51,479 nucleotides of DNA, taken from positions 1-51,479 of the IMG/VR virus record IMGVR_UViG_3300030110_003917; one strand, given 5' to 3'. Below are positions 1 through 51,479 of this stretch, one piece after another. The position numbers and the translations under genes were made by a program. Numbering within the stretch: position 1 is the first letter of the stretch; each line of letters starts with the position of its first letter. The stretch comes from a virus. The notes beneath the pieces were generated by a model, which was given only the letters and a program-made list of their open reading frames with translations, was not told the origin of the DNA and did no database searches.

Positions 1-264
1 ATAAATATTGATACAGTTTCTAGTATGACAGAAGGAACATTTGTATTACTAAATACTAATGTACAATGCTTCACAACTAATGAATCAAATTGGGATTTAG
101 TAAAAGGTAGCGTGGTAGGAAATAAACTAACCATTGAATCTCAAAATGCATCATCAACAGCAACAATATCTTGGATGGTAGTTGGTGAAAGACAAGATCA
201 GCATATGAAAGATACTGATTGGACAGATAGTGATGGTAAGGTGATTGTAGAACCTGAGAAGTAA
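1..264 (+). CDS. 3' end of a tail-fibre-like protein (5' truncated)
   Basis: The reading frame is open from base 1, so the gene begins upstream of the window; the ATG at 25 is internal in my reading. The visible 87 residues are rich in Ser, Thr, Asn and Val, look like beta structure, and end in WTDSDGKVIVEPEK. Endings of this kind, an SWMVVGERQD segment followed by a VIVEPE tail, are familiar to me from receptor-binding and fibre proteins of marine phages; that is memory, not a search. It is followed by a hairpin and another small virion-type gene. The open fibre gene at the far end of the window suggests this is the end of the same gene or of a neighbouring one. Confidence 0.6.
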   Translation: MNIDTVSSMTEGTFVLLNTNVQCFTTNESNWDLVKGSVVGNKLTIESQNASSTATISWMVVGERQDQHMKDTDWTDSDGKVIVEPEK

Positions 265-290
265 AATACACGATAAAGGTGTAATAAGAT

Positions 291-322
291 ATTTAGCTGG
301 CAACAGCTAATTTGTTTAACAT
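291..322 (+). terminator. Hairpin with GCAA tetraloop after fibre gene end
   Basis: Bases 293-299 and 304-310 form a perfect 7-bp stem (TTAGCTG/CAGCTAA) closed by a GCAA loop, followed by a T-rich but interrupted tract. It lies between the end of the fibre-like gene and the start of the next gene at 338. It could be a weak terminator or a 5' leader hairpin for the next gene; the broken U-tract makes termination uncertain. Confidence 0.5.
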
Positions 323-337
323 TTTAAATTTAAAAAC

Positions 338-709
338 ATGGCACTAAAAGGAGCATATGATTATAAAGGTATCGCAGTAAGTGATGCGTATGTAAAAATT
401 ACTAGCGTGAATTGGAGTTGCAATAGCAATTCTGAAAGTTACGTTAAAACTGCCGCCGTGTTCAATTCTGATGGTACAATTAAAACCCCTCAAGTAGACG
501 ATACTAGATGGGTAGAAACTACAGTTGGAAATTGGCACGCAAATGTTTATAAAGATAAAGCAGCTAGAGATGCAAATCCTAACGACCATATCTGTTCAGT
601 CAGTGGGTCTTTTGATATGGACTTAAAAGATAGCGCAAAAAACCCTGTAAAACAGGCTTACGTTGCGGCTAAAGCTGTGGATACTTATAAAGGCATGGCA
701 GACGCTTAA
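338..709 (+). CDS. Conserved small phage protein, probably virion or tail associated
   Basis: This is a 123-residue protein starting MALKGAYDYKGIAVSDAYVK. It has alternating polar and aromatic residues typical of a small beta-rich structural protein, with no signal peptide or membrane segment. Similar short proteins sit next to fibre genes in uncultured marine phages, which is my basis for suggesting a virion role. The ATG is preceded by an A-rich stretch and no Shine-Dalgarno sequence, as is usual in Bacteroidota. It lies five bases before the next gene, so they are probably co-transcribed. The function is not established. Confidence 0.6.
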   Translation: MALKGAYDYKGIAVSDAYVKITSVNWSCNSNSESYVKTAAVFNSDGTIKTPQVDDTRWVETTVGNWHANVYKDKAARDANPNDHICSVSGSFDMDLKDSAKNPVKQAYVAAKAVDTYKGMADA

Positions 710-714
710 TAATT

Positions 715-1002
715 ATGAATAAATCTGAAAAAGATAATTTAAAATTAATCGAGTATCAGGTTCAACAAATTATGAACTCTATTACAAAGATGGAGATATC
801 TAACGAAAAAGCTCATTCTGATGTAAAGAATGATTTGAGGTTTATTAAAAATAATTTGTTTGATCCCAAGGAAGGTCTATGGACCGAGGTCAAACAAAAT
901 ACTTCTTTTCGTAAAAATACAGTCAAGTGGCGTGGCGCAATGGGATTAGGTGTCTTCTCTTTAATAGGTAAGTTTATATACGATTCATTTACTAAAAATT
1001 AA
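715..1002 (+). CDS. Coiled-coil protein with C-terminal membrane segment (XhlA-like topology)
   Basis: This is a 95-residue protein. Residues 1-60 are charged and heptad-like, so probably a coiled coil. A hydrophobic stretch near residues 77-90 (MGLGVFSLIGKFIY) is a likely C-terminal transmembrane anchor. This topology resembles XhlA-type haemolysin or holin-accessory proteins and other small phage membrane proteins. It follows a virion-type gene and precedes the cluster with a holin-like protein, so a lysis-related or membrane-anchoring role is plausible but unproven. Confidence 0.55.
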   Translation: MNKSEKDNLKLIEYQVQQIMNSITKMEISNEKAHSDVKNDLRFIKNNLFDPKEGLWTEVKQNTSFRKNTVKWRGAMGLGVFSLIGKFIYDSFTKN

Positions 1003-1085
1003 CATTACTGTTATATTATTTTATATATAGTGTATTATTTATAATAATTTATTATTTTTACGTATTAAATTATTAATACACTTAG

Positions 1086-1118
1086 CCGACAGGTCGAAAG
1101 ATTACGTCGGTTTTTTTT
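1086..1118 (+). terminator. U-tract hairpin upstream of the gene at 1136
   Basis: CCGAC (1086-1090) pairs with GTCGG (1106-1110) and is followed by eight Ts. It ends the gene block at 715-1002 and lies 17 bases before the next ATG. The 83 bases before it are almost pure A+T. It belongs to a family of similar hairpins placed just before late-gene starts in this genome. Confidence 0.65.
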
Positions 1119-1135
1119 ATATAAAATTTTAGAAT

Positions 1136-1540
1136 ATGTTTAAAACAAATAAATTAAAAATTGCTGAGATTGATAGCATTGGTCAAGGCTTATTATTATT
1201 AAAAAATGCTATAGATAAGAACGGTGGAGCAAACGCCAAATTATCTTATAAGGTTGCTAGGTTTAATCAAAAGATTGGAGACGTAATAACCACAGTACAA
1301 GAACAACGTAACGAGTTGGTTAAAAAATACGGAACAGAAGGTGAAGAAGGAAGCGTGCAAATAGACCCTAAAGACGAAAAAAAAATGAAGGGTTTCATGA
1401 AAGAATTTAACACTCTTCTATTAGAAGAAGAAGAAGTTGAGGTGCTAGACGGTAAAATCAATGTATCAGAGTTTGGTGAAATTAATATACCTATAGAGGT
1501 TTTTGACAGACTAGGTGACTTCATTGATGGAGAAAAGTAA
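1136..1540 (+). CDS. DUF1617-like phage protein
   Basis: This is a 134-residue protein with KLSYKVARFNQKI near residues 35-47, QEQRNELVKKYG around 56-67, and an acidic, helical C-terminal half (FMKEFNTLLLEEEEVEV then INIPIEVFDRLGDF). This is the pattern I associate with DUF1617, a phage family of unknown function. No membrane segment or catalytic motif is visible. It is the first gene after a hairpin and is followed, with a 14-base overlap, by a membrane protein, so it opens the lysis-like cluster. The family call is by motif memory, not by search. Confidence 0.55.
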   Translation: MFKTNKLKIAEIDSIGQGLLLLKNAIDKNGGANAKLSYKVARFNQKIGDVITTVQEQRNELVKKYGTEGEEGSVQIDPKDEKKMKGFMKEFNTLLLEEEEVEVLDGKINVSEFGEINIPIEVFDRLGDFIDGEK

Positions 1541-1841
1541 GATAGTAACGTGGTTCAATAAAAGAAGAGTGGGTGGTATATTTTTTATATCACTCTCTAT
1601 TCTGTTGTCTTTTTTGTATTTAGAAGATATTGTTAAAGTTGCTGTTTTAGGATTAGTAAAGTTTGTATTAACATTTACAATAACCTTTTTTACTCTTAAA
1701 TACATGTTCAATGATTATTACAAGTGTTTGTTTGTAGATGAATGTGAAAATACTCTATTAACACCAGCATACAGGAAAAGTTCTTTGTTGACTTTTTATG
1801 TGATACTTGTAACCTGTGCAATAATTATATCAATAATATGA
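1527..1841 (+). CDS. Holin-like protein with three membrane segments
   Basis: The gene encodes 104 residues from the ATG at 1527; an in-frame ATG at 1515 would lengthen the overlap with the previous gene. Three hydrophobic segments are visible, near residues 15-31, 36-57 and 83-102, separated by a short charged loop with CLFVDECEN. Small size, three membrane segments and a position immediately before a DUF5675 protein (ATGA overlap) suggest a holin. No family signature is recognised, so the call rests on topology and context. Confidence 0.5.
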   Translation: MEKSKIVTWFNKRRVGGIFFISLSILLSFLYLEDIVKVAVLGLVKFVLTFTITFFTLKYMFNDYYKCLFVDECENTLLTPAYRKSSLLTFYVILVTCAIIISII

Positions 1842-2338
1842 ACTTAGAGGTTTTAAGATTTAGTAGTGGGGAAACAGATACGTTAGGATTAATGTTTGAT
1901 GTGTCTGGTGGGAACAGAAATTTTTTATGTTATACCTTAGAAGATGAGTATAGAGGTTATGATAAAGAAGATAAGGTGTATGGAGCTACTAGAATACCCA
2001 AAGGAACATACCAGATAAAATTCAGAAAAGAAGGAGGATACAATCAGAGATATAAAAACAAATTTGGTTCTGAGCATAAGGGCATGCTTCATATAACTGA
2101 AGTTCCAAATTTTGAATACATATTAATACACATAGGTAACTATGCAAATGAAGAAGAAAAAGATGATACACACGGATGTTTATTAGTAGGTTCTTCTCAG
2201 AACACTAATATAGTTGGTGCTGGTAGTCTTTCTAAATCAACTCATGCTTATAAAAAGCTATACAAGTATATAACCACTTCATTAGAAAATAAAGAAAAAG
2301 TATTTATTACATATACTGATTTTGATAAAGTAGAGTAG
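1838..2338 (+). CDS. DUF5675 family protein, candidate cell-wall enzyme
   Basis: This is a 166-residue protein with TRIPKGTYQIKFR near 51-63, HIGN at 98-101 and DTHGCLLVG at 110-118. These motifs match DUF5675, common in phages of Bacteroidota. The H...GN...D-x-x-GC arrangement resembles the active-site layout of L,D-transpeptidase (YkuD)-like folds, so a peptidoglycan-directed activity with Cys114 as nucleophile is a reasonable inference. Placement straight after a holin-like gene supports a lysis role. No signal peptide is present, so export would need a holin. Confidence 0.65.
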   Translation: MNLEVLRFSSGETDTLGLMFDVSGGNRNFLCYTLEDEYRGYDKEDKVYGATRIPKGTYQIKFRKEGGYNQRYKNKFGSEHKGMLHITEVPNFEYILIHIGNYANEEEKDDTHGCLLVGSSQNTNIVGAGSLSKSTHAYKKLYKYITTSLENKEKVFITYTDFDKVE

Positions 2339-2340
2339 TT

Positions 2341-3600
2341 ATGATAATTCCTGGCAAAGAAGAAATAAAAGAGAACATCCAGGAATACTTTGATAAGAAG
2401 GGGCAATGCAAACTAACAATGTCAAAACTTAGAATTAAAGTTTTGAAGTTATGTGAGTATTCCAAAGAAGAGTATTCCATAGTAAACGCAACATTAAGAA
2501 AAATTCTATTAGAAATTATAAATGATTTTGAGGTAGAGAAAGAAGACAAGGTAGAGGAAATGCCTTTGCATCAACAAGAAAAATACGACAGAAAAGTATT
2601 TCGTTTAAAAAATAAACTAAGAGAGTTAAGGCGACTACATAACTACACGCTAAAAAGTTTAGATATGGCTGAGAGACGTTTTGAAACTTTAGTTAACATA
2701 AAAGATGAGGGAGATAGTTTTGATTATGAGTACGAGGAATTAAAAAAGAAAAATCCAGTAATACCATTAATACTATTAAGTGATTGGCATATAGAAGAAA
2801 AGGTTGATCCTTCTACAGTAAGTGGGTTAAATGAGTTTAATCCAGATATAGCAAAAAAAAGAGTAGAAGTGTGTTGGAAAAATATAATACACATAATTAA
2901 AAACATCAGACATTGGTGTACAGTAGACACTGTATTTATAAATCTGTGTGGAGACTTCATTACTGGCTATATACATGAGGAATTAGTTGAAGATAACTAT
3001 ATGTCGCCGACTGAGGCTACCATTCTAGCTAAAGAATTAATTCTTGGAGGATTAAGGCACTTAGAAGATCATGGTAATTTTAAAAAAATAATAGTGGTTT
3101 GTAACTACGGTAATCATGGAAGAACCACTAAAATGAGAAGACAATCTACTGGCTATAAAAATTCTTATGAGTGGATGATGTTTAAAGAAATACAGTCTTT
3201 ACTTAAAGATAATGAGTTATTTGAAGTTCAAGTGCCAAAAAGTTTAGTAAGCTACTATCGTTTAAAACTTAATACAAAAAAAGGAAAAAAAGATTTTGTT
3301 ATCAGAAATTTTCATGGTGATAATATAAGGTATGGTGGAGGTATCGGTGGTATATCTATCCCACTAAATAAAAAAATTCAGATAATGGATAAAACAGAGC
3401 CAGCAGATTTCAATATGCTTGGTCATTGGCACACATTTTTAGAGCCTACACCAAAAACATTAATCAACGGTTCTATAATAGGATATAATGCTTATGCTTA
3501 TAATCTAGGTTTACCATACGAACCTCCTTGTCAAGCATTAAAAGTTTTGGACTGTGAGAAAGGAATTACAACAACTAAATATCAAATTTTTGTAGAATGA
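2341..3600 (+). CDS. Calcineurin-like metallophosphoesterase
   Basis: This 419-residue protein carries the full metallophosphoesterase motif series in order: SDWH (D148, H150), CGD (D205), GNHGR (N258, H259), FHGD (H325) and GHWH (H362, H364). These residues bind a di-metal centre in the superfamily that includes Mre11/SbcD nucleases and phosphodiesterases. Residues 1-115 form a helical, charged N-terminal extension that could bind DNA or protein. Whether the substrate is DNA, a nucleotide or phosphoprotein cannot be decided here. It overlaps the next gene by ATGA, within one operon. Confidence 0.85.
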   Translation: MIIPGKEEIKENIQEYFDKKGQCKLTMSKLRIKVLKLCEYSKEEYSIVNATLRKILLEIINDFEVEKEDKVEEMPLHQQEKYDRKVFRLKNKLRELRRLHNYTLKSLDMAERRFETLVNIKDEGDSFDYEYEELKKKNPVIPLILLSDWHIEEKVDPSTVSGLNEFNPDIAKKRVEVCWKNIIHIIKNIRHWCTVDTVFINLCGDFITGYIHEELVEDNYMSPTEATILAKELILGGLRHLEDHGNFKKIIVVCNYGNHGRTTKMRRQSTGYKNSYEWMMFKEIQSLLKDNELFEVQVPKSLVSYYRLKLNTKKGKKDFVIRNFHGDNIRYGGGIGGISIPLNKKIQIMDKTEPADFNMLGHWHTFLEPTPKTLINGSIIGYNAYAYNLGLPYEPPCQALKVLDCEKGITTTKYQIFVE

Positions 3601-3848
3601 CGAAAGAAGAATTAACACAAGCGGAAACAAGAAAATTGTTTGGAAGATACTACACCTCTAAAGAGTGTAAGAAAAAAGTTGACCATATACTTTGGCAATG
3701 CGCTGTCATCAATGCAAATACTGGTATGGATTCTACAGAAGAGGAGCTGTTGATCGCCAAAAAAGAAAAAGATGTTCTTTATAATAAGATAAAAGAACTT
3801 GATCCTATTAAATATGAATCTTTAAAAGGTAGTTATGAAAGAGAGTGA
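3597..3848 (+). CDS. Small hypothetical helical protein
   Basis: This is an 83-residue charged protein, predicted mostly helical (QAETRKLFGRYYTSKECKKKVD, then EEELLIAKKEKDVLYNKIKELD). It starts in an ATGA overlap with the phosphoesterase gene and overlaps the next small gene by 14 bases, showing tight translational coupling. Two cysteines are not in a recognisable metal-binding pattern. I do not recognise the family. Confidence 0.6.
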   Translation: MTKEELTQAETRKLFGRYYTSKECKKKVDHILWQCAVINANTGMDSTEEELLIAKKEKDVLYNKIKELDPIKYESLKGSYERE

Positions 3849-3984
3849 TTATGATATGTTGAAAACATTAATGGACTCATTTAAGAAAGAATGTGAATTT
3901 TCTTATAATGAAGAACGTGCTGATATTTTTGGTCAGCTTCATGATGTTATACATAAATTTTTAAGTAGAAAAAATAGATTATGA
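3835..3984 (+). CDS. Small hypothetical protein, 49 residues
   Basis: A short ORF from ATG 3835 encodes an acidic helical peptide beginning MKESDYDMLKTLMDSFKKE. It overlaps the upstream gene by 14 bases and its stop overlaps the ATG of the next gene (ATGA), the same coupling style used throughout this operon. That context is the main reason to call it real. No motif is recognised. Confidence 0.55.
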   Translation: MKESDYDMLKTLMDSFKKECEFSYNEERADIFGQLHDVIHKFLSRKNRL

Positions 3985-4313
3985 ATCCAGTAGAAGAATG
4001 TAGAAAAAAAAACCCTAAGACTGTAAAAGAATTTGAGGGAATTCTTAATGAGATGTTAGAAACGTTTTGTAAGAAACAACTAGACTATGGTCCACAAAAC
4101 ATCACACTAGGTGGTAATTTAGATGAGGATGATGATAGAAACTTTGCTTTGGTAGGTTTGTGGATGAGAATGAACGATAAAATGCAAAGAATTAAAAACA
4201 TGGTCTTGACACAAAAGAAAGCTCAAAATGAGCCATTATCAGACTCATGGTTAGATTTATCTGTATATGCTATTATATGTAGGATAGTAGATAAAAAAAT
4301 CTGGGGAAAATAA
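3981..4313 (+). CDS. DUF1599 (nucleotide-modification-associated domain 1) protein
   Basis: This is a 110-residue protein with EMLETFCKKQLDYGPQNI (residues 24-41), GLWMRMNDKMQRIKN (59-73) and EPLSDSWLDLSVYAII (84-99). This motif series is typical of DUF1599, also called nucleotide modification associated domain 1 and found in phages. The family has been proposed to act near base-modification or nucleotide-pool enzymes; its biochemical role is not settled. No base hypermodification enzyme is recognisable elsewhere in the window, so the partner is unclear. It ends head-to-head with the integrase gene (stop at 4313, integrase stop at 4314). Confidence 0.75.
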   Translation: MNPVEECRKKNPKTVKEFEGILNEMLETFCKKQLDYGPQNITLGGNLDEDDDRNFALVGLWMRMNDKMQRIKNMVLTQKKAQNEPLSDSWLDLSVYAIICRIVDKKIWGK

Positions 4314-5501
4314 TTAAGAGAATAGTTTACTTACAGATAAGGCTAAGTCTTTATCCTCCCATCCTATATACATACGTGTAGTCTCTTCATTTTTATGACC
4401 ATAAATTTGAGATAGTTTATTTATGTTTCCATCAGATTCCATAAAATACCTACCAAAAGATTTACGAGCAGTATGAGTAGTAACTATCTCGTATAGCTTT
4501 TTAGTTTGTTTTGTTGGCTTATTAAAAGAATATTTTATGATTTCTATCTCCCTGTCTAACTCAGCTCTCTCACATAATCTTTTAATAATTTTATTTACTG
4601 ATTTTCTAGACACAATAGGCATGTAATTATTTGCTTTAAGTAATGTGTATGCTAATGTGTGAATGGGTATGTTTAAAAAATTACCAGTCTTCTGCCTATC
4701 TATTTTAATAAATGTTATTCCGTCTTTTCTAAAGATATGTTTTTTTCTGATGTTTCTAACTTCTGTAAATCCAAATCCTGTATATGCTTGAAATAAGAAA
4801 AAATGTAAAGTGTTTTTTTCTTCAACACTTTTTGTCTCTACCTCTGAAAGTGTTTTTAATTCTTCTTTAGTAAGCCAAAAAGGTATTTTACTTCGTTGTT
4901 TTGTGAGAAATTCAAACTCAAATCTTTTAAATGGTAAACCTTCTAATATTCCTTTTTTAATATAAATTTTAAGTTCACTAGAAATTTTTTTTATATAGTT
5001 ATCTGAGTATTTATTTTCTGACATTCCCATACATTCTTGGAAGTCATACCAAAATTTACTATCTACGTTAGCTATTTTTATATCAGGAGAACAATTATTT
5101 AAATGCAGTTCAAGCATCTTAACCCTTCTCCATGTTCCCTTAGAAACAAGTTTTTTTCTTTTTTCTTTATAGTAATTAATCCATTCTTTAAGAGTTGTGA
5201 AGTTTGTGGTTTTCTCTATTCTATCTTTAAGGCCAGTTAAAAAGTAAAACTCATTTTTAAACTCTTCTGATGTAGGGTAGTGTATGTTTTTATTTACAAG
5301 ATTTACAACAGTCTCGTTTAACTTGTTTTTATAGTAAGTAAGTATTTTGTTTTTTTCTTCGTCTCTTACGGTATATGTTTTAGAATTCCATAGGCTTTTA
5401 GAAATCTTAACTCCAGTTGAAATTTTAATTTCTTTATCCTCACAACTAATAATCATAGTAATTAGAGATCTATTTTTTACATAAGAAAACCAATATTTCA
5501 T
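4314..5501 (-). CDS. int: Tyrosine-type site-specific integrase
   Basis: This 395-residue protein has an N-terminal arm-binding region (1-90), a SAM-like core-binding domain (about 100-190) and a catalytic domain. Visible catalytic residues are K271, H343-x-x-R346 (HTARKSF), H369 (YGHK) and Y378 (the RMYIGWED segment). At the usual first-arginine position (TGxR) the sequence reads TGFGFTEVRN, with Gly244 instead of Arg. A similar loss is known in IntDOT of the Bacteroides element CTnDOT, so this is probably a lineage trait, not inactivation. It should catalyse phage integration and, with a helper, excision. The adjacent upstream region carries candidate arm and core sites. Confidence 0.9.
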   Translation of the reverse strand: MKYWFSYVKNRSLITMIISCEDKEIKISTGVKISKSLWNSKTYTVRDEEKNKILTYYKNKLNETVVNLVNKNIHYPTSEEFKNEFYFLTGLKDRIEKTTNFTTLKEWINYYKEKRKKLVSKGTWRRVKMLELHLNNCSPDIKIANVDSKFWYDFQECMGMSENKYSDNYIKKISSELKIYIKKGILEGLPFKRFEFEFLTKQRSKIPFWLTKEELKTLSEVETKSVEEKNTLHFFLFQAYTGFGFTEVRNIRKKHIFRKDGITFIKIDRQKTGNFLNIPIHTLAYTLLKANNYMPIVSRKSVNKIIKRLCERAELDREIEIIKYSFNKPTKQTKKLYEIVTTHTARKSFGRYFMESDGNINKLSQIYGHKNEETTRMYIGWEDKDLALSVSKLFS

Positions 5502-5504
5502 TTT

Positions 5505-5523
5505 GTTCAGTGATACGTTCAGT
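5505..5523 (+). repeat. Candidate integrase arm site, copy 1 (two GTTCAGT half-sites)
   Basis: GTTCAGTGATACGTTCAGT lies four bases upstream of the integrase start codon. It contains two direct GTTCAGT heptamers 12 bases apart start-to-start. A near-identical copy, 18 of 19 bases, lies at 5719-5737 in the same orientation. Paired short direct repeats flanking a core region are typical of arm-type integrase sites; autoregulation of int is also possible. Confidence 0.6.
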
Positions 5524-5654
5524 AAACAGTGTTATATTTATGTATATAAATGTTATTTATTATTTATAAATATTATTAAATATTGTTAAATATCACTAAA
5601 TAAACAACATTTATATATAAAAACTAAGAAATTGATATGATTTATAAAGAAATA

Positions 5655-5677
5655 AGCGGGATGGACGGGACTCGGAC
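5655..5677 (+). other. Candidate attP core resembling a tRNA 3' end
   Basis: In an otherwise AT-only intergenic region there is a G+C-rich segment. Read on the minus strand, it gives the 3' side of a T-loop (GAGTC), the 3' strand of a T-stem and an acceptor strand ATCCCGC. Phage integrases commonly use tRNA 3' ends as attB, so this is a good candidate core. Only about 20 bases resemble a tRNA, no complete tRNA is present, and I cannot assign the isotype. The position between the two arm-like repeats supports the call. Confidence 0.5.
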
Positions 5678-5718
5678 TTTGTGCGATTCCAGTCAGTATA
5701 GGGTGATTTTTATTTATT

Positions 5719-5737
5719 GTTCAGTTATACGTTCAGT
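5719..5737 (+). repeat. Candidate integrase arm site, copy 2 (two GTTCAGT half-sites)
   Basis: GTTCAGTTATACGTTCAGT differs from the copy at 5505-5523 at one base and has the same orientation. It abuts the 3' end of the repressor gene (stop at 5740). Together the copies bracket a 195-base AT-rich region holding the tRNA-like core, the layout expected of an attP. Confidence 0.6.
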
Positions 5738-5739
5738 GA

Positions 5740-6483
5740 TTAAGACAATTTAGTTATAGATTTTATTTCAGTAGATAAAGTTTTAACGCTTGACTTTAAC
5801 GCTTCTATTTCGTCCATAAAGTGAGTTGCTTTATTATCTGTGTCATAAGAAACAAAAGCAGATACTTCAAAAATGCTTTTAATGTTTTTTGTTTCTACAG
5901 GACTTGCTTTTCTGTAAGCATATATGTCATCTGAAAATATTTCTATTTCGTTTACAACTTTATCTAAAGTTCTGCCTAAATGAATCTGCCCAAATTTATC
6001 AAAGCATAATACAATAGTATCTGGTTTTATACTAAGAATATCCAGATCGTATATTTTATGAACTATAAGGCTGTCTCCCATGTTTAAAGTAGGGCGCATG
6101 TTATTTAATACATTATGCCAATGAAAATATTCTACATTTCTATTTAATTTTTTAGCAGGACATTGTATAAGTACACCGTTATTATCTACATCTCCTTCTG
6201 TAGTTAATGGCTTTACCACAAGGTCTTGTTTAAAATCATCAGCATCTATTTTTGTTATAGGATCATCTAACAAAGACTCGTTTACTATAGTTCCTACTGG
6301 TCTTAATACAAGATTAGCTATTGCTTGAGCAAATATGATAGAATCTATATTTTCTCTAGAGAGTGTTCTAGATACTACCTCTTGAAATTTAGGTTTACCG
6401 TCCAGTTTAGACCATTCTTGTGCAAGGTCTTTTTGTGTGATTTTATATTGTTTCATCACGTTTCTGATAAAAGTGGATTTCAT
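5740..6483 (-). CDS. S24/LexA-like phage repressor with degenerate protease site
   Basis: This is a 247-residue protein. Residues 1-70 hold a likely DNA-binding region (KQYKITQKDLAQEW..., then a second helix pair). The C-terminal part shows the S24 signature NNMRPTLNMGDSLIV (127-141), where GDSMxPT is usual; the catalytic Ser position is Asn128. A DNA-damage-cleavable repressor needs that Ser and a downstream Lys, and the region LGRTL lacks a clear Lys. The residues after 225 look like a short coiled coil. It is divergent from the early operon, so it is the best candidate for the lysogeny repressor, possibly controlled other than by self-cleavage. Confidence 0.75.
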   Translation of the reverse strand: MKSTFIRNVMKQYKITQKDLAQEWSKLDGKPKFQEVVSRTLSRENIDSIIFAQAIANLVLRPVGTIVNESLLDDPITKIDADDFKQDLVVKPLTTEGDVDNNGVLIQCPAKKLNRNVEYFHWHNVLNNMRPTLNMGDSLIVHKIYDLDILSIKPDTIVLCFDKFGQIHLGRTLDKVVNEIEIFSDDIYAYRKASPVETKNIKSIFEVSAFVSYDTDNKATHFMDEIEALKSSVKTLSTEIKSITKLS

Positions 6484-6525
6484 AATACTTTATTATTTAG
6501 CGAATAAAAATTTTAATATAGCAAT

Positions 6526-6599
6526 TTATCATAAAAAAAACAAATTATAATAAATTTTAACAAATTATGATATAATATGATAATTTTTATATACTTTTG
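6526..6599 (+). promoter_or_regulatory. Operator/promoter region between repressor and early operon
   Basis: The divergent intergenic region holds an inverted pair TTATCAT (6526-6532) and ATGATAA (6577-6583), and a direct pair CAAATTATAAT (6541-6551) and CAAATTATGAT (6561-6571) spaced exactly 20 bases, about two helix turns. Downstream is TACTTTTG (6592-6599), matching the Bacteroidota -7 consensus TAnnTTTG for rightward transcription; no clear -33 TTG is seen. These are candidate repressor operators overlapping the early promoter. Confidence 0.5.
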
Positions 6600-6648
6600 T
6601 TTTCGTATAGTAATTTTAATGATCAATTTGATATAAACACAAAAGAAA

Positions 6649-6933
6649 ATGCAGAAAGAAAAAAACCATAGAGTTCTAATAAAATTTCTTATAGACAATA
6701 AAAGATATTGGTCTTATAGTGATTTTCAAAAAATAATGACCAATCAAAACGCTAATAATACTAAATATAAAATTACCCAGTTGAAATATAATTTATTGAA
6801 TGGGAAAATAACAGATAGCTTATTTATTAAATATAATAAGCAAATTCTTAATCTGTGTAAGATAGTAACAAAGAGACTTGATGATGAAAAAGAGATACTA
6901 AAAAGTATCAAAAAGTATCAGACAGTAAATTAA
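6649..6933 (+). CDS. First early gene: small basic helical protein, unknown
   Basis: This 94-residue Lys-rich, mostly helical protein is the first gene of the rightward early operon, divergent from the repressor. Position suggests a Cro-like or excision-control function, but the sequence (KFLIDNKRYWSYSDFQKIMTNQN...) shows no HTH I can identify with confidence. Residues 20-60 could form a winged or helical DNA-binding unit. A reverse-strand ORF over its start is a shadow. Confidence 0.5.
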   Translation: MQKEKNHRVLIKFLIDNKRYWSYSDFQKIMTNQNANNTKYKITQLKYNLLNGKITDSLFIKYNKQILNLCKIVTKRLDDEKEILKSIKKYQTVN

Positions 6934-6940
6934 TTTAAAT

Positions 6941-6950
6941 AAGTATAATA
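6941..6950 (+). promoter_or_regulatory. Start-proximal AAGTATAATA motif before the ERF gene
   Basis: AAGTATAATA ends two bases before the ATG of the ERF gene. The same decamer occurs just before two minus-strand start codons (12392-12401, two bases before ATG; 13404-13413, abutting ATG). No Shine-Dalgarno is present at these three sites, so it may be an A/U-rich translation-initiation element. Because it contains TATAAT, a promoter giving nearly leaderless mRNA is an alternative. Confidence 0.4.
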
Positions 6951-6952
6951 GA

Positions 6953-7567
6953 ATGAAAAACCAAAACGTGTATCAAAAGTTACTTAAAGTGCAGAGTGTA
7001 CTTAAAGTACCTAAAAATCAATTTAATAAGTTTATGAATTTCAAGTATCGCTCATGTGAGGATATATTGGAATACGCAAAACCTATCTGTTCAGAGAATG
7101 GATTGGTACTAACTACAGATAATAAAGTAGTTTCAGAGGGAGACCTAGATGATAGAAGAGTATTTGTGAGGTCTACTGCTAGAGTAACATGTGTTAATAC
7201 AGAAAAACATGTAGAAGTTTCTGCGTGTGCTGAAATACCTAAAGATAAAAAAGGTATGGACAGTAGTCAGATAACTGGTTCAGCTCAAAGCTATAGTAGA
7301 AAGTATGCTCTGTCTAATCTATTTTCTTTAGATGATCTAAAAGATTCAGATAGTGACGAGGTAACAGAAAAACAAGTAGAAGTAAAACCTCCTGTAAAAA
7401 AGGTAACCACCAAGCAAAAGTATACGCAGAAAGTTCATGATAATGTAATACCTATAGTAGCAGAGAAGGGTATGACAAAAGAGATTAAGGATAGTTTATC
7501 TAAGTATGATATTGATGATGAGTTTATGAGTGAAATAGAATCAGCCATAAAGTTTAATAAAAAATAA
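6953..7567 (+). CDS. erf: ERF-family single-strand DNA annealing protein
   Basis: This is a 204-residue protein. The region GMDSSQITGSAQSYSRKYALSNLFSLDD (residues 101-128) is the hallmark of the ERF recombinase family, which anneals complementary single strands and supports phage genome circularisation and recombination. Residues 31-50 (KYRSCEDILEYAKPICSENG) match the usual N-terminal helix. The C-terminal 70 residues form a basic linker and a helical tail that may contact other replication proteins. It heads the replication block, next to a DUF3127 protein that may supply SSB function. Confidence 0.85.
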   Translation: MKNQNVYQKLLKVQSVLKVPKNQFNKFMNFKYRSCEDILEYAKPICSENGLVLTTDNKVVSEGDLDDRRVFVRSTARVTCVNTEKHVEVSACAEIPKDKKGMDSSQITGSAQSYSRKYALSNLFSLDDLKDSDSDEVTEKQVEVKPPVKKVTTKQKYTQKVHDNVIPIVAEKGMTKEIKDSLSKYDIDDEFMSEIESAIKFNKK

Positions 7568-7716
7568 TGAATCTATTTAAAAGAAATAAATGTCAAGCAA
7601 AAGGATGCAAGGAAAACTATACACCATTAGGGTTTTGTCCAAATGGACACTACCATGCTCATGTAGAATTTTATGAAGATAGAGATGATAAGACTGGTAC
7701 GATTTTGTTTGTATAA
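7567..7716 (+). CDS. Small zinc-ribbon-like protein, 49 residues
   Basis: The start overlaps the ERF stop (TAATG). Cys9, Cys14, Cys24, His28, His30 and His32 form a Cys/His cluster (KCQAKGCKENYTPLGFCPNGHYHAH) suggesting one bound zinc. The remaining 15 residues are acidic. The coupling with erf suggests an accessory DNA- or protein-binding role. No family name can be given. Confidence 0.55.
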   Translation: MNLFKRNKCQAKGCKENYTPLGFCPNGHYHAHVEFYEDRDDKTGTILFV

Positions 7717-7726
7717 CCACATAATT

Positions 7727-7924
7727 ATGAATATAAAAGACTATGTGTTTGGAGCAGTAAACGCTTTAATGCAACACAACGGAAGAGATAATATAGATTA
7801 TGGTCTTTCCTTACTTGATCAGATAGAAGAAGACATGGATACCACAAAAGGATTATTGTGGAGAGAAAGAGTAAGGCTAAGATACAGAAGGTTAAAGAAG
7901 TATGCGGAAAGTAAAAATAAATGA
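7727..7924 (+). CDS. Small hypothetical protein, 65 residues
   Basis: I start it at ATG 7727 (MNIKDYVFGAVNALMQHN). An ATG 54 bases upstream in frame would overlap the zinc-ribbon gene by 44 bases and adds an uncharacteristic hydrophobic leader. The protein is helical, acidic in the middle and basic at the end (RVRLRYRRLKKYAESKNK). It overlaps the next gene by 23 bases. No family is recognised. Confidence 0.55.
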   Translation: MNIKDYVFGAVNALMQHNGRDNIDYGLSLLDQIEEDMDTTKGLLWRERVRLRYRRLKKYAESKNK

Positions 7925-8222
7925 TGTGTATAACAGAGTAAAAAATGCTCTGAAAAATTATCCTAATTGTAGAGACAATTATAGTTTATTAATTGGTTCT
8001 ATATGGATAGATGAACTCGTAGCTCGTGGGTATGATCACGAAGAGGCATCAAACATCATGAGAATTTTATTTAAAGATAACAGACTTACCAATGTCCAAA
8101 GTATTACTAGAGCGTGTAGAAAAGTACAAGAAGACTTTCCTACACTACGAGGTAAGAACAGGGCTGATAGAATTAATAAACAAGAAAAAATAATTAAAGA
8201 ATTAAACTATGTCACAAACTAA
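7902..8222 (+). CDS. Small replication-block protein of unknown function
   Basis: This 106-residue protein contains two helical parts; its C-terminal segment (SITRACRKVQEDFPTLRGKNR, residues about 67-87) resembles a conserved basic motif in small phage proteins near replication genes. The overlap with the downstream DUF1376 gene (14 bases) and the preceding gene indicates co-translation. I cannot assign a family. Confidence 0.55.
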   Translation: MRKVKINDVYNRVKNALKNYPNCRDNYSLLIGSIWIDELVARGYDHEEASNIMRILFKDNRLTNVQSITRACRKVQEDFPTLRGKNRADRINKQEKIIKELNYVTN

Positions 8223-8922
8223 AGCACCTGCTTTTCAGTTTTATGCTCAAGATTTTTTAACGGGTACTCTTGATATGACAATGGAAGAAAAAGGCATTTA
8301 TATCACGCTTTTATCTATCCAATGGTCTAAAGGAGAAATCCCAAAAGAAAGGCTTGGGTTATTAATACACAGAGAGTGGGATAAAGTACCTAGTCTAGTT
8401 AAAAAAAAGTTCACTGATTTGGGCGATGAGGTTAGAAATGAGCGATTATATCTAGCAAAAGAAAAAATGGATGAGTTTAGAAAAAAACAAAGAGTAAATG
8501 GATTAAAGGGAGGTAGGCCTTTAAAAGATAAAACCCAAAATAAACCCAACAATAACCCAAACAAAAGCTCTTCTATTGAAGATAGAAGTAAGAAGATAGA
8601 AGATAGAAAAAAGAAAAAGGAAATAGAAGTAGAACTTCCTTTCGCAAGCGAAATTTTTTCTGAAACATGGAATGTGTTTCTACAGATGAAATGGGATGCA
8701 CACAAATTTAAATACAAGTCAAAGGCTTCAATGAAAAGACAGCTTTCTAATCTTGTGAATTTAAGTGGTAACGATGAGACTGTAGCTGTACAGATTTTAA
8801 ATCAGTCAATAGCTAATCAATGGTCTGGAATATTTGCAATTAAAAACGATAACAATTATGATAGAAGTGGCAAAACAAGCTTCAACATTAAAGAAGTTGA
8901 GCAGTGGGTTAATAAACCTTAA
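8209..8922 (+). CDS. DUF1376 replication-associated protein
   Basis: This is a 237-residue protein. Residues 8-45 (AFQFYAQDFLTGTLDMTMEEKGIYITLLSIQW) carry the DUF1376 signature found at the N-terminus of phage replication-initiation proteins. A low-complexity Asn/Lys/Glu linker follows (about 105-140). The C-terminal domain has helical segments similar in layout to DnaD- or helicase-loader-like tails. Its place between small replication proteins and DnaA-like genes supports a role in origin recognition or helicase loading. Confidence 0.75.
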   Translation: MSQTKAPAFQFYAQDFLTGTLDMTMEEKGIYITLLSIQWSKGEIPKERLGLLIHREWDKVPSLVKKKFTDLGDEVRNERLYLAKEKMDEFRKKQRVNGLKGGRPLKDKTQNKPNNNPNKSSSIEDRSKKIEDRKKKKEIEVELPFASEIFSETWNVFLQMKWDAHKFKYKSKASMKRQLSNLVNLSGNDETVAVQILNQSIANQWSGIFAIKNDNNYDRSGKTSFNIKEVEQWVNKP

Positions 8923-8962
8923 AGGTAATCAAGTACAAAACTCAATCTCTAAATTAAGGAGA

Positions 8963-9562
8963 ATGAGTAAAGTGGACATAATAGATAAAGGTTCTTTACT
9001 AAGAACATGTGCAAGACATAGTAATGCTAAAACTAAAGTATTTCTTTTAGCAGTTCTTAAAAATACTATTGATTATGTAGAGGCAAATAAAACTCTTAAT
9101 CAGATACAGATGCAGGATGCAGTTGACGAAATCTTAAATGAATTTTGGTATCTAAAATTAGAAGAGGTGGTATTCTTACTAGATAAACTTAAAAACGAAA
9201 AGTTTTACGAGAGGTTAAAGTATGCTGAGATAAGAGAGTTTTTTCTAAAGTATGAGGAGAAGGAAAGAACTTATCTGATGGATGCTGTAATGGACTCTAG
9301 AAAAGAATATGAAAAAAACGAGGTAGATTATGAGGCTCATAAAAAATGGGTAAAAGAAAATCCTCCAAAGAAAAAAGATAACGACAGAGCTTTCAATAAT
9401 TTCAAAGCTCAGTTTAATACTACACAGATGAAATGTAAGGCAATTGCATTTAAGATATATGCTGATGTAAAATTAAATGAGGATGAAAATGAGTTTTACA
9501 GAAAAAACAAAACAGGGATAGAGTTAATGAGGCTTCAATTAAATAAAAGCGAAAACAAATGA
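8963..9562 (+). CDS. DUF6633-like replication-block protein
   Basis: The central part (LNQIQMQDAVDEILNEFWYLKLEEVVFLLDKLKNEKFYERL) matches a pattern I know from Bacteroidota phage and element proteins labelled DUF6633, found beside replication genes. I choose the ATG at 8963 (199 residues, AAGGAG just before it); the in-frame ATG at 8858 would overlap the previous gene by 65 bases but is not excluded. The C-terminal 100 residues are very charged and helical. A helicase-loader-like role is an inference from neighbours. Confidence 0.55.
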   Translation: MSKVDIIDKGSLLRTCARHSNAKTKVFLLAVLKNTIDYVEANKTLNQIQMQDAVDEILNEFWYLKLEEVVFLLDKLKNEKFYERLKYAEIREFFLKYEEKERTYLMDAVMDSRKEYEKNEVDYEAHKKWVKENPPKKKDNDRAFNNFKAQFNTTQMKCKAIAFKIYADVKLNEDENEFYRKNKTGIELMRLQLNKSENK

Positions 9563-9876
9563 ATCTGATAAAGCAAAATCAAATTTTTGGAGAAATAATG
9601 GATTTCTACAGTAACGAATGTAGAAAAAGTAAAGAAGACATAATAGAGGCTAAAGGGTCTAATAAGATTTTATTAGTTGTTCTAATATGTATACTTAAAA
9701 AGGATATGGGATTTAGTACAGGATTTTTATCTGAAGAATTTAAGTGCGATAAAAAAGATGTTTTTAGTATGCAAGCAACACTAGACATTTCAAAGAAAGC
9801 AAAAAATAACAGTATGTATTCTGAAACATATGAGTACGCTAGAGAAAAAATATTAAAAGAATTTAAGAATGATTAA
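9559..9876 (+). CDS. Divergent DnaA-domain-IV-like protein
   Basis: This 105-residue protein overlaps the previous stop by ATGA. Residues 33-75 (KILLVVLICILKKDMGFSTGFLSEEFKCDKKDVFSMQ) can be laid over the helix-turn-helix of DnaA domain IV seen in the next gene, with the STV signature lost. I read it as a diverged tandem relative of the following gene. Alternatively it is an unrelated small HTH protein. Confidence 0.45.
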   Translation: MNLIKQNQIFGEIMDFYSNECRKSKEDIIEAKGSNKILLVVLICILKKDMGFSTGFLSEEFKCDKKDVFSMQATLDISKKAKNNSMYSETYEYAREKILKEFKND

Positions 9877-10183
9877 AAAAATAAATCTTAAAAAAATTAT
9901 TACAGATGTAGTATCAGAGTATTATAATTTATCAAGCAAAGACTTATATGCTAAATCTAGAAAAGGAATGATACCTTCAGCAAGAGCAGTTGTCTTTTAT
10001 ATTCTTAATTTAAACGGCTTTAGTGTTTCTGAAATAGCTGAGGAATTTAAAAAAGATAGAAGCACGGTAGTACAAATGAAACATAAAGCAAGCTATGAAA
10101 GAGATGAAGACATAGAGCTATTAAAAACAATTATTAATAACCATTTAAACAGTATAAAGTATGAGTACAACAATAACGGGTGA
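9869..10183 (+). CDS. Stand-alone DnaA domain IV-like DNA-binding protein
   Basis: This is a 104-residue protein. Residues 8-75 follow DnaA domain IV: IITDVVSEYYNLSSKDLYAK, then SARAVVFYILNLNGFSVSEIAEEF and KKDRSTVVQM, where chromosomal DnaA has a DHSTV signature. The AAA+ ATPase domains are absent, so it cannot be a complete initiator; it could recognise DnaA-box-like sites in the phage origin or compete with host DnaA. It overlaps its neighbours on both sides within the replication operon. Confidence 0.7.
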   Translation: MIKKINLKKIITDVVSEYYNLSSKDLYAKSRKGMIPSARAVVFYILNLNGFSVSEIAEEFKKDRSTVVQMKHKASYERDEDIELLKTIINNHLNSIKYEYNNNG

Positions 10184-10508
10184 GGTTTTTGAAGTCTTTC
10201 CCACAAAACAAGTAACAGACAAATTCTGTAAAAGAGAGTTTGTTGTCAAAACTTCTGACAATGCAGATTATCCAGAGTTTTTACCAATAGAAGTAATACA
10301 AGATAAGTGTGGGCATTTGGACTACATTCAAAAGGGAGACAAGGTAGACGTTTCAGTTAATATAAAGGGTAGACCTTGGACTAATCCTAAAACAAAAGAG
10401 GAACGGTACTTTCTCAGTTTACAAGCGTGGAAGATTGATAAAGCTGGATCACCTACACATTCTATTACAGAGGAAACAGTAGAGGATAACCAACCATTAC
10501 CATTTTAA
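10161..10508 (+). CDS. DUF3127 OB-fold protein, candidate single-strand DNA-binding protein
   Basis: This 115-residue protein is beta-rich with a basic groove, matching DUF3127, an OB-fold family typical of Bacteroidota and their phages. It ends in an acidic tail closing with DNQPLPF, like the C-terminal tail by which bacterial SSB recruits partners. An SSB-like job next to ERF annealing protein is a reasonable inference, as no other SSB is visible in the window. Confidence 0.7.
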   Translation: MSTTITGEVFEVFPTKQVTDKFCKREFVVKTSDNADYPEFLPIEVIQDKCGHLDYIQKGDKVDVSVNIKGRPWTNPKTKEERYFLSLQAWKIDKAGSPTHSITEETVEDNQPLPF

Positions 10509-10510
10509 TT

Positions 10511-10933
10511 ATGGGAAAAAAAACTTACAGTTTAGAGGATAAAAAAAATGCAATAGCATTAGCTGATCTACTTGGGAACTATAAAGCGTCCAAGCAATTA
10601 GGTATTCCTCAGAAGACTGTAAAGTTTTGGAGAGAGGATAAATCATTACAAGAAAATATGGAAAAGAATAATGCTATTGTCAAGCATGTTGTTGATGGTA
10701 GCATTATGAAGTTGAAAGAGGTCAGAGAAAAAACCATAGATAAGATGAATAATCTTGTAGAGAAATGTAATGAGCCAAATCATCTTCCGTATCTCAACTC
10801 AATATTTCAATCCACATCAAACGAAATCAATAAAGAGAATGGTGAGGAACAAAAAACCCATGACAATCATTTCACACAAATGAACACTTTCATTTCTATA
10901 GTCAATGGGGACGATAAGAAAAATAAAAAATAA
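10511..10933 (+). CDS. HTH protein at end of early operon
   Basis: This is a 140-residue protein. Residues 5-43 (TYSLEDKKNAIALADLLGNYKASKQLGIPQKTVKFWRE) form a homeodomain or transposase-like helix-turn-helix. The middle is a long helix (MKLKEVREKTIDKMNNLVEKC) suited to oligomerisation. This layout is compatible with a terminase small subunit or a regulator. The large terminase lies 23 kb away on the other strand, so the assignment is open. The operon ends just after it with a strong terminator. Confidence 0.55.
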   Translation: MGKKTYSLEDKKNAIALADLLGNYKASKQLGIPQKTVKFWREDKSLQENMEKNNAIVKHVVDGSIMKLKEVREKTIDKMNNLVEKCNEPNHLPYLNSIFQSTSNEINKENGEEQKTHDNHFTQMNTFISIVNGDDKKNKK

Positions 10934-10960
10934 TTATTCATTTTATAGTTGATTTATTTT

Positions 10961-10982
10961 AACCCTCTTCGGAGGGTTTTTT
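10961..10982 (+). terminator. Intrinsic terminator of the replication operon
   Basis: AACCCTC and GAGGGTT form a 7-bp stem around a UUCG tetraloop, followed by six Ts (10977-10982). It stands 28 bases after the last early gene, and the next genes run on the other strand, so it is a genuine rightward terminator. Confidence 0.9.
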
Positions 10983-10987
10983 GTTTC

Positions 10988-11137
10988 TACAGTACCAATA
11001 CCTGGTAAATGTCAAAAACCTTAAAACCTGCTGTATTTAGCCAAAATCATTGATTATTGGAAAAAACCGATCTCAGAGATGCGTTCTAAGAGACGATCTC
11101 TATGTGGGTAATGGTATAAGACCCTAGAATTTTGACA
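10988..11137. other. Non-coding island with nested hairpins between convergent operons
   Basis: No ORF covers this stretch. Two long-range pairs are seen: TACAG (10988-10992) with CTGTA (11031-11035), and TGTCAAAA (11010-11017) with TTTTGACA (11130-11137); these two cross and are alternatives. Local hairpins: TACC/GGTA (10993-11007); an 8-bp bulged hairpin at 11041-11060; a strong 10-bp hairpin with one bulge at 11075-11101 (AGAGAT...ATCTCT with CGT/ACG inside); GGGT/ACCC at 11106-11124. Possibilities are a small RNA, a replication origin or a packaging site. The strand is unknown. Confidence 0.5.
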
Positions 11138-11172
11138 AAAAGAAAAGGGGAGAAATAATTCCCCCCTTATTA
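11136..11172 (-). terminator. Terminator of the minus-strand small-gene operon
   Basis: Read on the minus strand, AAGGGGGG and CTCCCCTT form a stem with one G-U pair, followed by TTTTCTTTTTG. It lies about 40 bases downstream of the last gene of the minus operon. Its core stem is nearly the same as that of the leader element at 13440-13490, suggesting common origin. A second small hairpin (ATATCCC/GGGATAT, 11193-11210) abuts the stop codon at 11211. Confidence 0.65.
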
Positions 11173-11210
11173 ACTAACAAACTATAAAATGAATATCCCG
11201 TTTGGGATAT

Positions 11211-11456
11211 CTATTTTTTGTAATATCTATCAATTATAATTTCACTATCAGTTCTATCATCTTTATTTTCTTTTATTTCTACTTCTTCTTCAAGAGTATA
11301 AACACCTATCACCTTTTTATTTTTATGGTACTCATCCCAATACTTATCAAACTCTTTTTCATCTTTACAAATGAAGGTAAATGTTTGTTTACTGTTCCAT
11401 AAAATATCTAAGTACAGGAAAGCTATTTTGCATGGGTACTTTCTATCGTTACTCAT
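11211..11456 (-). CDS. Small hypothetical protein, last gene of minus operon
   Basis: This 81-residue acidic protein begins MSNDRKYPCKIAFLYLDILWN and has a charged C-terminal tail. The start codon lies inside the last codons of the upstream gene (GATGAGTAA), giving an 8-base overlap. No membrane segment or known motif is seen. Its position at the end of a seven-gene operon ahead of a terminator is clear; its function is unknown. Confidence 0.6.
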   Translation of the reverse strand: MSNDRKYPCKIAFLYLDILWNSKQTFTFICKDEKEFDKYWDEYHKNKKVIGVYTLEEEVEIKENKDDRTDSEIIIDRYYKK

Positions 11457-11709
11457 CTTCTTTATAATAAAGGTCTATGATCTCCTGTTGTCTTTTGCCT
11501 ACTTCACGAAAGTCAACATTCTCTTGTAATCCTTTTTTGTGTACAAGCCTACGTCTGTACCCCGACATATCTCTTAAATAATGTCTGTATTCATAATTCC
11601 AAAAGTAAGCTATACCCATATAGTTGGGTGTTCTAACAAAAGACTGATCTAACTCAAGTAATTTACTGAAAGCCTCAAAAGTGATGGTTTCTAAATTTAT
11701 CTTACTCAT
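11449..11709 (-). CDS. Small hypothetical protein, 86 residues
   Basis: I start it at the ATG whose complement ends at 11709 (MSKINLETITFEAF) because a perfect AGGAGGG lies five bases before it; a start 27 bases upstream would ignore this site. The sequence is rich in Tyr and Arg (WNYEYRHYLRDMSGYRRRL), suggesting a nucleic-acid or protein surface. The ribosome-binding site is encoded within the last codons of the upstream gene. Unrecognised family. Confidence 0.6.
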   Translation of the reverse strand: MSKINLETITFEAFSKLLELDQSFVRTPNYMGIAYFWNYEYRHYLRDMSGYRRRLVHKKGLQENVDFREVGKRQQEIIDLYYKEDE

Positions 11710-12133
11710 CAGAACCCTCCTTTCTAAGTAAGTCAATTAGATATTGTATGTGAATCAAATCTTTTTCGTTTGTATCTGATACTTCATCTAAAAGACAAGC
11801 AATTGATATTTCTAATTCCTTTAGTACATTATTTCTGTAAAAGTTTAAATACTCTTTTTGTATTCGCTTAGGTAGTTGAGTCATACTAACCCACTTCCAA
11901 TCACACAGAGTATCGTTAATATCATACAATACCTCTCCTTCTTTTTTAAGTACCTTCATTTTGTCTTCTATTTCCTCTTCAGTATAAGTACCTTGTAGAA
12001 GTTCCCAATAAATTGAATCCTCATCAAAAATAGTATCTAAACCATGTACATTTTCATAATTTTTATCACATATAACATAGTTAGTATCATATAATTTTAC
12101 ACTGTTTATCTTTATTGAAACATCAAAACTCAT
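11702..12133 (-). CDS. Hypothetical acidic protein, 143 residues
   Basis: The protein begins MSFDVSIKINSVKLYDTNYVI. It has an acidic mid region and a helical C-terminus ending RKEGSDE, the same ending as the upstream gene product. It starts inside the 22-base junction repeat at 12128-12149 with AGGAGGG five bases before the ATG. No known domain is seen. Size, acidity and placement in an early-type operon fit a host-interaction protein, but that is only an inference. Confidence 0.6.
   Translation of the reverse strand: MSFDVSIKINSVKLYDTNYVICDKNYENVHGLDTIFDEDSIYWELLQGTYTEEEIEDKMKVLKKEGEVLYDINDTLCDWKWVSMTQLPKRIQKEYLNFYRNNVLKELEISIACLLDEVSDTNEKDLIHIQYLIDLLRKEGSDE
11704..11725 (-). repeat. Gene-junction repeat, copy 1 (stop, Shine-Dalgarno and start in one module)
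   Basis: The 22 bases here are identical to 12128-12149. On the minus strand the module encodes the last residues RKEGSDE of the upstream gene, carries AGGAGGG, and includes the next start codon. Exact conservation at both amino-acid and ribosome-site level suggests recent duplication of a coupling junction. Confidence 0.7.
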
Positions 12134-12389
12134 CAGAACCCTCCTTTCTTATTACATTATCTTGAGCATACTCAAGGTCTACCCATCTATCACCATCTTT
12201 ATCATAAAGAATTCCATCTTCAACATAATCACCTACAAACTCAACACAGTAATCATATTCTTTATCATCAGTTTTCCACCAAATAGGTTTACCTATATAG
12301 TTTTCTAGTTTATCCTCTACAGGAGCAGGAGAGACGAACATGTTCTTCATGTCTAACATCTCTTCTATAGTTTCAAATCGTTTATTCAT
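12123..12389 (-). CDS. Small hypothetical protein with SH3-like C-terminal half
   Basis: I start at the ATG whose complement ends at 12389 (MNKRFETIEEMLDM), preceded by AAGTATAATA; upstream in-frame starts at 12416 and 12422 would run into the leader hairpins. Residues 30-80 (YIGKPIWWKT...YCVEFVGDYVEDGILYDKDGDRWVDLEYAQDNVIRKE) look like a small beta-barrel. The ending LEYAQDNVIRKE resembles LEYAKDNLVEKE at the end of the next upstream gene product, so the two proteins probably share a C-terminal domain. Function unknown. Confidence 0.6.
   Translation of the reverse strand: MNKRFETIEEMLDMKNMFVSPAPVEDKLENYIGKPIWWKTDDKEYDYCVEFVGDYVEDGILYDKDGDRWVDLEYAQDNVIRKEGSDEF
12128..12149 (-). repeat. Gene-junction repeat, copy 2
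   Basis: Identical to 11704-11725. Here it joins the 88-residue protein gene to the 143-residue protein gene, and again encodes RKEGSDE, a strong ribosome-binding site and the next start codon. See copy 1. Confidence 0.7.
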
Positions 12390-12468
12390 TTTATTATACT
12401 TTAATTTAATCTGCATATGCATTGAAGGTAGGAGGGGTAACGATCCCCTCCAAGTTCCATACTACCTT
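12390..12468 (-). ncRNA. Leader RNA element, copy 1
   Basis: On the minus strand the order is: outer stem AAGGTAG/CTACCTT (7 bp), an 11-base single strand, inner hairpin GAGGGG/CCCCTC with loop ATCGTTA, then the hairpin-like palindrome TGCATATGCA (12412-12421), then AAGTATAATA and the start codon at 12389. The same order occurs at 13404-13490 with a different but equally paired outer stem. It begins on the stop codon of the upstream gene. No U-tract follows the stems, so it is not an ordinary terminator. Confidence 0.6.
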
Positions 12469-13117
12469 ATAGTAATTCAACCTCGTTCTCCTTTTCTACT
12501 AAGTTATCCTTAGCGTACTCTAGTGTAAATGTTACATTGTCATCCTCTTCACATTCACATATTACTTCAAGATCATGGATTTCATTATTCAACCAACAAT
12601 AAGAATTTTCACAAACACTTATCCAAGTTATTTTACACACCTTACCATCCTTAGTTTTTACTAGCTTACCATTCCACTCATGTTGTAACTTACTTGCGTA
12701 GTCATCCTCCTTAGATTTACCAAGGTATTCTTGAGCACGATCATAAGCTCTCCCATCTATATCCCCTATGACTTCAATAAACTCCTTGTTAAGATGATTT
12801 TCCTCAACGTGTTCAGAAAATTGCTTTTGAATTGTATCAATAATATCAAGTTCTAAAACCTCTACTTTTTCATTCTTGTCTGTTCTCCATAAAACAGGCT
12901 TATAGTCTTTTAGAAAATCAGCAAGAGTAAACCTTCGACCAAAAGTTCCAATATCAATGTGTTTAAAAAGATCATCTATGGTTTCTTTCTTCCACTCAAT
13001 AGGCTTTGCGTAAAATGTATGAGAAAAAAAATCATTATTGAATCTTTTTAACCAAGGGTAATTCTTCGCATTTTTTGTTTTAGCTGTACGAAGAAAGCCA
13101 TATTTAAAATTATCCAT
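12467..13117 (-). CDS. Hypothetical protein, 216 residues, with C-terminal beta domain
   Basis: I choose the ATG ending at 13117 (MDNFKYGFLRTAKTKN) because GAGGAGG lies six bases before it; the longer reading would overlap the upstream gene by 74 bases. Residues 1-60 are basic and aromatic, the middle is helical, and residues 150-210 (GKLVKTKDGKVCKITWIS...TLEYAKDNLVEKE) form a beta domain with several cysteines, related in its ending to the downstream gene product. No known family is recognised. The 3' end runs into leader RNA element copy 1. Confidence 0.6.
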   Translation of the reverse strand: MDNFKYGFLRTAKTKNAKNYPWLKRFNNDFFSHTFYAKPIEWKKETIDDLFKHIDIGTFGRRFTLADFLKDYKPVLWRTDKNEKVEVLELDIIDTIQKQFSEHVEENHLNKEFIEVIGDIDGRAYDRAQEYLGKSKEDDYASKLQHEWNGKLVKTKDGKVCKITWISVCENSYCWLNNEIHDLEVICECEEDDNVTFTLEYAKDNLVEKENEVELL

Positions 13118-13403
13118 TGATAACCTCCTCTCTATAAAATTCCTCGTAGGAACTACACCTAGGAACAAACCACTCATCGTCATTAAACAAACCTGCTACA
13201 TCATGTAGTAAAGTAGTTGTAACATCTACTTCATTAGGATTGTCATTAGACCAATTTTCTAGACCTATTATTGATCTAGCATCTTTCTCAGATAATTTAT
13301 CAAGAGAAAATAAATACATTGTAATATTGTCATAGTGACCTTTTTTACATAAATGCCTTTTTAATACTCTGAAGGCATCTCTAAATAATTCGTAATTTTT
13401 CAT
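13110..13403 (-). CDS. Small hypothetical protein, 97 residues
   Basis: The protein begins MKNYELFRDAFRVLKRHLCKKGHYDNITM and is followed by an acidic C-terminal half. The start codon abuts AAGTATAATA and lies downstream of leader element copy 2. Its last codons encode the Shine-Dalgarno of the next gene (EFYREEVING around GAGGAGG), an 8-base overlap. No motif is recognised. Confidence 0.6.
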   Translation of the reverse strand: MKNYELFRDAFRVLKRHLCKKGHYDNITMYLFSLDKLSEKDARSIIGLENWSNDNPNEVDVTTTLLHDVAGLFNDDEWFVPRCSSYEEFYREEVING

Positions 13404-13490
13404 TATTATACTTGTTTGTTATTAATGCAAAATTGCATTGTAGCTAGGGGAGGAAACGATCCCCCCTTGCAACCATTCTAGCTTAGCTAC
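13404..13490 (-). ncRNA. Leader RNA element, copy 2
   Basis: On the minus strand the outer stem is GTAGCTA/TAGCTAC (7 bp, 13440-13446 with 13484-13490), followed by a 17-base strand and the inner stem GGGGGG/CTCCCC with loop ATCGTTTC. A palindrome AATGCAA..TTGCATT follows, then AAGTATAATA next to the start codon. One inner pair is G-U on the minus strand but would be A-C on the plus strand, which favours a minus-strand RNA. The element begins on the stop codon of the upstream gene. Confidence 0.6.
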
Positions 13491-13815
13491 TTAAAATTTC
13501 AATCTTTGTTAAATTGTAGTGAGAGTCAATCTTTTCTTGTGCGTACATCTTAATGATGTCTTCATAGGTTTTTTTACCATCAGATGGTTTGATGCTATTT
13601 AACCAACTAGTTAAAGGATATAACTCTTCAATTTGAAGGTCACCTACGACTGTTAACATTACATCATTACCAGTTAGGTAATAAGAAGTTTCAACATCAT
13701 CTGCGAACTGCATATTTAATCGCATATGTGCTAAGTCTACACTTGATCTGTGACTTAAAGTTTCTACTCTTTCTGTTGTTAATTCAATTTTTGTTGGGAA
13801 TCCGTAATTTTTCAT
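13483..13815 (-). CDS. Hypothetical protein, first gene of minus operon
   Basis: This 110-residue protein begins MKNYGFPTKIELTTERVETL and has alternating beta-like segments (VETSYYLTGNDVMLTVVGDLQIEEL) and a helical C-terminus. It is the promoter-proximal gene of the leftward operon; the next gene product also starts MKNY, perhaps reflecting shared initiation context. No family is recognised. Confidence 0.6.
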   Translation of the reverse strand: MKNYGFPTKIELTTERVETLSHRSSVDLAHMRLNMQFADDVETSYYLTGNDVMLTVVGDLQIEELYPLTSWLNSIKPSDGKKTYEDIIKMYAQEKIDSHYNLTKIEILSS

Positions 13816-13983
13816 TGTGTGTTTGTTTAGTTATTAATTAATTATTAGCAATATCGGAATAAATAATGATAAAATCAAATAAATTATAACATTTATATAT
13901 AAAAATATAACTTGGTAAGGAATTTCAAGATAAAATAGGCTATAAATTCTTAAATAATATATAGAATTTGTCATGATTAGTTA

Positions 13984-13991
13984 TATATTTG
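13984..13991 (+). promoter_or_regulatory. Candidate late promoter element (TAnnTTTG)
   Basis: The 293-base gap 13816-14108 separates the divergent minus operon and the internal virion genes and holds no ORF. TATATTTG at 13984-13991 fits the Bacteroidota -7 consensus; TTTG at 13967-13970 is closer than the usual -33 spacing. The rest is A+T-rich and should hold promoters for both directions. Confidence 0.4.
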
Positions 13992-13995
13992 TGAA

Positions 13996-14085
13996 GGCTT
14001 AAGAAAATCTTAGGTCTGAAGACAAATAATCTTTGTCAATGTTTGGTTTGGAAGCTATAGGGCATGTACTTATAGCTTTTTTTTT
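13996..14085 (+). terminator. Three-hairpin leader ending in a U-tract before 14109
   Basis: Downstream of the candidate promoter are a small TAAGA/TCTTA hairpin, a GACAAA/TTTGTC hairpin, and AAGCTATA/TATAGCTT (14052-14059 with 14071-14078) followed by nine Ts. The next start codon is 23 bases later. This arrangement resembles an attenuator: transcripts from the divergent promoter region would have to pass this terminator to express the virion genes. Confidence 0.6.
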
Positions 14086-14108
14086 GTTTATCACTAAAAA
14101 TATCATAA

Positions 14109-14696
14109 ATGGCTAAAGGAAGGGCGCAAGAAAGACGAGTTAAAAGGCTTGGTAAATTAACAAACAAAATAGGTAGTCAATTATTTGGATCAGCTACAGC
14201 AGGACAAGAATCATTCTTATCATCTATACAACCCGAATACAATCAACTTCAAGGTTTAGCATCTCAGTTCAGATCTGAAATGAATACACCTTTCACAGAT
14301 ACAGCTCAAGGACAAGCATTTCTAAATGTAATAGAACAACAGAGTGAAGATGCTCAAAGAAATTTAGCTAGCCAATCAGATATGCTTGGACTAAGTGATG
14401 AAGCTTTTCTTAGTGGTACTCAGAACATTGCAAGATCAGAACAAGACAGAATGAGGTCGTTGTTTGATATGGGACAACAAGCAAGGGCAAACGCAAGACA
14501 GGGATACGGAAATATACTAAGTAATTTAATAGGTCAAAAGACAGCAGGATATAACACAGGATTATCAGTTGGTCAATTTGGAATGGGTCAAGCAAGAGGT
14601 ATACAACAACAAGCAGGACAAATGGCCCAAGGAATTGTTGGTTCACTAGCAGGTACAGCATCATCACTAGCAGGAGCAGGAGTTTTTGGTGAATAG
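14109..14696 (+). CDS. Probable internal virion protein
   Basis: This 195-residue protein is rich in Gln, Gly, Ala and Ser, with a basic N-terminus (MAKGRAQERRVKRLGKL), a Gln-rich helical middle (QSEDAQRNLASQSDMLGL) and a Gly/Ala C-terminus containing a weakly hydrophobic segment (GIVGSLAGTASSLAGAGVFG). Proteins of this type sit before large ejection proteins in podoviruses and may form part of the internal core. It is first in the late operon that contains the 3051-residue protein. Confidence 0.6.
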   Translation: MAKGRAQERRVKRLGKLTNKIGSQLFGSATAGQESFLSSIQPEYNQLQGLASQFRSEMNTPFTDTAQGQAFLNVIEQQSEDAQRNLASQSDMLGLSDEAFLSGTQNIARSEQDRMRSLFDMGQQARANARQGYGNILSNLIGQKTAGYNTGLSVGQFGMGQARGIQQQAGQMAQGIVGSLAGTASSLAGAGVFGE

Positions 14697-14719
14697 AATA
14701 AAAATGGTTAAAAGTTAAT

Positions 14720-16261
14720 ATGGCATTACAGAATAATAAAAGAATTGAGAGAAGAAGAAATAGAGAAATTCTCAAAAAATTTGGTAGAAGACAAGATATT
14801 ACTAAATCAGATATACCTAATGTAGAAAACATGGAGATGACAGAAGTTGATCCATCAACTTTATCTGAAGGTCAGTTTGTTCCTAATCAATTTGAAACTG
14901 TAGAAGAATCTTCTAATGAAACAGGATTACAACCTCAACAAACAATTCCTTTATCTGTAGAAACCCTTGGAACACAAACAGGAAAAAACATAGGAACAAT
15001 GTTCAATGAACTTGCTCAACAAAATCAAGAGCCTACAAACCCATATGATATAGCTAGACAAACTATTATGGAATCAGTTGGTGATGAACCTACACTAGAT
15101 GAATCACAGCTAAAAAGAGCAAAGACTCAAGCATTAGTTAATGCATTTGGTAACTTATTACAAGCAGGAGTAGGCTTTGGGACAATGCAAGGTGGTGGAT
15201 ATTTTCAAGCTAAACCTATAGACAATACTCAAGTATTAGCTAACCTAGAAGGTGTATACGATAAGTATTATAAAGAAATGGCTGATTACAGAGACGATAA
15301 AAGTAAAAGTAAATTAGCTCTTGCTAATCTAGACTATCAAGAATTTGATAAAGAACGACAAAGAGCTATAGACAAAGAGAAACAAGATGTAATTGCTGAA
15401 AATAGAGCTGAAGATGTAAAATTCAGAGAAAAAGAATTACAATTTAGAGAAAAGGCACAGGCTGATGCATTAGCACAGAAAAAAGACGAATCAGAGAAAA
15501 GATATAATCTTAATCAAAAAAACAATGAGATAAAAATGATTGAATTAGGATTGAGCAGAGATAAGTTAGACGAACTTATGTTGCAATCTGACAGAAATCT
15601 AGGTTTAGATTATAATAAACTAGATGATGCTAGAAAAGCTAGTGTAGAGGCTTTAGAATTAAGTAAACTTCAAATAGAGCAAACAATCAAAAGAAATAAT
15701 CTATCAGAAATGGAAACGGCATTTGATGCTATTAAAGATAGCAGAGAGGCTTTATCAGATGTATATGAAGAGGATTTTACTATTTCACAGGCATATACGG
15801 CCATAAATGCAACAGATGCAGATGTAGATAGCCCTGAGTATAAAAAAGCAGAAAAATATGTTAATCAGTATGAAGAATTAGCGAATACAGAACAATTATT
15901 CTTGAACAGATTAAAAGGAAATGATCAAGTAAGTAACGAGGTAACAACTACTCAAGCTGTAAATGATGTAAATAATACTTCTAAAGAAATTGGAACATCT
16001 ATAGGTAATTCTATAAATAAAGATTTTGGAGGTATTTCAGATGATTTTACATCCACATTATTTGGTGAAGGTATGGGTGGAGGAGGAACTCTAAACGTAC
16101 AAAATTTAAATAATGCAATAGATTATTTAGAGAATCAAAATAATTTTTTCAAAATACAAGAGGAGTTTGGTTTTAGTGATGAAGATGCAGAAAAAAAGAG
16201 GCAAAACTTAGTTTTTAATCTAAAAAAACACATTAGAGATATACAATCACTAAATCAATAA
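14720..16261 (+). CDS. Probable internal core/ejection protein, coiled coil
   Basis: This is a 513-residue protein. It has a basic N-terminus, a Gln/Thr/Glu-rich region, a Gly-rich hydrophobic patch near 140-170 (LVNAFGNLLQAGVGFGTMQGGGYF), then a long charged coiled coil (about 175-340) and a C-terminal helical region. It has no enzymatic motif. Its position between another internal protein and the giant polyvalent protein suggests a core or ejection scaffold. This is by context. Confidence 0.55.
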   Translation: MALQNNKRIERRRNREILKKFGRRQDITKSDIPNVENMEMTEVDPSTLSEGQFVPNQFETVEESSNETGLQPQQTIPLSVETLGTQTGKNIGTMFNELAQQNQEPTNPYDIARQTIMESVGDEPTLDESQLKRAKTQALVNAFGNLLQAGVGFGTMQGGGYFQAKPIDNTQVLANLEGVYDKYYKEMADYRDDKSKSKLALANLDYQEFDKERQRAIDKEKQDVIAENRAEDVKFREKELQFREKAQADALAQKKDESEKRYNLNQKNNEIKMIELGLSRDKLDELMLQSDRNLGLDYNKLDDARKASVEALELSKLQIEQTIKRNNLSEMETAFDAIKDSREALSDVYEEDFTISQAYTAINATDADVDSPEYKKAEKYVNQYEELANTEQLFLNRLKGNDQVSNEVTTTQAVNDVNNTSKEIGTSIGNSINKDFGGISDDFTSTLFGEGMGGGGTLNVQNLNNAIDYLENQNNFFKIQEEFGFSDEDAEKKRQNLVFNLKKHIRDIQSLNQ

Positions 16262-16265
16262 TTAC

Positions 16266-19200
16266 ATGGCAAATGGTGATAAAAATAAATTTTCTATTGA
16301 TCTAGGATTTAGTGTAGCAGATAAACCATCTCTTTCAGAATCTAATACAGACTTACCCGATACTACTAAACTTAAATTTGATTTCTCTAGACCACAGGAT
16401 AGGTTTGATATGACTTTACCAAGTTATAAACCTAATGAATCTTCTTGGTATCCATCCAAATATTTGTTGGAAGGATTTGAGCAAGGATATAAAGGTATAG
16501 AAGGTGGATATAATTATCTTCAAACACTTGATGATGATTTAAGTTCGTTTGATAAATTAAAACTATTAGAAGCATTTGAAAAATCTTTACAAGATGCTCC
16601 AGCTCCAGCAGAAAAATTTTTATCAGCAAAAGGTATAGGTCAGTTTGTGGGTCAATTAGTGCCTTCTGCTGTTACGACACTTGTAGGAATAGGAACAGGA
16701 GTAGTTACTAAAAATCCATTATTAGGAATCGCAGTAGGTAGTTTAGGATTTGGAGGATTAGCAGTTTCTTCATTCGGTCAAGGGATGAAAGAATACGACA
16801 CATATAAACTATCTAAAGGAGAAGACCCTTACAGTATAAAATCTGAAATAAAATTAAAGTATAGTCAACCATCTATAAATGAAAGAAAGATATTAGGAGC
16901 TACGTATGGAGCTTTTGAGTTTATTGGAGAAGTTATTCCATTTACAAAGTTTTTACCTAAAAAATTAAAAAGTTTAGCAGTTCAAGGTGTAGGAGATAAG
17001 ATAATGAAAAGATCATTTCATCCAAACATATCTGATGAATTTATAGAGAGTGCAAATAAATCATTTATAAACTTTGCTAAAAAGAATAAGGCTAATCGAA
17101 AATTAGCTGAAAAACTTTTAGGTTTAGGTACATTTGAAGGAGCAGGAGAAATTGTTACAGAAGTAGGTCAATCATTTGGGGATTATCTAATTACAGAAGA
17201 TAAAAATGCATTTGATAATATAGCACAAGAATCGGGTAAAGCTTTTCTAGGTGGATTGCTTATGGGTGGAGGATTAGGAGTAGCATCATATGGCGCTCAA
17301 AACAATATGAATGAACAAAGAAGAGAAAATCAACAAAATCTTTTCTTTACAGAACATAATGATCAGTTTAAAGAAATTGTCACCATTAAAGAAAAAGAAG
17401 GAGGATCAAAAGAGTTTACACTCATGGATACATATGGTGATACTCAAAAGGTTAATGACACAGAATTAGATGGTCAAGTGTACAATCTTAGTAATGATCA
17501 GTTCAATGCAATACTTAAAAGTAAACAGGACGATATAAACCTACAGGATGAGGCTTTCATATTTGATACAAATATGCGTTTAGAACAAGAAAAGCAAACC
17601 CTAGTAGATATAGGAGAATTTGTGAAGACCCAACAAAAAGCTGATCCTAATTCTGATCCAGTAATCAATATTGCTAAAGTGAGTGGTGAAGATATAGTTA
17701 TAACTGGTAGAGGTGATAAAAATATTTATGGGTTTAAATTAGATGAATTTCAAGAAAATGGTTCTGCTATTCAGCAAGTATTTAATGTAGAAGATGTTCA
17801 GAGTAATGAGATAGAATCTATAAACGTAAATGAAGTTATAGAAAGAATTGAAGAAAGTAAAAAACAAACAATTCAAGCAGTAGAATCTTCATCACGTCCT
17901 GTTAAAGGTCAGAAGTTTACAATAGATGGTATTAGCTATAAAGTAGTAGGAACTTCAACTCAAGAAGTAAACCTAGAAAATGAAAATGGTGAGGTGTCTA
18001 ATTTAAACATGGAACAGTACACAGCTTTGAATAAAGCTAAGGAAGCAGTACAGTCAAATGATGGAACTATAACATTTGATCAGATACAATTTAATGAGGA
18101 TGGAACTATTATTCCCGAAATAAAATCTAAAGACTCAGTAACAGAATCTTTTCAAGTAGGTAATAAGAAATTTAATGTTAGATCATTAAACAAAGACACA
18201 GGATCAAGAGAATTATCTGAAACTTATAAGACAGAAAAAACAGCACAGAAATATGCAGACCTTCTTAATCAAGAGTATGGTAACCAAACATTTGAGATAG
18301 AAAATAGACTTGATCCTAACGATCCTCTAGCTAAAAACGATTATTATATAGTAGCTAAACCTAAGATTAATGATAATCAAATAAAGAAGATTAAGGCTAA
18401 GGCTAAAGAAGTACAAAAGAAAGAAAAGGTATTCAGTAAGGGAGCTGATGATGTGATGAAGGCTATAGAAACCAATCAAGGCACAGAACAAGCAGAGGTA
18501 TTTAAGGCAGAGTATGATAGACTCGTAGATAAAACCATACAAGCAAGAAATAAAAAACCTAGTGAGACACGTGAGACAGTTAAAACTAAAGAGGTAACAA
18601 AGAAAGAAGCTACAAAGACTACTAATGAGACAAAAACTAAGAAAAATGTCTCACAAAAGACAGAAAAAAAGAAAGTTATCAACAAAAAGGAAACTAAGCC
18701 TAAAATTGTAGTTAAAAACATTAAACCTAAGAAAAGTATAAAGTTCTCTAGAGAGTTCTTTGAGAAACTACCTCACGTGAATGAGAATAGAGACAAGGGC
18801 ATGTACTTTACAAGAGTAGTATCTCCATTCAATAAGAATCTTGTTAAGAAAGTAGAAACTATAGTAAATAGAATAAAAGGATCATGGAAGAATTCTCCTA
18901 ATACTGTAGTATACCAATCATTAGATGATTACAGACTAGACAATGGACAGGCTAATGTAGACGAGTACACGAATGCTTTTTGGGATCATGATAAGAATCA
19001 AATAGTATTTTTTGCTGATATGTTAGATACTGCTGGTAGGGTACAAGAGGTATTCTATCACGAGACTGTTGGACATCAAGGACTAAGAGGAATTTTATCT
19101 GAAAAAGAATTAAACAGCACACTAGACAAAGTCTACGATAAAATAAGATATAGATCATTAAACGATGCTAATAATGCTAAGAATAAAGAATTACAAAAAG

Positions 19201-22200
19201 AAGTATTCTTTTATCATTTTCATAGCTTAGATAATAGCCTACAATTTGATCCTACCAAGAACTATCTGAACGAAGTTAAACCAAATGGTTTTTCCCTAAC
19301 TCAAAAAGATAATAGAGATATTGCTGAAGAGCATATTGCACATGAAGCTGAAAAGTCAGAAAATAGAACTACAGTAAATAGTTTAGTAAAGTTATTTAGA
19401 TCATCTATTCAAAAACTTACAGGGAAAAAGGTTGACCTATTAGACAAACAAGTAAAAGAAATCATACAATCATCTAAACAATACATGAAATTAGGTGATG
19501 TATACATTAACAAAAACTCTTTAAAGCAAGCATCACAAAACAATTACAATGTAGCTGGTGGTCAAGACACAAAGAAAACATCATCATCAAGAGTTTTAGA
19601 AAGTATAAAACAAAGTAGAGAATTAAGAAGAAGTCAGCTAGCAAGTCAAGTAGACACCATCAATGAATCAGTAGAAATATTAGAAAAGAATTACAAGAAA
19701 GGTAAAACAGTAAACACGTCTAAGGGTAAGGATGTAGCATCAATGAAGCTGATAGAAGATTTATTAGGTAAAAGAACAGAAGCAGATGGTCAATACCTAA
19801 AACTTGCTAATATAATAAAAGACTACAATCAAATTAGAGGTACATACTCTGATGAAATAACAGACATTAATGAGGCTAAACAAGTGTTTGAAGAAGCTAA
19901 ATCTGATATTAAATCAAACCTTTTATTTGTATATAACAGCATTGATCCCGATATCAGAAACATATCTAAGCTGTGGTATGATTCAGCTAATTCAGTATTA
20001 GCGAAAAAACTAACAGAAGAATACGGAGTAACAAGAGATCAAGTATCGGGTGTAATAGCTGTCATGTCTCCACAAAAAGACTGGTTTAGAAATGTCGCTC
20101 TTGCAGATAGAGTATTAAAGATAGTTGTAGGAAACAAAGGATATACTTTTGATCAGAATATGGCTAAATACTTAATTAATGCAGTAGATCAAAAAGGAAA
20201 TAAAATCTTTCTTAAAAACTTGAAACCTACAGAAAGAAAAAGAAAAATAAATGGTTTTATTGGTAAAAAGATAACTGATCTAAAAGGAGAGGATGTTGGT
20301 TTATTTATAAGAGCATTTGATAATGAGTATCTACCCGATAAGAGTTATTATAATTATTCACCTACTGGAGATGTTATAGGAAAAGTCAAAACAAAAGCAG
20401 GGCTAGACTCTAAAATAGCTTGGGGATCAACAGGAGAAATAGGTAAAGCAGTAAGTGTTATTCAAAACGGATCAAAAGAAAACATTTCTAATCAGTTAGG
20501 TGATCAGCACAAGGTAAGAAGTTTCTATAATAACATATCTGATCCTAAGAATAAAAACTCAGTTACTATAGATACTCATGCAATTGCATCTGCTTACTTA
20601 CTTCCGTTATCTGGTAAAGATGGTATAACACTACTAGGACTTGGAGGCGCTCCTGCATCAACAGTAACAGGAGTAAAAGGAACTTACGGATTAATAGCTG
20701 ATGCGTATAGAGAAGTAGCTACTGATCTAAAAATCTTACCAAGAGAACTACAGAGCATCGTATGGGAAGGAGTAAGAGGATTCTATACTGATATATTCAA
20801 GAGAAACGCAAATAATAAACTACAAGTCAATAGGGTATGGGAGGATTATAAACTAGGCAACATCAAAGACAAAAAAGAAGTATTTGCAAAACTTAAAGAA
20901 ATTGGAGGAGACTTCAATAATCCTGTATGGCTAGAAAATGTACTTAACGGAGATAATTCTAAAGTAGAGCAGAAAACAAAGGATCAGAATATTGCAAACC
21001 TAGATGTAGAAGTATTAGAAGGGCAGGAGAACGTAGAAGCTGAAAAGGTGTACAAACAGTCTAGAAACTATGTAAACTCAGATAAATTTAAAGAGTTTAT
21101 TAAAGGATCAGTTGTTGTTAATAATGATGGATCACCAAAGGTTATGTTCCATGGATCACCAGCCACAGAAAATATAAATCAGATATGGTTTAATAATAAG
21201 TACATAGGAAAGGGTAATGATCAGTTAGGATCGGGATTCTATTTTAGCTCAGAGCCTATGGAAGCTACAGCTTACTCAGAAGGGTATAAGTATGATGGTG
21301 TATTAAGTGAAAGAATAAGAAGCAAAATAGGTGACTTAAAAATGTCACCAGGAATTGTTCCTGTGTATCTGTCTGTTAAAAACCCAATGCCCGATACTTT
21401 TTCTACCACAAAAGAACAAGTTAAAAAACTAATACTAGCCTCACCACTAGTACAATCTAAAGACGAGACTATAAACCCTTTAACTAATTGGTACGCAGAA
21501 TTTAATGATCTTATAAAAACTAAAGCAGGACTAGAAAAAATGGTAGATGGAATAGTAGAATCTTATTCGTATCAACCAACTACCATAGACAAAGATGATC
21601 TTAATCCTATAATAAATGATTTCTACGAAGGTGGAGAGTTTGCCCCACAGTTCCTAAAAGCAATACAAGATATTTATGGATACGATGGGTACGTTTTAAA
21701 TGAATATTTAGACTCTGTTATTGGCTTAACTGAAGAAATGGAAAAAAGACTTGGTTTTAAAGAAGGCAGAACAAAATCTACTGTGGTAGCATTTTTTCCC
21801 GAACAGATACAATCAGCATTACAAACAGATATTCCAATAAATAATACTCCTGTTAAAAAGTCTATTAACATGGAATACCAATACAATGAAAATAAAAAAG
21901 ACAATCTCCTTGTTAATATGCTTAATAGCATTGAGAATCTTCCATCAGACAAAAAGCTCAGTTACGGTGAATGGATAAGGCATTTTGTAGAATATACTAA
22001 TCTTGACATTACAAAGGCTAGGTGGTTAGGAATTACTGAAAAACTTAAAAAGAAAAAACACTTTCCTAAAGAGGCTTGGGACATAGTAGCAGAAACGCAG
22101 ATTAACACTATTGATATGCACCCTAATTCTAATAGTAAAATGCTTATTCTATCTAAGCAGTACAACGGTAAGAAAATAGCGTCTGAGTTTAAAGAAGCAT

Positions 22201-25200
22201 TTACAGACACTACACTAGACGTGTACGTAAATGTTGATAAGGTAGACAGAACATTATTAGTATTTGGAGCAAAAAATATTTCTAATAAAATAGACCCAGT
22301 CACAATACACAAAAAACTTATTAAGTATGCCACTACAAATAATATGGACGTGATTGTATCACCCGACGCAAAGTCTCTGAATCAAATCAAAACAACATTT
22401 GATTATAAGGCTCCTATTACGAGTAAGAAATTCAAAACAGAAGACGGAAAAGAAGTCACATACTACAGCATGCACATAACTCCAATACTTAAAAATTTAT
22501 CCATATCAGAGACAAATATTATGCAGTCTAGGAGTTTTTTAAGTAGAAAGGATATGCTTAATGCAAGATGGTTATTTCAAGACTCATTATTGTACTTAAA
22601 AAGATTACAAGATGATATAGAGGTAAAAACTGGAAAGACAATAAAAGATTATAATAATGCGTATGTTCTTGAGAACTTAAGTAAAGGTAAAATATTAAAC
22701 TCTTTTGAAAGATTTGATTTAAAGTACGGATCAAAATTAAAAGATATTGTACAAGAAATTATTTTAAATAAAAACACAGAAATACAAGACGTTAACGATT
22801 ATGTGTACGCAAAACACGCTATAGAAAGAAACAAAATGAAGCCTTCGGGAATGACAAATGAAGAAGCTAATACTATCATAAATTCTTTTGAAAAAATAAT
22901 TCCTAAAAAACAAATTGATAACCTTATTGAGACAGTTAAAGAAATTAATAGGTTTAATGTGCAAACGGCATTCGATAATGGACTAATTACATCAGAGCGT
23001 TTTAATACAATTTATCCAAGAAAAGGAAAAAGTAAAACAGCTATGTTTGATTTTTATGTACCACTCAGAGGCTTTGAGGAATCAGAAACTGATACGTCTG
23101 TATTTATAGACTTAAACAAAAAGATGAAGGGTAGAAAGTCTAAGGCAGATAGCCCTTTAGCTTATCTTGTTGGTCTTGTTCAAACTACTATGATAAGAGC
23201 TGAACAAAACAAATATAAACTTGCTCTTTATAATTTACTTTTAGAAAATCCAGACTCTAATTCGTATGAGATTAAAAACTTATTTTATAAAGAATTAGAT
23301 GGCAAAATTATAGAAGACAACACAAAAGGGGATAAAGGAAAATTAAAAATATCTGAAAAAGATTTAAGACTAGGTAAAGAAATACAAAGATTTCAAATGG
23401 GTAACGACTCAAGAGAAAACACGATTAGTGTTATGGTAGAAGGACAAAGAAAAGTTATTGAGTTTTTTGGTGAGGATAATGTCAAAATAGCTCAAGGAAT
23501 TAACGGTTATATAGTAGAAGGAAGTAAAACAAAAGGTGTTAGCGATTCTTTTAAAAAGATAGGTGATTTTGGTATACCTGCTAATAAGTTTTTTCCTGGT
23601 ATTTCTTTAAGAAATATTAATGGTTTTATGAGAAATATGTTTACTCAGTATTCACCAGAATTTATACCAGTAAACTTTGTTAGGGACATGGGTTCTGGTT
23701 TAATAAATATAACTACAGACTACGGAAAAGATACTGCGATAGAAGTAGCTAAAGAAACTACAAAATCAATAAAAACATTGTCTGGATATTTTTATGGTAA
23801 TAAGAAAAAACTCCCTAAAGGTGATGAGGGAGAATATCTTGCTCAGTTTATAGAAAACGGAACAAGAACAGGATACTCTCAGCCTAGAAGTATAGATGAA
23901 ATTAAAAAAGATTTCGCAGATTTAAAAACATATCTAGACCCTACAAATAAAAGTATTAAGGCTCAAATAGTTAAAAGAGGAAAAAAAGGATATGAATACG
24001 GAAAAGCAGTTGTAAATATTTTAGATCAGTCTAATCTTGTTCTTGAAAATACAGTTCGTTATTCTGCGTTTAAAACACTATTAAAGAAAGGGGAGTCAGT
24101 TGACACAGCGAGTAAGTACGCTAAAGACTTAACGGTAAACTTTAATAAAAAAGGAATGTTAACAAATGATATAGCTGGTGTATTCTTATTTTTTAATGCT
24201 GGGGTTCAAGGAGTTGAGAGAATGACAAGACCGTTTTTTACAGGAAAAGCAAAAAATGCGACAAGTACATATGCAAAAGTAGCTACTGTAGGATTTTTAA
24301 GTGCAATGCTTGCGAGGATATTAGGAGGAGAAGATGAAGATAAAAAATATTTTTATGATAAATTACCAGAATACATAAGAAGTACGAATATGGTACTCGT
24401 AAACCCATTGTATTGGGCTGGAGTTTCTGATACTAAGTTTTTACTAATACCATTAGCTTATGGTTATAGCTCAGTCTTTAGTTCTTCAGATCCTTTTGTA
24501 AGATATAATTTAGGATATCAAGGATTTACTTCAGCTTTCTCTAGTATACTAGATAATTTTGCTGGATCATTTTCACCTTTAGGATCAGTTAATACTGAAA
24601 ATAGAACTCCTCTGCAATCAGCTATTAAGTATTTTACTCCTACAGGATTGTCTCCTGTAGTTGATTTAGCACAAAACAGAAACTTTTTTGGTGGTAGGAT
24701 ATACCCAGACAATCCGTATGATAAATCTGATAAGCCTGGATTTAGAAGTGCTGACTTAAATACTAATGATGGAGCTACTTTTTTTTCAAAAGCATTAAAT
24801 AAACTTTCTTTTGGAGATGATTTTGAGGCAGGATATATAAGCCCAAAACCACAACAAATAGAATATCTTATAAGTCAATACTTTGGTGGTGTAGGAAAAA
24901 CAGTAATGAAAACATATAAACTTATAGATAATGCTTCGACACCAGGAAAACCACTATACGAAGACATGAATGACATACCATTAGTAAGAAGATTTGCTAC
25001 TGAAGCTGAAAAAACCAGTGATGAATACAGCACATATTATGGGATGTTAAACGCAATAAGTGAAGCTCAAGCTAAAAAAAGATCATTTACTAAGGATTTA
25101 GAAAATAGAATTATGACTCGTAAAGTATTTAATGAGAAAATGAACAAAAAACAAGACGATGCTTTTGGGTATACTAGAAAAGAATTAGTTAAACTTGGTG

Positions 25201-25421
25201 ACAGTAGACGTTACGGATCAAAAAAAGGAAGTATACCATACAATATTCGTGAATTATACACAGAAAGAGAAGAAGCGTTAAAGAATAAAAAATATGAATT
25301 AGCACAGAAAAAAGAGCAGGATATCCTAAAACAAATGAAAAAATTCAATAAATTTGTTACTAGGGATAAATACTCTACTCTACCCTCTGGAAACATGCTA
25401 GAATATTTATTAGGAGAGTAA
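16266..25421 (+). CDS. Giant polyvalent ejection protein with metallopeptidase-like, ART and LPD38-like regions
   Basis: This is a 3051-residue protein. Gly-rich hydrophobic hairpins occur near residues 120-180 and 327-345; repeat-like beta segments with a GQKFxIDGxSY motif near 547; a Lys/Thr-rich linker at 762-826; HETVGHQGLR at 932-941, a phage zincin-like motif with one extra residue compared with HExxH; a DUF7178-like segment (VSGVIAVMSPQKDW) around 1220-1290; an ADP-ribosyltransferase-like domain about 1610-1865 (FHGS at 1628-1631, GSGFYFSS, later FFPEQIQSAL); and an LPD38-like region about 2116-2650 (YAKHAIERN, FFNAGVQGVERM). Such polyvalent proteins are injected with phage DNA and are thought to protect it. 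Domain calls are by motif, not search. Confidence 0.75.
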   Translation: MANGDKNKFSIDLGFSVADKPSLSESNTDLPDTTKLKFDFSRPQDRFDMTLPSYKPNESSWYPSKYLLEGFEQGYKGIEGGYNYLQTLDDDLSSFDKLKLLEAFEKSLQDAPAPAEKFLSAKGIGQFVGQLVPSAVTTLVGIGTGVVTKNPLLGIAVGSLGFGGLAVSSFGQGMKEYDTYKLSKGEDPYSIKSEIKLKYSQPSINERKILGATYGAFEFIGEVIPFTKFLPKKLKSLAVQGVGDKIMKRSFHPNISDEFIESANKSFINFAKKNKANRKLAEKLLGLGTFEGAGEIVTEVGQSFGDYLITEDKNAFDNIAQESGKAFLGGLLMGGGLGVASYGAQNNMNEQRRENQQNLFFTEHNDQFKEIVTIKEKEGGSKEFTLMDTYGDTQKVNDTELDGQVYNLSNDQFNAILKSKQDDINLQDEAFIFDTNMRLEQEKQTLVDIGEFVKTQQKADPNSDPVINIAKVSGEDIVITGRGDKNIYGFKLDEFQENGSAIQQVFNVEDVQSNEIESINVNEVIERIEESKKQTIQAVESSSRPVKGQKFTIDGISYKVVGTSTQEVNLENENGEVSNLNMEQYTALNKAKEAVQSNDGTITFDQIQFNEDGTIIPEIKSKDSVTESFQVGNKKFNVRSLNKDTGSRELSETYKTEKTAQKYADLLNQEYGNQTFEIENRLDPNDPLAKNDYYIVAKPKINDNQIKKIKAKAKEVQKKEKVFSKGADDVMKAIETNQGTEQAEVFKAEYDRLVDKTIQARNKKPSETRETVKTKEVTKKEATKTTNETKTKKNVSQKTEKKKVINKKETKPKIVVKNIKPKKSIKFSREFFEKLPHVNENRDKGMYFTRVVSPFNKNLVKKVETIVNRIKGSWKNSPNTVVYQSLDDYRLDNGQANVDEYTNAFWDHDKNQIVFFADMLDTAGRVQEVFYHETVGHQGLRGILSEKELNSTLDKVYDKIRYRSLNDANNAKNKELQKEVFFYHFHSLDNSLQFDPTKNYLNEVKPNGFSLTQKDNRDIAEEHIAHEAEKSENRTTVNSLVKLFRSSIQKLTGKKVDLLDKQVKEIIQSSKQYMKLGDVYINKNSLKQASQNNYNVAGGQDTKKTSSSRVLESIKQSRELRRSQLASQVDTINESVEILEKNYKKGKTVNTSKGKDVASMKLIEDLLGKRTEADGQYLKLANIIKDYNQIRGTYSDEITDINEAKQVFEEAKSDIKSNLLFVYNSIDPDIRNISKLWYDSANSVLAKKLTEEYGVTRDQVSGVIAVMSPQKDWFRNVALADRVLKIVVGNKGYTFDQNMAKYLINAVDQKGNKIFLKNLKPTERKRKINGFIGKKITDLKGEDVGLFIRAFDNEYLPDKSYYNYSPTGDVIGKVKTKAGLDSKIAWGSTGEIGKAVSVIQNGSKENISNQLGDQHKVRSFYNNISDPKNKNSVTIDTHAIASAYLLPLSGKDGITLLGLGGAPASTVTGVKGTYGLIADAYREVATDLKILPRELQSIVWEGVRGFYTDIFKRNANNKLQVNRVWEDYKLGNIKDKKEVFAKLKEIGGDFNNPVWLENVLNGDNSKVEQKTKDQNIANLDVEVLEGQENVEAEKVYKQSRNYVNSDKFKEFIKGSVVVNNDGSPKVMFHGSPATENINQIWFNNKYIGKGNDQLGSGFYFSSEPMEATAYSEGYKYDGVLSERIRSKIGDLKMSPGIVPVYLSVKNPMPDTFSTTKEQVKKLILASPLVQSKDETINPLTNWYAEFNDLIKTKAGLEKMVDGIVESYSYQPTTIDKDDLNPIINDFYEGGEFAPQFLKAIQDIYGYDGYVLNEYLDSVIGLTEEMEKRLGFKEGRTKSTVVAFFPEQIQSALQTDIPINNTPVKKSINMEYQYNENKKDNLLVNMLNSIENLPSDKKLSYGEWIRHFVEYTNLDITKARWLGITEKLKKKKHFPKEAWDIVAETQINTIDMHPNSNSKMLILSKQYNGKKIASEFKEAFTDTTLDVYVNVDKVDRTLLVFGAKNISNKIDPVTIHKKLIKYATTNNMDVIVSPDAKSLNQIKTTFDYKAPITSKKFKTEDGKEVTYYSMHITPILKNLSISETNIMQSRSFLSRKDMLNARWLFQDSLLYLKRLQDDIEVKTGKTIKDYNNAYVLENLSKGKILNSFERFDLKYGSKLKDIVQEIILNKNTEIQDVNDYVYAKHAIERNKMKPSGMTNEEANTIINSFEKIIPKKQIDNLIETVKEINRFNVQTAFDNGLITSERFNTIYPRKGKSKTAMFDFYVPLRGFEESETDTSVFIDLNKKMKGRKSKADSPLAYLVGLVQTTMIRAEQNKYKLALYNLLLENPDSNSYEIKNLFYKELDGKIIEDNTKGDKGKLKISEKDLRLGKEIQRFQMGNDSRENTISVMVEGQRKVIEFFGEDNVKIAQGINGYIVEGSKTKGVSDSFKKIGDFGIPANKFFPGISLRNINGFMRNMFTQYSPEFIPVNFVRDMGSGLINITTDYGKDTAIEVAKETTKSIKTLSGYFYGNKKKLPKGDEGEYLAQFIENGTRTGYSQPRSIDEIKKDFADLKTYLDPTNKSIKAQIVKRGKKGYEYGKAVVNILDQSNLVLENTVRYSAFKTLLKKGESVDTASKYAKDLTVNFNKKGMLTNDIAGVFLFFNAGVQGVERMTRPFFTGKAKNATSTYAKVATVGFLSAMLARILGGEDEDKKYFYDKLPEYIRSTNMVLVNPLYWAGVSDTKFLLIPLAYGYSSVFSSSDPFVRYNLGYQGFTSAFSSILDNFAGSFSPLGSVNTENRTPLQSAIKYFTPTGLSPVVDLAQNRNFFGGRIYPDNPYDKSDKPGFRSADLNTNDGATFFSKALNKLSFGDDFEAGYISPKPQQIEYLISQYFGGVGKTVMKTYKLIDNASTPGKPLYEDMNDIPLVRRFATEAEKTSDEYSTYYGMLNAISEAQAKKRSFTKDLENRIMTRKVFNEKMNKKQDDAFGYTRKELVKLGDSRRYGSKKGSIPYNIRELYTEREEALKNKKYELAQKKEQDILKQMKKFNKFVTRDKYSTLPSGNMLEYLLGE

Positions 25422-25453
25422 CCCTAATTACTTACGAAGAAATTTTTTACAAT

Positions 25454-25487
25454 AAGCCTATGGCACGAAATGTCATGGGCTTTTTTT
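25454..25487 (+). terminator. U-tract hairpin four bases before the portal start
   Basis: A 12-bp stem (25454-25465 with 25471-25482, two G-U pairs) with loop CGAAA is followed by seven Ts. The portal ATG is at 25492. No promoter can fit between, so portal expression depends on readthrough or on a promoter upstream of the hairpin. Confidence 0.75.
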
Positions 25488-25491
25488 ATTT

Positions 25492-27453
25492 ATGGCTGAA
25501 AAGAAAACAGATTATACGGAAATAAATCTTGAGACTCTCAAAATGTTTGAGGATGCTGGAGAGATGAACGTCATCGATGATGCTGATGTCACAGAAGACA
25601 TGAAGCAAATACTTGAGGACGCAGAGACTTATTGGTCCAATCTCCAAAATTTTAGAGACAGAAGAGAAAGGAATAGGGAATATTATAGGGGTAGACAATA
25701 CTCTGACCTTGTAGATGATCCCGATAATGAAGGCTCTAGTGTATCAGAAGAAGAATTAATCAGAAGAGCAGGAAGACAGCCACTTGTAAATAATCAAGTA
25801 AGACAATTAGTAAAGAACTTAATAGGTCAGTATCGTATGAACGATTACAAGCCTATGGTCAGAGCGAGAAAAAGGGAAGACTCATCCAAGACAGAGATGA
25901 TGACTAATGCCCTTCAGTATTGCTATGACATGAATGAATTGACAGAATTAGATGCTAGAGCTTTTGAGGAATTCCTGCTCAGTGGATCTGTCATATGGAA
26001 GACTGGATTTGATTACTTCAGAGAGAAGGATATGGAGGATGTAAGCGTGGAGATGGTCAACCCGTCCAGACTTTTTTTTAACACTGATGTAAGCGATGTC
26101 AGATTGAAAGATGTGAGGTTTATAGGAGAAATAATAGATACCACGTTGGAGCAAGTAATAAAGGCATTTGCTAAAAACCCTGGGGATGAGGAAAAGATAA
26201 AGATGATTTATGCCAACGATGACTATAACAGAGCCGACTATACAGGAGACTTTGATAGCGATAATGTTGATAATACATCATTCTATGTTTCAGAGACGAT
26301 GGATCAGGTGAGGCTGTTTGAGGTATGGAGAACGGAAATGGAAGATAGAGTTATGTGTCATGACTTACTTACTGGTGAATACTACCAACACCCTATTGAT
26401 ATAGTGGACGTCGCTGTATCAGTTGTTGAAGAAGAGAATGTAAAAAGAATAGAGGAAGCTCAAGCGCAAGGCGTAGAAATTGAGCTTATACCATTAATAC
26501 AATACGAGATAAGAAAAGAAGAAGTATGGAAATATTATTTCATATCACCATACGGTGACCTTCTTGCAAGTGGAAACACACCATTTGAACACCAACAATT
26601 TCCGTATACCATAGGTTTATACCCAATGGTAGACAGTGAAGTCTTTGGGTTTGTTGAGGATATCATAGATCAACAAAGACACATAAATAGAATAATATCA
26701 CTTATGGATTTTATGTTGGGGGCATCAGCGAAAGGTGTACTTATGATTCCTGAAGAAAGTATTCCTGATGGGCTGACACCACAAGATTTTGCAGATCAGT
26801 GGGTTAAGGCTAATGGTATTATTGTGTATAAAGGTAAAAGTGGTGTAGCCCCTCAACAAGTTGTGTCTAATTCATCTACTACTACAGGCACACAATTACT
26901 GGGCCTTCAGATGCAACTAATAAAAGAGATATCGGGTGTTACCGAAGCGATACAAGGACAAACTCCTGGATCAGGAACTCCAGCGTCATTATACCAACAA
27001 ATGACCACAAACGCTACTATTTCAAGTAGAGACTTTTTTGAGTTCTTCTTTGGGATAAGAAGAAAAAGAGATTTTAAAATGGTGCAGAACATAAAACAGT
27101 TTTATGACGCACCGAGGTATGTTAACGTGAGCGGAAAAGATTATGATAATGAGGCGTATATGTATGATCCTACACAAGTTCAAGACTGTAAGTTTGATAT
27201 TGTGATAGCAAAATCAGCAAATGCTCCAGTGTTTAGACAGATGATTGATGATTACCTCTTCCAGTTCTTACAAGGTGGTATCATTGATATCAACATGTTC
27301 CTTGAGAATACGAGCATGCCTTTCGCAGATAAATTATTAGAGCAAATAAAACAAAAGCAAGAAACTCTGCAACAGACTATGCAAGGAGGACAACCTCCTA
27401 CACCTGAAGCTATGCAGATGTTACAGCAGGCTATGGGAGGGGCGCAAAAATGA
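25492..27453 (+). CDS. Portal protein, P22-like
   Basis: This is a 653-residue protein. It has the features of P22-like portals: an N-terminal helical region with YWSNLQNFRDRRERNREYYRGRQY (47-70), RQPLVNNQVRQLVKNLIGQYR (about 95-114), an ALQYCYDMNELTELDARAFEEFLLSGSVIWKTGFDY segment, an EVFGFVEDIIDQQRHINRIISLMDFM stem-like part, and an acidic-to-Gln-rich C-terminus (QQTMQGGQPPTPEAMQMLQQ). The portal forms the DNA channel and docks terminase and tail. The stop overlaps the next start (ATGA). Confidence 0.85.
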   Translation: MAEKKTDYTEINLETLKMFEDAGEMNVIDDADVTEDMKQILEDAETYWSNLQNFRDRRERNREYYRGRQYSDLVDDPDNEGSSVSEEELIRRAGRQPLVNNQVRQLVKNLIGQYRMNDYKPMVRARKREDSSKTEMMTNALQYCYDMNELTELDARAFEEFLLSGSVIWKTGFDYFREKDMEDVSVEMVNPSRLFFNTDVSDVRLKDVRFIGEIIDTTLEQVIKAFAKNPGDEEKIKMIYANDDYNRADYTGDFDSDNVDNTSFYVSETMDQVRLFEVWRTEMEDRVMCHDLLTGEYYQHPIDIVDVAVSVVEEENVKRIEEAQAQGVEIELIPLIQYEIRKEEVWKYYFISPYGDLLASGNTPFEHQQFPYTIGLYPMVDSEVFGFVEDIIDQQRHINRIISLMDFMLGASAKGVLMIPEESIPDGLTPQDFADQWVKANGIIVYKGKSGVAPQQVVSNSSTTTGTQLLGLQMQLIKEISGVTEAIQGQTPGSGTPASLYQQMTTNATISSRDFFEFFFGIRRKRDFKMVQNIKQFYDAPRYVNVSGKDYDNEAYMYDPTQVQDCKFDIVIAKSANAPVFRQMIDDYLFQFLQGGIIDINMFLENTSMPFADKLLEQIKQKQETLQQTMQGGQPPTPEAMQMLQQAMGGAQK

Positions 27454-27878
27454 GATTCTTAATTTTTTTTGTGGTTTGGCTCTGTGGTTGTATGTCTATG
27501 CAACATATGAACAGGATGGTGGTTACACACGTCCTAGCAATAACAGAAGCAGGAGACACGGTCAACATACCAATAGACCAAATACAACCGACTAAGATAT
27601 ATAATGTTATAGGCTATGATTTTTATAGACCGTATCATAATGGTAATTCCTACTACAGAGACTGGAGGTTTTACTACGACAACTACAATATGAACAATGG
27701 TGGTTATAATGGAGTTGGATTATATGGTAATATAAAGTCAATACACCCTACGACGTATATAGGAAATGGATCTAATGTGCAGAGTTATGGTGGAAACACA
27801 ACAGGAGGAGGAAGTAATCCTGTGGCGTCTAATCCAGTAACTGACGGAGGAGGAAGTTCAAGAGGTAAAAATAATTGA
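27450..27878 (+). CDS. Predicted small lipoprotein
   Basis: This is a 142-residue protein. Residues 1-13 are hydrophobic (MRFLIFFVVWLCG), with a lipobox-like L-C-G-C and Cys14 as the lipidation site. The mature part is short and beta-like, followed by a Gly/Asn/Tyr-rich tail. A phage lipoprotein could act in lysis (spanin-like) or in superinfection exclusion at the envelope. It is translated by overlap with the portal gene. Confidence 0.6.
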   Translation: MRFLIFFVVWLCGCMSMQHMNRMVVTHVLAITEAGDTVNIPIDQIQPTKIYNVIGYDFYRPYHNGNSYYRDWRFYYDNYNMNNGGYNGVGLYGNIKSIHPTTYIGNGSNVQSYGGNTTGGGSNPVASNPVTDGGGSSRGKNN

Positions 27879-27879
27879 T

Positions 27880-28008
27880 ATGGCAAAAAAAGTAAGTTGG
27901 AAATGGGGAGATAAAAGGTACTACGGTACTTTAATAAGAGAAACTAGCACACATAAGTTTGCTAGAACCCATAACGGTAAAATAAAGAAAATTAAAAAGA
28001 AGAAATAA
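27880..28008 (+). CDS. Very small basic protein, 42 residues
   Basis: ATG 27880 follows the lipoprotein stop directly. The peptide starts MAKKVSWKWGDKRYYGTLI and ends in a run of Lys and Ile residues, giving a strong positive charge. It fits the close spacing of the surrounding genes. It may be a DNA- or RNA-binding peptide or a packaged basic protein; no family is recognised. Confidence 0.5.
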   Translation: MAKKVSWKWGDKRYYGTLIRETSTHKFARTHNGKIKKIKKKK

Positions 28009-28017
28009 AGGTAAAGT

Positions 28018-28416
28018 ATGAGTAAGATACTTGGAAAAATCTTTGGTAATGCTGGTGGTAGTGTCATTGAAAAACTATCAAATGTTGCGGATAAGTTTAT
28101 TACCACTAAAGAAGAAAAAATGGCTTTTGAAAAGTCAATGAAAGAAATTGTAATTGATGCTGAACAAAAAGCACAAGCAGAGGTGACAGAAAGATGGGTA
28201 GCTGATTCTAAGGCTGGATGGCTTTCTGCTAATATAAGACCCCTAACTCTTATATTTATCACTTTCGTGTTTGTGATAATGAGTTTTTTTGACGGTAACA
28301 TAGGAGATTTTTCTATATCAGATGGATACAAACCGATATACCAAACTCTTCTACTTTCTGTGTACGGATCCTATTTTGTAGGAAGGTCCATAGAAAAGAT
28401 TAAAAAGAGTGCCTAG
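28018..28416 (+). CDS. Holin-like protein (3TM GTA/phage holin type)
   Basis: This is a 132-residue protein. Residues 1-65 are charged and helical; the segment ERWVADSKAGWLSANIRPLTLIFITFVFVIM (58-88) contains the motif typical of the 3TM holin family described for gene-transfer agents and phages (IRPLTL before the first membrane segment). A second hydrophobic segment follows at about 107-124. It likely forms pores for endolysin or export. It sits in a run of small membrane proteins, separate from the other holin-like gene at 1527. Confidence 0.65.
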   Translation: MSKILGKIFGNAGGSVIEKLSNVADKFITTKEEKMAFEKSMKEIVIDAEQKAQAEVTERWVADSKAGWLSANIRPLTLIFITFVFVIMSFFDGNIGDFSISDGYKPIYQTLLLSVYGSYFVGRSIEKIKKSA

Positions 28417-28418
28417 TC

Positions 28419-28553
28419 ATGGCAAGAAGAGTTCTTACTGTTTACCGAGAAAAAAAGAGAGTTCGTAGACCAGGTTGTCATGCGAAGAGTAAGACGAGTA
28501 ATCATAAGACTTCTCGTCATTATCGCAAGAAGTACCGTGGACAAGGACGTTAA
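28419..28553 (+). CDS. Very small Arg/Lys-rich protein, 44 residues
   Basis: ATG 28419 begins MARRVLTVYREKKRVRRPGC. The peptide has about 20 Arg/Lys residues, and ends KKYRGQGR. Short proteins with an RPGxHxKxKTS...YRGQGR pattern occur in many marine phages, from my memory, with no established function. The high charge suggests binding to nucleic acid or packaging in the virion. Confidence 0.55.
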   Translation: MARRVLTVYREKKRVRRPGCHAKSKTSNHKTSRHYRKKYRGQGR

Positions 28554-28571
28554 TTTAAATGGAAAAAGATT

Positions 28572-28793
28572 ATGTGGAGCATATTTAAAGATGAAAACGA
28601 TTACAATGAGAAATCAATTATTGGATTTTGCTCATTTACAGTTATGGTAGTGTTTGCAATATTTGATTTAACTACTGGGTTTTTTGGTAAAGACCTTGTA
28701 ATAAATGAAGTAGTGTATAACAGTTTTGTTTGGGTAACATTAGGATCTTTAGGGATTGCTGGTGTAGAAAAATTAAAAGGAAATGGAAAGTAA
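28572..28793 (+). CDS. Small membrane protein with two hydrophobic segments
   Basis: This is a 73-residue protein. It starts MWSIFKDENDYNEKSIIGF and has hydrophobic segments near 17-38 and 50-65. Its topology, two short membrane helices with a short loop, resembles class II holins. It overlaps the next small gene by 11 bases. A role in lysis is possible but not shown. Confidence 0.5.
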   Translation: MWSIFKDENDYNEKSIIGFCSFTVMVVFAIFDLTTGFFGKDLVINEVVYNSFVWVTLGSLGIAGVEKLKGNGK

Positions 28794-28938
28794 GAAAATA
28801 AAAGCACCTAAAGGATTTCATTGGATGAAAAAGAAAGGTGAAGTAATAAAATTAATGAAGCATGGACCAAAACCCTTTGTAAAACACAAAGGAGGAAGTC
28901 TGTACGCAAAGTTTAAAATACAAAAAAAACATAAGTAA
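28783..28938 (+). CDS. Very small basic protein, 51 residues
   Basis: ATG 28783 lies inside the previous gene's last codons, and its stop overlaps the next ATG (TAATG). It begins MESKKIKAPKGFHWMKKKGEV and contains about 16 Lys. Translational coupling on both sides supports a real gene. Function unknown. Confidence 0.5.
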   Translation: MESKKIKAPKGFHWMKKKGEVIKLMKHGPKPFVKHKGGSLYAKFKIQKKHK

Positions 28939-29015
28939 TGAAATATACATATAAAAAAACGAAGAAGAAGGTTGTAAAAAAAAAGAAGAAAAAAGCTAAA
29001 AAGAAAAAGTATTAA
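28938..29015 (+). CDS. 25-residue lysine-rich peptide
   Basis: The peptide starts MKYTYKKTKKKVV and is followed by an almost pure Lys tail; 16 of 25 residues are Lys. The ORF starts in TAATG overlap with the previous gene and ends in TAATG overlap with the next, a pattern hard to expect by chance. Such a peptide could bind DNA or a membrane; a non-coding alternative is possible because A-rich sequence gives Lys codons. Confidence 0.45.
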   Translation: MKYTYKKTKKKVVKKKKKKAKKKKY

Positions 29016-29155
29016 TGCGACTAATAAAATGTACGTGTGATGACAATCTTGAAATATGTAATTGTGAGTTAACAGAGCAATATGCATGCAAAAACGAAAG
29101 TTTTGGAGATGACAGATGTAAAAATGTAGAAGAATGTGAAGTGTGTAGAAAATGA
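29015..29155 (+). CDS. Small cysteine-rich protein, 46 residues
   Basis: ATG 29015 is coupled to the Lys-rich gene; the stop overlaps the OMP start (ATGA). Eight Cys (6, 8, 15, 17, 25, 35, 41, 44) in pairs CxC, CxC and CxxC suggest metal binding or disulphides; the acidic character would fit either. It has no signal peptide. Function unknown. Confidence 0.5.
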   Translation: MRLIKCTCDDNLEICNCELTEQYACKNESFGDDRCKNVEECEVCRK

Positions 29156-30243
29156 TTAGAACAATTTTAATAATAATAGTATTGTGTTTTTCTGTTGCTA
29201 AGGCAGAAGCACAATTTTTTAAAAAACTTTTTAAGTATTCAACTGTGTATACAGCTGGTAATATTAGTGTGCCATTACAAGAAGACTTTAGAGAGTTTTA
29301 TGTGACGCAGGATGGTGAAGTAAAAGACATTACAATAGAGCCAAATTATGATTACAGATACTCTGTTGGTATAAGAAAAATAGCACGTTTTGACTATGAA
29401 AATAGAGCTACCCAGTTCTACAACGGAAGTGAGAAGAACGTTGCTCTAACGTCAAATATAGGTGCAGTAAAAGGATGGGAATACATGTTCCAATACGACT
29501 GGATAAGAAACAGAGGAGATGAGTACACTAACGAGAGGTATTTTATAAGATACCTTGGAAAAAGATTTATAGTAAAGGCTGAACATAGAAAAGAAGGTGC
29601 TATAGACTTCAAGTATACGTCTGCTGATTTACGCTTCAGATTTCCTCTAGGATCTAAAATAGATTTGTCCGCTGGATTAGTATACAGAAACTCAGAAAAA
29701 GTTTTTGGTTTAAACCCAATAGAAGAGTATTTAAATCCTGATACAGTAAACTGGTGGGATTTAGCATATGACTACGGATATACAGACAATTTTTATTACG
29801 TTTTAGATGATGTTTCATCAGGTTATGACTGGTACTGGGAAGATTCTACTGGGGTTCGTGTAGCTGACTCAGATTTAGACTTTAGAAGACACGTCTACAA
29901 AAATCTTGTAAACAAATACAATAAACAAATTTTATCTGAGTTTGAAAGTTTTGGTTATTTATCTGCTGTGGTTGGGTATGATATTTACCATTACTCAGAT
30001 AGATTTTATTTTCATAATTGGTTAAGTGTAATGCCAAAAAATACACTTATCCATGGTGATAAAAACTTTTCTTATGAAACGTTCATTGAGGATAAATGGA
30101 TTGATTATCAAGCAGGATTACTCACAGGTGTTTTTATAGGAAAAAAGAAGCAGTTCGGTTTATTCTTAGAAGGGGAGTATTCAAGACTGTGGGACAAACG
30201 CATATATAATGCGCAAGTAGGGTTTAATTATAATTTTAAATAA
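29152..30243 (+). CDS. Outer-membrane beta-barrel protein with signal peptide
   Basis: This is a 363-residue protein. Residues 1-20 form a signal peptide (MIRTILIIIVLCFSVAKAEA, predicted cleavage before Gln21). The mature part has alternating aromatic/polar strands typical of an outer-membrane barrel (RYFIRYLGKRFIVKAEHR, SADLRFRFPLGSKIDLSAGL, YLSAVVGYDIYHY) and ends in a terminal strand, VGFNYNFK, whose penultimate Phe is close to the usual barrel signature. Such a protein could alter the host surface during lysogeny or infection or act as a lysis factor. It lies among holin-like genes. Confidence 0.7.
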   Translation: MIRTILIIIVLCFSVAKAEAQFFKKLFKYSTVYTAGNISVPLQEDFREFYVTQDGEVKDITIEPNYDYRYSVGIRKIARFDYENRATQFYNGSEKNVALTSNIGAVKGWEYMFQYDWIRNRGDEYTNERYFIRYLGKRFIVKAEHRKEGAIDFKYTSADLRFRFPLGSKIDLSAGLVYRNSEKVFGLNPIEEYLNPDTVNWWDLAYDYGYTDNFYYVLDDVSSGYDWYWEDSTGVRVADSDLDFRRHVYKNLVNKYNKQILSEFESFGYLSAVVGYDIYHYSDRFYFHNWLSVMPKNTLIHGDKNFSYETFIEDKWIDYQAGLLTGVFIGKKKQFGLFLEGEYSRLWDKRIYNAQVGFNYNFK

Positions 30244-30245
30244 AT

Positions 30246-30389
30246 ATGAATACACTAGAAAAGACAGAACAAATAATTAATAAAGTATTAGAGGATCCTA
30301 TGCATTTTTGGGAAGTACCATTTGTTATTGTAATCTGTTTGTTTGTGTTTCTTATGTTAAGAGAAATTAGTAAAGAGGATATGAGATGA
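30246..30389 (+). CDS. Very small single-pass membrane protein, 47 residues
   Basis: ATG 30246 follows the barrel gene by two bases; the stop overlaps the next start (ATGA). Residues about 24-38 (VPFVIVICLFVFLML) form one membrane helix with a charged N-terminal amphipathic segment. Probably a lysis-cluster membrane protein. Confidence 0.5.
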   Translation: MNTLEKTEQIINKVLEDPMHFWEVPFVIVICLFVFLMLREISKEDMR

Positions 30390-30766
30390 ATAAAAAAGTA
30401 AAAGAAATTTCTGAAGATACTAAAATAGGTGTAGACTGGGATAATGATGGTAAAAGTGATTTTTCATTAAGTCTTAAAACACTAGGAGGGATTGTTACTG
30501 GTATCGTAATGATTGTAATGTTCTATATGCAAATTCAGGAAGATATAGAAGAAGCTAAAAAATTACCAAAAATAGGTTCTGGTCAGTACACTGTTGATGC
30601 TGGAGATCCACAAGCCCTTAACACGTACCCACCAACTAGAGGAGAATTTAAAATGAAAGATGAAATGTCAAGAATGACCTTACAACAACTTATAGATAAA
30701 GTTGATGACATAGAAGAAGAACTTGATGAAATTAAAGTTGAACTAGCTAAAAAGAAAGACAGATGA
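30386..30766 (+). CDS. Membrane-anchored coiled-coil protein, possible spanin/holin accessory
   Basis: This is a 126-residue protein. A single hydrophobic segment at about 34-48 (GGIVTGIVMIVMFYM) is followed by a charged, proline-containing linker and a C-terminal coiled coil (LQQLIDKVDDIEEELDEIKVELAKKK). The topology fits an inner-membrane spanin or accessory protein. It is coupled at both ends to other small membrane genes. No family match is claimed. Confidence 0.5.
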   Translation: MNKKVKEISEDTKIGVDWDNDGKSDFSLSLKTLGGIVTGIVMIVMFYMQIQEDIEEAKKLPKIGSGQYTVDAGDPQALNTYPPTRGEFKMKDEMSRMTLQQLIDKVDDIEEELDEIKVELAKKKDR

Positions 30767-30879
30767 AAAATTTTATAGATAAGTGTAAAGAATTAACCTA
30801 CGAACAAATAGGTATTATTTTATCATTTATTTTGGTGATAATATTATTATCTGTTGGTATTAATGAAAGATACTTATGA
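30763..30879 (+). CDS. Very small single-pass membrane protein, 38 residues
   Basis: ATG 30763 overlaps the previous stop and its own stop overlaps ATG 30876. A short charged head (KNFIDKCKELTYEQIG) precedes a hydrophobic helix (IILSFILVIILLSVGI). Coupling on both sides supports it as a gene. Possibly a holin or antiholin-like peptide. Confidence 0.5.
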   Translation: MKNFIDKCKELTYEQIGIILSFILVIILLSVGINERYL

Positions 30880-31520
30880 GTATATCTAGTAAAAATAATA
30901 AATTAAAAAGGGCAGGAGTAAGTGGTTATAATAAACCAAAAAGAACTCCTAATCACCCTAGAAAATCACATGTTGTAGTAGCAAAAGTAGGTGACAAAAC
31001 TAAGCTAATTAGGTTTGGACAACAAGGAGTAAGTGGAGCTGGTAATAATCCTCAGTCTTCAAAACAAAAGGCAAGAAGAAAATCATTTAAAGCAAGGCAC
31101 GCAAGAAATATTAGAAAAGGTAAATTTAGCGCAGCTTACTGGGCTAATAAAGTAAAATGGTTATGGTTACTTTTAATGTTGTCATCACCGCTTCAGATGT
31201 ATTCACAAGAGTTTTTACATGATGATGATTTTGAAAAAAAAACCTCACAAGGAATAGTAATTGTTGAGTTTTATGCTTCATGGAATGATGCTAATTCTGT
31301 TCCAATAAAAAAATTATCAGACTCTAAAAAGTATAGAGTAAGTATGGATACAGACATGTCATTATTAACTAAGTATAACGTGATGGGTGTTCCTACTGTA
31401 GTTATGTATCAAAACGGAAAAGAAATTAAAAGATGGAAGCCTAATGTTATGATGCAGTTAGATGCTAAATTATCAGACATACAAAGCTGTATAGATGAAC
31501 TTATAGGTGATAAATTTTAA
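30876..31520 (+). CDS. Fusion of a basic phage protein and a thioredoxin-fold domain
   Basis: This is a 214-residue protein. Residues 1-95 form a basic phage-type protein (GVSGYNKPKRTPNHP, KLIRFGQQGVSGAGNN, KARRKSFKARHARN, KFSAAYWANKVKW) similar to short proteins of marine phages. Residues 96-108 are hydrophobic, and may act as a membrane or signal anchor. Residues 113-214 have a thioredoxin layout: VEFYASWNDANS at 130-141 in place of VEFWAxWCxxC, and MGVPTVVMYQNG with cis-Pro173. Both catalytic Cys are Asn (137, 140), so redox activity is not expected. The fusion is in one frame with no sign of a frameshift. Confidence 0.7.
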   Translation: MSISSKNNKLKRAGVSGYNKPKRTPNHPRKSHVVVAKVGDKTKLIRFGQQGVSGAGNNPQSSKQKARRKSFKARHARNIRKGKFSAAYWANKVKWLWLLLMLSSPLQMYSQEFLHDDDFEKKTSQGIVIVEFYASWNDANSVPIKKLSDSKKYRVSMDTDMSLLTKYNVMGVPTVVMYQNGKEIKRWKPNVMMQLDAKLSDIQSCIDELIGDKF

Positions 31521-31522
31521 GT

Positions 31523-31744
31523 ATGCCGAGACTAAATAAAGATCAAAGAAACGAAGTAGAACAAGAATTGCAAAACCTAATTAACAACAAGCAATTTGAA
31601 AGGTTTGATCAAATATGTATAAGCGAAAAAATACAAACCATAATGGACATTATGGAAAATATAAAGGAAATTGATAATCCACACGTAATAAAAATACAAA
31701 GAAAATGCGAGAAGAAATTAGACCAATTGATAGATTATTTGTAA
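31523..31744 (+). CDS. Small hypothetical helical protein, 73 residues
   Basis: The start is two bases after the fusion gene stop. The protein is fully helical and charged (MPRLNKDQRNEVEQELQNLINNK, later RKCEKKLDQLIDYL). It could pair with other small proteins of the cluster, but no motif is recognised. A further short ORF overlaps its end. Confidence 0.5.
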   Translation: MPRLNKDQRNEVEQELQNLINNKQFERFDQICISEKIQTIMDIMENIKEIDNPHVIKIQRKCEKKLDQLIDYL

Positions 31745-31833
31745 GGTATTGGGTCACAGACAGGTGTTTGCCAGAAATTAACTTTAGTGTACACTATTCT
31801 TCAGATGGGTCATTTATATATGATTATATGTAA
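31705..31833 (+). CDS. Possible very small protein, 42 residues
   Basis: ATG 31705 overlaps the previous gene by 40 bases. The peptide begins MREEIRPIDRLFVRYWVTDR. It would be the last gene of the cluster. The large overlap weakens the case; only its position and length support it. Confidence 0.35.
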   Translation: MREEIRPIDRLFVRYWVTDRCLPEINFSVHYSSDGSFIYDYM

Positions 31834-31856
31834 AAAAAAATATAAATCTTAGTTTT

Positions 31857-31876
31857 ACCTAAGAATAATCTTAGGT
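31857..31876 (+). promoter_or_regulatory. Perfect inverted repeat upstream of the second HTH regulator
   Basis: ACCTAAGA and TCTTAGGT form a perfect 8-bp inverted repeat with a 4-base spacer, about 55 bases before the HTH gene. An additional overlapping CTTAG (31849-31853) can pair with the first arm. It may be an operator for the regulator or a weak terminator of the preceding cluster (the following T-tract is interrupted). Confidence 0.5.
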
Positions 31877-31930
31877 TTATGACATTTTTGTTATATTTTA
31901 TGTATATATTACGTCTGCTAAATAATAAAT

Positions 31931-32491
31931 ATGTCTAAAACACCTTTCATACCACAGAATGTCAATCTCCAATCTACTAATCAAAATTTTACAATAGATA
32001 ATATAAGAATAGAAAAAAATAATAAAAATTTATTTTCCGCAGAAGGAAACTTAACAAAAGACGCATTAAAAATTTTTTCTAAAAATCTGGATAGTATAAA
32101 GCTTAATGAATGTTATGAATTTATAATGGGCGATTATAAACATAAATTAATAATTCCAGACCCTATACAAATTGCTAAGAGATACAAACAGTTTAGAAAA
32201 ACTATACGTTTAACTCAAAGAGAAATGGCATTTATTACCAATAGCACCTCACAAACTGTGTATCAAATTGAAAATGCAAAAGCAGTCCCTTCTATAGTAT
32301 GGGCATTAAATATGATAAAATATTTTGACTTAAATATACATTGGTTTCTAACTGGGGAGGCTACCATGTTTGTTGATAGAAACTTTTTAGATGAAAAATT
32401 TAATGAGTTAACTGAAGAAAACATCAAGCTTAAAAAGGATCTTAAGAGAAAAAACAAAATGCTAGATAAATTATTTGAAGAAAATGCGTGA
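31931..32491 (+). CDS. HTH (XRE-type) transcriptional regulator
   Basis: This is a 186-residue protein. Residues 81-145 hold an XRE/HTH_3 domain (RLTQREMAFITNSTSQTVYQIENAKAVPSIVWALNMIKYFDLNIHWFLTGEATMF), a form typical of phage regulators in Bacteroidota, including the common NIxWxLTGE ending. Residues 1-80 are a separate, unknown N-terminal part; residues 150-186 form a coiled coil suited to dimerisation. Downstream gene starts within its last codons. It is a second regulator, away from the lysogeny module, and may control late genes. Confidence 0.75.
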   Translation: MSKTPFIPQNVNLQSTNQNFTIDNIRIEKNNKNLFSAEGNLTKDALKIFSKNLDSIKLNECYEFIMGDYKHKLIIPDPIQIAKRYKQFRKTIRLTQREMAFITNSTSQTVYQIENAKAVPSIVWALNMIKYFDLNIHWFLTGEATMFVDRNFLDEKFNELTEENIKLKKDLKRKNKMLDKLFEENA

Positions 32492-32939
32492 TACTAAAAA
32501 ATTTACTTTTAAAAAAAAGCCTAACATAACTAAAAAAGTTTTATTAGATAAAGGTTTTCAAAGAGTAGGTAAAATGAAAGGTTTATCTGTTTTTAAAAGA
32601 AGAATAAATATTCCTTTATCAATAAATCCTTTTATAAAATTAATATCTAAACACTCAGCAGTCGGTTTAGTTTTGACTGCTAATGCGGATGTAGATATAA
32701 GTCAACATATAGGAAGTAAAAATTTAGTTTATCGAGTAGGAGTAAATGTTGAGACATCGATAGCAGATGATTGTATCATATTAGATAAAAAAACATTAAA
32801 CTTAATTTTATCTGTCACTAACATGTGTTACTCAGATCATGTTGATTATGGTGAATTTATGGTTGATCAATCTAAGATGTATCCAAAAAAGAAAATTTCA
32901 ATTATTAAGAAAATTAAAAGTATAATAAAGAAAATTTAA
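32484..32939 (+). CDS. Small basic protein coupled to the HTH regulator
   Basis: I start it at ATG 32484, overlapping the regulator's last 8 bases; an in-frame ATG 9 bases upstream exists. The 151 residues begin and end with Lys-rich stretches, with a middle domain (SINPFIKLISKHSAVGLVLTANADVDISQHIG) of mixed character. No family is recognised. Coupling suggests a regulator partner. Its stop overlaps that of the convergent minus gene by three bases. Confidence 0.55.
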   Translation: MRDTKKFTFKKKPNITKKVLLDKGFQRVGKMKGLSVFKRRINIPLSINPFIKLISKHSAVGLVLTANADVDISQHIGSKNLVYRVGVNVETSIADDCIILDKKTLNLILSVTNMCYSDHVDYGEFMVDQSKMYPKKKISIIKKIKSIIKKI

Positions 32940-33130
32940 TTTATTTCTTTCTCAAATTTCTTAAAAGACATAAGGTCAACCCTAGAAAGTTTAATTTCTT
33001 CTTTGTCATTATACCAAATATGTTTTACTCCTGTCCATTTATTTTTTAGAGTAAGAGTGTCTTCTTCTAAGCAAACTTTTATTGTAGCACACTCATGTGA
33101 TTTAAGGTACTTGTAAAATGATTTTTTCAT
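32936..33130 (-). CDS. Small hypothetical protein, 64 residues
   Basis: The protein begins MKKSFYKYLKSHECATIKVCLEEDTLTLKNK and looks like a small beta-rich unit. It is the last gene of the leftward packaging operon, overlapping the nuclease-like gene by four bases. No motif is recognised. Confidence 0.5.
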   Translation of the reverse strand: MKKSFYKYLKSHECATIKVCLEEDTLTLKNKWTGVKHIWYNDKEEIKLSRVDLMSFKKFEKEIN

Positions 33131-33504
33131 TTAACAAGGGTCAGTATTGCATCTGGATAGTTATATTTCATCATAGCATTTGTTACCCTCCACTTTAGAG
33201 TAAATGCGTACTGCTTTGCTGTTATAGCTGACTTTACCTCAATGTATTCGTCTTCACCGTCATGATGCTTTACTAAAAAATCTATCTTATAATTAAATAA
33301 CCACTCACCAGTAGGAGCGTGTATTTTAAGATTAGGGTGTGGCTCCCAGTCTTTTATTTCGCCAGCACGTTTTTTATCTTCTAAGTACATGGCGTATTCT
33401 GCCTCTTTTTTAGAATCATATTTATGCCCGTTCCACTCTGTTCTTTTTGCGTTATACTTATTTTTCTTTTTTGCGTTATAAAACCAATTAACTCTATATG
33501 CCAT
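33127..33504 (-). CDS. DUF1064-like PD-(D/E)xK nuclease
   Basis: This 125-residue protein has KYDSKKEAEYAMYL (28-41), KIDFLVKHHDGEDEYIEVK (73-91): D75, E89 and K91 fit the PD-(D/E)xK nuclease pattern, with E34 or E36 as the first acid. DUF1064 is a common phage endonuclease-like family with this sequence form. It is downstream of the terminase large subunit in the same operon, so a packaging or recombination-related DNA-cleaving role is reasonable. Confidence 0.75.
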   Translation of the reverse strand: MAYRVNWFYNAKKKNKYNAKRTEWNGHKYDSKKEAEYAMYLEDKKRAGEIKDWEPHPNLKIHAPTGEWLFNYKIDFLVKHHDGEDEYIEVKSAITAKQYAFTLKWRVTNAMMKYNYPDAILTLVK

Positions 33505-33514
33505 AATTCTGTGT

Positions 33515-35473
33515 TTAAATTTCTACAAAAGATGATCTTCTGTTTATATATCTATGATGACTTTCTACATCTACTTCTATACAAGGGTCCATATAACTTG
33601 TAGCAAGCCATAATGCGCCCATTGTAGAAATAAGCATGTCATCGTTTTGTCCGTCAACTGCACCCATACTACCATCAGCTTTAAGCTCATAATAGTCTGC
33701 TTCGTAGTACACTCTCTCATCATACTCTTCATATGCTCTCTCACGTAAAAGTTTATTAAAATTGTCAATCATCATTGTCTTTGACGCTTTGTTCGTATGA
33801 AATCCGTATCTTTTTGGTTGCCCTTCTCTTATCTGATCTAAAGAAGTTCTCATAAATAAATTATCGTAGTGTTCAGATATTTCATCTAGTATTGTGAGGT
33901 AGTGATTACCCTCAGCTCCCATTCCCTTTGTCTGAAGTGAATTTACCTCTACAGCAAGTAATGCATTATTATATGCTTTAGCTATTTGAACAGCTTTCCA
34001 TGCAAAAAGATCCTGATCCAAATGTCCCCTCCATGAGCAGGCTCTCACTGGGAGTCCACCCCTCATCATGTCTATCCTGTCTATAACAGTGATAGCAGAA
34101 TAATCTGCTTTTTCAGTTCTACCCCCAATATCTACAAAAGCACAGTATCTGTTCTTCATTATTTTTCCAGGAGGGTCATCTGGAAATCTCCACACTTGTA
34201 GGTTTCCTTTTTTGGTTTCTAGTATTGTAATGTCTTCTAAAGCATCGTTACCTCCTACTTGTGGAAAGACATCACCCACTAGCTCTGGCTCTCTTAAAAG
34301 TTCTCTAAGGTTTATTATATAGGCAGGAGAGAAGGCTTTTCTTCCAGTAGACTGGAACGCTTCTCTGTCATTACTTGGAAACTCACTCTGCATACGCCAA
34401 AGGTCCTCACCAAACTCACTAAACTTTTCTCTGTACCAGTGAATACCTTCTATGGTAGCTCCTTTTTTCCAGAGAGTTTTTTCGTATGAGTTTAGAGATT
34501 TAAAAAATTCTATTTTCTTTTGTTTTGTTTTAAATGGTTTTTGATAGAGTTCTATTTCAAACCACGAAACAAATACTGCGCTCATATTATTTTCTCCACG
34601 TTTCGCTTTTAACCACGTAGAATGGAAGTAATTACCAACACCTTTTGCGGTTGACTCCATAATAAATAAAGAGTAGGGGATAGAAGGGATTGTTCCAAGA
34701 ATAGACTGGACCATATCATCTGGAGATTTACCTTGTGTTGTTTTCCATAGACCAACTTCTGTGAGGTGAGCCATTGCAATATCAGAAGATCTGATAGTGT
34801 CTGGTTTTTGTGCTGAACCTATTCTTATCACACAACCTCTTTCTGGTATCCACTTATTTTTTTGTGAATTCTCGTAATTTGCTAGAGAGTAAGATGCAAT
34901 CTCCTTCGGGATGTTTTCTATAAGTCTTGTGTACATGCTTCTTACGTTTATAGCCTGTGCCTCCACGTCACCAGCAATCACGCTGTTCCAGTTCTTTTTG
35001 TGCATAAGCTGTAACCATGCCATGTATATTTGTATAAGAGTAGATCCTCCCCATTGCCTAGCTTTCGTTAAAATTATACGTATGGGTTTTTCTTCAGCCC
35101 TTTGTAATTCTAAAGCCTTCAAAAGTTTTAATTGCGCTTTTCTTAGAATAAAAGGAATAATTTTTTCTGATTCCTTGTCTTTTATTTTTACGCACATGAC
35201 ACAGAAAAACTCAAAGTCATGGATTATTCTGTACACCACAAACTGATGCAGAACATTATCTATTACAAGATTATTGTCATCACAGTAGTCTTCAAATGAT
35301 TTGTATCCATCATACACCTTCATGGATTTAGGAATATAAAACCATTTTCCTTTTTTATTATACAACCGAAATCTTCTCCTAGGAATGGTACTTCCAGTAC
35401 CCGTATAAGGGTCATAATTCTTATTTAAAATCTTTAGACGCTTGTCATTTTCCTCTAAAATTTTATGAATCAT
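33515..35473 (-). CDS. terL: Terminase large subunit
   Basis: This is a 652-residue protein. A Walker A-like KARQWGGST is at 137-145, a Walker B segment IAMAHLTEV with E239 follows, then a coupling IMESTA motif (271-276). The C-terminal nuclease has CAFVDIGG (D448), AVEVNS (E509) and DGQNDDML (D607, D611, D612). It cuts and pumps DNA into procapsids. It is in reverse orientation relative to capsid and tail genes, and no typical small terminase precedes it; candidates are the HTH protein at 10511 and the divergent gene at 35525. Confidence 0.9.
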   Translation of the reverse strand: MIHKILEENDKRLKILNKNYDPYTGTGSTIPRRRFRLYNKKGKWFYIPKSMKVYDGYKSFEDYCDDNNLVIDNVLHQFVVYRIIHDFEFFCVMCVKIKDKESEKIIPFILRKAQLKLLKALELQRAEEKPIRIILTKARQWGGSTLIQIYMAWLQLMHKKNWNSVIAGDVEAQAINVRSMYTRLIENIPKEIASYSLANYENSQKNKWIPERGCVIRIGSAQKPDTIRSSDIAMAHLTEVGLWKTTQGKSPDDMVQSILGTIPSIPYSLFIMESTAKGVGNYFHSTWLKAKRGENNMSAVFVSWFEIELYQKPFKTKQKKIEFFKSLNSYEKTLWKKGATIEGIHWYREKFSEFGEDLWRMQSEFPSNDREAFQSTGRKAFSPAYIINLRELLREPELVGDVFPQVGGNDALEDITILETKKGNLQVWRFPDDPPGKIMKNRYCAFVDIGGRTEKADYSAITVIDRIDMMRGGLPVRACSWRGHLDQDLFAWKAVQIAKAYNNALLAVEVNSLQTKGMGAEGNHYLTILDEISEHYDNLFMRTSLDQIREGQPKRYGFHTNKASKTMMIDNFNKLLRERAYEEYDERVYYEADYYELKADGSMGAVDGQNDDMLISTMGALWLATSYMDPCIEVDVESHHRYINRRSSFVEI

Positions 35474-35524
35474 ATGTAATATTTGTTATATTTCTATATA
35501 TAAATATAATCAATTATATAATCT

Positions 35525-35866
35525 ATGCCAATAAAGACACACCTACAAGAATACAGAGATCTTGGGGAGAAGTGTCTGGACACTCTAGACTACATAAAAC
35601 AGACCTACCACTACGACAGAAAGACCATACACATAGCTAAGTGTAAAATACGCTCTGGTATGTCATTATTAAATCATAATACCTTGGATGTGGATAAACA
35701 GCTATCTAAAAAAGCATTGTTCAAACTCATGGACGCAGTGCAAGACTTGATTAGTGGTAAGATCACAAAACTGTACTTAGAAAGGTCAGAAGATGATACA
35801 GGAATCTATGATATTATAAACGGAAGAGATTTTACATTTGACAAAAACATCAAAAAAAAATTATAA
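35525..35866 (+). CDS. Hypothetical protein divergent from terminase
   Basis: This 113-residue, mostly helical protein (LQEYRDLGEKCLDTLDYIKQTYHYDRKTIHIAKCKIRSG, then acidic and basic parts) is transcribed rightward from the 51-base divergent gap beside terL. Its size and position would suit a terminase small subunit or packaging accessory, but no HTH is clear. The gap itself contains only A+T-rich sequence that should hold both promoters. Confidence 0.5.
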   Translation: MPIKTHLQEYRDLGEKCLDTLDYIKQTYHYDRKTIHIAKCKIRSGMSLLNHNTLDVDKQLSKKALFKLMDAVQDLISGKITKLYLERSEDDTGIYDIINGRDFTFDKNIKKKL

Positions 35867-35955
35867 TATCAATGTTATATGCAGAAATATTATTAATTTT
35901 ATGTTATTAAAATATTGGTTGTCATTCATGACGACTTAGTTAGTTAGTTAATTAC

Positions 35956-35989
35956 AAAGCCTTGTGGTCAAAACTACAAGGTTTTTTTT
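35956..35989 (+). terminator. U-tract hairpin four bases before the scaffold start
   Basis: CCTTGTGGT pairs with ACTACAAGG (35960-35968 with 35973-35981, one G-U) with loop CAAA, followed by eight Ts (35982-35989). The scaffold ATG is at 35994. An in-frame ATG at 35964 lies inside the hairpin and is rejected as start. It follows a GTCAT/ATGAC palindrome and a TTAG tandem repeat. Confidence 0.7.
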
Positions 35990-35993
35990 ATAT

Positions 35994-37133
35994 ATGAGCG
36001 AAGTTAAAAACAACAATACAGATTCTAAGGAAACGCCTAGAACTGTGCCGACTGGTAAAGGTAACACGTATGATCAGTTACTGGATGTTGCCAGAGGAGA
36101 AGAAGCTGAGTCTACGACAGAAGAAAACGTAGAAAACACTCAACCAGAAGTTGAGGAAAATGCAGTAGAAACAGAAGTTAAAGAGACAGAAGAGGTTGCT
36201 AAAGAAGAAGAAATTGTTTCTGATGATACTGAAAAAGAAGAGTCTACAGAACAAGTAGACGTAGAATCACGTGTCAAAGAATTGCAAGAAAAAGAAGAAC
36301 TCTCAGACGATGAGGTGAAGTTTCTTGAAGATAACGGATACGAGGTTGAAATAGAAGAGAAAGAAGAAACAGTAGAGGATAAGAAAGAAGAGGAAAAGGT
36401 TGAGGAAATTGGTATTCCACAGTACGCTGAAACACTTCTTAATTTATATCCTAATGAAAAGATTGATTCAAAGGATGAGGCTGAGGGATTACTCATGAAG
36501 CATCTAGAGAATGAGCAGAACGTAACCAACCAGCTTGGAGAGATTATAAAAGGTAATCCAGAGCTTTCAGATGTCTTAAAAGACATGATGAATAACAAGA
36601 CTGATTTTATGACTGCAATAACTACACACTTAGATGTTGAAGGTAATAAGCCTGTTCCTGGTGATGATAACTACGAGCAGTATGTAGAACAGAAAATTCT
36701 AAGGAAACAGCAACAAGAGCAAGAGAAAAAAAGACTCTCTGTTTTAGAACAAAACAAAAAGTCTTCAGCAGAAGTTGCTAATAGTTATGTAAAAGAAAAA
36801 GGTTTTGATACGAACACGAGGTCTGAATTTTTTAATAAAATTGATACTGTAGTGCAAAGTCTTAACCAAGGTAAAGTAGACGACCAGATGCTAGACATCT
36901 TTTTTAAGGGAATGAACTATGAGAAAGACATAGCAGTTGCTGAGAAAAAAGGTGAAATTATGGGAGCAAATAAAAAGATCTTTACCATTAAAAGAAAAGA
37001 AAACGCTGCTATGCCTAAAGTAACAAGCAATAGTGCTATTAAGGGAAAACCCCAGAAACAGTACATAAATGAGTCAGCTAAAAAGCTAGATTCGTTTTTA
37101 GGCAAAAGCAAACCGAGAACACCCAGAAAGTAA
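35994..37133 (+). CDS. Probable scaffolding protein
   Basis: This 379-residue protein is very acidic in its first 150 residues (many Glu-Glu-Val repeats), then has a helical mid section (YAETLLNLYPNEKIDSKDEAEGLLMKHLENEQN, KILRKQQQEQEKKRLSVLEQNKK) and a basic C-terminus (KPQKQYINESAKKLDSFLGKSKPRTPRK). Acidic, helical proteins with a basic C-terminal helix placed directly before the major capsid gene are typical scaffolds that guide capsid assembly and then leave. No protease motif is present. Confidence 0.7.
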   Translation: MSEVKNNNTDSKETPRTVPTGKGNTYDQLLDVARGEEAESTTEENVENTQPEVEENAVETEVKETEEVAKEEEIVSDDTEKEESTEQVDVESRVKELQEKEELSDDEVKFLEDNGYEVEIEEKEETVEDKKEEEKVEEIGIPQYAETLLNLYPNEKIDSKDEAEGLLMKHLENEQNVTNQLGEIIKGNPELSDVLKDMMNNKTDFMTAITTHLDVEGNKPVPGDDNYEQYVEQKILRKQQQEQEKKRLSVLEQNKKSSAEVANSYVKEKGFDTNTRSEFFNKIDTVVQSLNQGKVDDQMLDIFFKGMNYEKDIAVAEKKGEIMGANKKIFTIKRKENAAMPKVTSNSAIKGKPQKQYINESAKKLDSFLGKSKPRTPRK

Positions 37134-37192
37134 ATAGACGGTTGATGGTGTGTGAGGATGAAGAAAGTTTTTAATTAAACTGTTTATTTATT

Positions 37193-38572
37193 ATGAATAT
37201 AAATTTGAAAAACATCGCAAAGTGGTCACTCAGTTTAGTGGCTCTTGCGTATATGGTTATGCCAGAAGTAGCTTCGGTTATTGATGGTTTGTTTGGGTTT
37301 GGAGCAGAAGGAGTCGCAGTTGGTATGGCTTTAGTGCAAGGTACTAATAGTAATGATGGTACTGAGGCTGCTGATAGTGGAACTGGTGCTGGCACTGGTA
37401 ATCTTCTCTACAAACGTGATGTTTCTCAGATAGTAACAGAGATAAAGCCTGACGACTTTCCTCTAGATACTATTTTAAGAAATATAAGAGGTGCTGAATC
37501 TGCATACAACAGAAAAGTTGAGTATGAAGAGGTAACCTTTAGAAGTGCAAGTGCAACAGCAACTGCAAAAGGATCTGTGTCAGGATTGACGCAAGACATT
37601 ACTTTTGGTAGTGACAAAACTTTTTGGGCAAAAGATGATATCGCATATAATCCTGCGGTAACTACTAACGCTCCAGGAGGTCAGAGATTAATTGTAACTA
37701 ATGTTGTTACATCAACTGGTGTGGTTTCTTTCCAGGCTATTAACAATGCTACAGGAACTATGACAGATGCAGGTACTAGCACTTTTTATAGACTAGGAAA
37801 TGCTAAGACTGAGCTAGACGCTCAAACTACAAGCGTTTACTCTTTACCTGCACAGGATTTCAATTACGCACAAACTTTTATGGCGCAAATTGAAAGATCA
37901 GTTATTGAGTCTAAGTACAATTCTATTAGTGGTTATTCTTTCCAAGACAAAGTAAGACAGGTCATTTATGACATGAGGTCTTCTATGGAAAGATCATTAA
38001 TCGCTGGTGTTAAGTCTAAGACTACAGTTGGTTCTGACATTCACTATACTGCTGACGGATTAAAAAACAAAATCTCGAAGGCGTTTGATTTAGGTGCAAG
38101 TGGAGCTGCTGGTGCAAATTACGTTGATAAATTAAATGTAGGTCATATCATTGATATGTTAGAAAATGCTTTTGCTGGTAATGCAGGATCAGATTCAAGA
38201 CTTATCTTAGGTGGTAAAACTTTCATTTCTGGTATATCAAAAATTGATAAGTATGAAAGAAACTTACAATCTGAAGGTAACACTTTATTACATGGTGTTC
38301 AAGTAAGAAGATTAGTTTCTGACTTTGGTGTATTGGACGTAAAACACTCTAAAGCTATGGATGAGCTAGGATTATCTAAAAATGCTCTTATCCTTGATTT
38401 AGATCACATTTACAAGCATGAGCTTGAGCCAATGTCTGTTGAAGAGTTAGATCTCAACAAGTCTGGATCAAGAAGAACTCAAGATGCTATGAGAATGGTA
38501 GAAACATCATGTGCTTCTATTAGATACTCTGGTGCTAACGGAGTTCATACTTTTGTGAGTCCTACATCATAA
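37193..38572 (+). CDS. Major capsid protein, HK97-like
   Basis: This is a 459-residue protein. Residues about 70-120 (NLLYKRDVSQIVTEIKPDDFPLDTILRNIRGAESAYNRKVEYEEVTFR) resemble the E-loop and N-arm region of SU10/DUF5309-like HK97-fold capsid proteins; the region GGKTFISGISKIDKYERNLQSEGNTLLHGVQVRRLVSDFGVLDVKHSK is consistent with the A-domain. The N-terminal 50 residues are unusual: hydrophobic, membrane-like (KWSLSLVALAYMVMPEVASVIDGLFGF). Location after the scaffold and before neck genes supports it. Confidence 0.75.
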   Translation: MNINLKNIAKWSLSLVALAYMVMPEVASVIDGLFGFGAEGVAVGMALVQGTNSNDGTEAADSGTGAGTGNLLYKRDVSQIVTEIKPDDFPLDTILRNIRGAESAYNRKVEYEEVTFRSASATATAKGSVSGLTQDITFGSDKTFWAKDDIAYNPAVTTNAPGGQRLIVTNVVTSTGVVSFQAINNATGTMTDAGTSTFYRLGNAKTELDAQTTSVYSLPAQDFNYAQTFMAQIERSVIESKYNSISGYSFQDKVRQVIYDMRSSMERSLIAGVKSKTTVGSDIHYTADGLKNKISKAFDLGASGAAGANYVDKLNVGHIIDMLENAFAGNAGSDSRLILGGKTFISGISKIDKYERNLQSEGNTLLHGVQVRRLVSDFGVLDVKHSKAMDELGLSKNALILDLDHIYKHELEPMSVEELDLNKSGSRRTQDAMRMVETSCASIRYSGANGVHTFVSPTS

Positions 38573-38604
38573 TAAACAATATTTATTGTTTAGCAACATA
38601 AATT

Positions 38605-38633
38605 GGGGGAGGTTCTTCCTCTCCCTTTTTTTT
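38605..38633 (+). terminator. U-tract hairpin after the major capsid gene
   Basis: GGGGGAGG (38605-38612) pairs with CCTCTCCC (38618-38625), one G-U, loop TTCTT, followed by eight Ts. It lies 13 bases before the next ATG (38647). A partial terminator here could raise capsid mRNA over downstream genes. Confidence 0.75.
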
Positions 38634-38646
38634 AAAATTAAATTAT

Positions 38647-39096
38647 ATGAGTAAAAACAAAGGAAAATTAATAGGAAAAACATTTGAAAGTGTAAACTAT
38701 ACAGACTGGCAAACACTTATAAGTGTGAATGGCGAAGATAGAAGAATACATTTTGCTAATGGAATAGACCAAAGAGAAAATGGGTTTATAGGTGGTAAAT
38801 ACCATACTACTGATCCTGATGAAATAAAATCTCTGGAAAATCATCCTCATTTTGGAAACGAAATAGTATTATTTAAAGATGTTATAGAGTACGATAACAA
38901 TCCAGGTCTTACTAATGACACAGAAGTTAAAGAAGATTCTGTAAAAATTGTAGATGAAGTTACTACAATGGCCGAAGCGTCAGCTTGGCTGAAAAAAAAC
39001 TTTGATGATGTTTCTTATAAAGAAGTATCAAACGCTAAATCAATTAAAAATTTTATTAAGGATAACGGTGTAAGTTTTCCTAAACTGTTTAAATAA
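38647..39096 (+). CDS. Small capsid-region protein
   Basis: This is a 149-residue protein. N-terminal half is beta-like (KLIGKTFESVNYTDWQTLISVNGEDRRIHFANGI), the C-terminal half is a helical unit (AEASAWLKKNFDDVSYKEVSNAKSIKNFIKDNGVSFP) similar to short HeH/LEM-like modules. It is found right after the capsid gene, so a decoration or head-completion role is plausible. No family is named. Confidence 0.5.
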   Translation: MSKNKGKLIGKTFESVNYTDWQTLISVNGEDRRIHFANGIDQRENGFIGGKYHTTDPDEIKSLENHPHFGNEIVLFKDVIEYDNNPGLTNDTEVKEDSVKIVDEVTTMAEASAWLKKNFDDVSYKEVSNAKSIKNFIKDNGVSFPKLFK

Positions 39097-39102
39097 TAGA
39101 TC

Positions 39103-40122
39103 ATGGCAAGAGGCAGAGAATTCTTAAAAAATCTTGTAGCATCAAGAATAGATGAGGTGATTCCAGTAGGTGATGTGGTCCAAGGACAAACAGCCATAGA
39201 AACACCCATAGATGCTATAGAAGAGGAATTAGACTTTTCTGCGGAATTTGTTACTAGGGTTGGAAATATAGAACAGCTATTTCCAGCTTTGGTTTCAGAT
39301 TTAAAATATTTTCACGACAACAAAAAAATTACCGAAACTGGTGATGCGAATGCTGCTGTAAATGATAGAGACATGATGATTTCTGTTAAATCTGATTTAA
39401 CTGCTATCATACCGTTACCAGAAGATTTTATAAGATTTGTGTCTATAAAATTGAATTCATCAAAAAAAGAAGTAACAGAACTATTAAGTTCACAGGATCC
39501 TCAGTATAGGTTACAACAAAATAATCCGTACACGTCTGGAACAAGATACAAGCCTGTAGGCGCATTAGTTTCTTTTTCAGATTATAGTAATTCAAGTGAC
39601 TTCAGAAAAAACACATCACCAAATTCTGGTTTTAATACAAACTTATTACTACAAAAACACACTATAGATACTAATGGTTATTTTACTTCAAATCAAACAT
39701 TATCTGGATTAAACAACTCATTTAGTGGATTAGCTACTAACGATAAAATAATACTCACGGCTCAGACTGTAGAAAGTGAAAACGGTGTGTATTTAGTATT
39801 GGCTAGTGGTTCACCAACAAAACTTTCTAGTAACACTGATAGTACCGTAATAGGAGGAACAAGATACGCAACAGGTCAAGTAAATAATATGGCTATTGAG
39901 TATTTCAAGGCTAATGCTACAAGTGATACCATAGAAAAATTTTCTTACATACCAAGGCTAATTGCAGAAGATATTCCAGATGGTCTGATAGATCCTATGT
40001 GCTACCACTGTGCTGGTAGGGTACTAGAATCATTACAAAGACCACAAGAGGCGCAGGTGATGTACACAAAAGCAAACACGTATTTGACAGTATATAAAGA
40101 AGGATTAATAGGACAAGAATAA
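39103..40122 (+). CDS. Neck/head-tail connector protein
   Basis: This is a 339-residue protein. Sequence PLPEDFIRFVSIKLNSSKKEVTELL (about 105-130) and the C-terminal helical region IDPMCYHCAGRVLESLQRPQEAQVMYTKANTYL are of the type seen in short-tailed phage adaptors (tail tubular A / gp4-like). A Ser/Thr/Gly-rich insertion in the middle could be surface-exposed. Overlaps the next gene by TAATG. Confidence 0.5.
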   Translation: MARGREFLKNLVASRIDEVIPVGDVVQGQTAIETPIDAIEEELDFSAEFVTRVGNIEQLFPALVSDLKYFHDNKKITETGDANAAVNDRDMMISVKSDLTAIIPLPEDFIRFVSIKLNSSKKEVTELLSSQDPQYRLQQNNPYTSGTRYKPVGALVSFSDYSNSSDFRKNTSPNSGFNTNLLLQKHTIDTNGYFTSNQTLSGLNNSFSGLATNDKIILTAQTVESENGVYLVLASGSPTKLSSNTDSTVIGGTRYATGQVNNMAIEYFKANATSDTIEKFSYIPRLIAEDIPDGLIDPMCYHCAGRVLESLQRPQEAQVMYTKANTYLTVYKEGLIGQE

Positions 40123-40793
40123 TGGCAACAGATAGTAAAAACACCTCAAGATTAGATTTAGATGACATATATGATGTCATTAAAAGGCGTACATTTTATA
40201 AGTGTAAAGCTAAAAATTTAGATCATGATAAGTACGCAATATCTGGAGAAGATACTCAGGTCTTATATGAATTTATTACTGAGGGAACAGAAATTGTAGC
40301 AAATACCGCTAATTATATTAAGTTTCATACGCAGTCAGGATACGACGCATTAACCTATTACTCTCAATATGAGATGCAAGACACCGATAATGATGATAAA
40401 TTTAAGTTTGAATCGGACACAGACGAAGACGGGGATCTCACTAATCCAGATAGTGTTGAAATAGATAATAAGGATATCATGTATCAAGATGATAACTCAG
40501 ATAATTTAGGGGACAGAAAGACTGGTGAAAAACTTACTTCTTCTTCTGGAGATACTATAACATTTCAGATAGATGATTTAAACACAGACCAAACAAGATA
40601 CACTGTTGTTCAAGGATTTATACGATCTGCTTTAATTAATTATTCATTATACAAGTGGTACACACTCATGGGGCTAGGCGAAGACGCAAGTGTTGAATTA
40701 GCAGAATTCAATGTTGCGGTAGATAGGGTAAGATATAATGCTGTGAGTAATCACAGAAATAAAAATATAAGTAGAAAGTATAGAATGTTTTAA
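40122..40793 (+). CDS. Neck or head-completion protein
   Basis: This is a 223-residue protein. It is helical at both ends (LDLDDIYDVIKRRTFYKC; RYTVVQGFIRSALINYSLYKWYTLMGLGEDASVELAEF) with a very acidic mid section and a basic tail (NHRNKNISRKYRMF). The pattern fits a structural connector protein. It is coupled to both neighbours by TAATG overlaps. Confidence 0.5.
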   Translation: MATDSKNTSRLDLDDIYDVIKRRTFYKCKAKNLDHDKYAISGEDTQVLYEFITEGTEIVANTANYIKFHTQSGYDALTYYSQYEMQDTDNDDKFKFESDTDEDGDLTNPDSVEIDNKDIMYQDDNSDNLGDRKTGEKLTSSSGDTITFQIDDLNTDQTRYTVVQGFIRSALINYSLYKWYTLMGLGEDASVELAEFNVAVDRVRYNAVSNHRNKNISRKYRMF

Positions 40794-43700
40794 TGGCAGG
40801 ATCTTTTAAACAACTTCAGTTAAAATCTATAAATACACTCTCTAATGAAGACGCGTATATAGACGGTTCATGTATTATTTTAGATAATGTAGAACCTAAA
40901 GGAGTAGAGTCTAATCCTAAGTGGATACCAGCAGACTCTCATTTACTCAAGCATAACACTAATTACAGTACGTCTACAAATGAAAAAATAAAAGTTACTC
41001 ACGTACAAAGAGAGGGATTAAACACAGATTTTGATCATGGTAGTAGGTCTGGGACAGACTTCTTTTTAGTGTGTGAAACCGACACAAATAATAACGCAAT
41101 AATATCAACGACTACTACTTCTGGTACAGATAAAAATAAACTTACAAATATCATTAATGACTCAGACGCAACAGGATCCCATAGTAATCCTGATATGCAA
41201 GCGTTTTCTTTGAGAGATGATCAGCAATTTATTCTGTTAAGTCAAAATAATACAGATAAACATAACCCACAAGATTTTGATCAGAACAAGTCTAAGATGT
41301 TTATGAGTAGAGGAGACACTGTATCTCATGTAATACCTCCGACTTTTCCAACCTTAACTGTCGGTCATACCACTGAAGATTATTCTATAGAAACATTTGA
41401 AAAAGGATTTCCTTTAGGTGATTATCCAGGAATACTAGCTAATAGAGATAGATATGTAGGAGTTATTTTTGCGTACCAAGCACCTTCTGGAGACTACATA
41501 AAACAGACCGCTCCTTATATACATAAAATAGATGGTCTTTTTGCTAATAGTACAGTAGATGAAGTATCAAAACTTACATGTGATAACACAGCAACTTCTA
41601 ACTTTGATCCTACGTCATACGAAAAATTTCAATTCAATGCTTCAGCTGAAACTCCAGAAGCTGGAGAGTCCGATGTAGAAGAAGTAACGCCTAACACAAC
41701 TTCAGATAAGTTTGTTGTTTCTAGTGAAATATCAACGAAAATACAGATAAAATTTAAAGTAATGTCTAGAACATTTTCTAGTAATTATGCAACTCAAGGA
41801 GCTTCTTTTAGAATTAAAATCACGAAAAATGGAGTTACAGACACTGCCCCTATTGTATATGAGTACACAATATCTGCTTATAATTTGTATGGTGTGGCTA
41901 CGGGTTCTGTTATCACACAGATATCAGAAACCTTGAACCTTGAGCCTGGAGATTACTACGCAGTATTAGATGATCCAGTAGGATTTGATGCGCTTTCAGT
42001 TCGTATGACAGAGTTCGTATTACAAATATCAAGCCCTAGATCTAGTTTAACATCTACAAGAAACAGAGTAGCTACTCTAAAATTTACAAGTAACGGAAAC
42101 TCTACAGGAGATATTTTTGGATATAGCTCAAGCACTGAATACAATGCCACATTAGGTACAGGTAGTAATTACTATGAATCAGATTCTTATATAAGTGGTA
42201 CAGGAAGACAGGTAGCACACAATAAAATAAAAGACTTTTTTAATCTTTCTGGTGTGCATATACTTATTACTACACCAAAAGATACTTTTGAAGATGCTTT
42301 GAATGAAGGAACATATTATCATATAGCAAATTTTACAGAGACATCAGATGATGGGATTTATGAATTTAAAGATAATGAGTCAATTATTGTTACTAAAAGA
42401 GTAATGAATAATGATCCTTTTTCACATCATTCTCTGAGTGGATATAATATGAAAAAAGCATTAAACAGGGTATGGTTACTAGGATTAGTAACAGATTTTG
42501 CTCCAGGACACTCTGCTTTTTATCCAGGATTTTTAGCGCACACAGGAACAGATACAAACGAAGCAAATTCATTAAACTTTAATCCAGAACATGACTTTAA
42601 TCCAGAAAATACTACACAAGTATTTGATAAAATATTACGGTGCTATATCACTGTTACTTTGAATGTAGATGGTAAAGAGATAAAAAGGACGAACAAAACG
42701 TACCTAAAAGGATACGTTTCAGGAAGCACTAAAATATCTATGATACCAAGTCAAATAGGATACCCTGACAGAAGAGCAACTAAAATACAATTTATAGCTA
42801 CCCACGGTTCTGGTTATCAAAGCATAGAATACGATTTAGAAAAACATGCTTTTTTAAATCTTGCGTATAATTATTCACAAACCAACAGGTACACAACAGT
42901 CACAGACGGATCTGTTTCAGCTCCTTCCACTAGCGCAGCGCAGACCAATAACAGAAAGAATTTGTACGAGCCAGGAAAAATAAGGGTTTCTTCTATAGAT
43001 GGATTTACTTTTCCTTTGCAGCAGACATATGAACTAGACGATATGGCTATTACTTGTGTAGATAATATTCAAGAGGCGTCACAAAGTTCATTTGGTAGGT
43101 ACCCAGTAACAGTATTCTGTGCAAATAAAATCTATGGATTTGAATTTGGAGAGGGAGGTGTTTTATTTAAAAAACTCATGCTTATAAGTGATGATTATGG
43201 TGTTCACTCTAGAGACTCTGTAACAACTTTAAGGGGTTCTATTTTCTTTTTAGATAAAAATTCAATGTATACTTTAAGTGGAAATAACATACAAGAAGCA
43301 CACAGGCCAATAGAAGATTTAAAAACACCTAGTATCACTCATGGCACAGAAAGCAATGGATTTTCTGTTACTATTGGTGGAACAAACTTTTTTAATCTTT
43401 TATTTACAAGTGGCGGAAATGGTAGCCCTTCTTTATTTTCAGATCCTAATAAAAACAGATTATATATATACAAAAGAAATGTAGAGTATACTGGTTCGTT
43501 ACCTATGCTGATATTTGACACAAGGTATAACAGTTATTACACGTCATCTCAGGATTATATAGACTTATTCTTTGTAGATTCTACTCCTTATGGATTTAAA
43601 GAAGTAAGTAACACAATTAAAATATATAGCCTTCACGATAAAGACACCGCTGTGGAGTCTATAGCTATTAAAATAGCTACTGATTTTATGCCTTTTGATA

Positions 43701-44005
43701 CCACCTTTAATTACAAAAAATTATTGTCTAGTGTACTACAAGGTAATTTTAACACTAAATCAAATGAGTATGTGTTCATTACTTTACAAGGAAAAAGAAA
43801 CACACACGCAAGCCCTACAACACTTATCAAAATAACTATAGGTAAGTCATCTGGAACTGTATCACAAGACGGCGTATACATTAAGTCAAACAGAGGATCG
43901 TACCAATCTTTTAGATTGATTATTGACGGAACAGCGAAATTAACAAGTGAAATAGGGCAAACCTTATTTAATTATTTACCTAGAAACGCTAAAATTAAAA
44001 TATAA
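40793..44005 (+). CDS. Large tail protein (stabilisation/tubular-B-like)
   Basis: This 1070-residue protein is beta-rich throughout. The start (GSFKQLQLKSINTLSNEDAYIDGSCIILDNVEPKG) resembles the N-terminal part of P22-like tail stabilisation and podoviral tail proteins. Later segments GVHSRDSVTTLRGSIFFLDKNSMYTLSGNNIQ and RLYIYKRNVEYTGSLPMLIFDTRYNSYYTS recall beta-propeller blades of such proteins. It would form the tail hub between neck and fibres. The position between connector and fibre genes supports this. Confidence 0.65.
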   Translation: MAGSFKQLQLKSINTLSNEDAYIDGSCIILDNVEPKGVESNPKWIPADSHLLKHNTNYSTSTNEKIKVTHVQREGLNTDFDHGSRSGTDFFLVCETDTNNNAIISTTTTSGTDKNKLTNIINDSDATGSHSNPDMQAFSLRDDQQFILLSQNNTDKHNPQDFDQNKSKMFMSRGDTVSHVIPPTFPTLTVGHTTEDYSIETFEKGFPLGDYPGILANRDRYVGVIFAYQAPSGDYIKQTAPYIHKIDGLFANSTVDEVSKLTCDNTATSNFDPTSYEKFQFNASAETPEAGESDVEEVTPNTTSDKFVVSSEISTKIQIKFKVMSRTFSSNYATQGASFRIKITKNGVTDTAPIVYEYTISAYNLYGVATGSVITQISETLNLEPGDYYAVLDDPVGFDALSVRMTEFVLQISSPRSSLTSTRNRVATLKFTSNGNSTGDIFGYSSSTEYNATLGTGSNYYESDSYISGTGRQVAHNKIKDFFNLSGVHILITTPKDTFEDALNEGTYYHIANFTETSDDGIYEFKDNESIIVTKRVMNNDPFSHHSLSGYNMKKALNRVWLLGLVTDFAPGHSAFYPGFLAHTGTDTNEANSLNFNPEHDFNPENTTQVFDKILRCYITVTLNVDGKEIKRTNKTYLKGYVSGSTKISMIPSQIGYPDRRATKIQFIATHGSGYQSIEYDLEKHAFLNLAYNYSQTNRYTTVTDGSVSAPSTSAAQTNNRKNLYEPGKIRVSSIDGFTFPLQQTYELDDMAITCVDNIQEASQSSFGRYPVTVFCANKIYGFEFGEGGVLFKKLMLISDDYGVHSRDSVTTLRGSIFFLDKNSMYTLSGNNIQEAHRPIEDLKTPSITHGTESNGFSVTIGGTNFFNLLFTSGGNGSPSLFSDPNKNRLYIYKRNVEYTGSLPMLIFDTRYNSYYTSSQDYIDLFFVDSTPYGFKEVSNTIKIYSLHDKDTAVESIAIKIATDFMPFDTTFNYKKLLSSVLQGNFNTKSNEYVFITLQGKRNTHASPTTLIKITIGKSSGTVSQDGVYIKSNRGSYQSFRLIIDGTAKLTSEIGQTLFNYLPRNAKIKI

Positions 44006-44054
44006 TTTTTGTAAATTTAAGGTATAAATGAGGTTACTCATTTTATTATACTTG

Positions 44055-44093
44055 AAAGCTACAGGCTCTAACGAATCTGTGGCTTTTTTTTTT
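44055..44093 (+). terminator. U-tract hairpin before the fibre-operon start
   Basis: AAAGCTACAG (44055-44064) pairs with CTGTGGCTTT (44077-44086), one G-U, with a 12-base loop, followed by a run of ten Ts (44084-44093). The next ATG is at 44101. It belongs to the same hairpin family as those before the portal and scaffold. Confidence 0.75.
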
Positions 44094-44100
44094 GGTTTTT

Positions 44101-44424
44101 ATGCAAGTACCATATGAATACATTAATAGACAAATCGTTGCTCACGGAACAAACAATCATGTTTTTAATTTCGTGCCAAACTACGATTGCTCTGGGGAGA
44201 CGGTCAATATAGATGTTTTTAGTAAGGGTGTTAATAAGATAAAAACCATAGCAAGTGGTGTTAGTGGAGGCAAAAGATACAAGTCAATAACAGTTACTGG
44301 TGATTTCAGTAATATAGATAGAGGTAATGATTACACCATAAAGGTCATATCAACAAGTCCTGCTGATGCTGACGGTAACACCACAAAAAAAACAGTTGCA
44401 AAAGGAAATTTAATAATAAAGTAA
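44101..44424 (+). CDS. Small tail/fibre-associated protein, 107 residues
   Basis: I choose ATG 44101 (MQVPYEYINRQIVAHGTNN); a TTG nine bases upstream in frame is less likely, since it lies in the T-tract of the hairpin. The protein is beta-rich (VFNFVPNYDCSGETVNIDVFSKG, YKSITVTGDFSNIDRGNDYTIKVISTS). It may be a fibre attachment protein. Its stop directly abuts the fibre start. Confidence 0.55.
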   Translation: MQVPYEYINRQIVAHGTNNHVFNFVPNYDCSGETVNIDVFSKGVNKIKTIASGVSGGKRYKSITVTGDFSNIDRGNDYTIKVISTSPADADGNTTKKTVAKGNLIIK

Positions 44425-47400
44425 ATGGCATTAAATGATGATTTAACATTAGTTTTAGGGCATGTTGATGATACTAAGCTCCCTGTTACTTTTAGATTAT
44501 TAAACACGTGTACTGGCGAAAATATTGACGCAGAAGTCTTTTTAATAGGAGGAGCTAAAGTAGGCGATGTTCATATATCTAATAACAGAACCACTGGTGG
44601 AGTACAAGGATCTGAAGTTACGGTCAATCTAAACTTATCTTCTATCCCTATAGGGGATGCTTACTCATTAAAATTTTCTACTACTAATGCTGGAGTTGTC
44701 GGTAAATCTAAACTCGTTGTTTTTGCAGAAGATGCTTTTTCTACAAAGCCATTAACTTCTGCTGGTACAGACTTTATTCTAAATAGCTTGTCTGGAGGAT
44801 TAGTAACTGTTTATAAAGCTAACGTACAATACGCATCTGGACCAGTTGTAGTCGTTCACAACAATGATTTATATCTGTACTTAGGAGCTTTTCCTTTTAC
44901 CACTACCAACATAACTAATGAATTGGCAAGTGGGTTATGGAAAAATGTGTTAAATCTTGATACAGAAACACTGCAAGATCTTATAGGGGCTATGGTATCT
45001 TCTAATACAGAAAGTGGTATAGCTGTCACTTATGATGATACTAATGGAAAGTTAAATTTTGATGTAGGTGATTTTACAATAACACAAACTGGAGATACAA
45101 CTGGTACTGTAACAGTAACTAATCTTGCAAATGCTACACTAAACTCTACACTAGCTACAGTCAATAGTAATGTAGGAAGTTTTGGAAGTACAACTGCTAT
45201 TCCTATTTTAACTGTTAACGCAAAAGGATTAGTCACAGGAGTATCTACGGCAACTATATCCACAGTTCTTACACTCGCAGCAGATAGTGGTAGTAATGAT
45301 AATGTAACAATAGGAACAGACACACTTACTATAGCTGGAGGAACAGGATTAGATACAACAATATCTAATAACAACATATCAGTAGCTATAGATAGTACAG
45401 TAGCTACACTAACAGGTTCTCAAACCTTAACAAATAAAACATTAACATCACCCACATTAAATAGTAACACAAACATAGGAAGTGGTGGTATTATAAATTT
45501 TGGTTCTAATAAAATTTCAATCTCAGGTGATGCTATAGAAAAAAAGGATAGTGGTAACTTTTTAATTAAAGGTGAAGATGTATATATACAAAACGAAGCA
45601 GGTAGTAAAACTATTATAAGAGGAGTATCTACCGTTAGTTATCTTTCTGGTGCTATATTATATTATAACAATAGTGAGGTTTTAAGAACAATAGCTGGCG
45701 GTACACAATTAACAGGAAGTTTAACGTTAGACAGCGTGGCTCTATCAGCAGTTCAAACATCTGGTGAATCTTTTGCTGATAATGATACAAGCATAATGAC
45801 CTCTGCTGCTATAGACGATAGGATAAATGCAGCTATACTTACAAAAGATAATACAGACGAAATTACAGAAGGTAGTAGTAATTTATATTTTACTAATGAG
45901 AGGGTAGACGATAGAGTCAACGCTTTACTTACAGCAGGTTCAAATATCACATTAACATATGACGATGCTGGCAATACATTAACTATAGCAGCAGCCCAAC
46001 TAACTAACGAACAAGTACAAGATGTCATTGGTAGTATGCTTGGTGGTGATGAGACTGGTGGTATTGCGGTAACATATGATGATGCTAATAATCATATTGA
46101 CTTTGCTTTATCAAGTATTCCAAATAGTTCTCTCGCTAATTCTAGCGTAACAATAAATTCAAACAGTTTAGCTTTAGGTGGTACATTGACTTTAGATACT
46201 GGTGATATAGGTGAGGGTTCTAACTTATACTTTACCAACGAAAGAGTAGATGATAGAGTTAACGCTTTAGTTACAGCAGGCACTGGTATTACTTCTACGT
46301 ATGATGATGCAGCAGGCACGTTAACATTAGCTACAACTATAACACAATACACAAATGCTTTAGCAAGAGGTGCTATATCAGTATCAGGTAACGCTTTAAG
46401 TTATAATTCATCTACAGGTGTAATAACAAGTAACTTTGAAGAGTCACCTACATTTACAGGAACTGTAACAGTAAGTAATGGAGTAGCACTAACAGGTTCT
46501 CATTTAACCCTTGCAGATGGTGTTAAAGCTATTATGGGCGATGGTAATGATTTTCAGATTTATCATGATCCTGGTACACATAGTCCAGATGGAGGTACAA
46601 TAAATGTTGGATCATGGATAAAAAGTGACTCAGGTAATTTATTAATTCACCAATCAGATGCTGACCAAGATATTATATTTATGAATGATAATGGTAGTGG
46701 TGGTGATGCAATTTATATGACTTTAGATGGTGGAACAAAATCCATAGATATAAGTGTACCTTTAAATGTTGGTGTTGATGATACAGGGCATGACGTAAAA
46801 TTCTTTGGCGCTACTAGTGGCCAATATATGTTGTGGGACGAAAGTGCTGATAAGTTAATTGTAACTGGAGAAATAGAAGCAGGCTCACTAGATATATCAG
46901 GTGATGTAGATGTAGATGGAACACTTGAAACAGACGCGTTAACAATTGGTGGAGTTACATCTGTTCCTTTTGAAGCAGCAGATCATTCAAAATTAGATGG
47001 TATAGAAGCATCAGCCGATGTAACAGATACAACTAATGTAACTGCAGCAGGCGCGTTAATGGATAGTGAATTAACAGATTTAGCAGCGGTAAAAGCTATT
47101 AACCAAGGGTTAACCACGTCTTCAAATGTTGCGTTTGGTAATGTAACCACAACAGGAAGTATAACTAGAAGTTCTGGAACTTTAAATATAAACGGTTCTA
47201 GTTTAGCGTTAAATAATGCTGCTGCATCAAAAACTTACATACTAGGAACTGATGGTGGTAGTGTACAATTAAGGCATAATGATAGTACAAAAATAGAAAC
47301 AACTTCTACTGGTGCAACAGTAACTGGGGCTATATCAGCTACAACATTTAGTGGTGATTTAAATGGCACAATCAACACCGCAACAACAGCAACAACACAA

Positions 47401-50400
47401 TCAGCAAGTAATAACTCAACTAAAGTAGCTACAACAGCATACGTAGATACAGCAGTAACAAACTTAGTAGACTCATCACCATCAGCTTTAGATACATTAA
47501 ACGAACTAGCAGCAGCGTTAGGTGACGATGCAAACTTTAGCACTACAGTAACAAATAGCATTGCAACTAAACTACCATTAGCTGGTGGTACAATGACTGG
47601 TAATTTACAGTTAAATGATAATGTAATTTTAAAAATTGGAACAGGTGGTACTGACTTACAAATATATCATGATGGTACAAACAGCTCAATTCAAAATAGC
47701 ACTGGGGACTTGTTTATATATGGAGGTACAGATGATATAAGAATACGAGCTAAAAATGATGAGGAAAGTATTGTGGCTACACCTAATGGTGCTGTTACGC
47801 TCTACTATGATGGTAGCTCAAAGCTCGCAACAACATCTGCTGGTGCAAGTGTAACAGGTACACTAGCTGCTACTTTATCTACAGCGGCACAACCAAATAT
47901 TACAAGTTTAGGTACATTAACCGCTTTAACAGTAGATAATATAACTGCTGATGGTAACAAAGTACAAATAGGTACTATTTCTTCTGGCACATTAAATGAA
48001 AATACAGGTGTAAAACTTGCTATTATAGGAGACAGTGGTGATAACAATGACGGTTTAATTATAACAAGAGATAATGGTAACCAAAATCAATTAGACCAGT
48101 TTATAAATATATATAACGATGGTACTTCAACATTTGTAACTTCAGGTGGTACTTCAACTCATGGTACTTTTGATTTTAAATCTACAAATGATAAAGGTGA
48201 TACCTCTGTAAGTAGATTATCAATTGATGCTTCAGGTAACGCAACTTTTGCAGGGAATATAGAAGCAGATGTTGCTAGTGGTGGTGGAATTACAATAGAC
48301 AGTGCTGATATAGGTACACTTAAATTTTTAGGTAGTGGTTCAGTACACAACTGGGGTCTTGTTACAACAAAAACAGCCGCTGGTGATTTTGGTATTTATA
48401 AATCTAATTCAACAGGTGGTGATCCAAATACAGCTGGAACAGCTCAACTATACTTTACTAACGCTGGTAATGCAACTTTTGCAGGGCATGTTAATATTAC
48501 TGGTTCGTCAAAAAATCTTGTACTTGCTAATTCAAATAACATTCGTTTTAAAAATAATGCTGGTGCTGAAAGAAATATATTAACATTAGACAGTAATGAT
48601 GATGTTCAGTTTGGTGGTTCAATAGATCATATAAGATTTCTTACAAATGATTCATCTGAAAAAATGCGACTTACATCTGGTGGTAGATTAGGTATAGGTG
48701 TTACAGCACCATCATATAGTTTAGAAGTTCTTGGTGATAGTCAGGTTGTTGCTAGATTTAAAGCTAGTAATAATAGCACAGCGGCAAATAACGGTGGCGC
48801 TTTAATTGATATTCAGAATACTAATTCTACAAATGGTAACATGAGTAGTCTTATTTTTAGAGATTCAAATGGAAATGGCTCAAGTGGTATATTTGGTTAT
48901 CATGCAGACCATTCAGATGGTGAAGGGTTTTTAACATTTGGTACAAGAAATTCATCTGGTAGTTTTGCGGAAAAGATGAGACTGGATTCTAACGGAAGAG
49001 TTGGTATAAACACAAATTCGCCTTCATATGCTCTTGAAGTTATAAACTCTACTTATGATAATATAGGGTGGGGTGGTAGTTCAGTTGTAGGTTTTTTAAC
49101 ACAACAAGGAAGTAATCCAGCATTTAGAACTGTAGGCGATTTAGATATTGTATTTTATGCAAATAATAACTTACAATTAACTATCGATGATGGTTCTGCA
49201 ACTTTTACAGGGCAAGTAAACTCAGGAAGATTATTTGTAGAACAATCAGGTGCTGACATGATTGATATGACACGAACAAGTGTTGGAACGTATAGACTAG
49301 CAATTTCTAGCACAGATAAGTTTAGTATATTTGATGTAGGCGCAAATGCAGATAGATTAATAATAGATTCGTCAGGAAATACAACTTTTAATGGTGATGT
49401 AACAATACAAGATTCTTCACCACAATTAACACTTTTAGACACTACTAATAATACTGATGCTCTTATTTATTCTGATGACACTGGTGGTATCAATATATCT
49501 GCTGATGAAAACAATGAGCAAGGTAGTTCTGCAATAAAATTTTATATTGATGGTGGAGAAAAAGCTAGACTAGATTCAAGTGGTAGATTAGGACTTGGTG
49601 TAACGTCATTAAGTTCAATGTTTACATTACAAGGAAATGAGACAGGTGGTCAAACAATAACACATTTACATTTAAATTCAGGTAACAATAATTCATTTCC
49701 ATTTATTGCAAGTCTTAATAATGCAACAATTTCAAGTGCTACTTATGGCTGGACATTCAATAATAGTTCTTCTACTGGTAATTTAGAAATAGGAAGAAGA
49801 AACAACAGCACAACAACTTCTACTGTGTTAACACTTGAAAGGTCATCAGGCAACGCAACTTTTGCAGGTAGTGTAGCTGCTACTTTATCTACAGCAGCGC
49901 AACCAAATATAACTAGCTTAGGAACTTTAACTAGCTTAACAACTTCAGGTAACGTGACATTGGGTGATGCTGTTACAGACCAGCATGTAGCAAATGGTTC
50001 ATTAAGAATTCTTGGTAACGCAGCAGATACGCCTAGTGTATTAAATGTTATTAATGGTACTGATAATAACGAAGGAAATGATGTCGCTGATATTAGAGTC
50101 GTAGCAGCTAATAGAGTCCTTACTGCGGAAAGAGCTAATATAGAAGTATACACTAATGACGATCAAGCTGCAGATTTAGGTGGTGGCATAGGTTTTGGTG
50201 GTAGACACACAAACTCATCTACAAATGATACTTTATTTGCAACAGTAAAAGCTGGTAAATCAAACGCTACATCAGCTAATTATTTAGGATATTTACAAAT
50301 AGGTACATCAGATGCTGCAAGTGATATAACAGAAAGATTTAGAATAGATAGTACAAGGGCAACTTTCGCGGGAGACGTAAGAATAAATGGTAATGACTTA

Positions 50401-51479
50401 GAATTTAATGGAGCTGCTGCAAAAATATCTGGAACTAGCGGTGGTCAAATAAGTTTAAATTACAACACAACTTCAAATCAATCTTTAATTTGGTATGGTG
50501 GTGGTACGTCAGAACAATTTAAAGTTACAAACGCAGGCGTTGCAACTTTTACAGGTAAAGGAATATTCAATGATAGCGCTAGAGTAGCTAATAATAAATA
50601 TTTTGAAGGCACTCATAGTAATGGTTCTACAGCATTGAGAATGATTGGCATTGATAACAATGGCGACATGTTTATAGGTGGTATTGATGGTAATGTTGGT
50701 AATGTAACCATAAGAGATGGCTCTGGAAATAACACTATAGTTTTAGCTTCTAATAATGCGACTTTTGGAGGGACAATAACTGCAGCAGGTGGTTCTACTA
50801 ATAATAATGATGATGCTAATATTTTAACCTTAAATGCTAGTCAACATGCAAGGCTTTTAGTAGATACTTCTTCAACAAGTGGTCATAGAGCAACTCTAGT
50901 TTTAGAGTCTAATAGCAATGAATTAACTTTAGCAACAACAGGCAGTGCCTCTGAATTAATACCTGTTGGTGATTTTACATTAAACACTACTGGCGGTGAA
51001 ATGATTTTCCAACAAGACACTAATGATGGAAATATTAATTTTAACTGTGATGACGGTAGTGGTGGCGTAACAACATATTTATCTTTTGATGGTGGTGATA
51101 CAGACATTAATGTTTATAAGAGTCTTCATATGTCAGACAATGTTAAAGCAAATTGGGGTAATGGTAACGACCTTCAAATATATCATGATGGTTCAAATAG
51201 TTATATAGATAACAATATAGGTTGGTTAAATATACCTGTCAGTCAAAATGGGGTGAGTATCGCTAACGCAGATTTTAGTGCATCTATTGCTAGATTTCTT
51301 CTTGGTGGAGCTGTAGAACTCTACCATAATGGAACAAAAATGGTTGAAACAATGTCTGATGGTATTGCTGTTCCAGCAACTAAAGGTGTTTACTTTGATG
51401 GTGGTGCTCATACGTATATAAAAGAAATTAGTGCAGATAGATTAGGTTTATATGCTGGTGGTGTATTAATGTTAGATTT
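44425..51479 (+). CDS. Giant tail fibre protein (3' truncated by window end)
   Basis: The frame stays open for 2351 codons to the window end, with no stop. The N-terminal 110 residues are a probable attachment domain. Then come modules well known from marine phage fibres: SNLYFTNERVDDRVNAL (twice: near 45883 and 46225), HSKLDGIEASADVTD (46987), ALDTLNELAAALGDD (47491), LQIYHDGTNSS (47656 and similar), AATLSTAAQPNITSLGTL (47868 and 49875), and repeated xATFxGxV motifs near 48239, 48469, 49198, 49379, 49856, 50357, 50539 and 50758. It forms receptor-binding fibres. There is no chaperone domain visible within the window, as the end is missing. Confidence 0.85.
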   Translation, partial: MALNDDLTLVLGHVDDTKLPVTFRLLNTCTGENIDAEVFLIGGAKVGDVHISNNRTTGGVQGSEVTVNLNLSSIPIGDAYSLKFSTTNAGVVGKSKLVVFAEDAFSTKPLTSAGTDFILNSLSGGLVTVYKANVQYASGPVVVVHNNDLYLYLGAFPFTTTNITNELASGLWKNVLNLDTETLQDLIGAMVSSNTESGIAVTYDDTNGKLNFDVGDFTITQTGDTTGTVTVTNLANATLNSTLATVNSNVGSFGSTTAIPILTVNAKGLVTGVSTATISTVLTLAADSGSNDNVTIGTDTLTIAGGTGLDTTISNNNISVAIDSTVATLTGSQTLTNKTLTSPTLNSNTNIGSGGIINFGSNKISISGDAIEKKDSGNFLIKGEDVYIQNEAGSKTIIRGVSTVSYLSGAILYYNNSEVLRTIAGGTQLTGSLTLDSVALSAVQTSGESFADNDTSIMTSAAIDDRINAAILTKDNTDEITEGSSNLYFTNERVDDRVNALLTAGSNITLTYDDAGNTLTIAAAQLTNEQVQDVIGSMLGGDETGGIAVTYDDANNHIDFALSSIPNSSLANSSVTINSNSLALGGTLTLDTGDIGEGSNLYFTNERVDDRVNALVTAGTGITSTYDDAAGTLTLATTITQYTNALARGAISVSGNALSYNSSTGVITSNFEESPTFTGTVTVSNGVALTGSHLTLADGVKAIMGDGNDFQIYHDPGTHSPDGGTINVGSWIKSDSGNLLIHQSDADQDIIFMNDNGSGGDAIYMTLDGGTKSIDISVPLNVGVDDTGHDVKFFGATSGQYMLWDESADKLIVTGEIEAGSLDISGDVDVDGTLETDALTIGGVTSVPFEAADHSKLDGIEASADVTDTTNVTAAGALMDSELTDLAAVKAINQGLTTSSNVAFGNVTTTGSITRSSGTLNINGSSLALNNAAASKTYILGTDGGSVQLRHNDSTKIETTSTGATVTGAISATTFSGDLNGTINTATTATTQSASNNSTKVATTAYVDTAVTNLVDSSPSALDTLNELAAALGDDANFSTTVTNSIATKLPLAGGTMTGNLQLNDNVILKIGTGGTDLQIYHDGTNSSIQNSTGDLFIYGGTDDIRIRAKNDEESIVATPNGAVTLYYDGSSKLATTSAGASVTGTLAATLSTAAQPNITSLGTLTALTVDNITADGNKVQIGTISSGTLNENTGVKLAIIGDSGDNNDGLIITRDNGNQNQLDQFINIYNDGTSTFVTSGGTSTHGTFDFKSTNDKGDTSVSRLSIDASGNATFAGNIEADVASGGGITIDSADIGTLKFLGSGSVHNWGLVTTKTAAGDFGIYKSNSTGGDPNTAGTAQLYFTNAGNATFAGHVNITGSSKNLVLANSNNIRFKNNAGAERNILTLDSNDDVQFGGSIDHIRFLTNDSSEKMRLTSGGRLGIGVTAPSYSLEVLGDSQVVARFKASNNSTAANNGGALIDIQNTNSTNGNMSSLIFRDSNGNGSSGIFGYHADHSDGEGFLTFGTRNSSGSFAEKMRLDSNGRVGINTNSPSYALEVINSTYDNIGWGGSSVVGFLTQQGSNPAFRTVGDLDIVFYANNNLQLTIDDGSATFTGQVNSGRLFVEQSGADMIDMTRTSVGTYRLAISSTDKFSIFDVGANADRLIIDSSGNTTFNGDVTIQDSSPQLTLLDTTNNTDALIYSDDTGGINISADENNEQGSSAIKFYIDGGEKARLDSSGRLGLGVTSLSSMFTLQGNETGGQTITHLHLNSGNNNSFPFIASLNNATISSATYGWTFNNSSSTGNLEIGRRNNSTTTSTVLTLERSSGNATFAGSVAATLSTAAQPNITSLGTLTSLTTSGNVTLGDAVTDQHVANGSLRILGNAADTPSVLNVINGTDNNEGNDVADIRVVAANRVLTAERANIEVYTNDDQAADLGGGIGFGGRHTNSSTNDTLFATVKAGKSNATSANYLGYLQIGTSDAASDITERFRIDSTRATFAGDVRINGNDLEFNGAAAKISGTSGGQISLNYNTTSNQSLIWYGGGTSEQFKVTNAGVATFTGKGIFNDSARVANNKYFEGTHSNGSTALRMIGIDNNGDMFIGGIDGNVGNVTIRDGSGNNTIVLASNNATFGGTITAAGGSTNNNDDANILTLNASQHARLLVDTSSTSGHRATLVLESNSNELTLATTGSASELIPVGDFTLNTTGGEMIFQQDTNDGNINFNCDDGSGGVTTYLSFDGGDTDINVYKSLHMSDNVKANWGNGNDLQIYHDGSNSYIDNNIGWLNIPVSQNGVSIANADFSASIARFLLGGAVELYHNGTKMVETMSDGIAVPATKGVYFDGGAHTYIKEISADRLGLYAGGVLMLD

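Follow-up and report, generated by a model that had tools for sequence, protein, structure and literature searches.

What are the two similar structures that fill both gaps in a minus-strand series of short phage genes? The locus lies in what we call the window, i.e. the whole stretch of DNA analyzed here (51,479 nucleotides, IMG/VR virus contig IMGVR_UViG_3300030110_003917). The window carries an integrase gene at 4314-5501 and the following landmarks:

6953-7567: gene for an Erf annealing protein
25492-27453: portal gene
33515-35473: terminase gene

Since terminase and portal are ~37-38% identical to those of the Bacteroides phages BF1-TP2, BKO1-TP3 and BS-TP4, the host of the window phage probably belongs to the Bacteroidota. 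In three Bacteroides phage records, PQ571263.1, PQ571269.1 and PQ571277.1, the gene that matches the window's large terminase bears the label “tail spike protein”. Directly 5' of the portal gene lies an ORF of 3051 aa (16266-25421), at whose place BS-TP4 has a much longer ORF of 16 kb (PQ571277.1 1511-17686). Diverged direct repeats (families D1-D6, D8-D10, D14) occupy 45000-51300 and perhaps belong to a repetitive fibre gene.

The short genes of the minus-strand series gave no useful family matches, and each of the two gaps holds one copy of the structure. At the DNA level the locus matched no phage record, and close protein relatives of the genes flanking the elements were found in three contigs only. 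From 5' to 3' on the minus strand the features are:

13483..13815, minus strand: upstream gene, 110 aa, no family match; its TAA shares 2 nt with the 13.4-kb element
13438..13484, minus strand: tRNA-like element, 13.4-kb copy; R1 62.9 bits, R3 56.6 bits (the copy itself being among the R3 seeds)
Parts of the 13.4-kb copy, 5' to 3': acceptor AAGCTAG (13484-13478), linker AATGGTTGCAA (13477-13467), T-stem GGGGGG (13466-13461), T-loop ATCGTTT (13460-13454), T-stem CCTCCC (13453-13448; one G.U pair), acceptor CTAGCTA (13447-13441), tail CAA (13440-13438)
13424..13439, minus strand: small 3' hairpin AATGCA-ATTT-TGCATT, directly 3' of the 13.4-kb element
13110..13403, minus strand: gene between the elements, 97 aa, no family match; ATG 34 nt past the 13.4-kb element
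12467..13117, minus strand: gene between the elements, ~216 aa, start behind GAGGAGG; its TAA shares 2 nt with the 12.4-kb element
12422..12468, minus strand: tRNA-like element, 12.4-kb copy; R1 64.2 bits, R3 47.9 bits, E 1e-12 (the copy itself being among the R3 seeds)
Parts of the 12.4-kb copy, 5' to 3': acceptor AAGGTAG (12468-12462), linker TATGGAACTTG (12461-12451), T-stem GAGGGG (12450-12445), T-loop ATCGTTA (12444-12438), T-stem CCCCTC (12437-12432), acceptor CTACCTT (12431-12425), tail CAA (12424-12422)
12412..12421, minus strand: TGCATATGCA palindrome 3' of the 12.4-kb copy, a weak hairpin (3 bp); the related contig L124 has TGCAATTTTGCA there
12123..12389, minus strand: downstream gene, ~88 aa, start 32 nt past the 12.4-kb element; its N-terminus matches the L124 gene MNKQFETIEEMLD

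Our analysis bears out the first-pass annotation in its core claim of paralogous structured elements in the two operon gaps. The copies, ~50 nt each on the minus strand, are a 73% direct repeat of each other (family D12), and the window holds two strong full-length covariance-model matches, exactly these two. Both have the architecture that had been described, i.e. outer stem, linker, G/C-rich inner hairpin, TGCA palindrome and start codon. The shared fold of 44 nt consists of a 7-bp outer stem, an 11-nt linker with ATGG, a 6-bp inner stem and a 7-nt loop, the 3' strand of the inner stem running directly into that of the outer stem in both copies. The reported loop ATCGTT is present in both and is better taken as 7 nt, ATCGTT[A/T]. 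Each element does begin on the stop codon of the upstream gene, at the second base of TAA, and the next ATG follows 32-34 nt downstream. The label “leader” is thus half right, the upstream stop placing the element at least as tightly as the downstream start.

Other parts of the initial description had to be adjusted against L124, a close relative of the window (portal 93% identical) that keeps both elements, the 12.4-kb one identically. The sequence AAGTATAATA before the start codon is present in both window copies but missing from both L124 copies, and is therefore not a conserved part. The G-U inner pair was correctly seen in the 13.4-kb copy; in its L124 homologue an A-U pair replaces it and the acceptor is a full 7 bp. 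Compensatory change between the outer stems holds as well, but the register GTAGCTA/TAGCTAC proposed for the 13.4-kb copy is not the one that the homologues favour. They back AAGCTAG/CTAGCTA, with 6 pairs and an A.A end: GTAGCTA does not occur in L124, whose strands AAGCTAG and CTAGCTT pair perfectly, and the shifted register yields an 11-nt linker and a 6-bp inner stem, equal to the 12.4-kb copy. Folding of longer window sequence by energy alone prefers GTAGCTA/TAGCTAC, so that thermodynamics does not settle the register and our preference follows the homologues. Window 12123-13815 and L124 2409-4363 also differ in the genes before and between the elements, and the downstream gene of L124 joins the N-terminus of the window 12123 gene to the 11702 gene; the comparison points to mosaic exchange at the element-bearing operon.

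A scan of viral contigs for GGGGATCGTTNCCYCC hit mainly phage tRNA genes, in which the match was the T-arm directly 5' of the acceptor 3' strand and NCCA. Because the loop pattern fell in tRNA T-arms, we read the window element in tRNA terms, as acceptor stem plus T-arm with ATGG as the D-loop GG. A T-loop AUCGUUA with positions 54/58 reversed (A/U for U/A) occurs in ordinary tRNA genes of phages, most of all in tRNA-Asp(GTC); such loops were seen in L005, L012, L018 and many other contigs, with ARAGORN used to call tRNA genes among them. Judged from its sequence, the element is half a tRNA, comprising acceptor stem, D-loop GG and T-arm and no anticodon arm. This likeness, the recurrence in many phages and the likely operon-punctuation role had been overlooked in the first-pass annotation.

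Members of the class were collected by patterns and covariance models in turn. A second pattern gave 65 stretches, from which a descriptor scan kept only the close relative (L182/L124). A pattern with ATGG at a fixed distance gave members in L124/L182 (two), L052, L209 and L217; the L217 element also occurs in the Dysgonomonas genome contig L219, and a related one in Dysgonomonas L231. A five-sequence covariance model found an unseeded second element in a Dysgonomonas prophage (L245, 33 bits, E 1e-7), whose loop UUCGAUU is a canonical tRNA T-loop; positions 54 and 58 therefore change jointly from A/U to U/A. The next model added canonical members in the Bacteroidota genome L248 and, directly 5' of the Erf gene, a member in Bacteroides fragilis phage BF1-TP2. 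Scanning for ATGGTYN{7,8}GGTTCGAYTCC gave matches in at least 120 viral contigs, and a later model gave 96 matches (94 distinct) in 74 loci, several with three to five on one strand. In all, at least 124 distinct elements were obtained, chiefly from viral contigs. Named phages of Mycobacterium, Gordonia, Streptomyces, Corynebacterium and Bacteroides carry them too, with 12 in Mycobacterium phage Indlulamithi (NC_048824, 35033 to 42377) and 9 and 10 matches in Gordonia phages Cafasso and Morgana, respectively; no RNA is annotated at the actinophage blastn match sites. Whole bacterial genomes matched at E <= 1e-4 in at least 3/296 Bacteroidota and at least 5/246 Actinomycetota, lower bounds from ~20-25 candidates scored per genome, and in 0/249 Pseudomonadota, a weak negative given the same ~20-25 candidates. 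BS-TP4 and BKO1-TP3, relatives of the window phage, gave no model match, so the element is not essential to this phage type.

Weak matches in L247 (in a coding region) and in L249 and L250 (borderline) were left out of the firm members, and blastn matches in Stenotrophomonas, Cronobacter and Porphyromonas phages were set aside as model matches to T-arm fragments only. No phage record matched the flanks of the elements in L347, L301 and L356. The BF1-TP2 element and its flank recur, nearly unchanged, in L319 and L335; 5' of that element lie ~120 nt of G/C-rich non-coding sequence (L253 750-872), which may be a larger structured RNA. On the minus strand of L296 (4731-4985) three tandem elements stand ~110-120 nt apart among GCACGG-type short repeats, a spacing too short to flank ordinary genes.

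Is the fold real? Homologues with conserved pairing, on which the original proposal had been made to depend, were found, and few-seed covariance models recovered unseeded members. In the 94-sequence alignment standard pairs fill 93.8% of the pair cells (53% when shuffled), covariation is 0.963 (0.170, sd 0.012, when shuffled; at most 0.134 when slid) and two-sided changes number 493 (131 when shuffled). As this alignment was fitted to the structure, the cleaner evidence is a model-free test of the 5' flanks. Among 121 distinct hits with enough flank, picked by ATGGTY + GGTTCGAYTCC only, 69% form an outer stem of at least 5 bp, compared to 8.7% (maximum 15.7%) in 200 permutations of the flanks. 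By computation, the fold of the class is well supported.

The bases conserved within this fold are those of a tRNA. At loop positions 54/58 we counted T-A in 116 and A-T in 8 of 124 elements and no other combination, i.e. UUC[GA]A in 116/124 and the reversed AUCGUUW in 8/124, both window copies included; T55 and C56 are present in 124/124, with G or A at 57 in all. The acceptor stem has 5-7 bp and the linker to the T-stem 10-11 nt in most elements, shorter than a D-arm. Acceptor and T-stem together make a helix of 11-13 bp in 115/124 (mode 12 bp). After 11- or 12-bp helices the next base is A in 51/76 and a purine in 63/76, followed by C in 62/76; after 13-bp helices it is C in 39/39. A second C is rare (8/115), and the encoded tail mostly reads N-C and then non-C, so that CCA is not encoded. 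Selection by pattern partly builds in the loop and GG counts, while tail, acceptor and T-stem extension are free of such bias. In the three annotated phages (Indlulamithi, Cafasso and Morgana), collected by a blastn seed and then the model, GG occurs in 29/29 linkers and TTC[GA]A in 29/29 loops. Judging from these conserved bases, the linker GG may sit where the D-loop G18G19 would contact T-loop U55 C56.

The elements lie between genes of one operon and on the gene strand. Of 87 elements, 67% start -12 to +10 nt from the stop of a same-strand ORF (8.5% for random positions), and the distance to the next start clusters at 5-50 nt (n = 87). Comparison with the annotation of these three phages covered 29 elements, and 25 of them begin -2 to +11 nt from an annotated stop. 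Indlulamithi has 12 elements at 12 junctions, and, except for gp52/gp53, its overlapping or near-abutting gene pairs have none. Eleven of the 12 start 4-11 nt past the annotated stop (one 134 nt past), and the next annotated start lies 31-42 nt past the element in 11 cases; at the remaining junction the annotated gp53 start falls within the element and may be misplaced. A stem of at least 6 bp follows 26% of 121 elements (6.6% of shuffles), and the TGCA palindrome of the window is this 3'-hairpin part of the class.

RNase P recognizes the tRNA elbow and the acceptor/T helix, and the bacterial enzyme prefers a 3' RCCA; CCA blocks RNase Z in bacteria. The elements have traits of an RNase P substrate in their ~12-bp coaxial helix with a T-loop and the mostly purine base at 73; the full 3' RCCA is absent and purine-C is usually kept. 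Because the acceptor/T-arm set and the purine-C at the place of RCCA are retained, we read the element as a putative minimal substrate, cut between genes. For E. coli RNase P RNA, an acceptor stem, T-stem and T-loop joined in a model hairpin suffice for efficient cleavage at the canonical site (PMC11143913). In the proposed mechanism, host RNase P would recognize elbow and helix length and cut at the 5' end of the acceptor stem, whereupon the upstream message would end at or just past its stop codon and the downstream message would keep a structured 5' end. Alternatively, RNase Z may also cut after the discriminator base, which the rarity of the second C would leave it free to do, and the small following hairpin would become the 5' end of the downstream message. 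The predicted RNase P cut lies mostly a few nucleotides beyond the stop codon in the three annotated phages and inside UAA in both window copies. In these two this would yield a nonstop message, unless cleavage comes only after translation or at a slightly shifted site. We infer transcription, RNase P (and RNase Z) cleavage and the effect on messages, and consider it rather probable that the class represents natural minimal substrates of RNase P, perhaps also of RNase Z, which punctuate phage operons. The wider proposal, for which we see the chances as evenly balanced, is an unrecognized phage-wide RNA class of anticodon-less minimal RNase P substrates that would repeatedly cut operons into messages whose ends are defined, at the least in phages of Actinomycetota and Bacteroidota, the following hairpin in a subset being the protected 5' end of the next message.

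The element could also act uncut, as a stable tRNA-like roadblock which protects upstream 3' or downstream 5' ends or insulates translation. Placement by the stop codon and the small hairpin in a subset would suit such an insulator or stabilizer too, and the host groups with matches, Actinomycetota and Bacteroidota, have 5' exonucleases. Any stable hairpin would do for this purpose, however, and the conserved T-loop, the linker GG, the ~12-bp helix and the purine-C tail would not be needed, which makes this scenario unlikely. Somewhat less credible still is a decoy or regulator site for another tRNA-recognizing protein, such as a tRNA-modifying enzyme, the CCA-adding enzyme, an EF-Tu-like factor or a phage protein. 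The T-arm is indeed a recognition site of several tRNA enzymes, and a genome with as many as 12 copies would be in keeping with a sponge, but a decoy has no need for gene junctions behind stops, and the constant spacing from the stop speaks for an action on the message. We regard as quite improbable that the elements are recombination linkers, i.e. conserved intergenic stretches where phages exchange gene cassettes. Elements and a few flanks are 82-90% alike between window and L124 while most adjoining genes differ, as linkers would predict; within one genome, however, the stems differ and pairing is kept by compensatory change, which serves the fold and hinders homologous recombination. Hardly any credence can be given to decayed tRNA genes minus the anticodon arm, for although acceptor and T-arm are as in tRNA and many phages have tRNA genes, the uniform architecture in unrelated phages, the compensated stems, the avoidance of CCA, the placement behind stops and the lack of any ARAGORN tRNA call among the elements tested all stand against them. 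The model was also run on seven loci, six of which had proved rich in true tRNA genes; its best match there was a 21.5-bit T-arm fragment, and no full-length match exceeded 13.4 bits.

Three known kinds of element were dismissed. An intrinsic terminator is ruled out, as had been argued at first pass: after the acceptor both window copies read CAATGC, with no T-run directly after the hairpin. tmRNA is rejected, as ARAGORN called none in the window and a tag-coding domain is lacking; the tRNA-like domain of tmRNA, with acceptor stem, T-arm and D-loop, likewise has no anticodon arm, yet the element differs in having no tag-coding domain, no CCA and 44 nt only. In cluster K mycobacteriophages, the extended start-associated sequences (ESAS) are 17-bp inverted repeats, imperfect ones, linked to a 13-bp start-associated sequence (SAS), GGGATAGGAGCCC (PMC3203893). 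These too are repeated intergenic elements 5' of start codons in actinophages, but the ESAS differ in form, and the cluster K phages Anaya and Pixie gave no model match.

Closest to the putative operon-punctuating substrates come synthetic hairpins, reportedly those of McClain and Altman, in which an acceptor stem with T-stem and T-loop serves as a model substrate for RNase P (reviewed in PMC11143913). Those synthetic RNAs carry RCCA. The element resembles them in the acceptor stem coaxial with T-stem and T-loop, the missing anticodon arm and the ~12 bp from loop to cleavage site. In contrast to these, it is natural, has a 10-11-nt GG linker and purine-C only, and lies inside phage operons, its cleavage being putative. 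In mitochondria, polycistronic transcripts are punctuated by tRNAs and tRNA-like t-elements. There, too, tRNA or tRNA-like folds stand between the genes, but mitochondria use whole tRNAs or larger tRNA-like folds, while the phage fold is minimal and present in up to 12 copies per genome. Processing in mammalian mitochondria is among the subjects of PMC5435911. The first-pass view that no described RNA class has this form agrees with our searches. Rfam 15 at gathering threshold gave no match in the window or in 11 element-bearing loci, a permissive Rfam search of the region gave chance-level matches only, and no description of such elements was found in our searches of the journal literature. 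The repeated, minimal, anticodon-less phage version of a punctuation known from mitochondria thus appears to be new, and there is a substantial chance that the element deserves an RNA class of its own.

Phages with long operons need to cut and stabilize their messages, and the means are little known outside a few model phages. If the punctuation scenario is true, a tRNA mimic that makes use of a ribozyme essential to the host would offer a general solution that is hard to evade, and tRNA punctuation would become a phage strategy besides a mitochondrial one. The elements would also provide many minimal substrates made by nature, from which the true requirements of RNase P could be read. In the annotation of actinophage and Bacteroidota phage genomes the elements could be marked now, as up to 12 stand unannotated in a single public genome.
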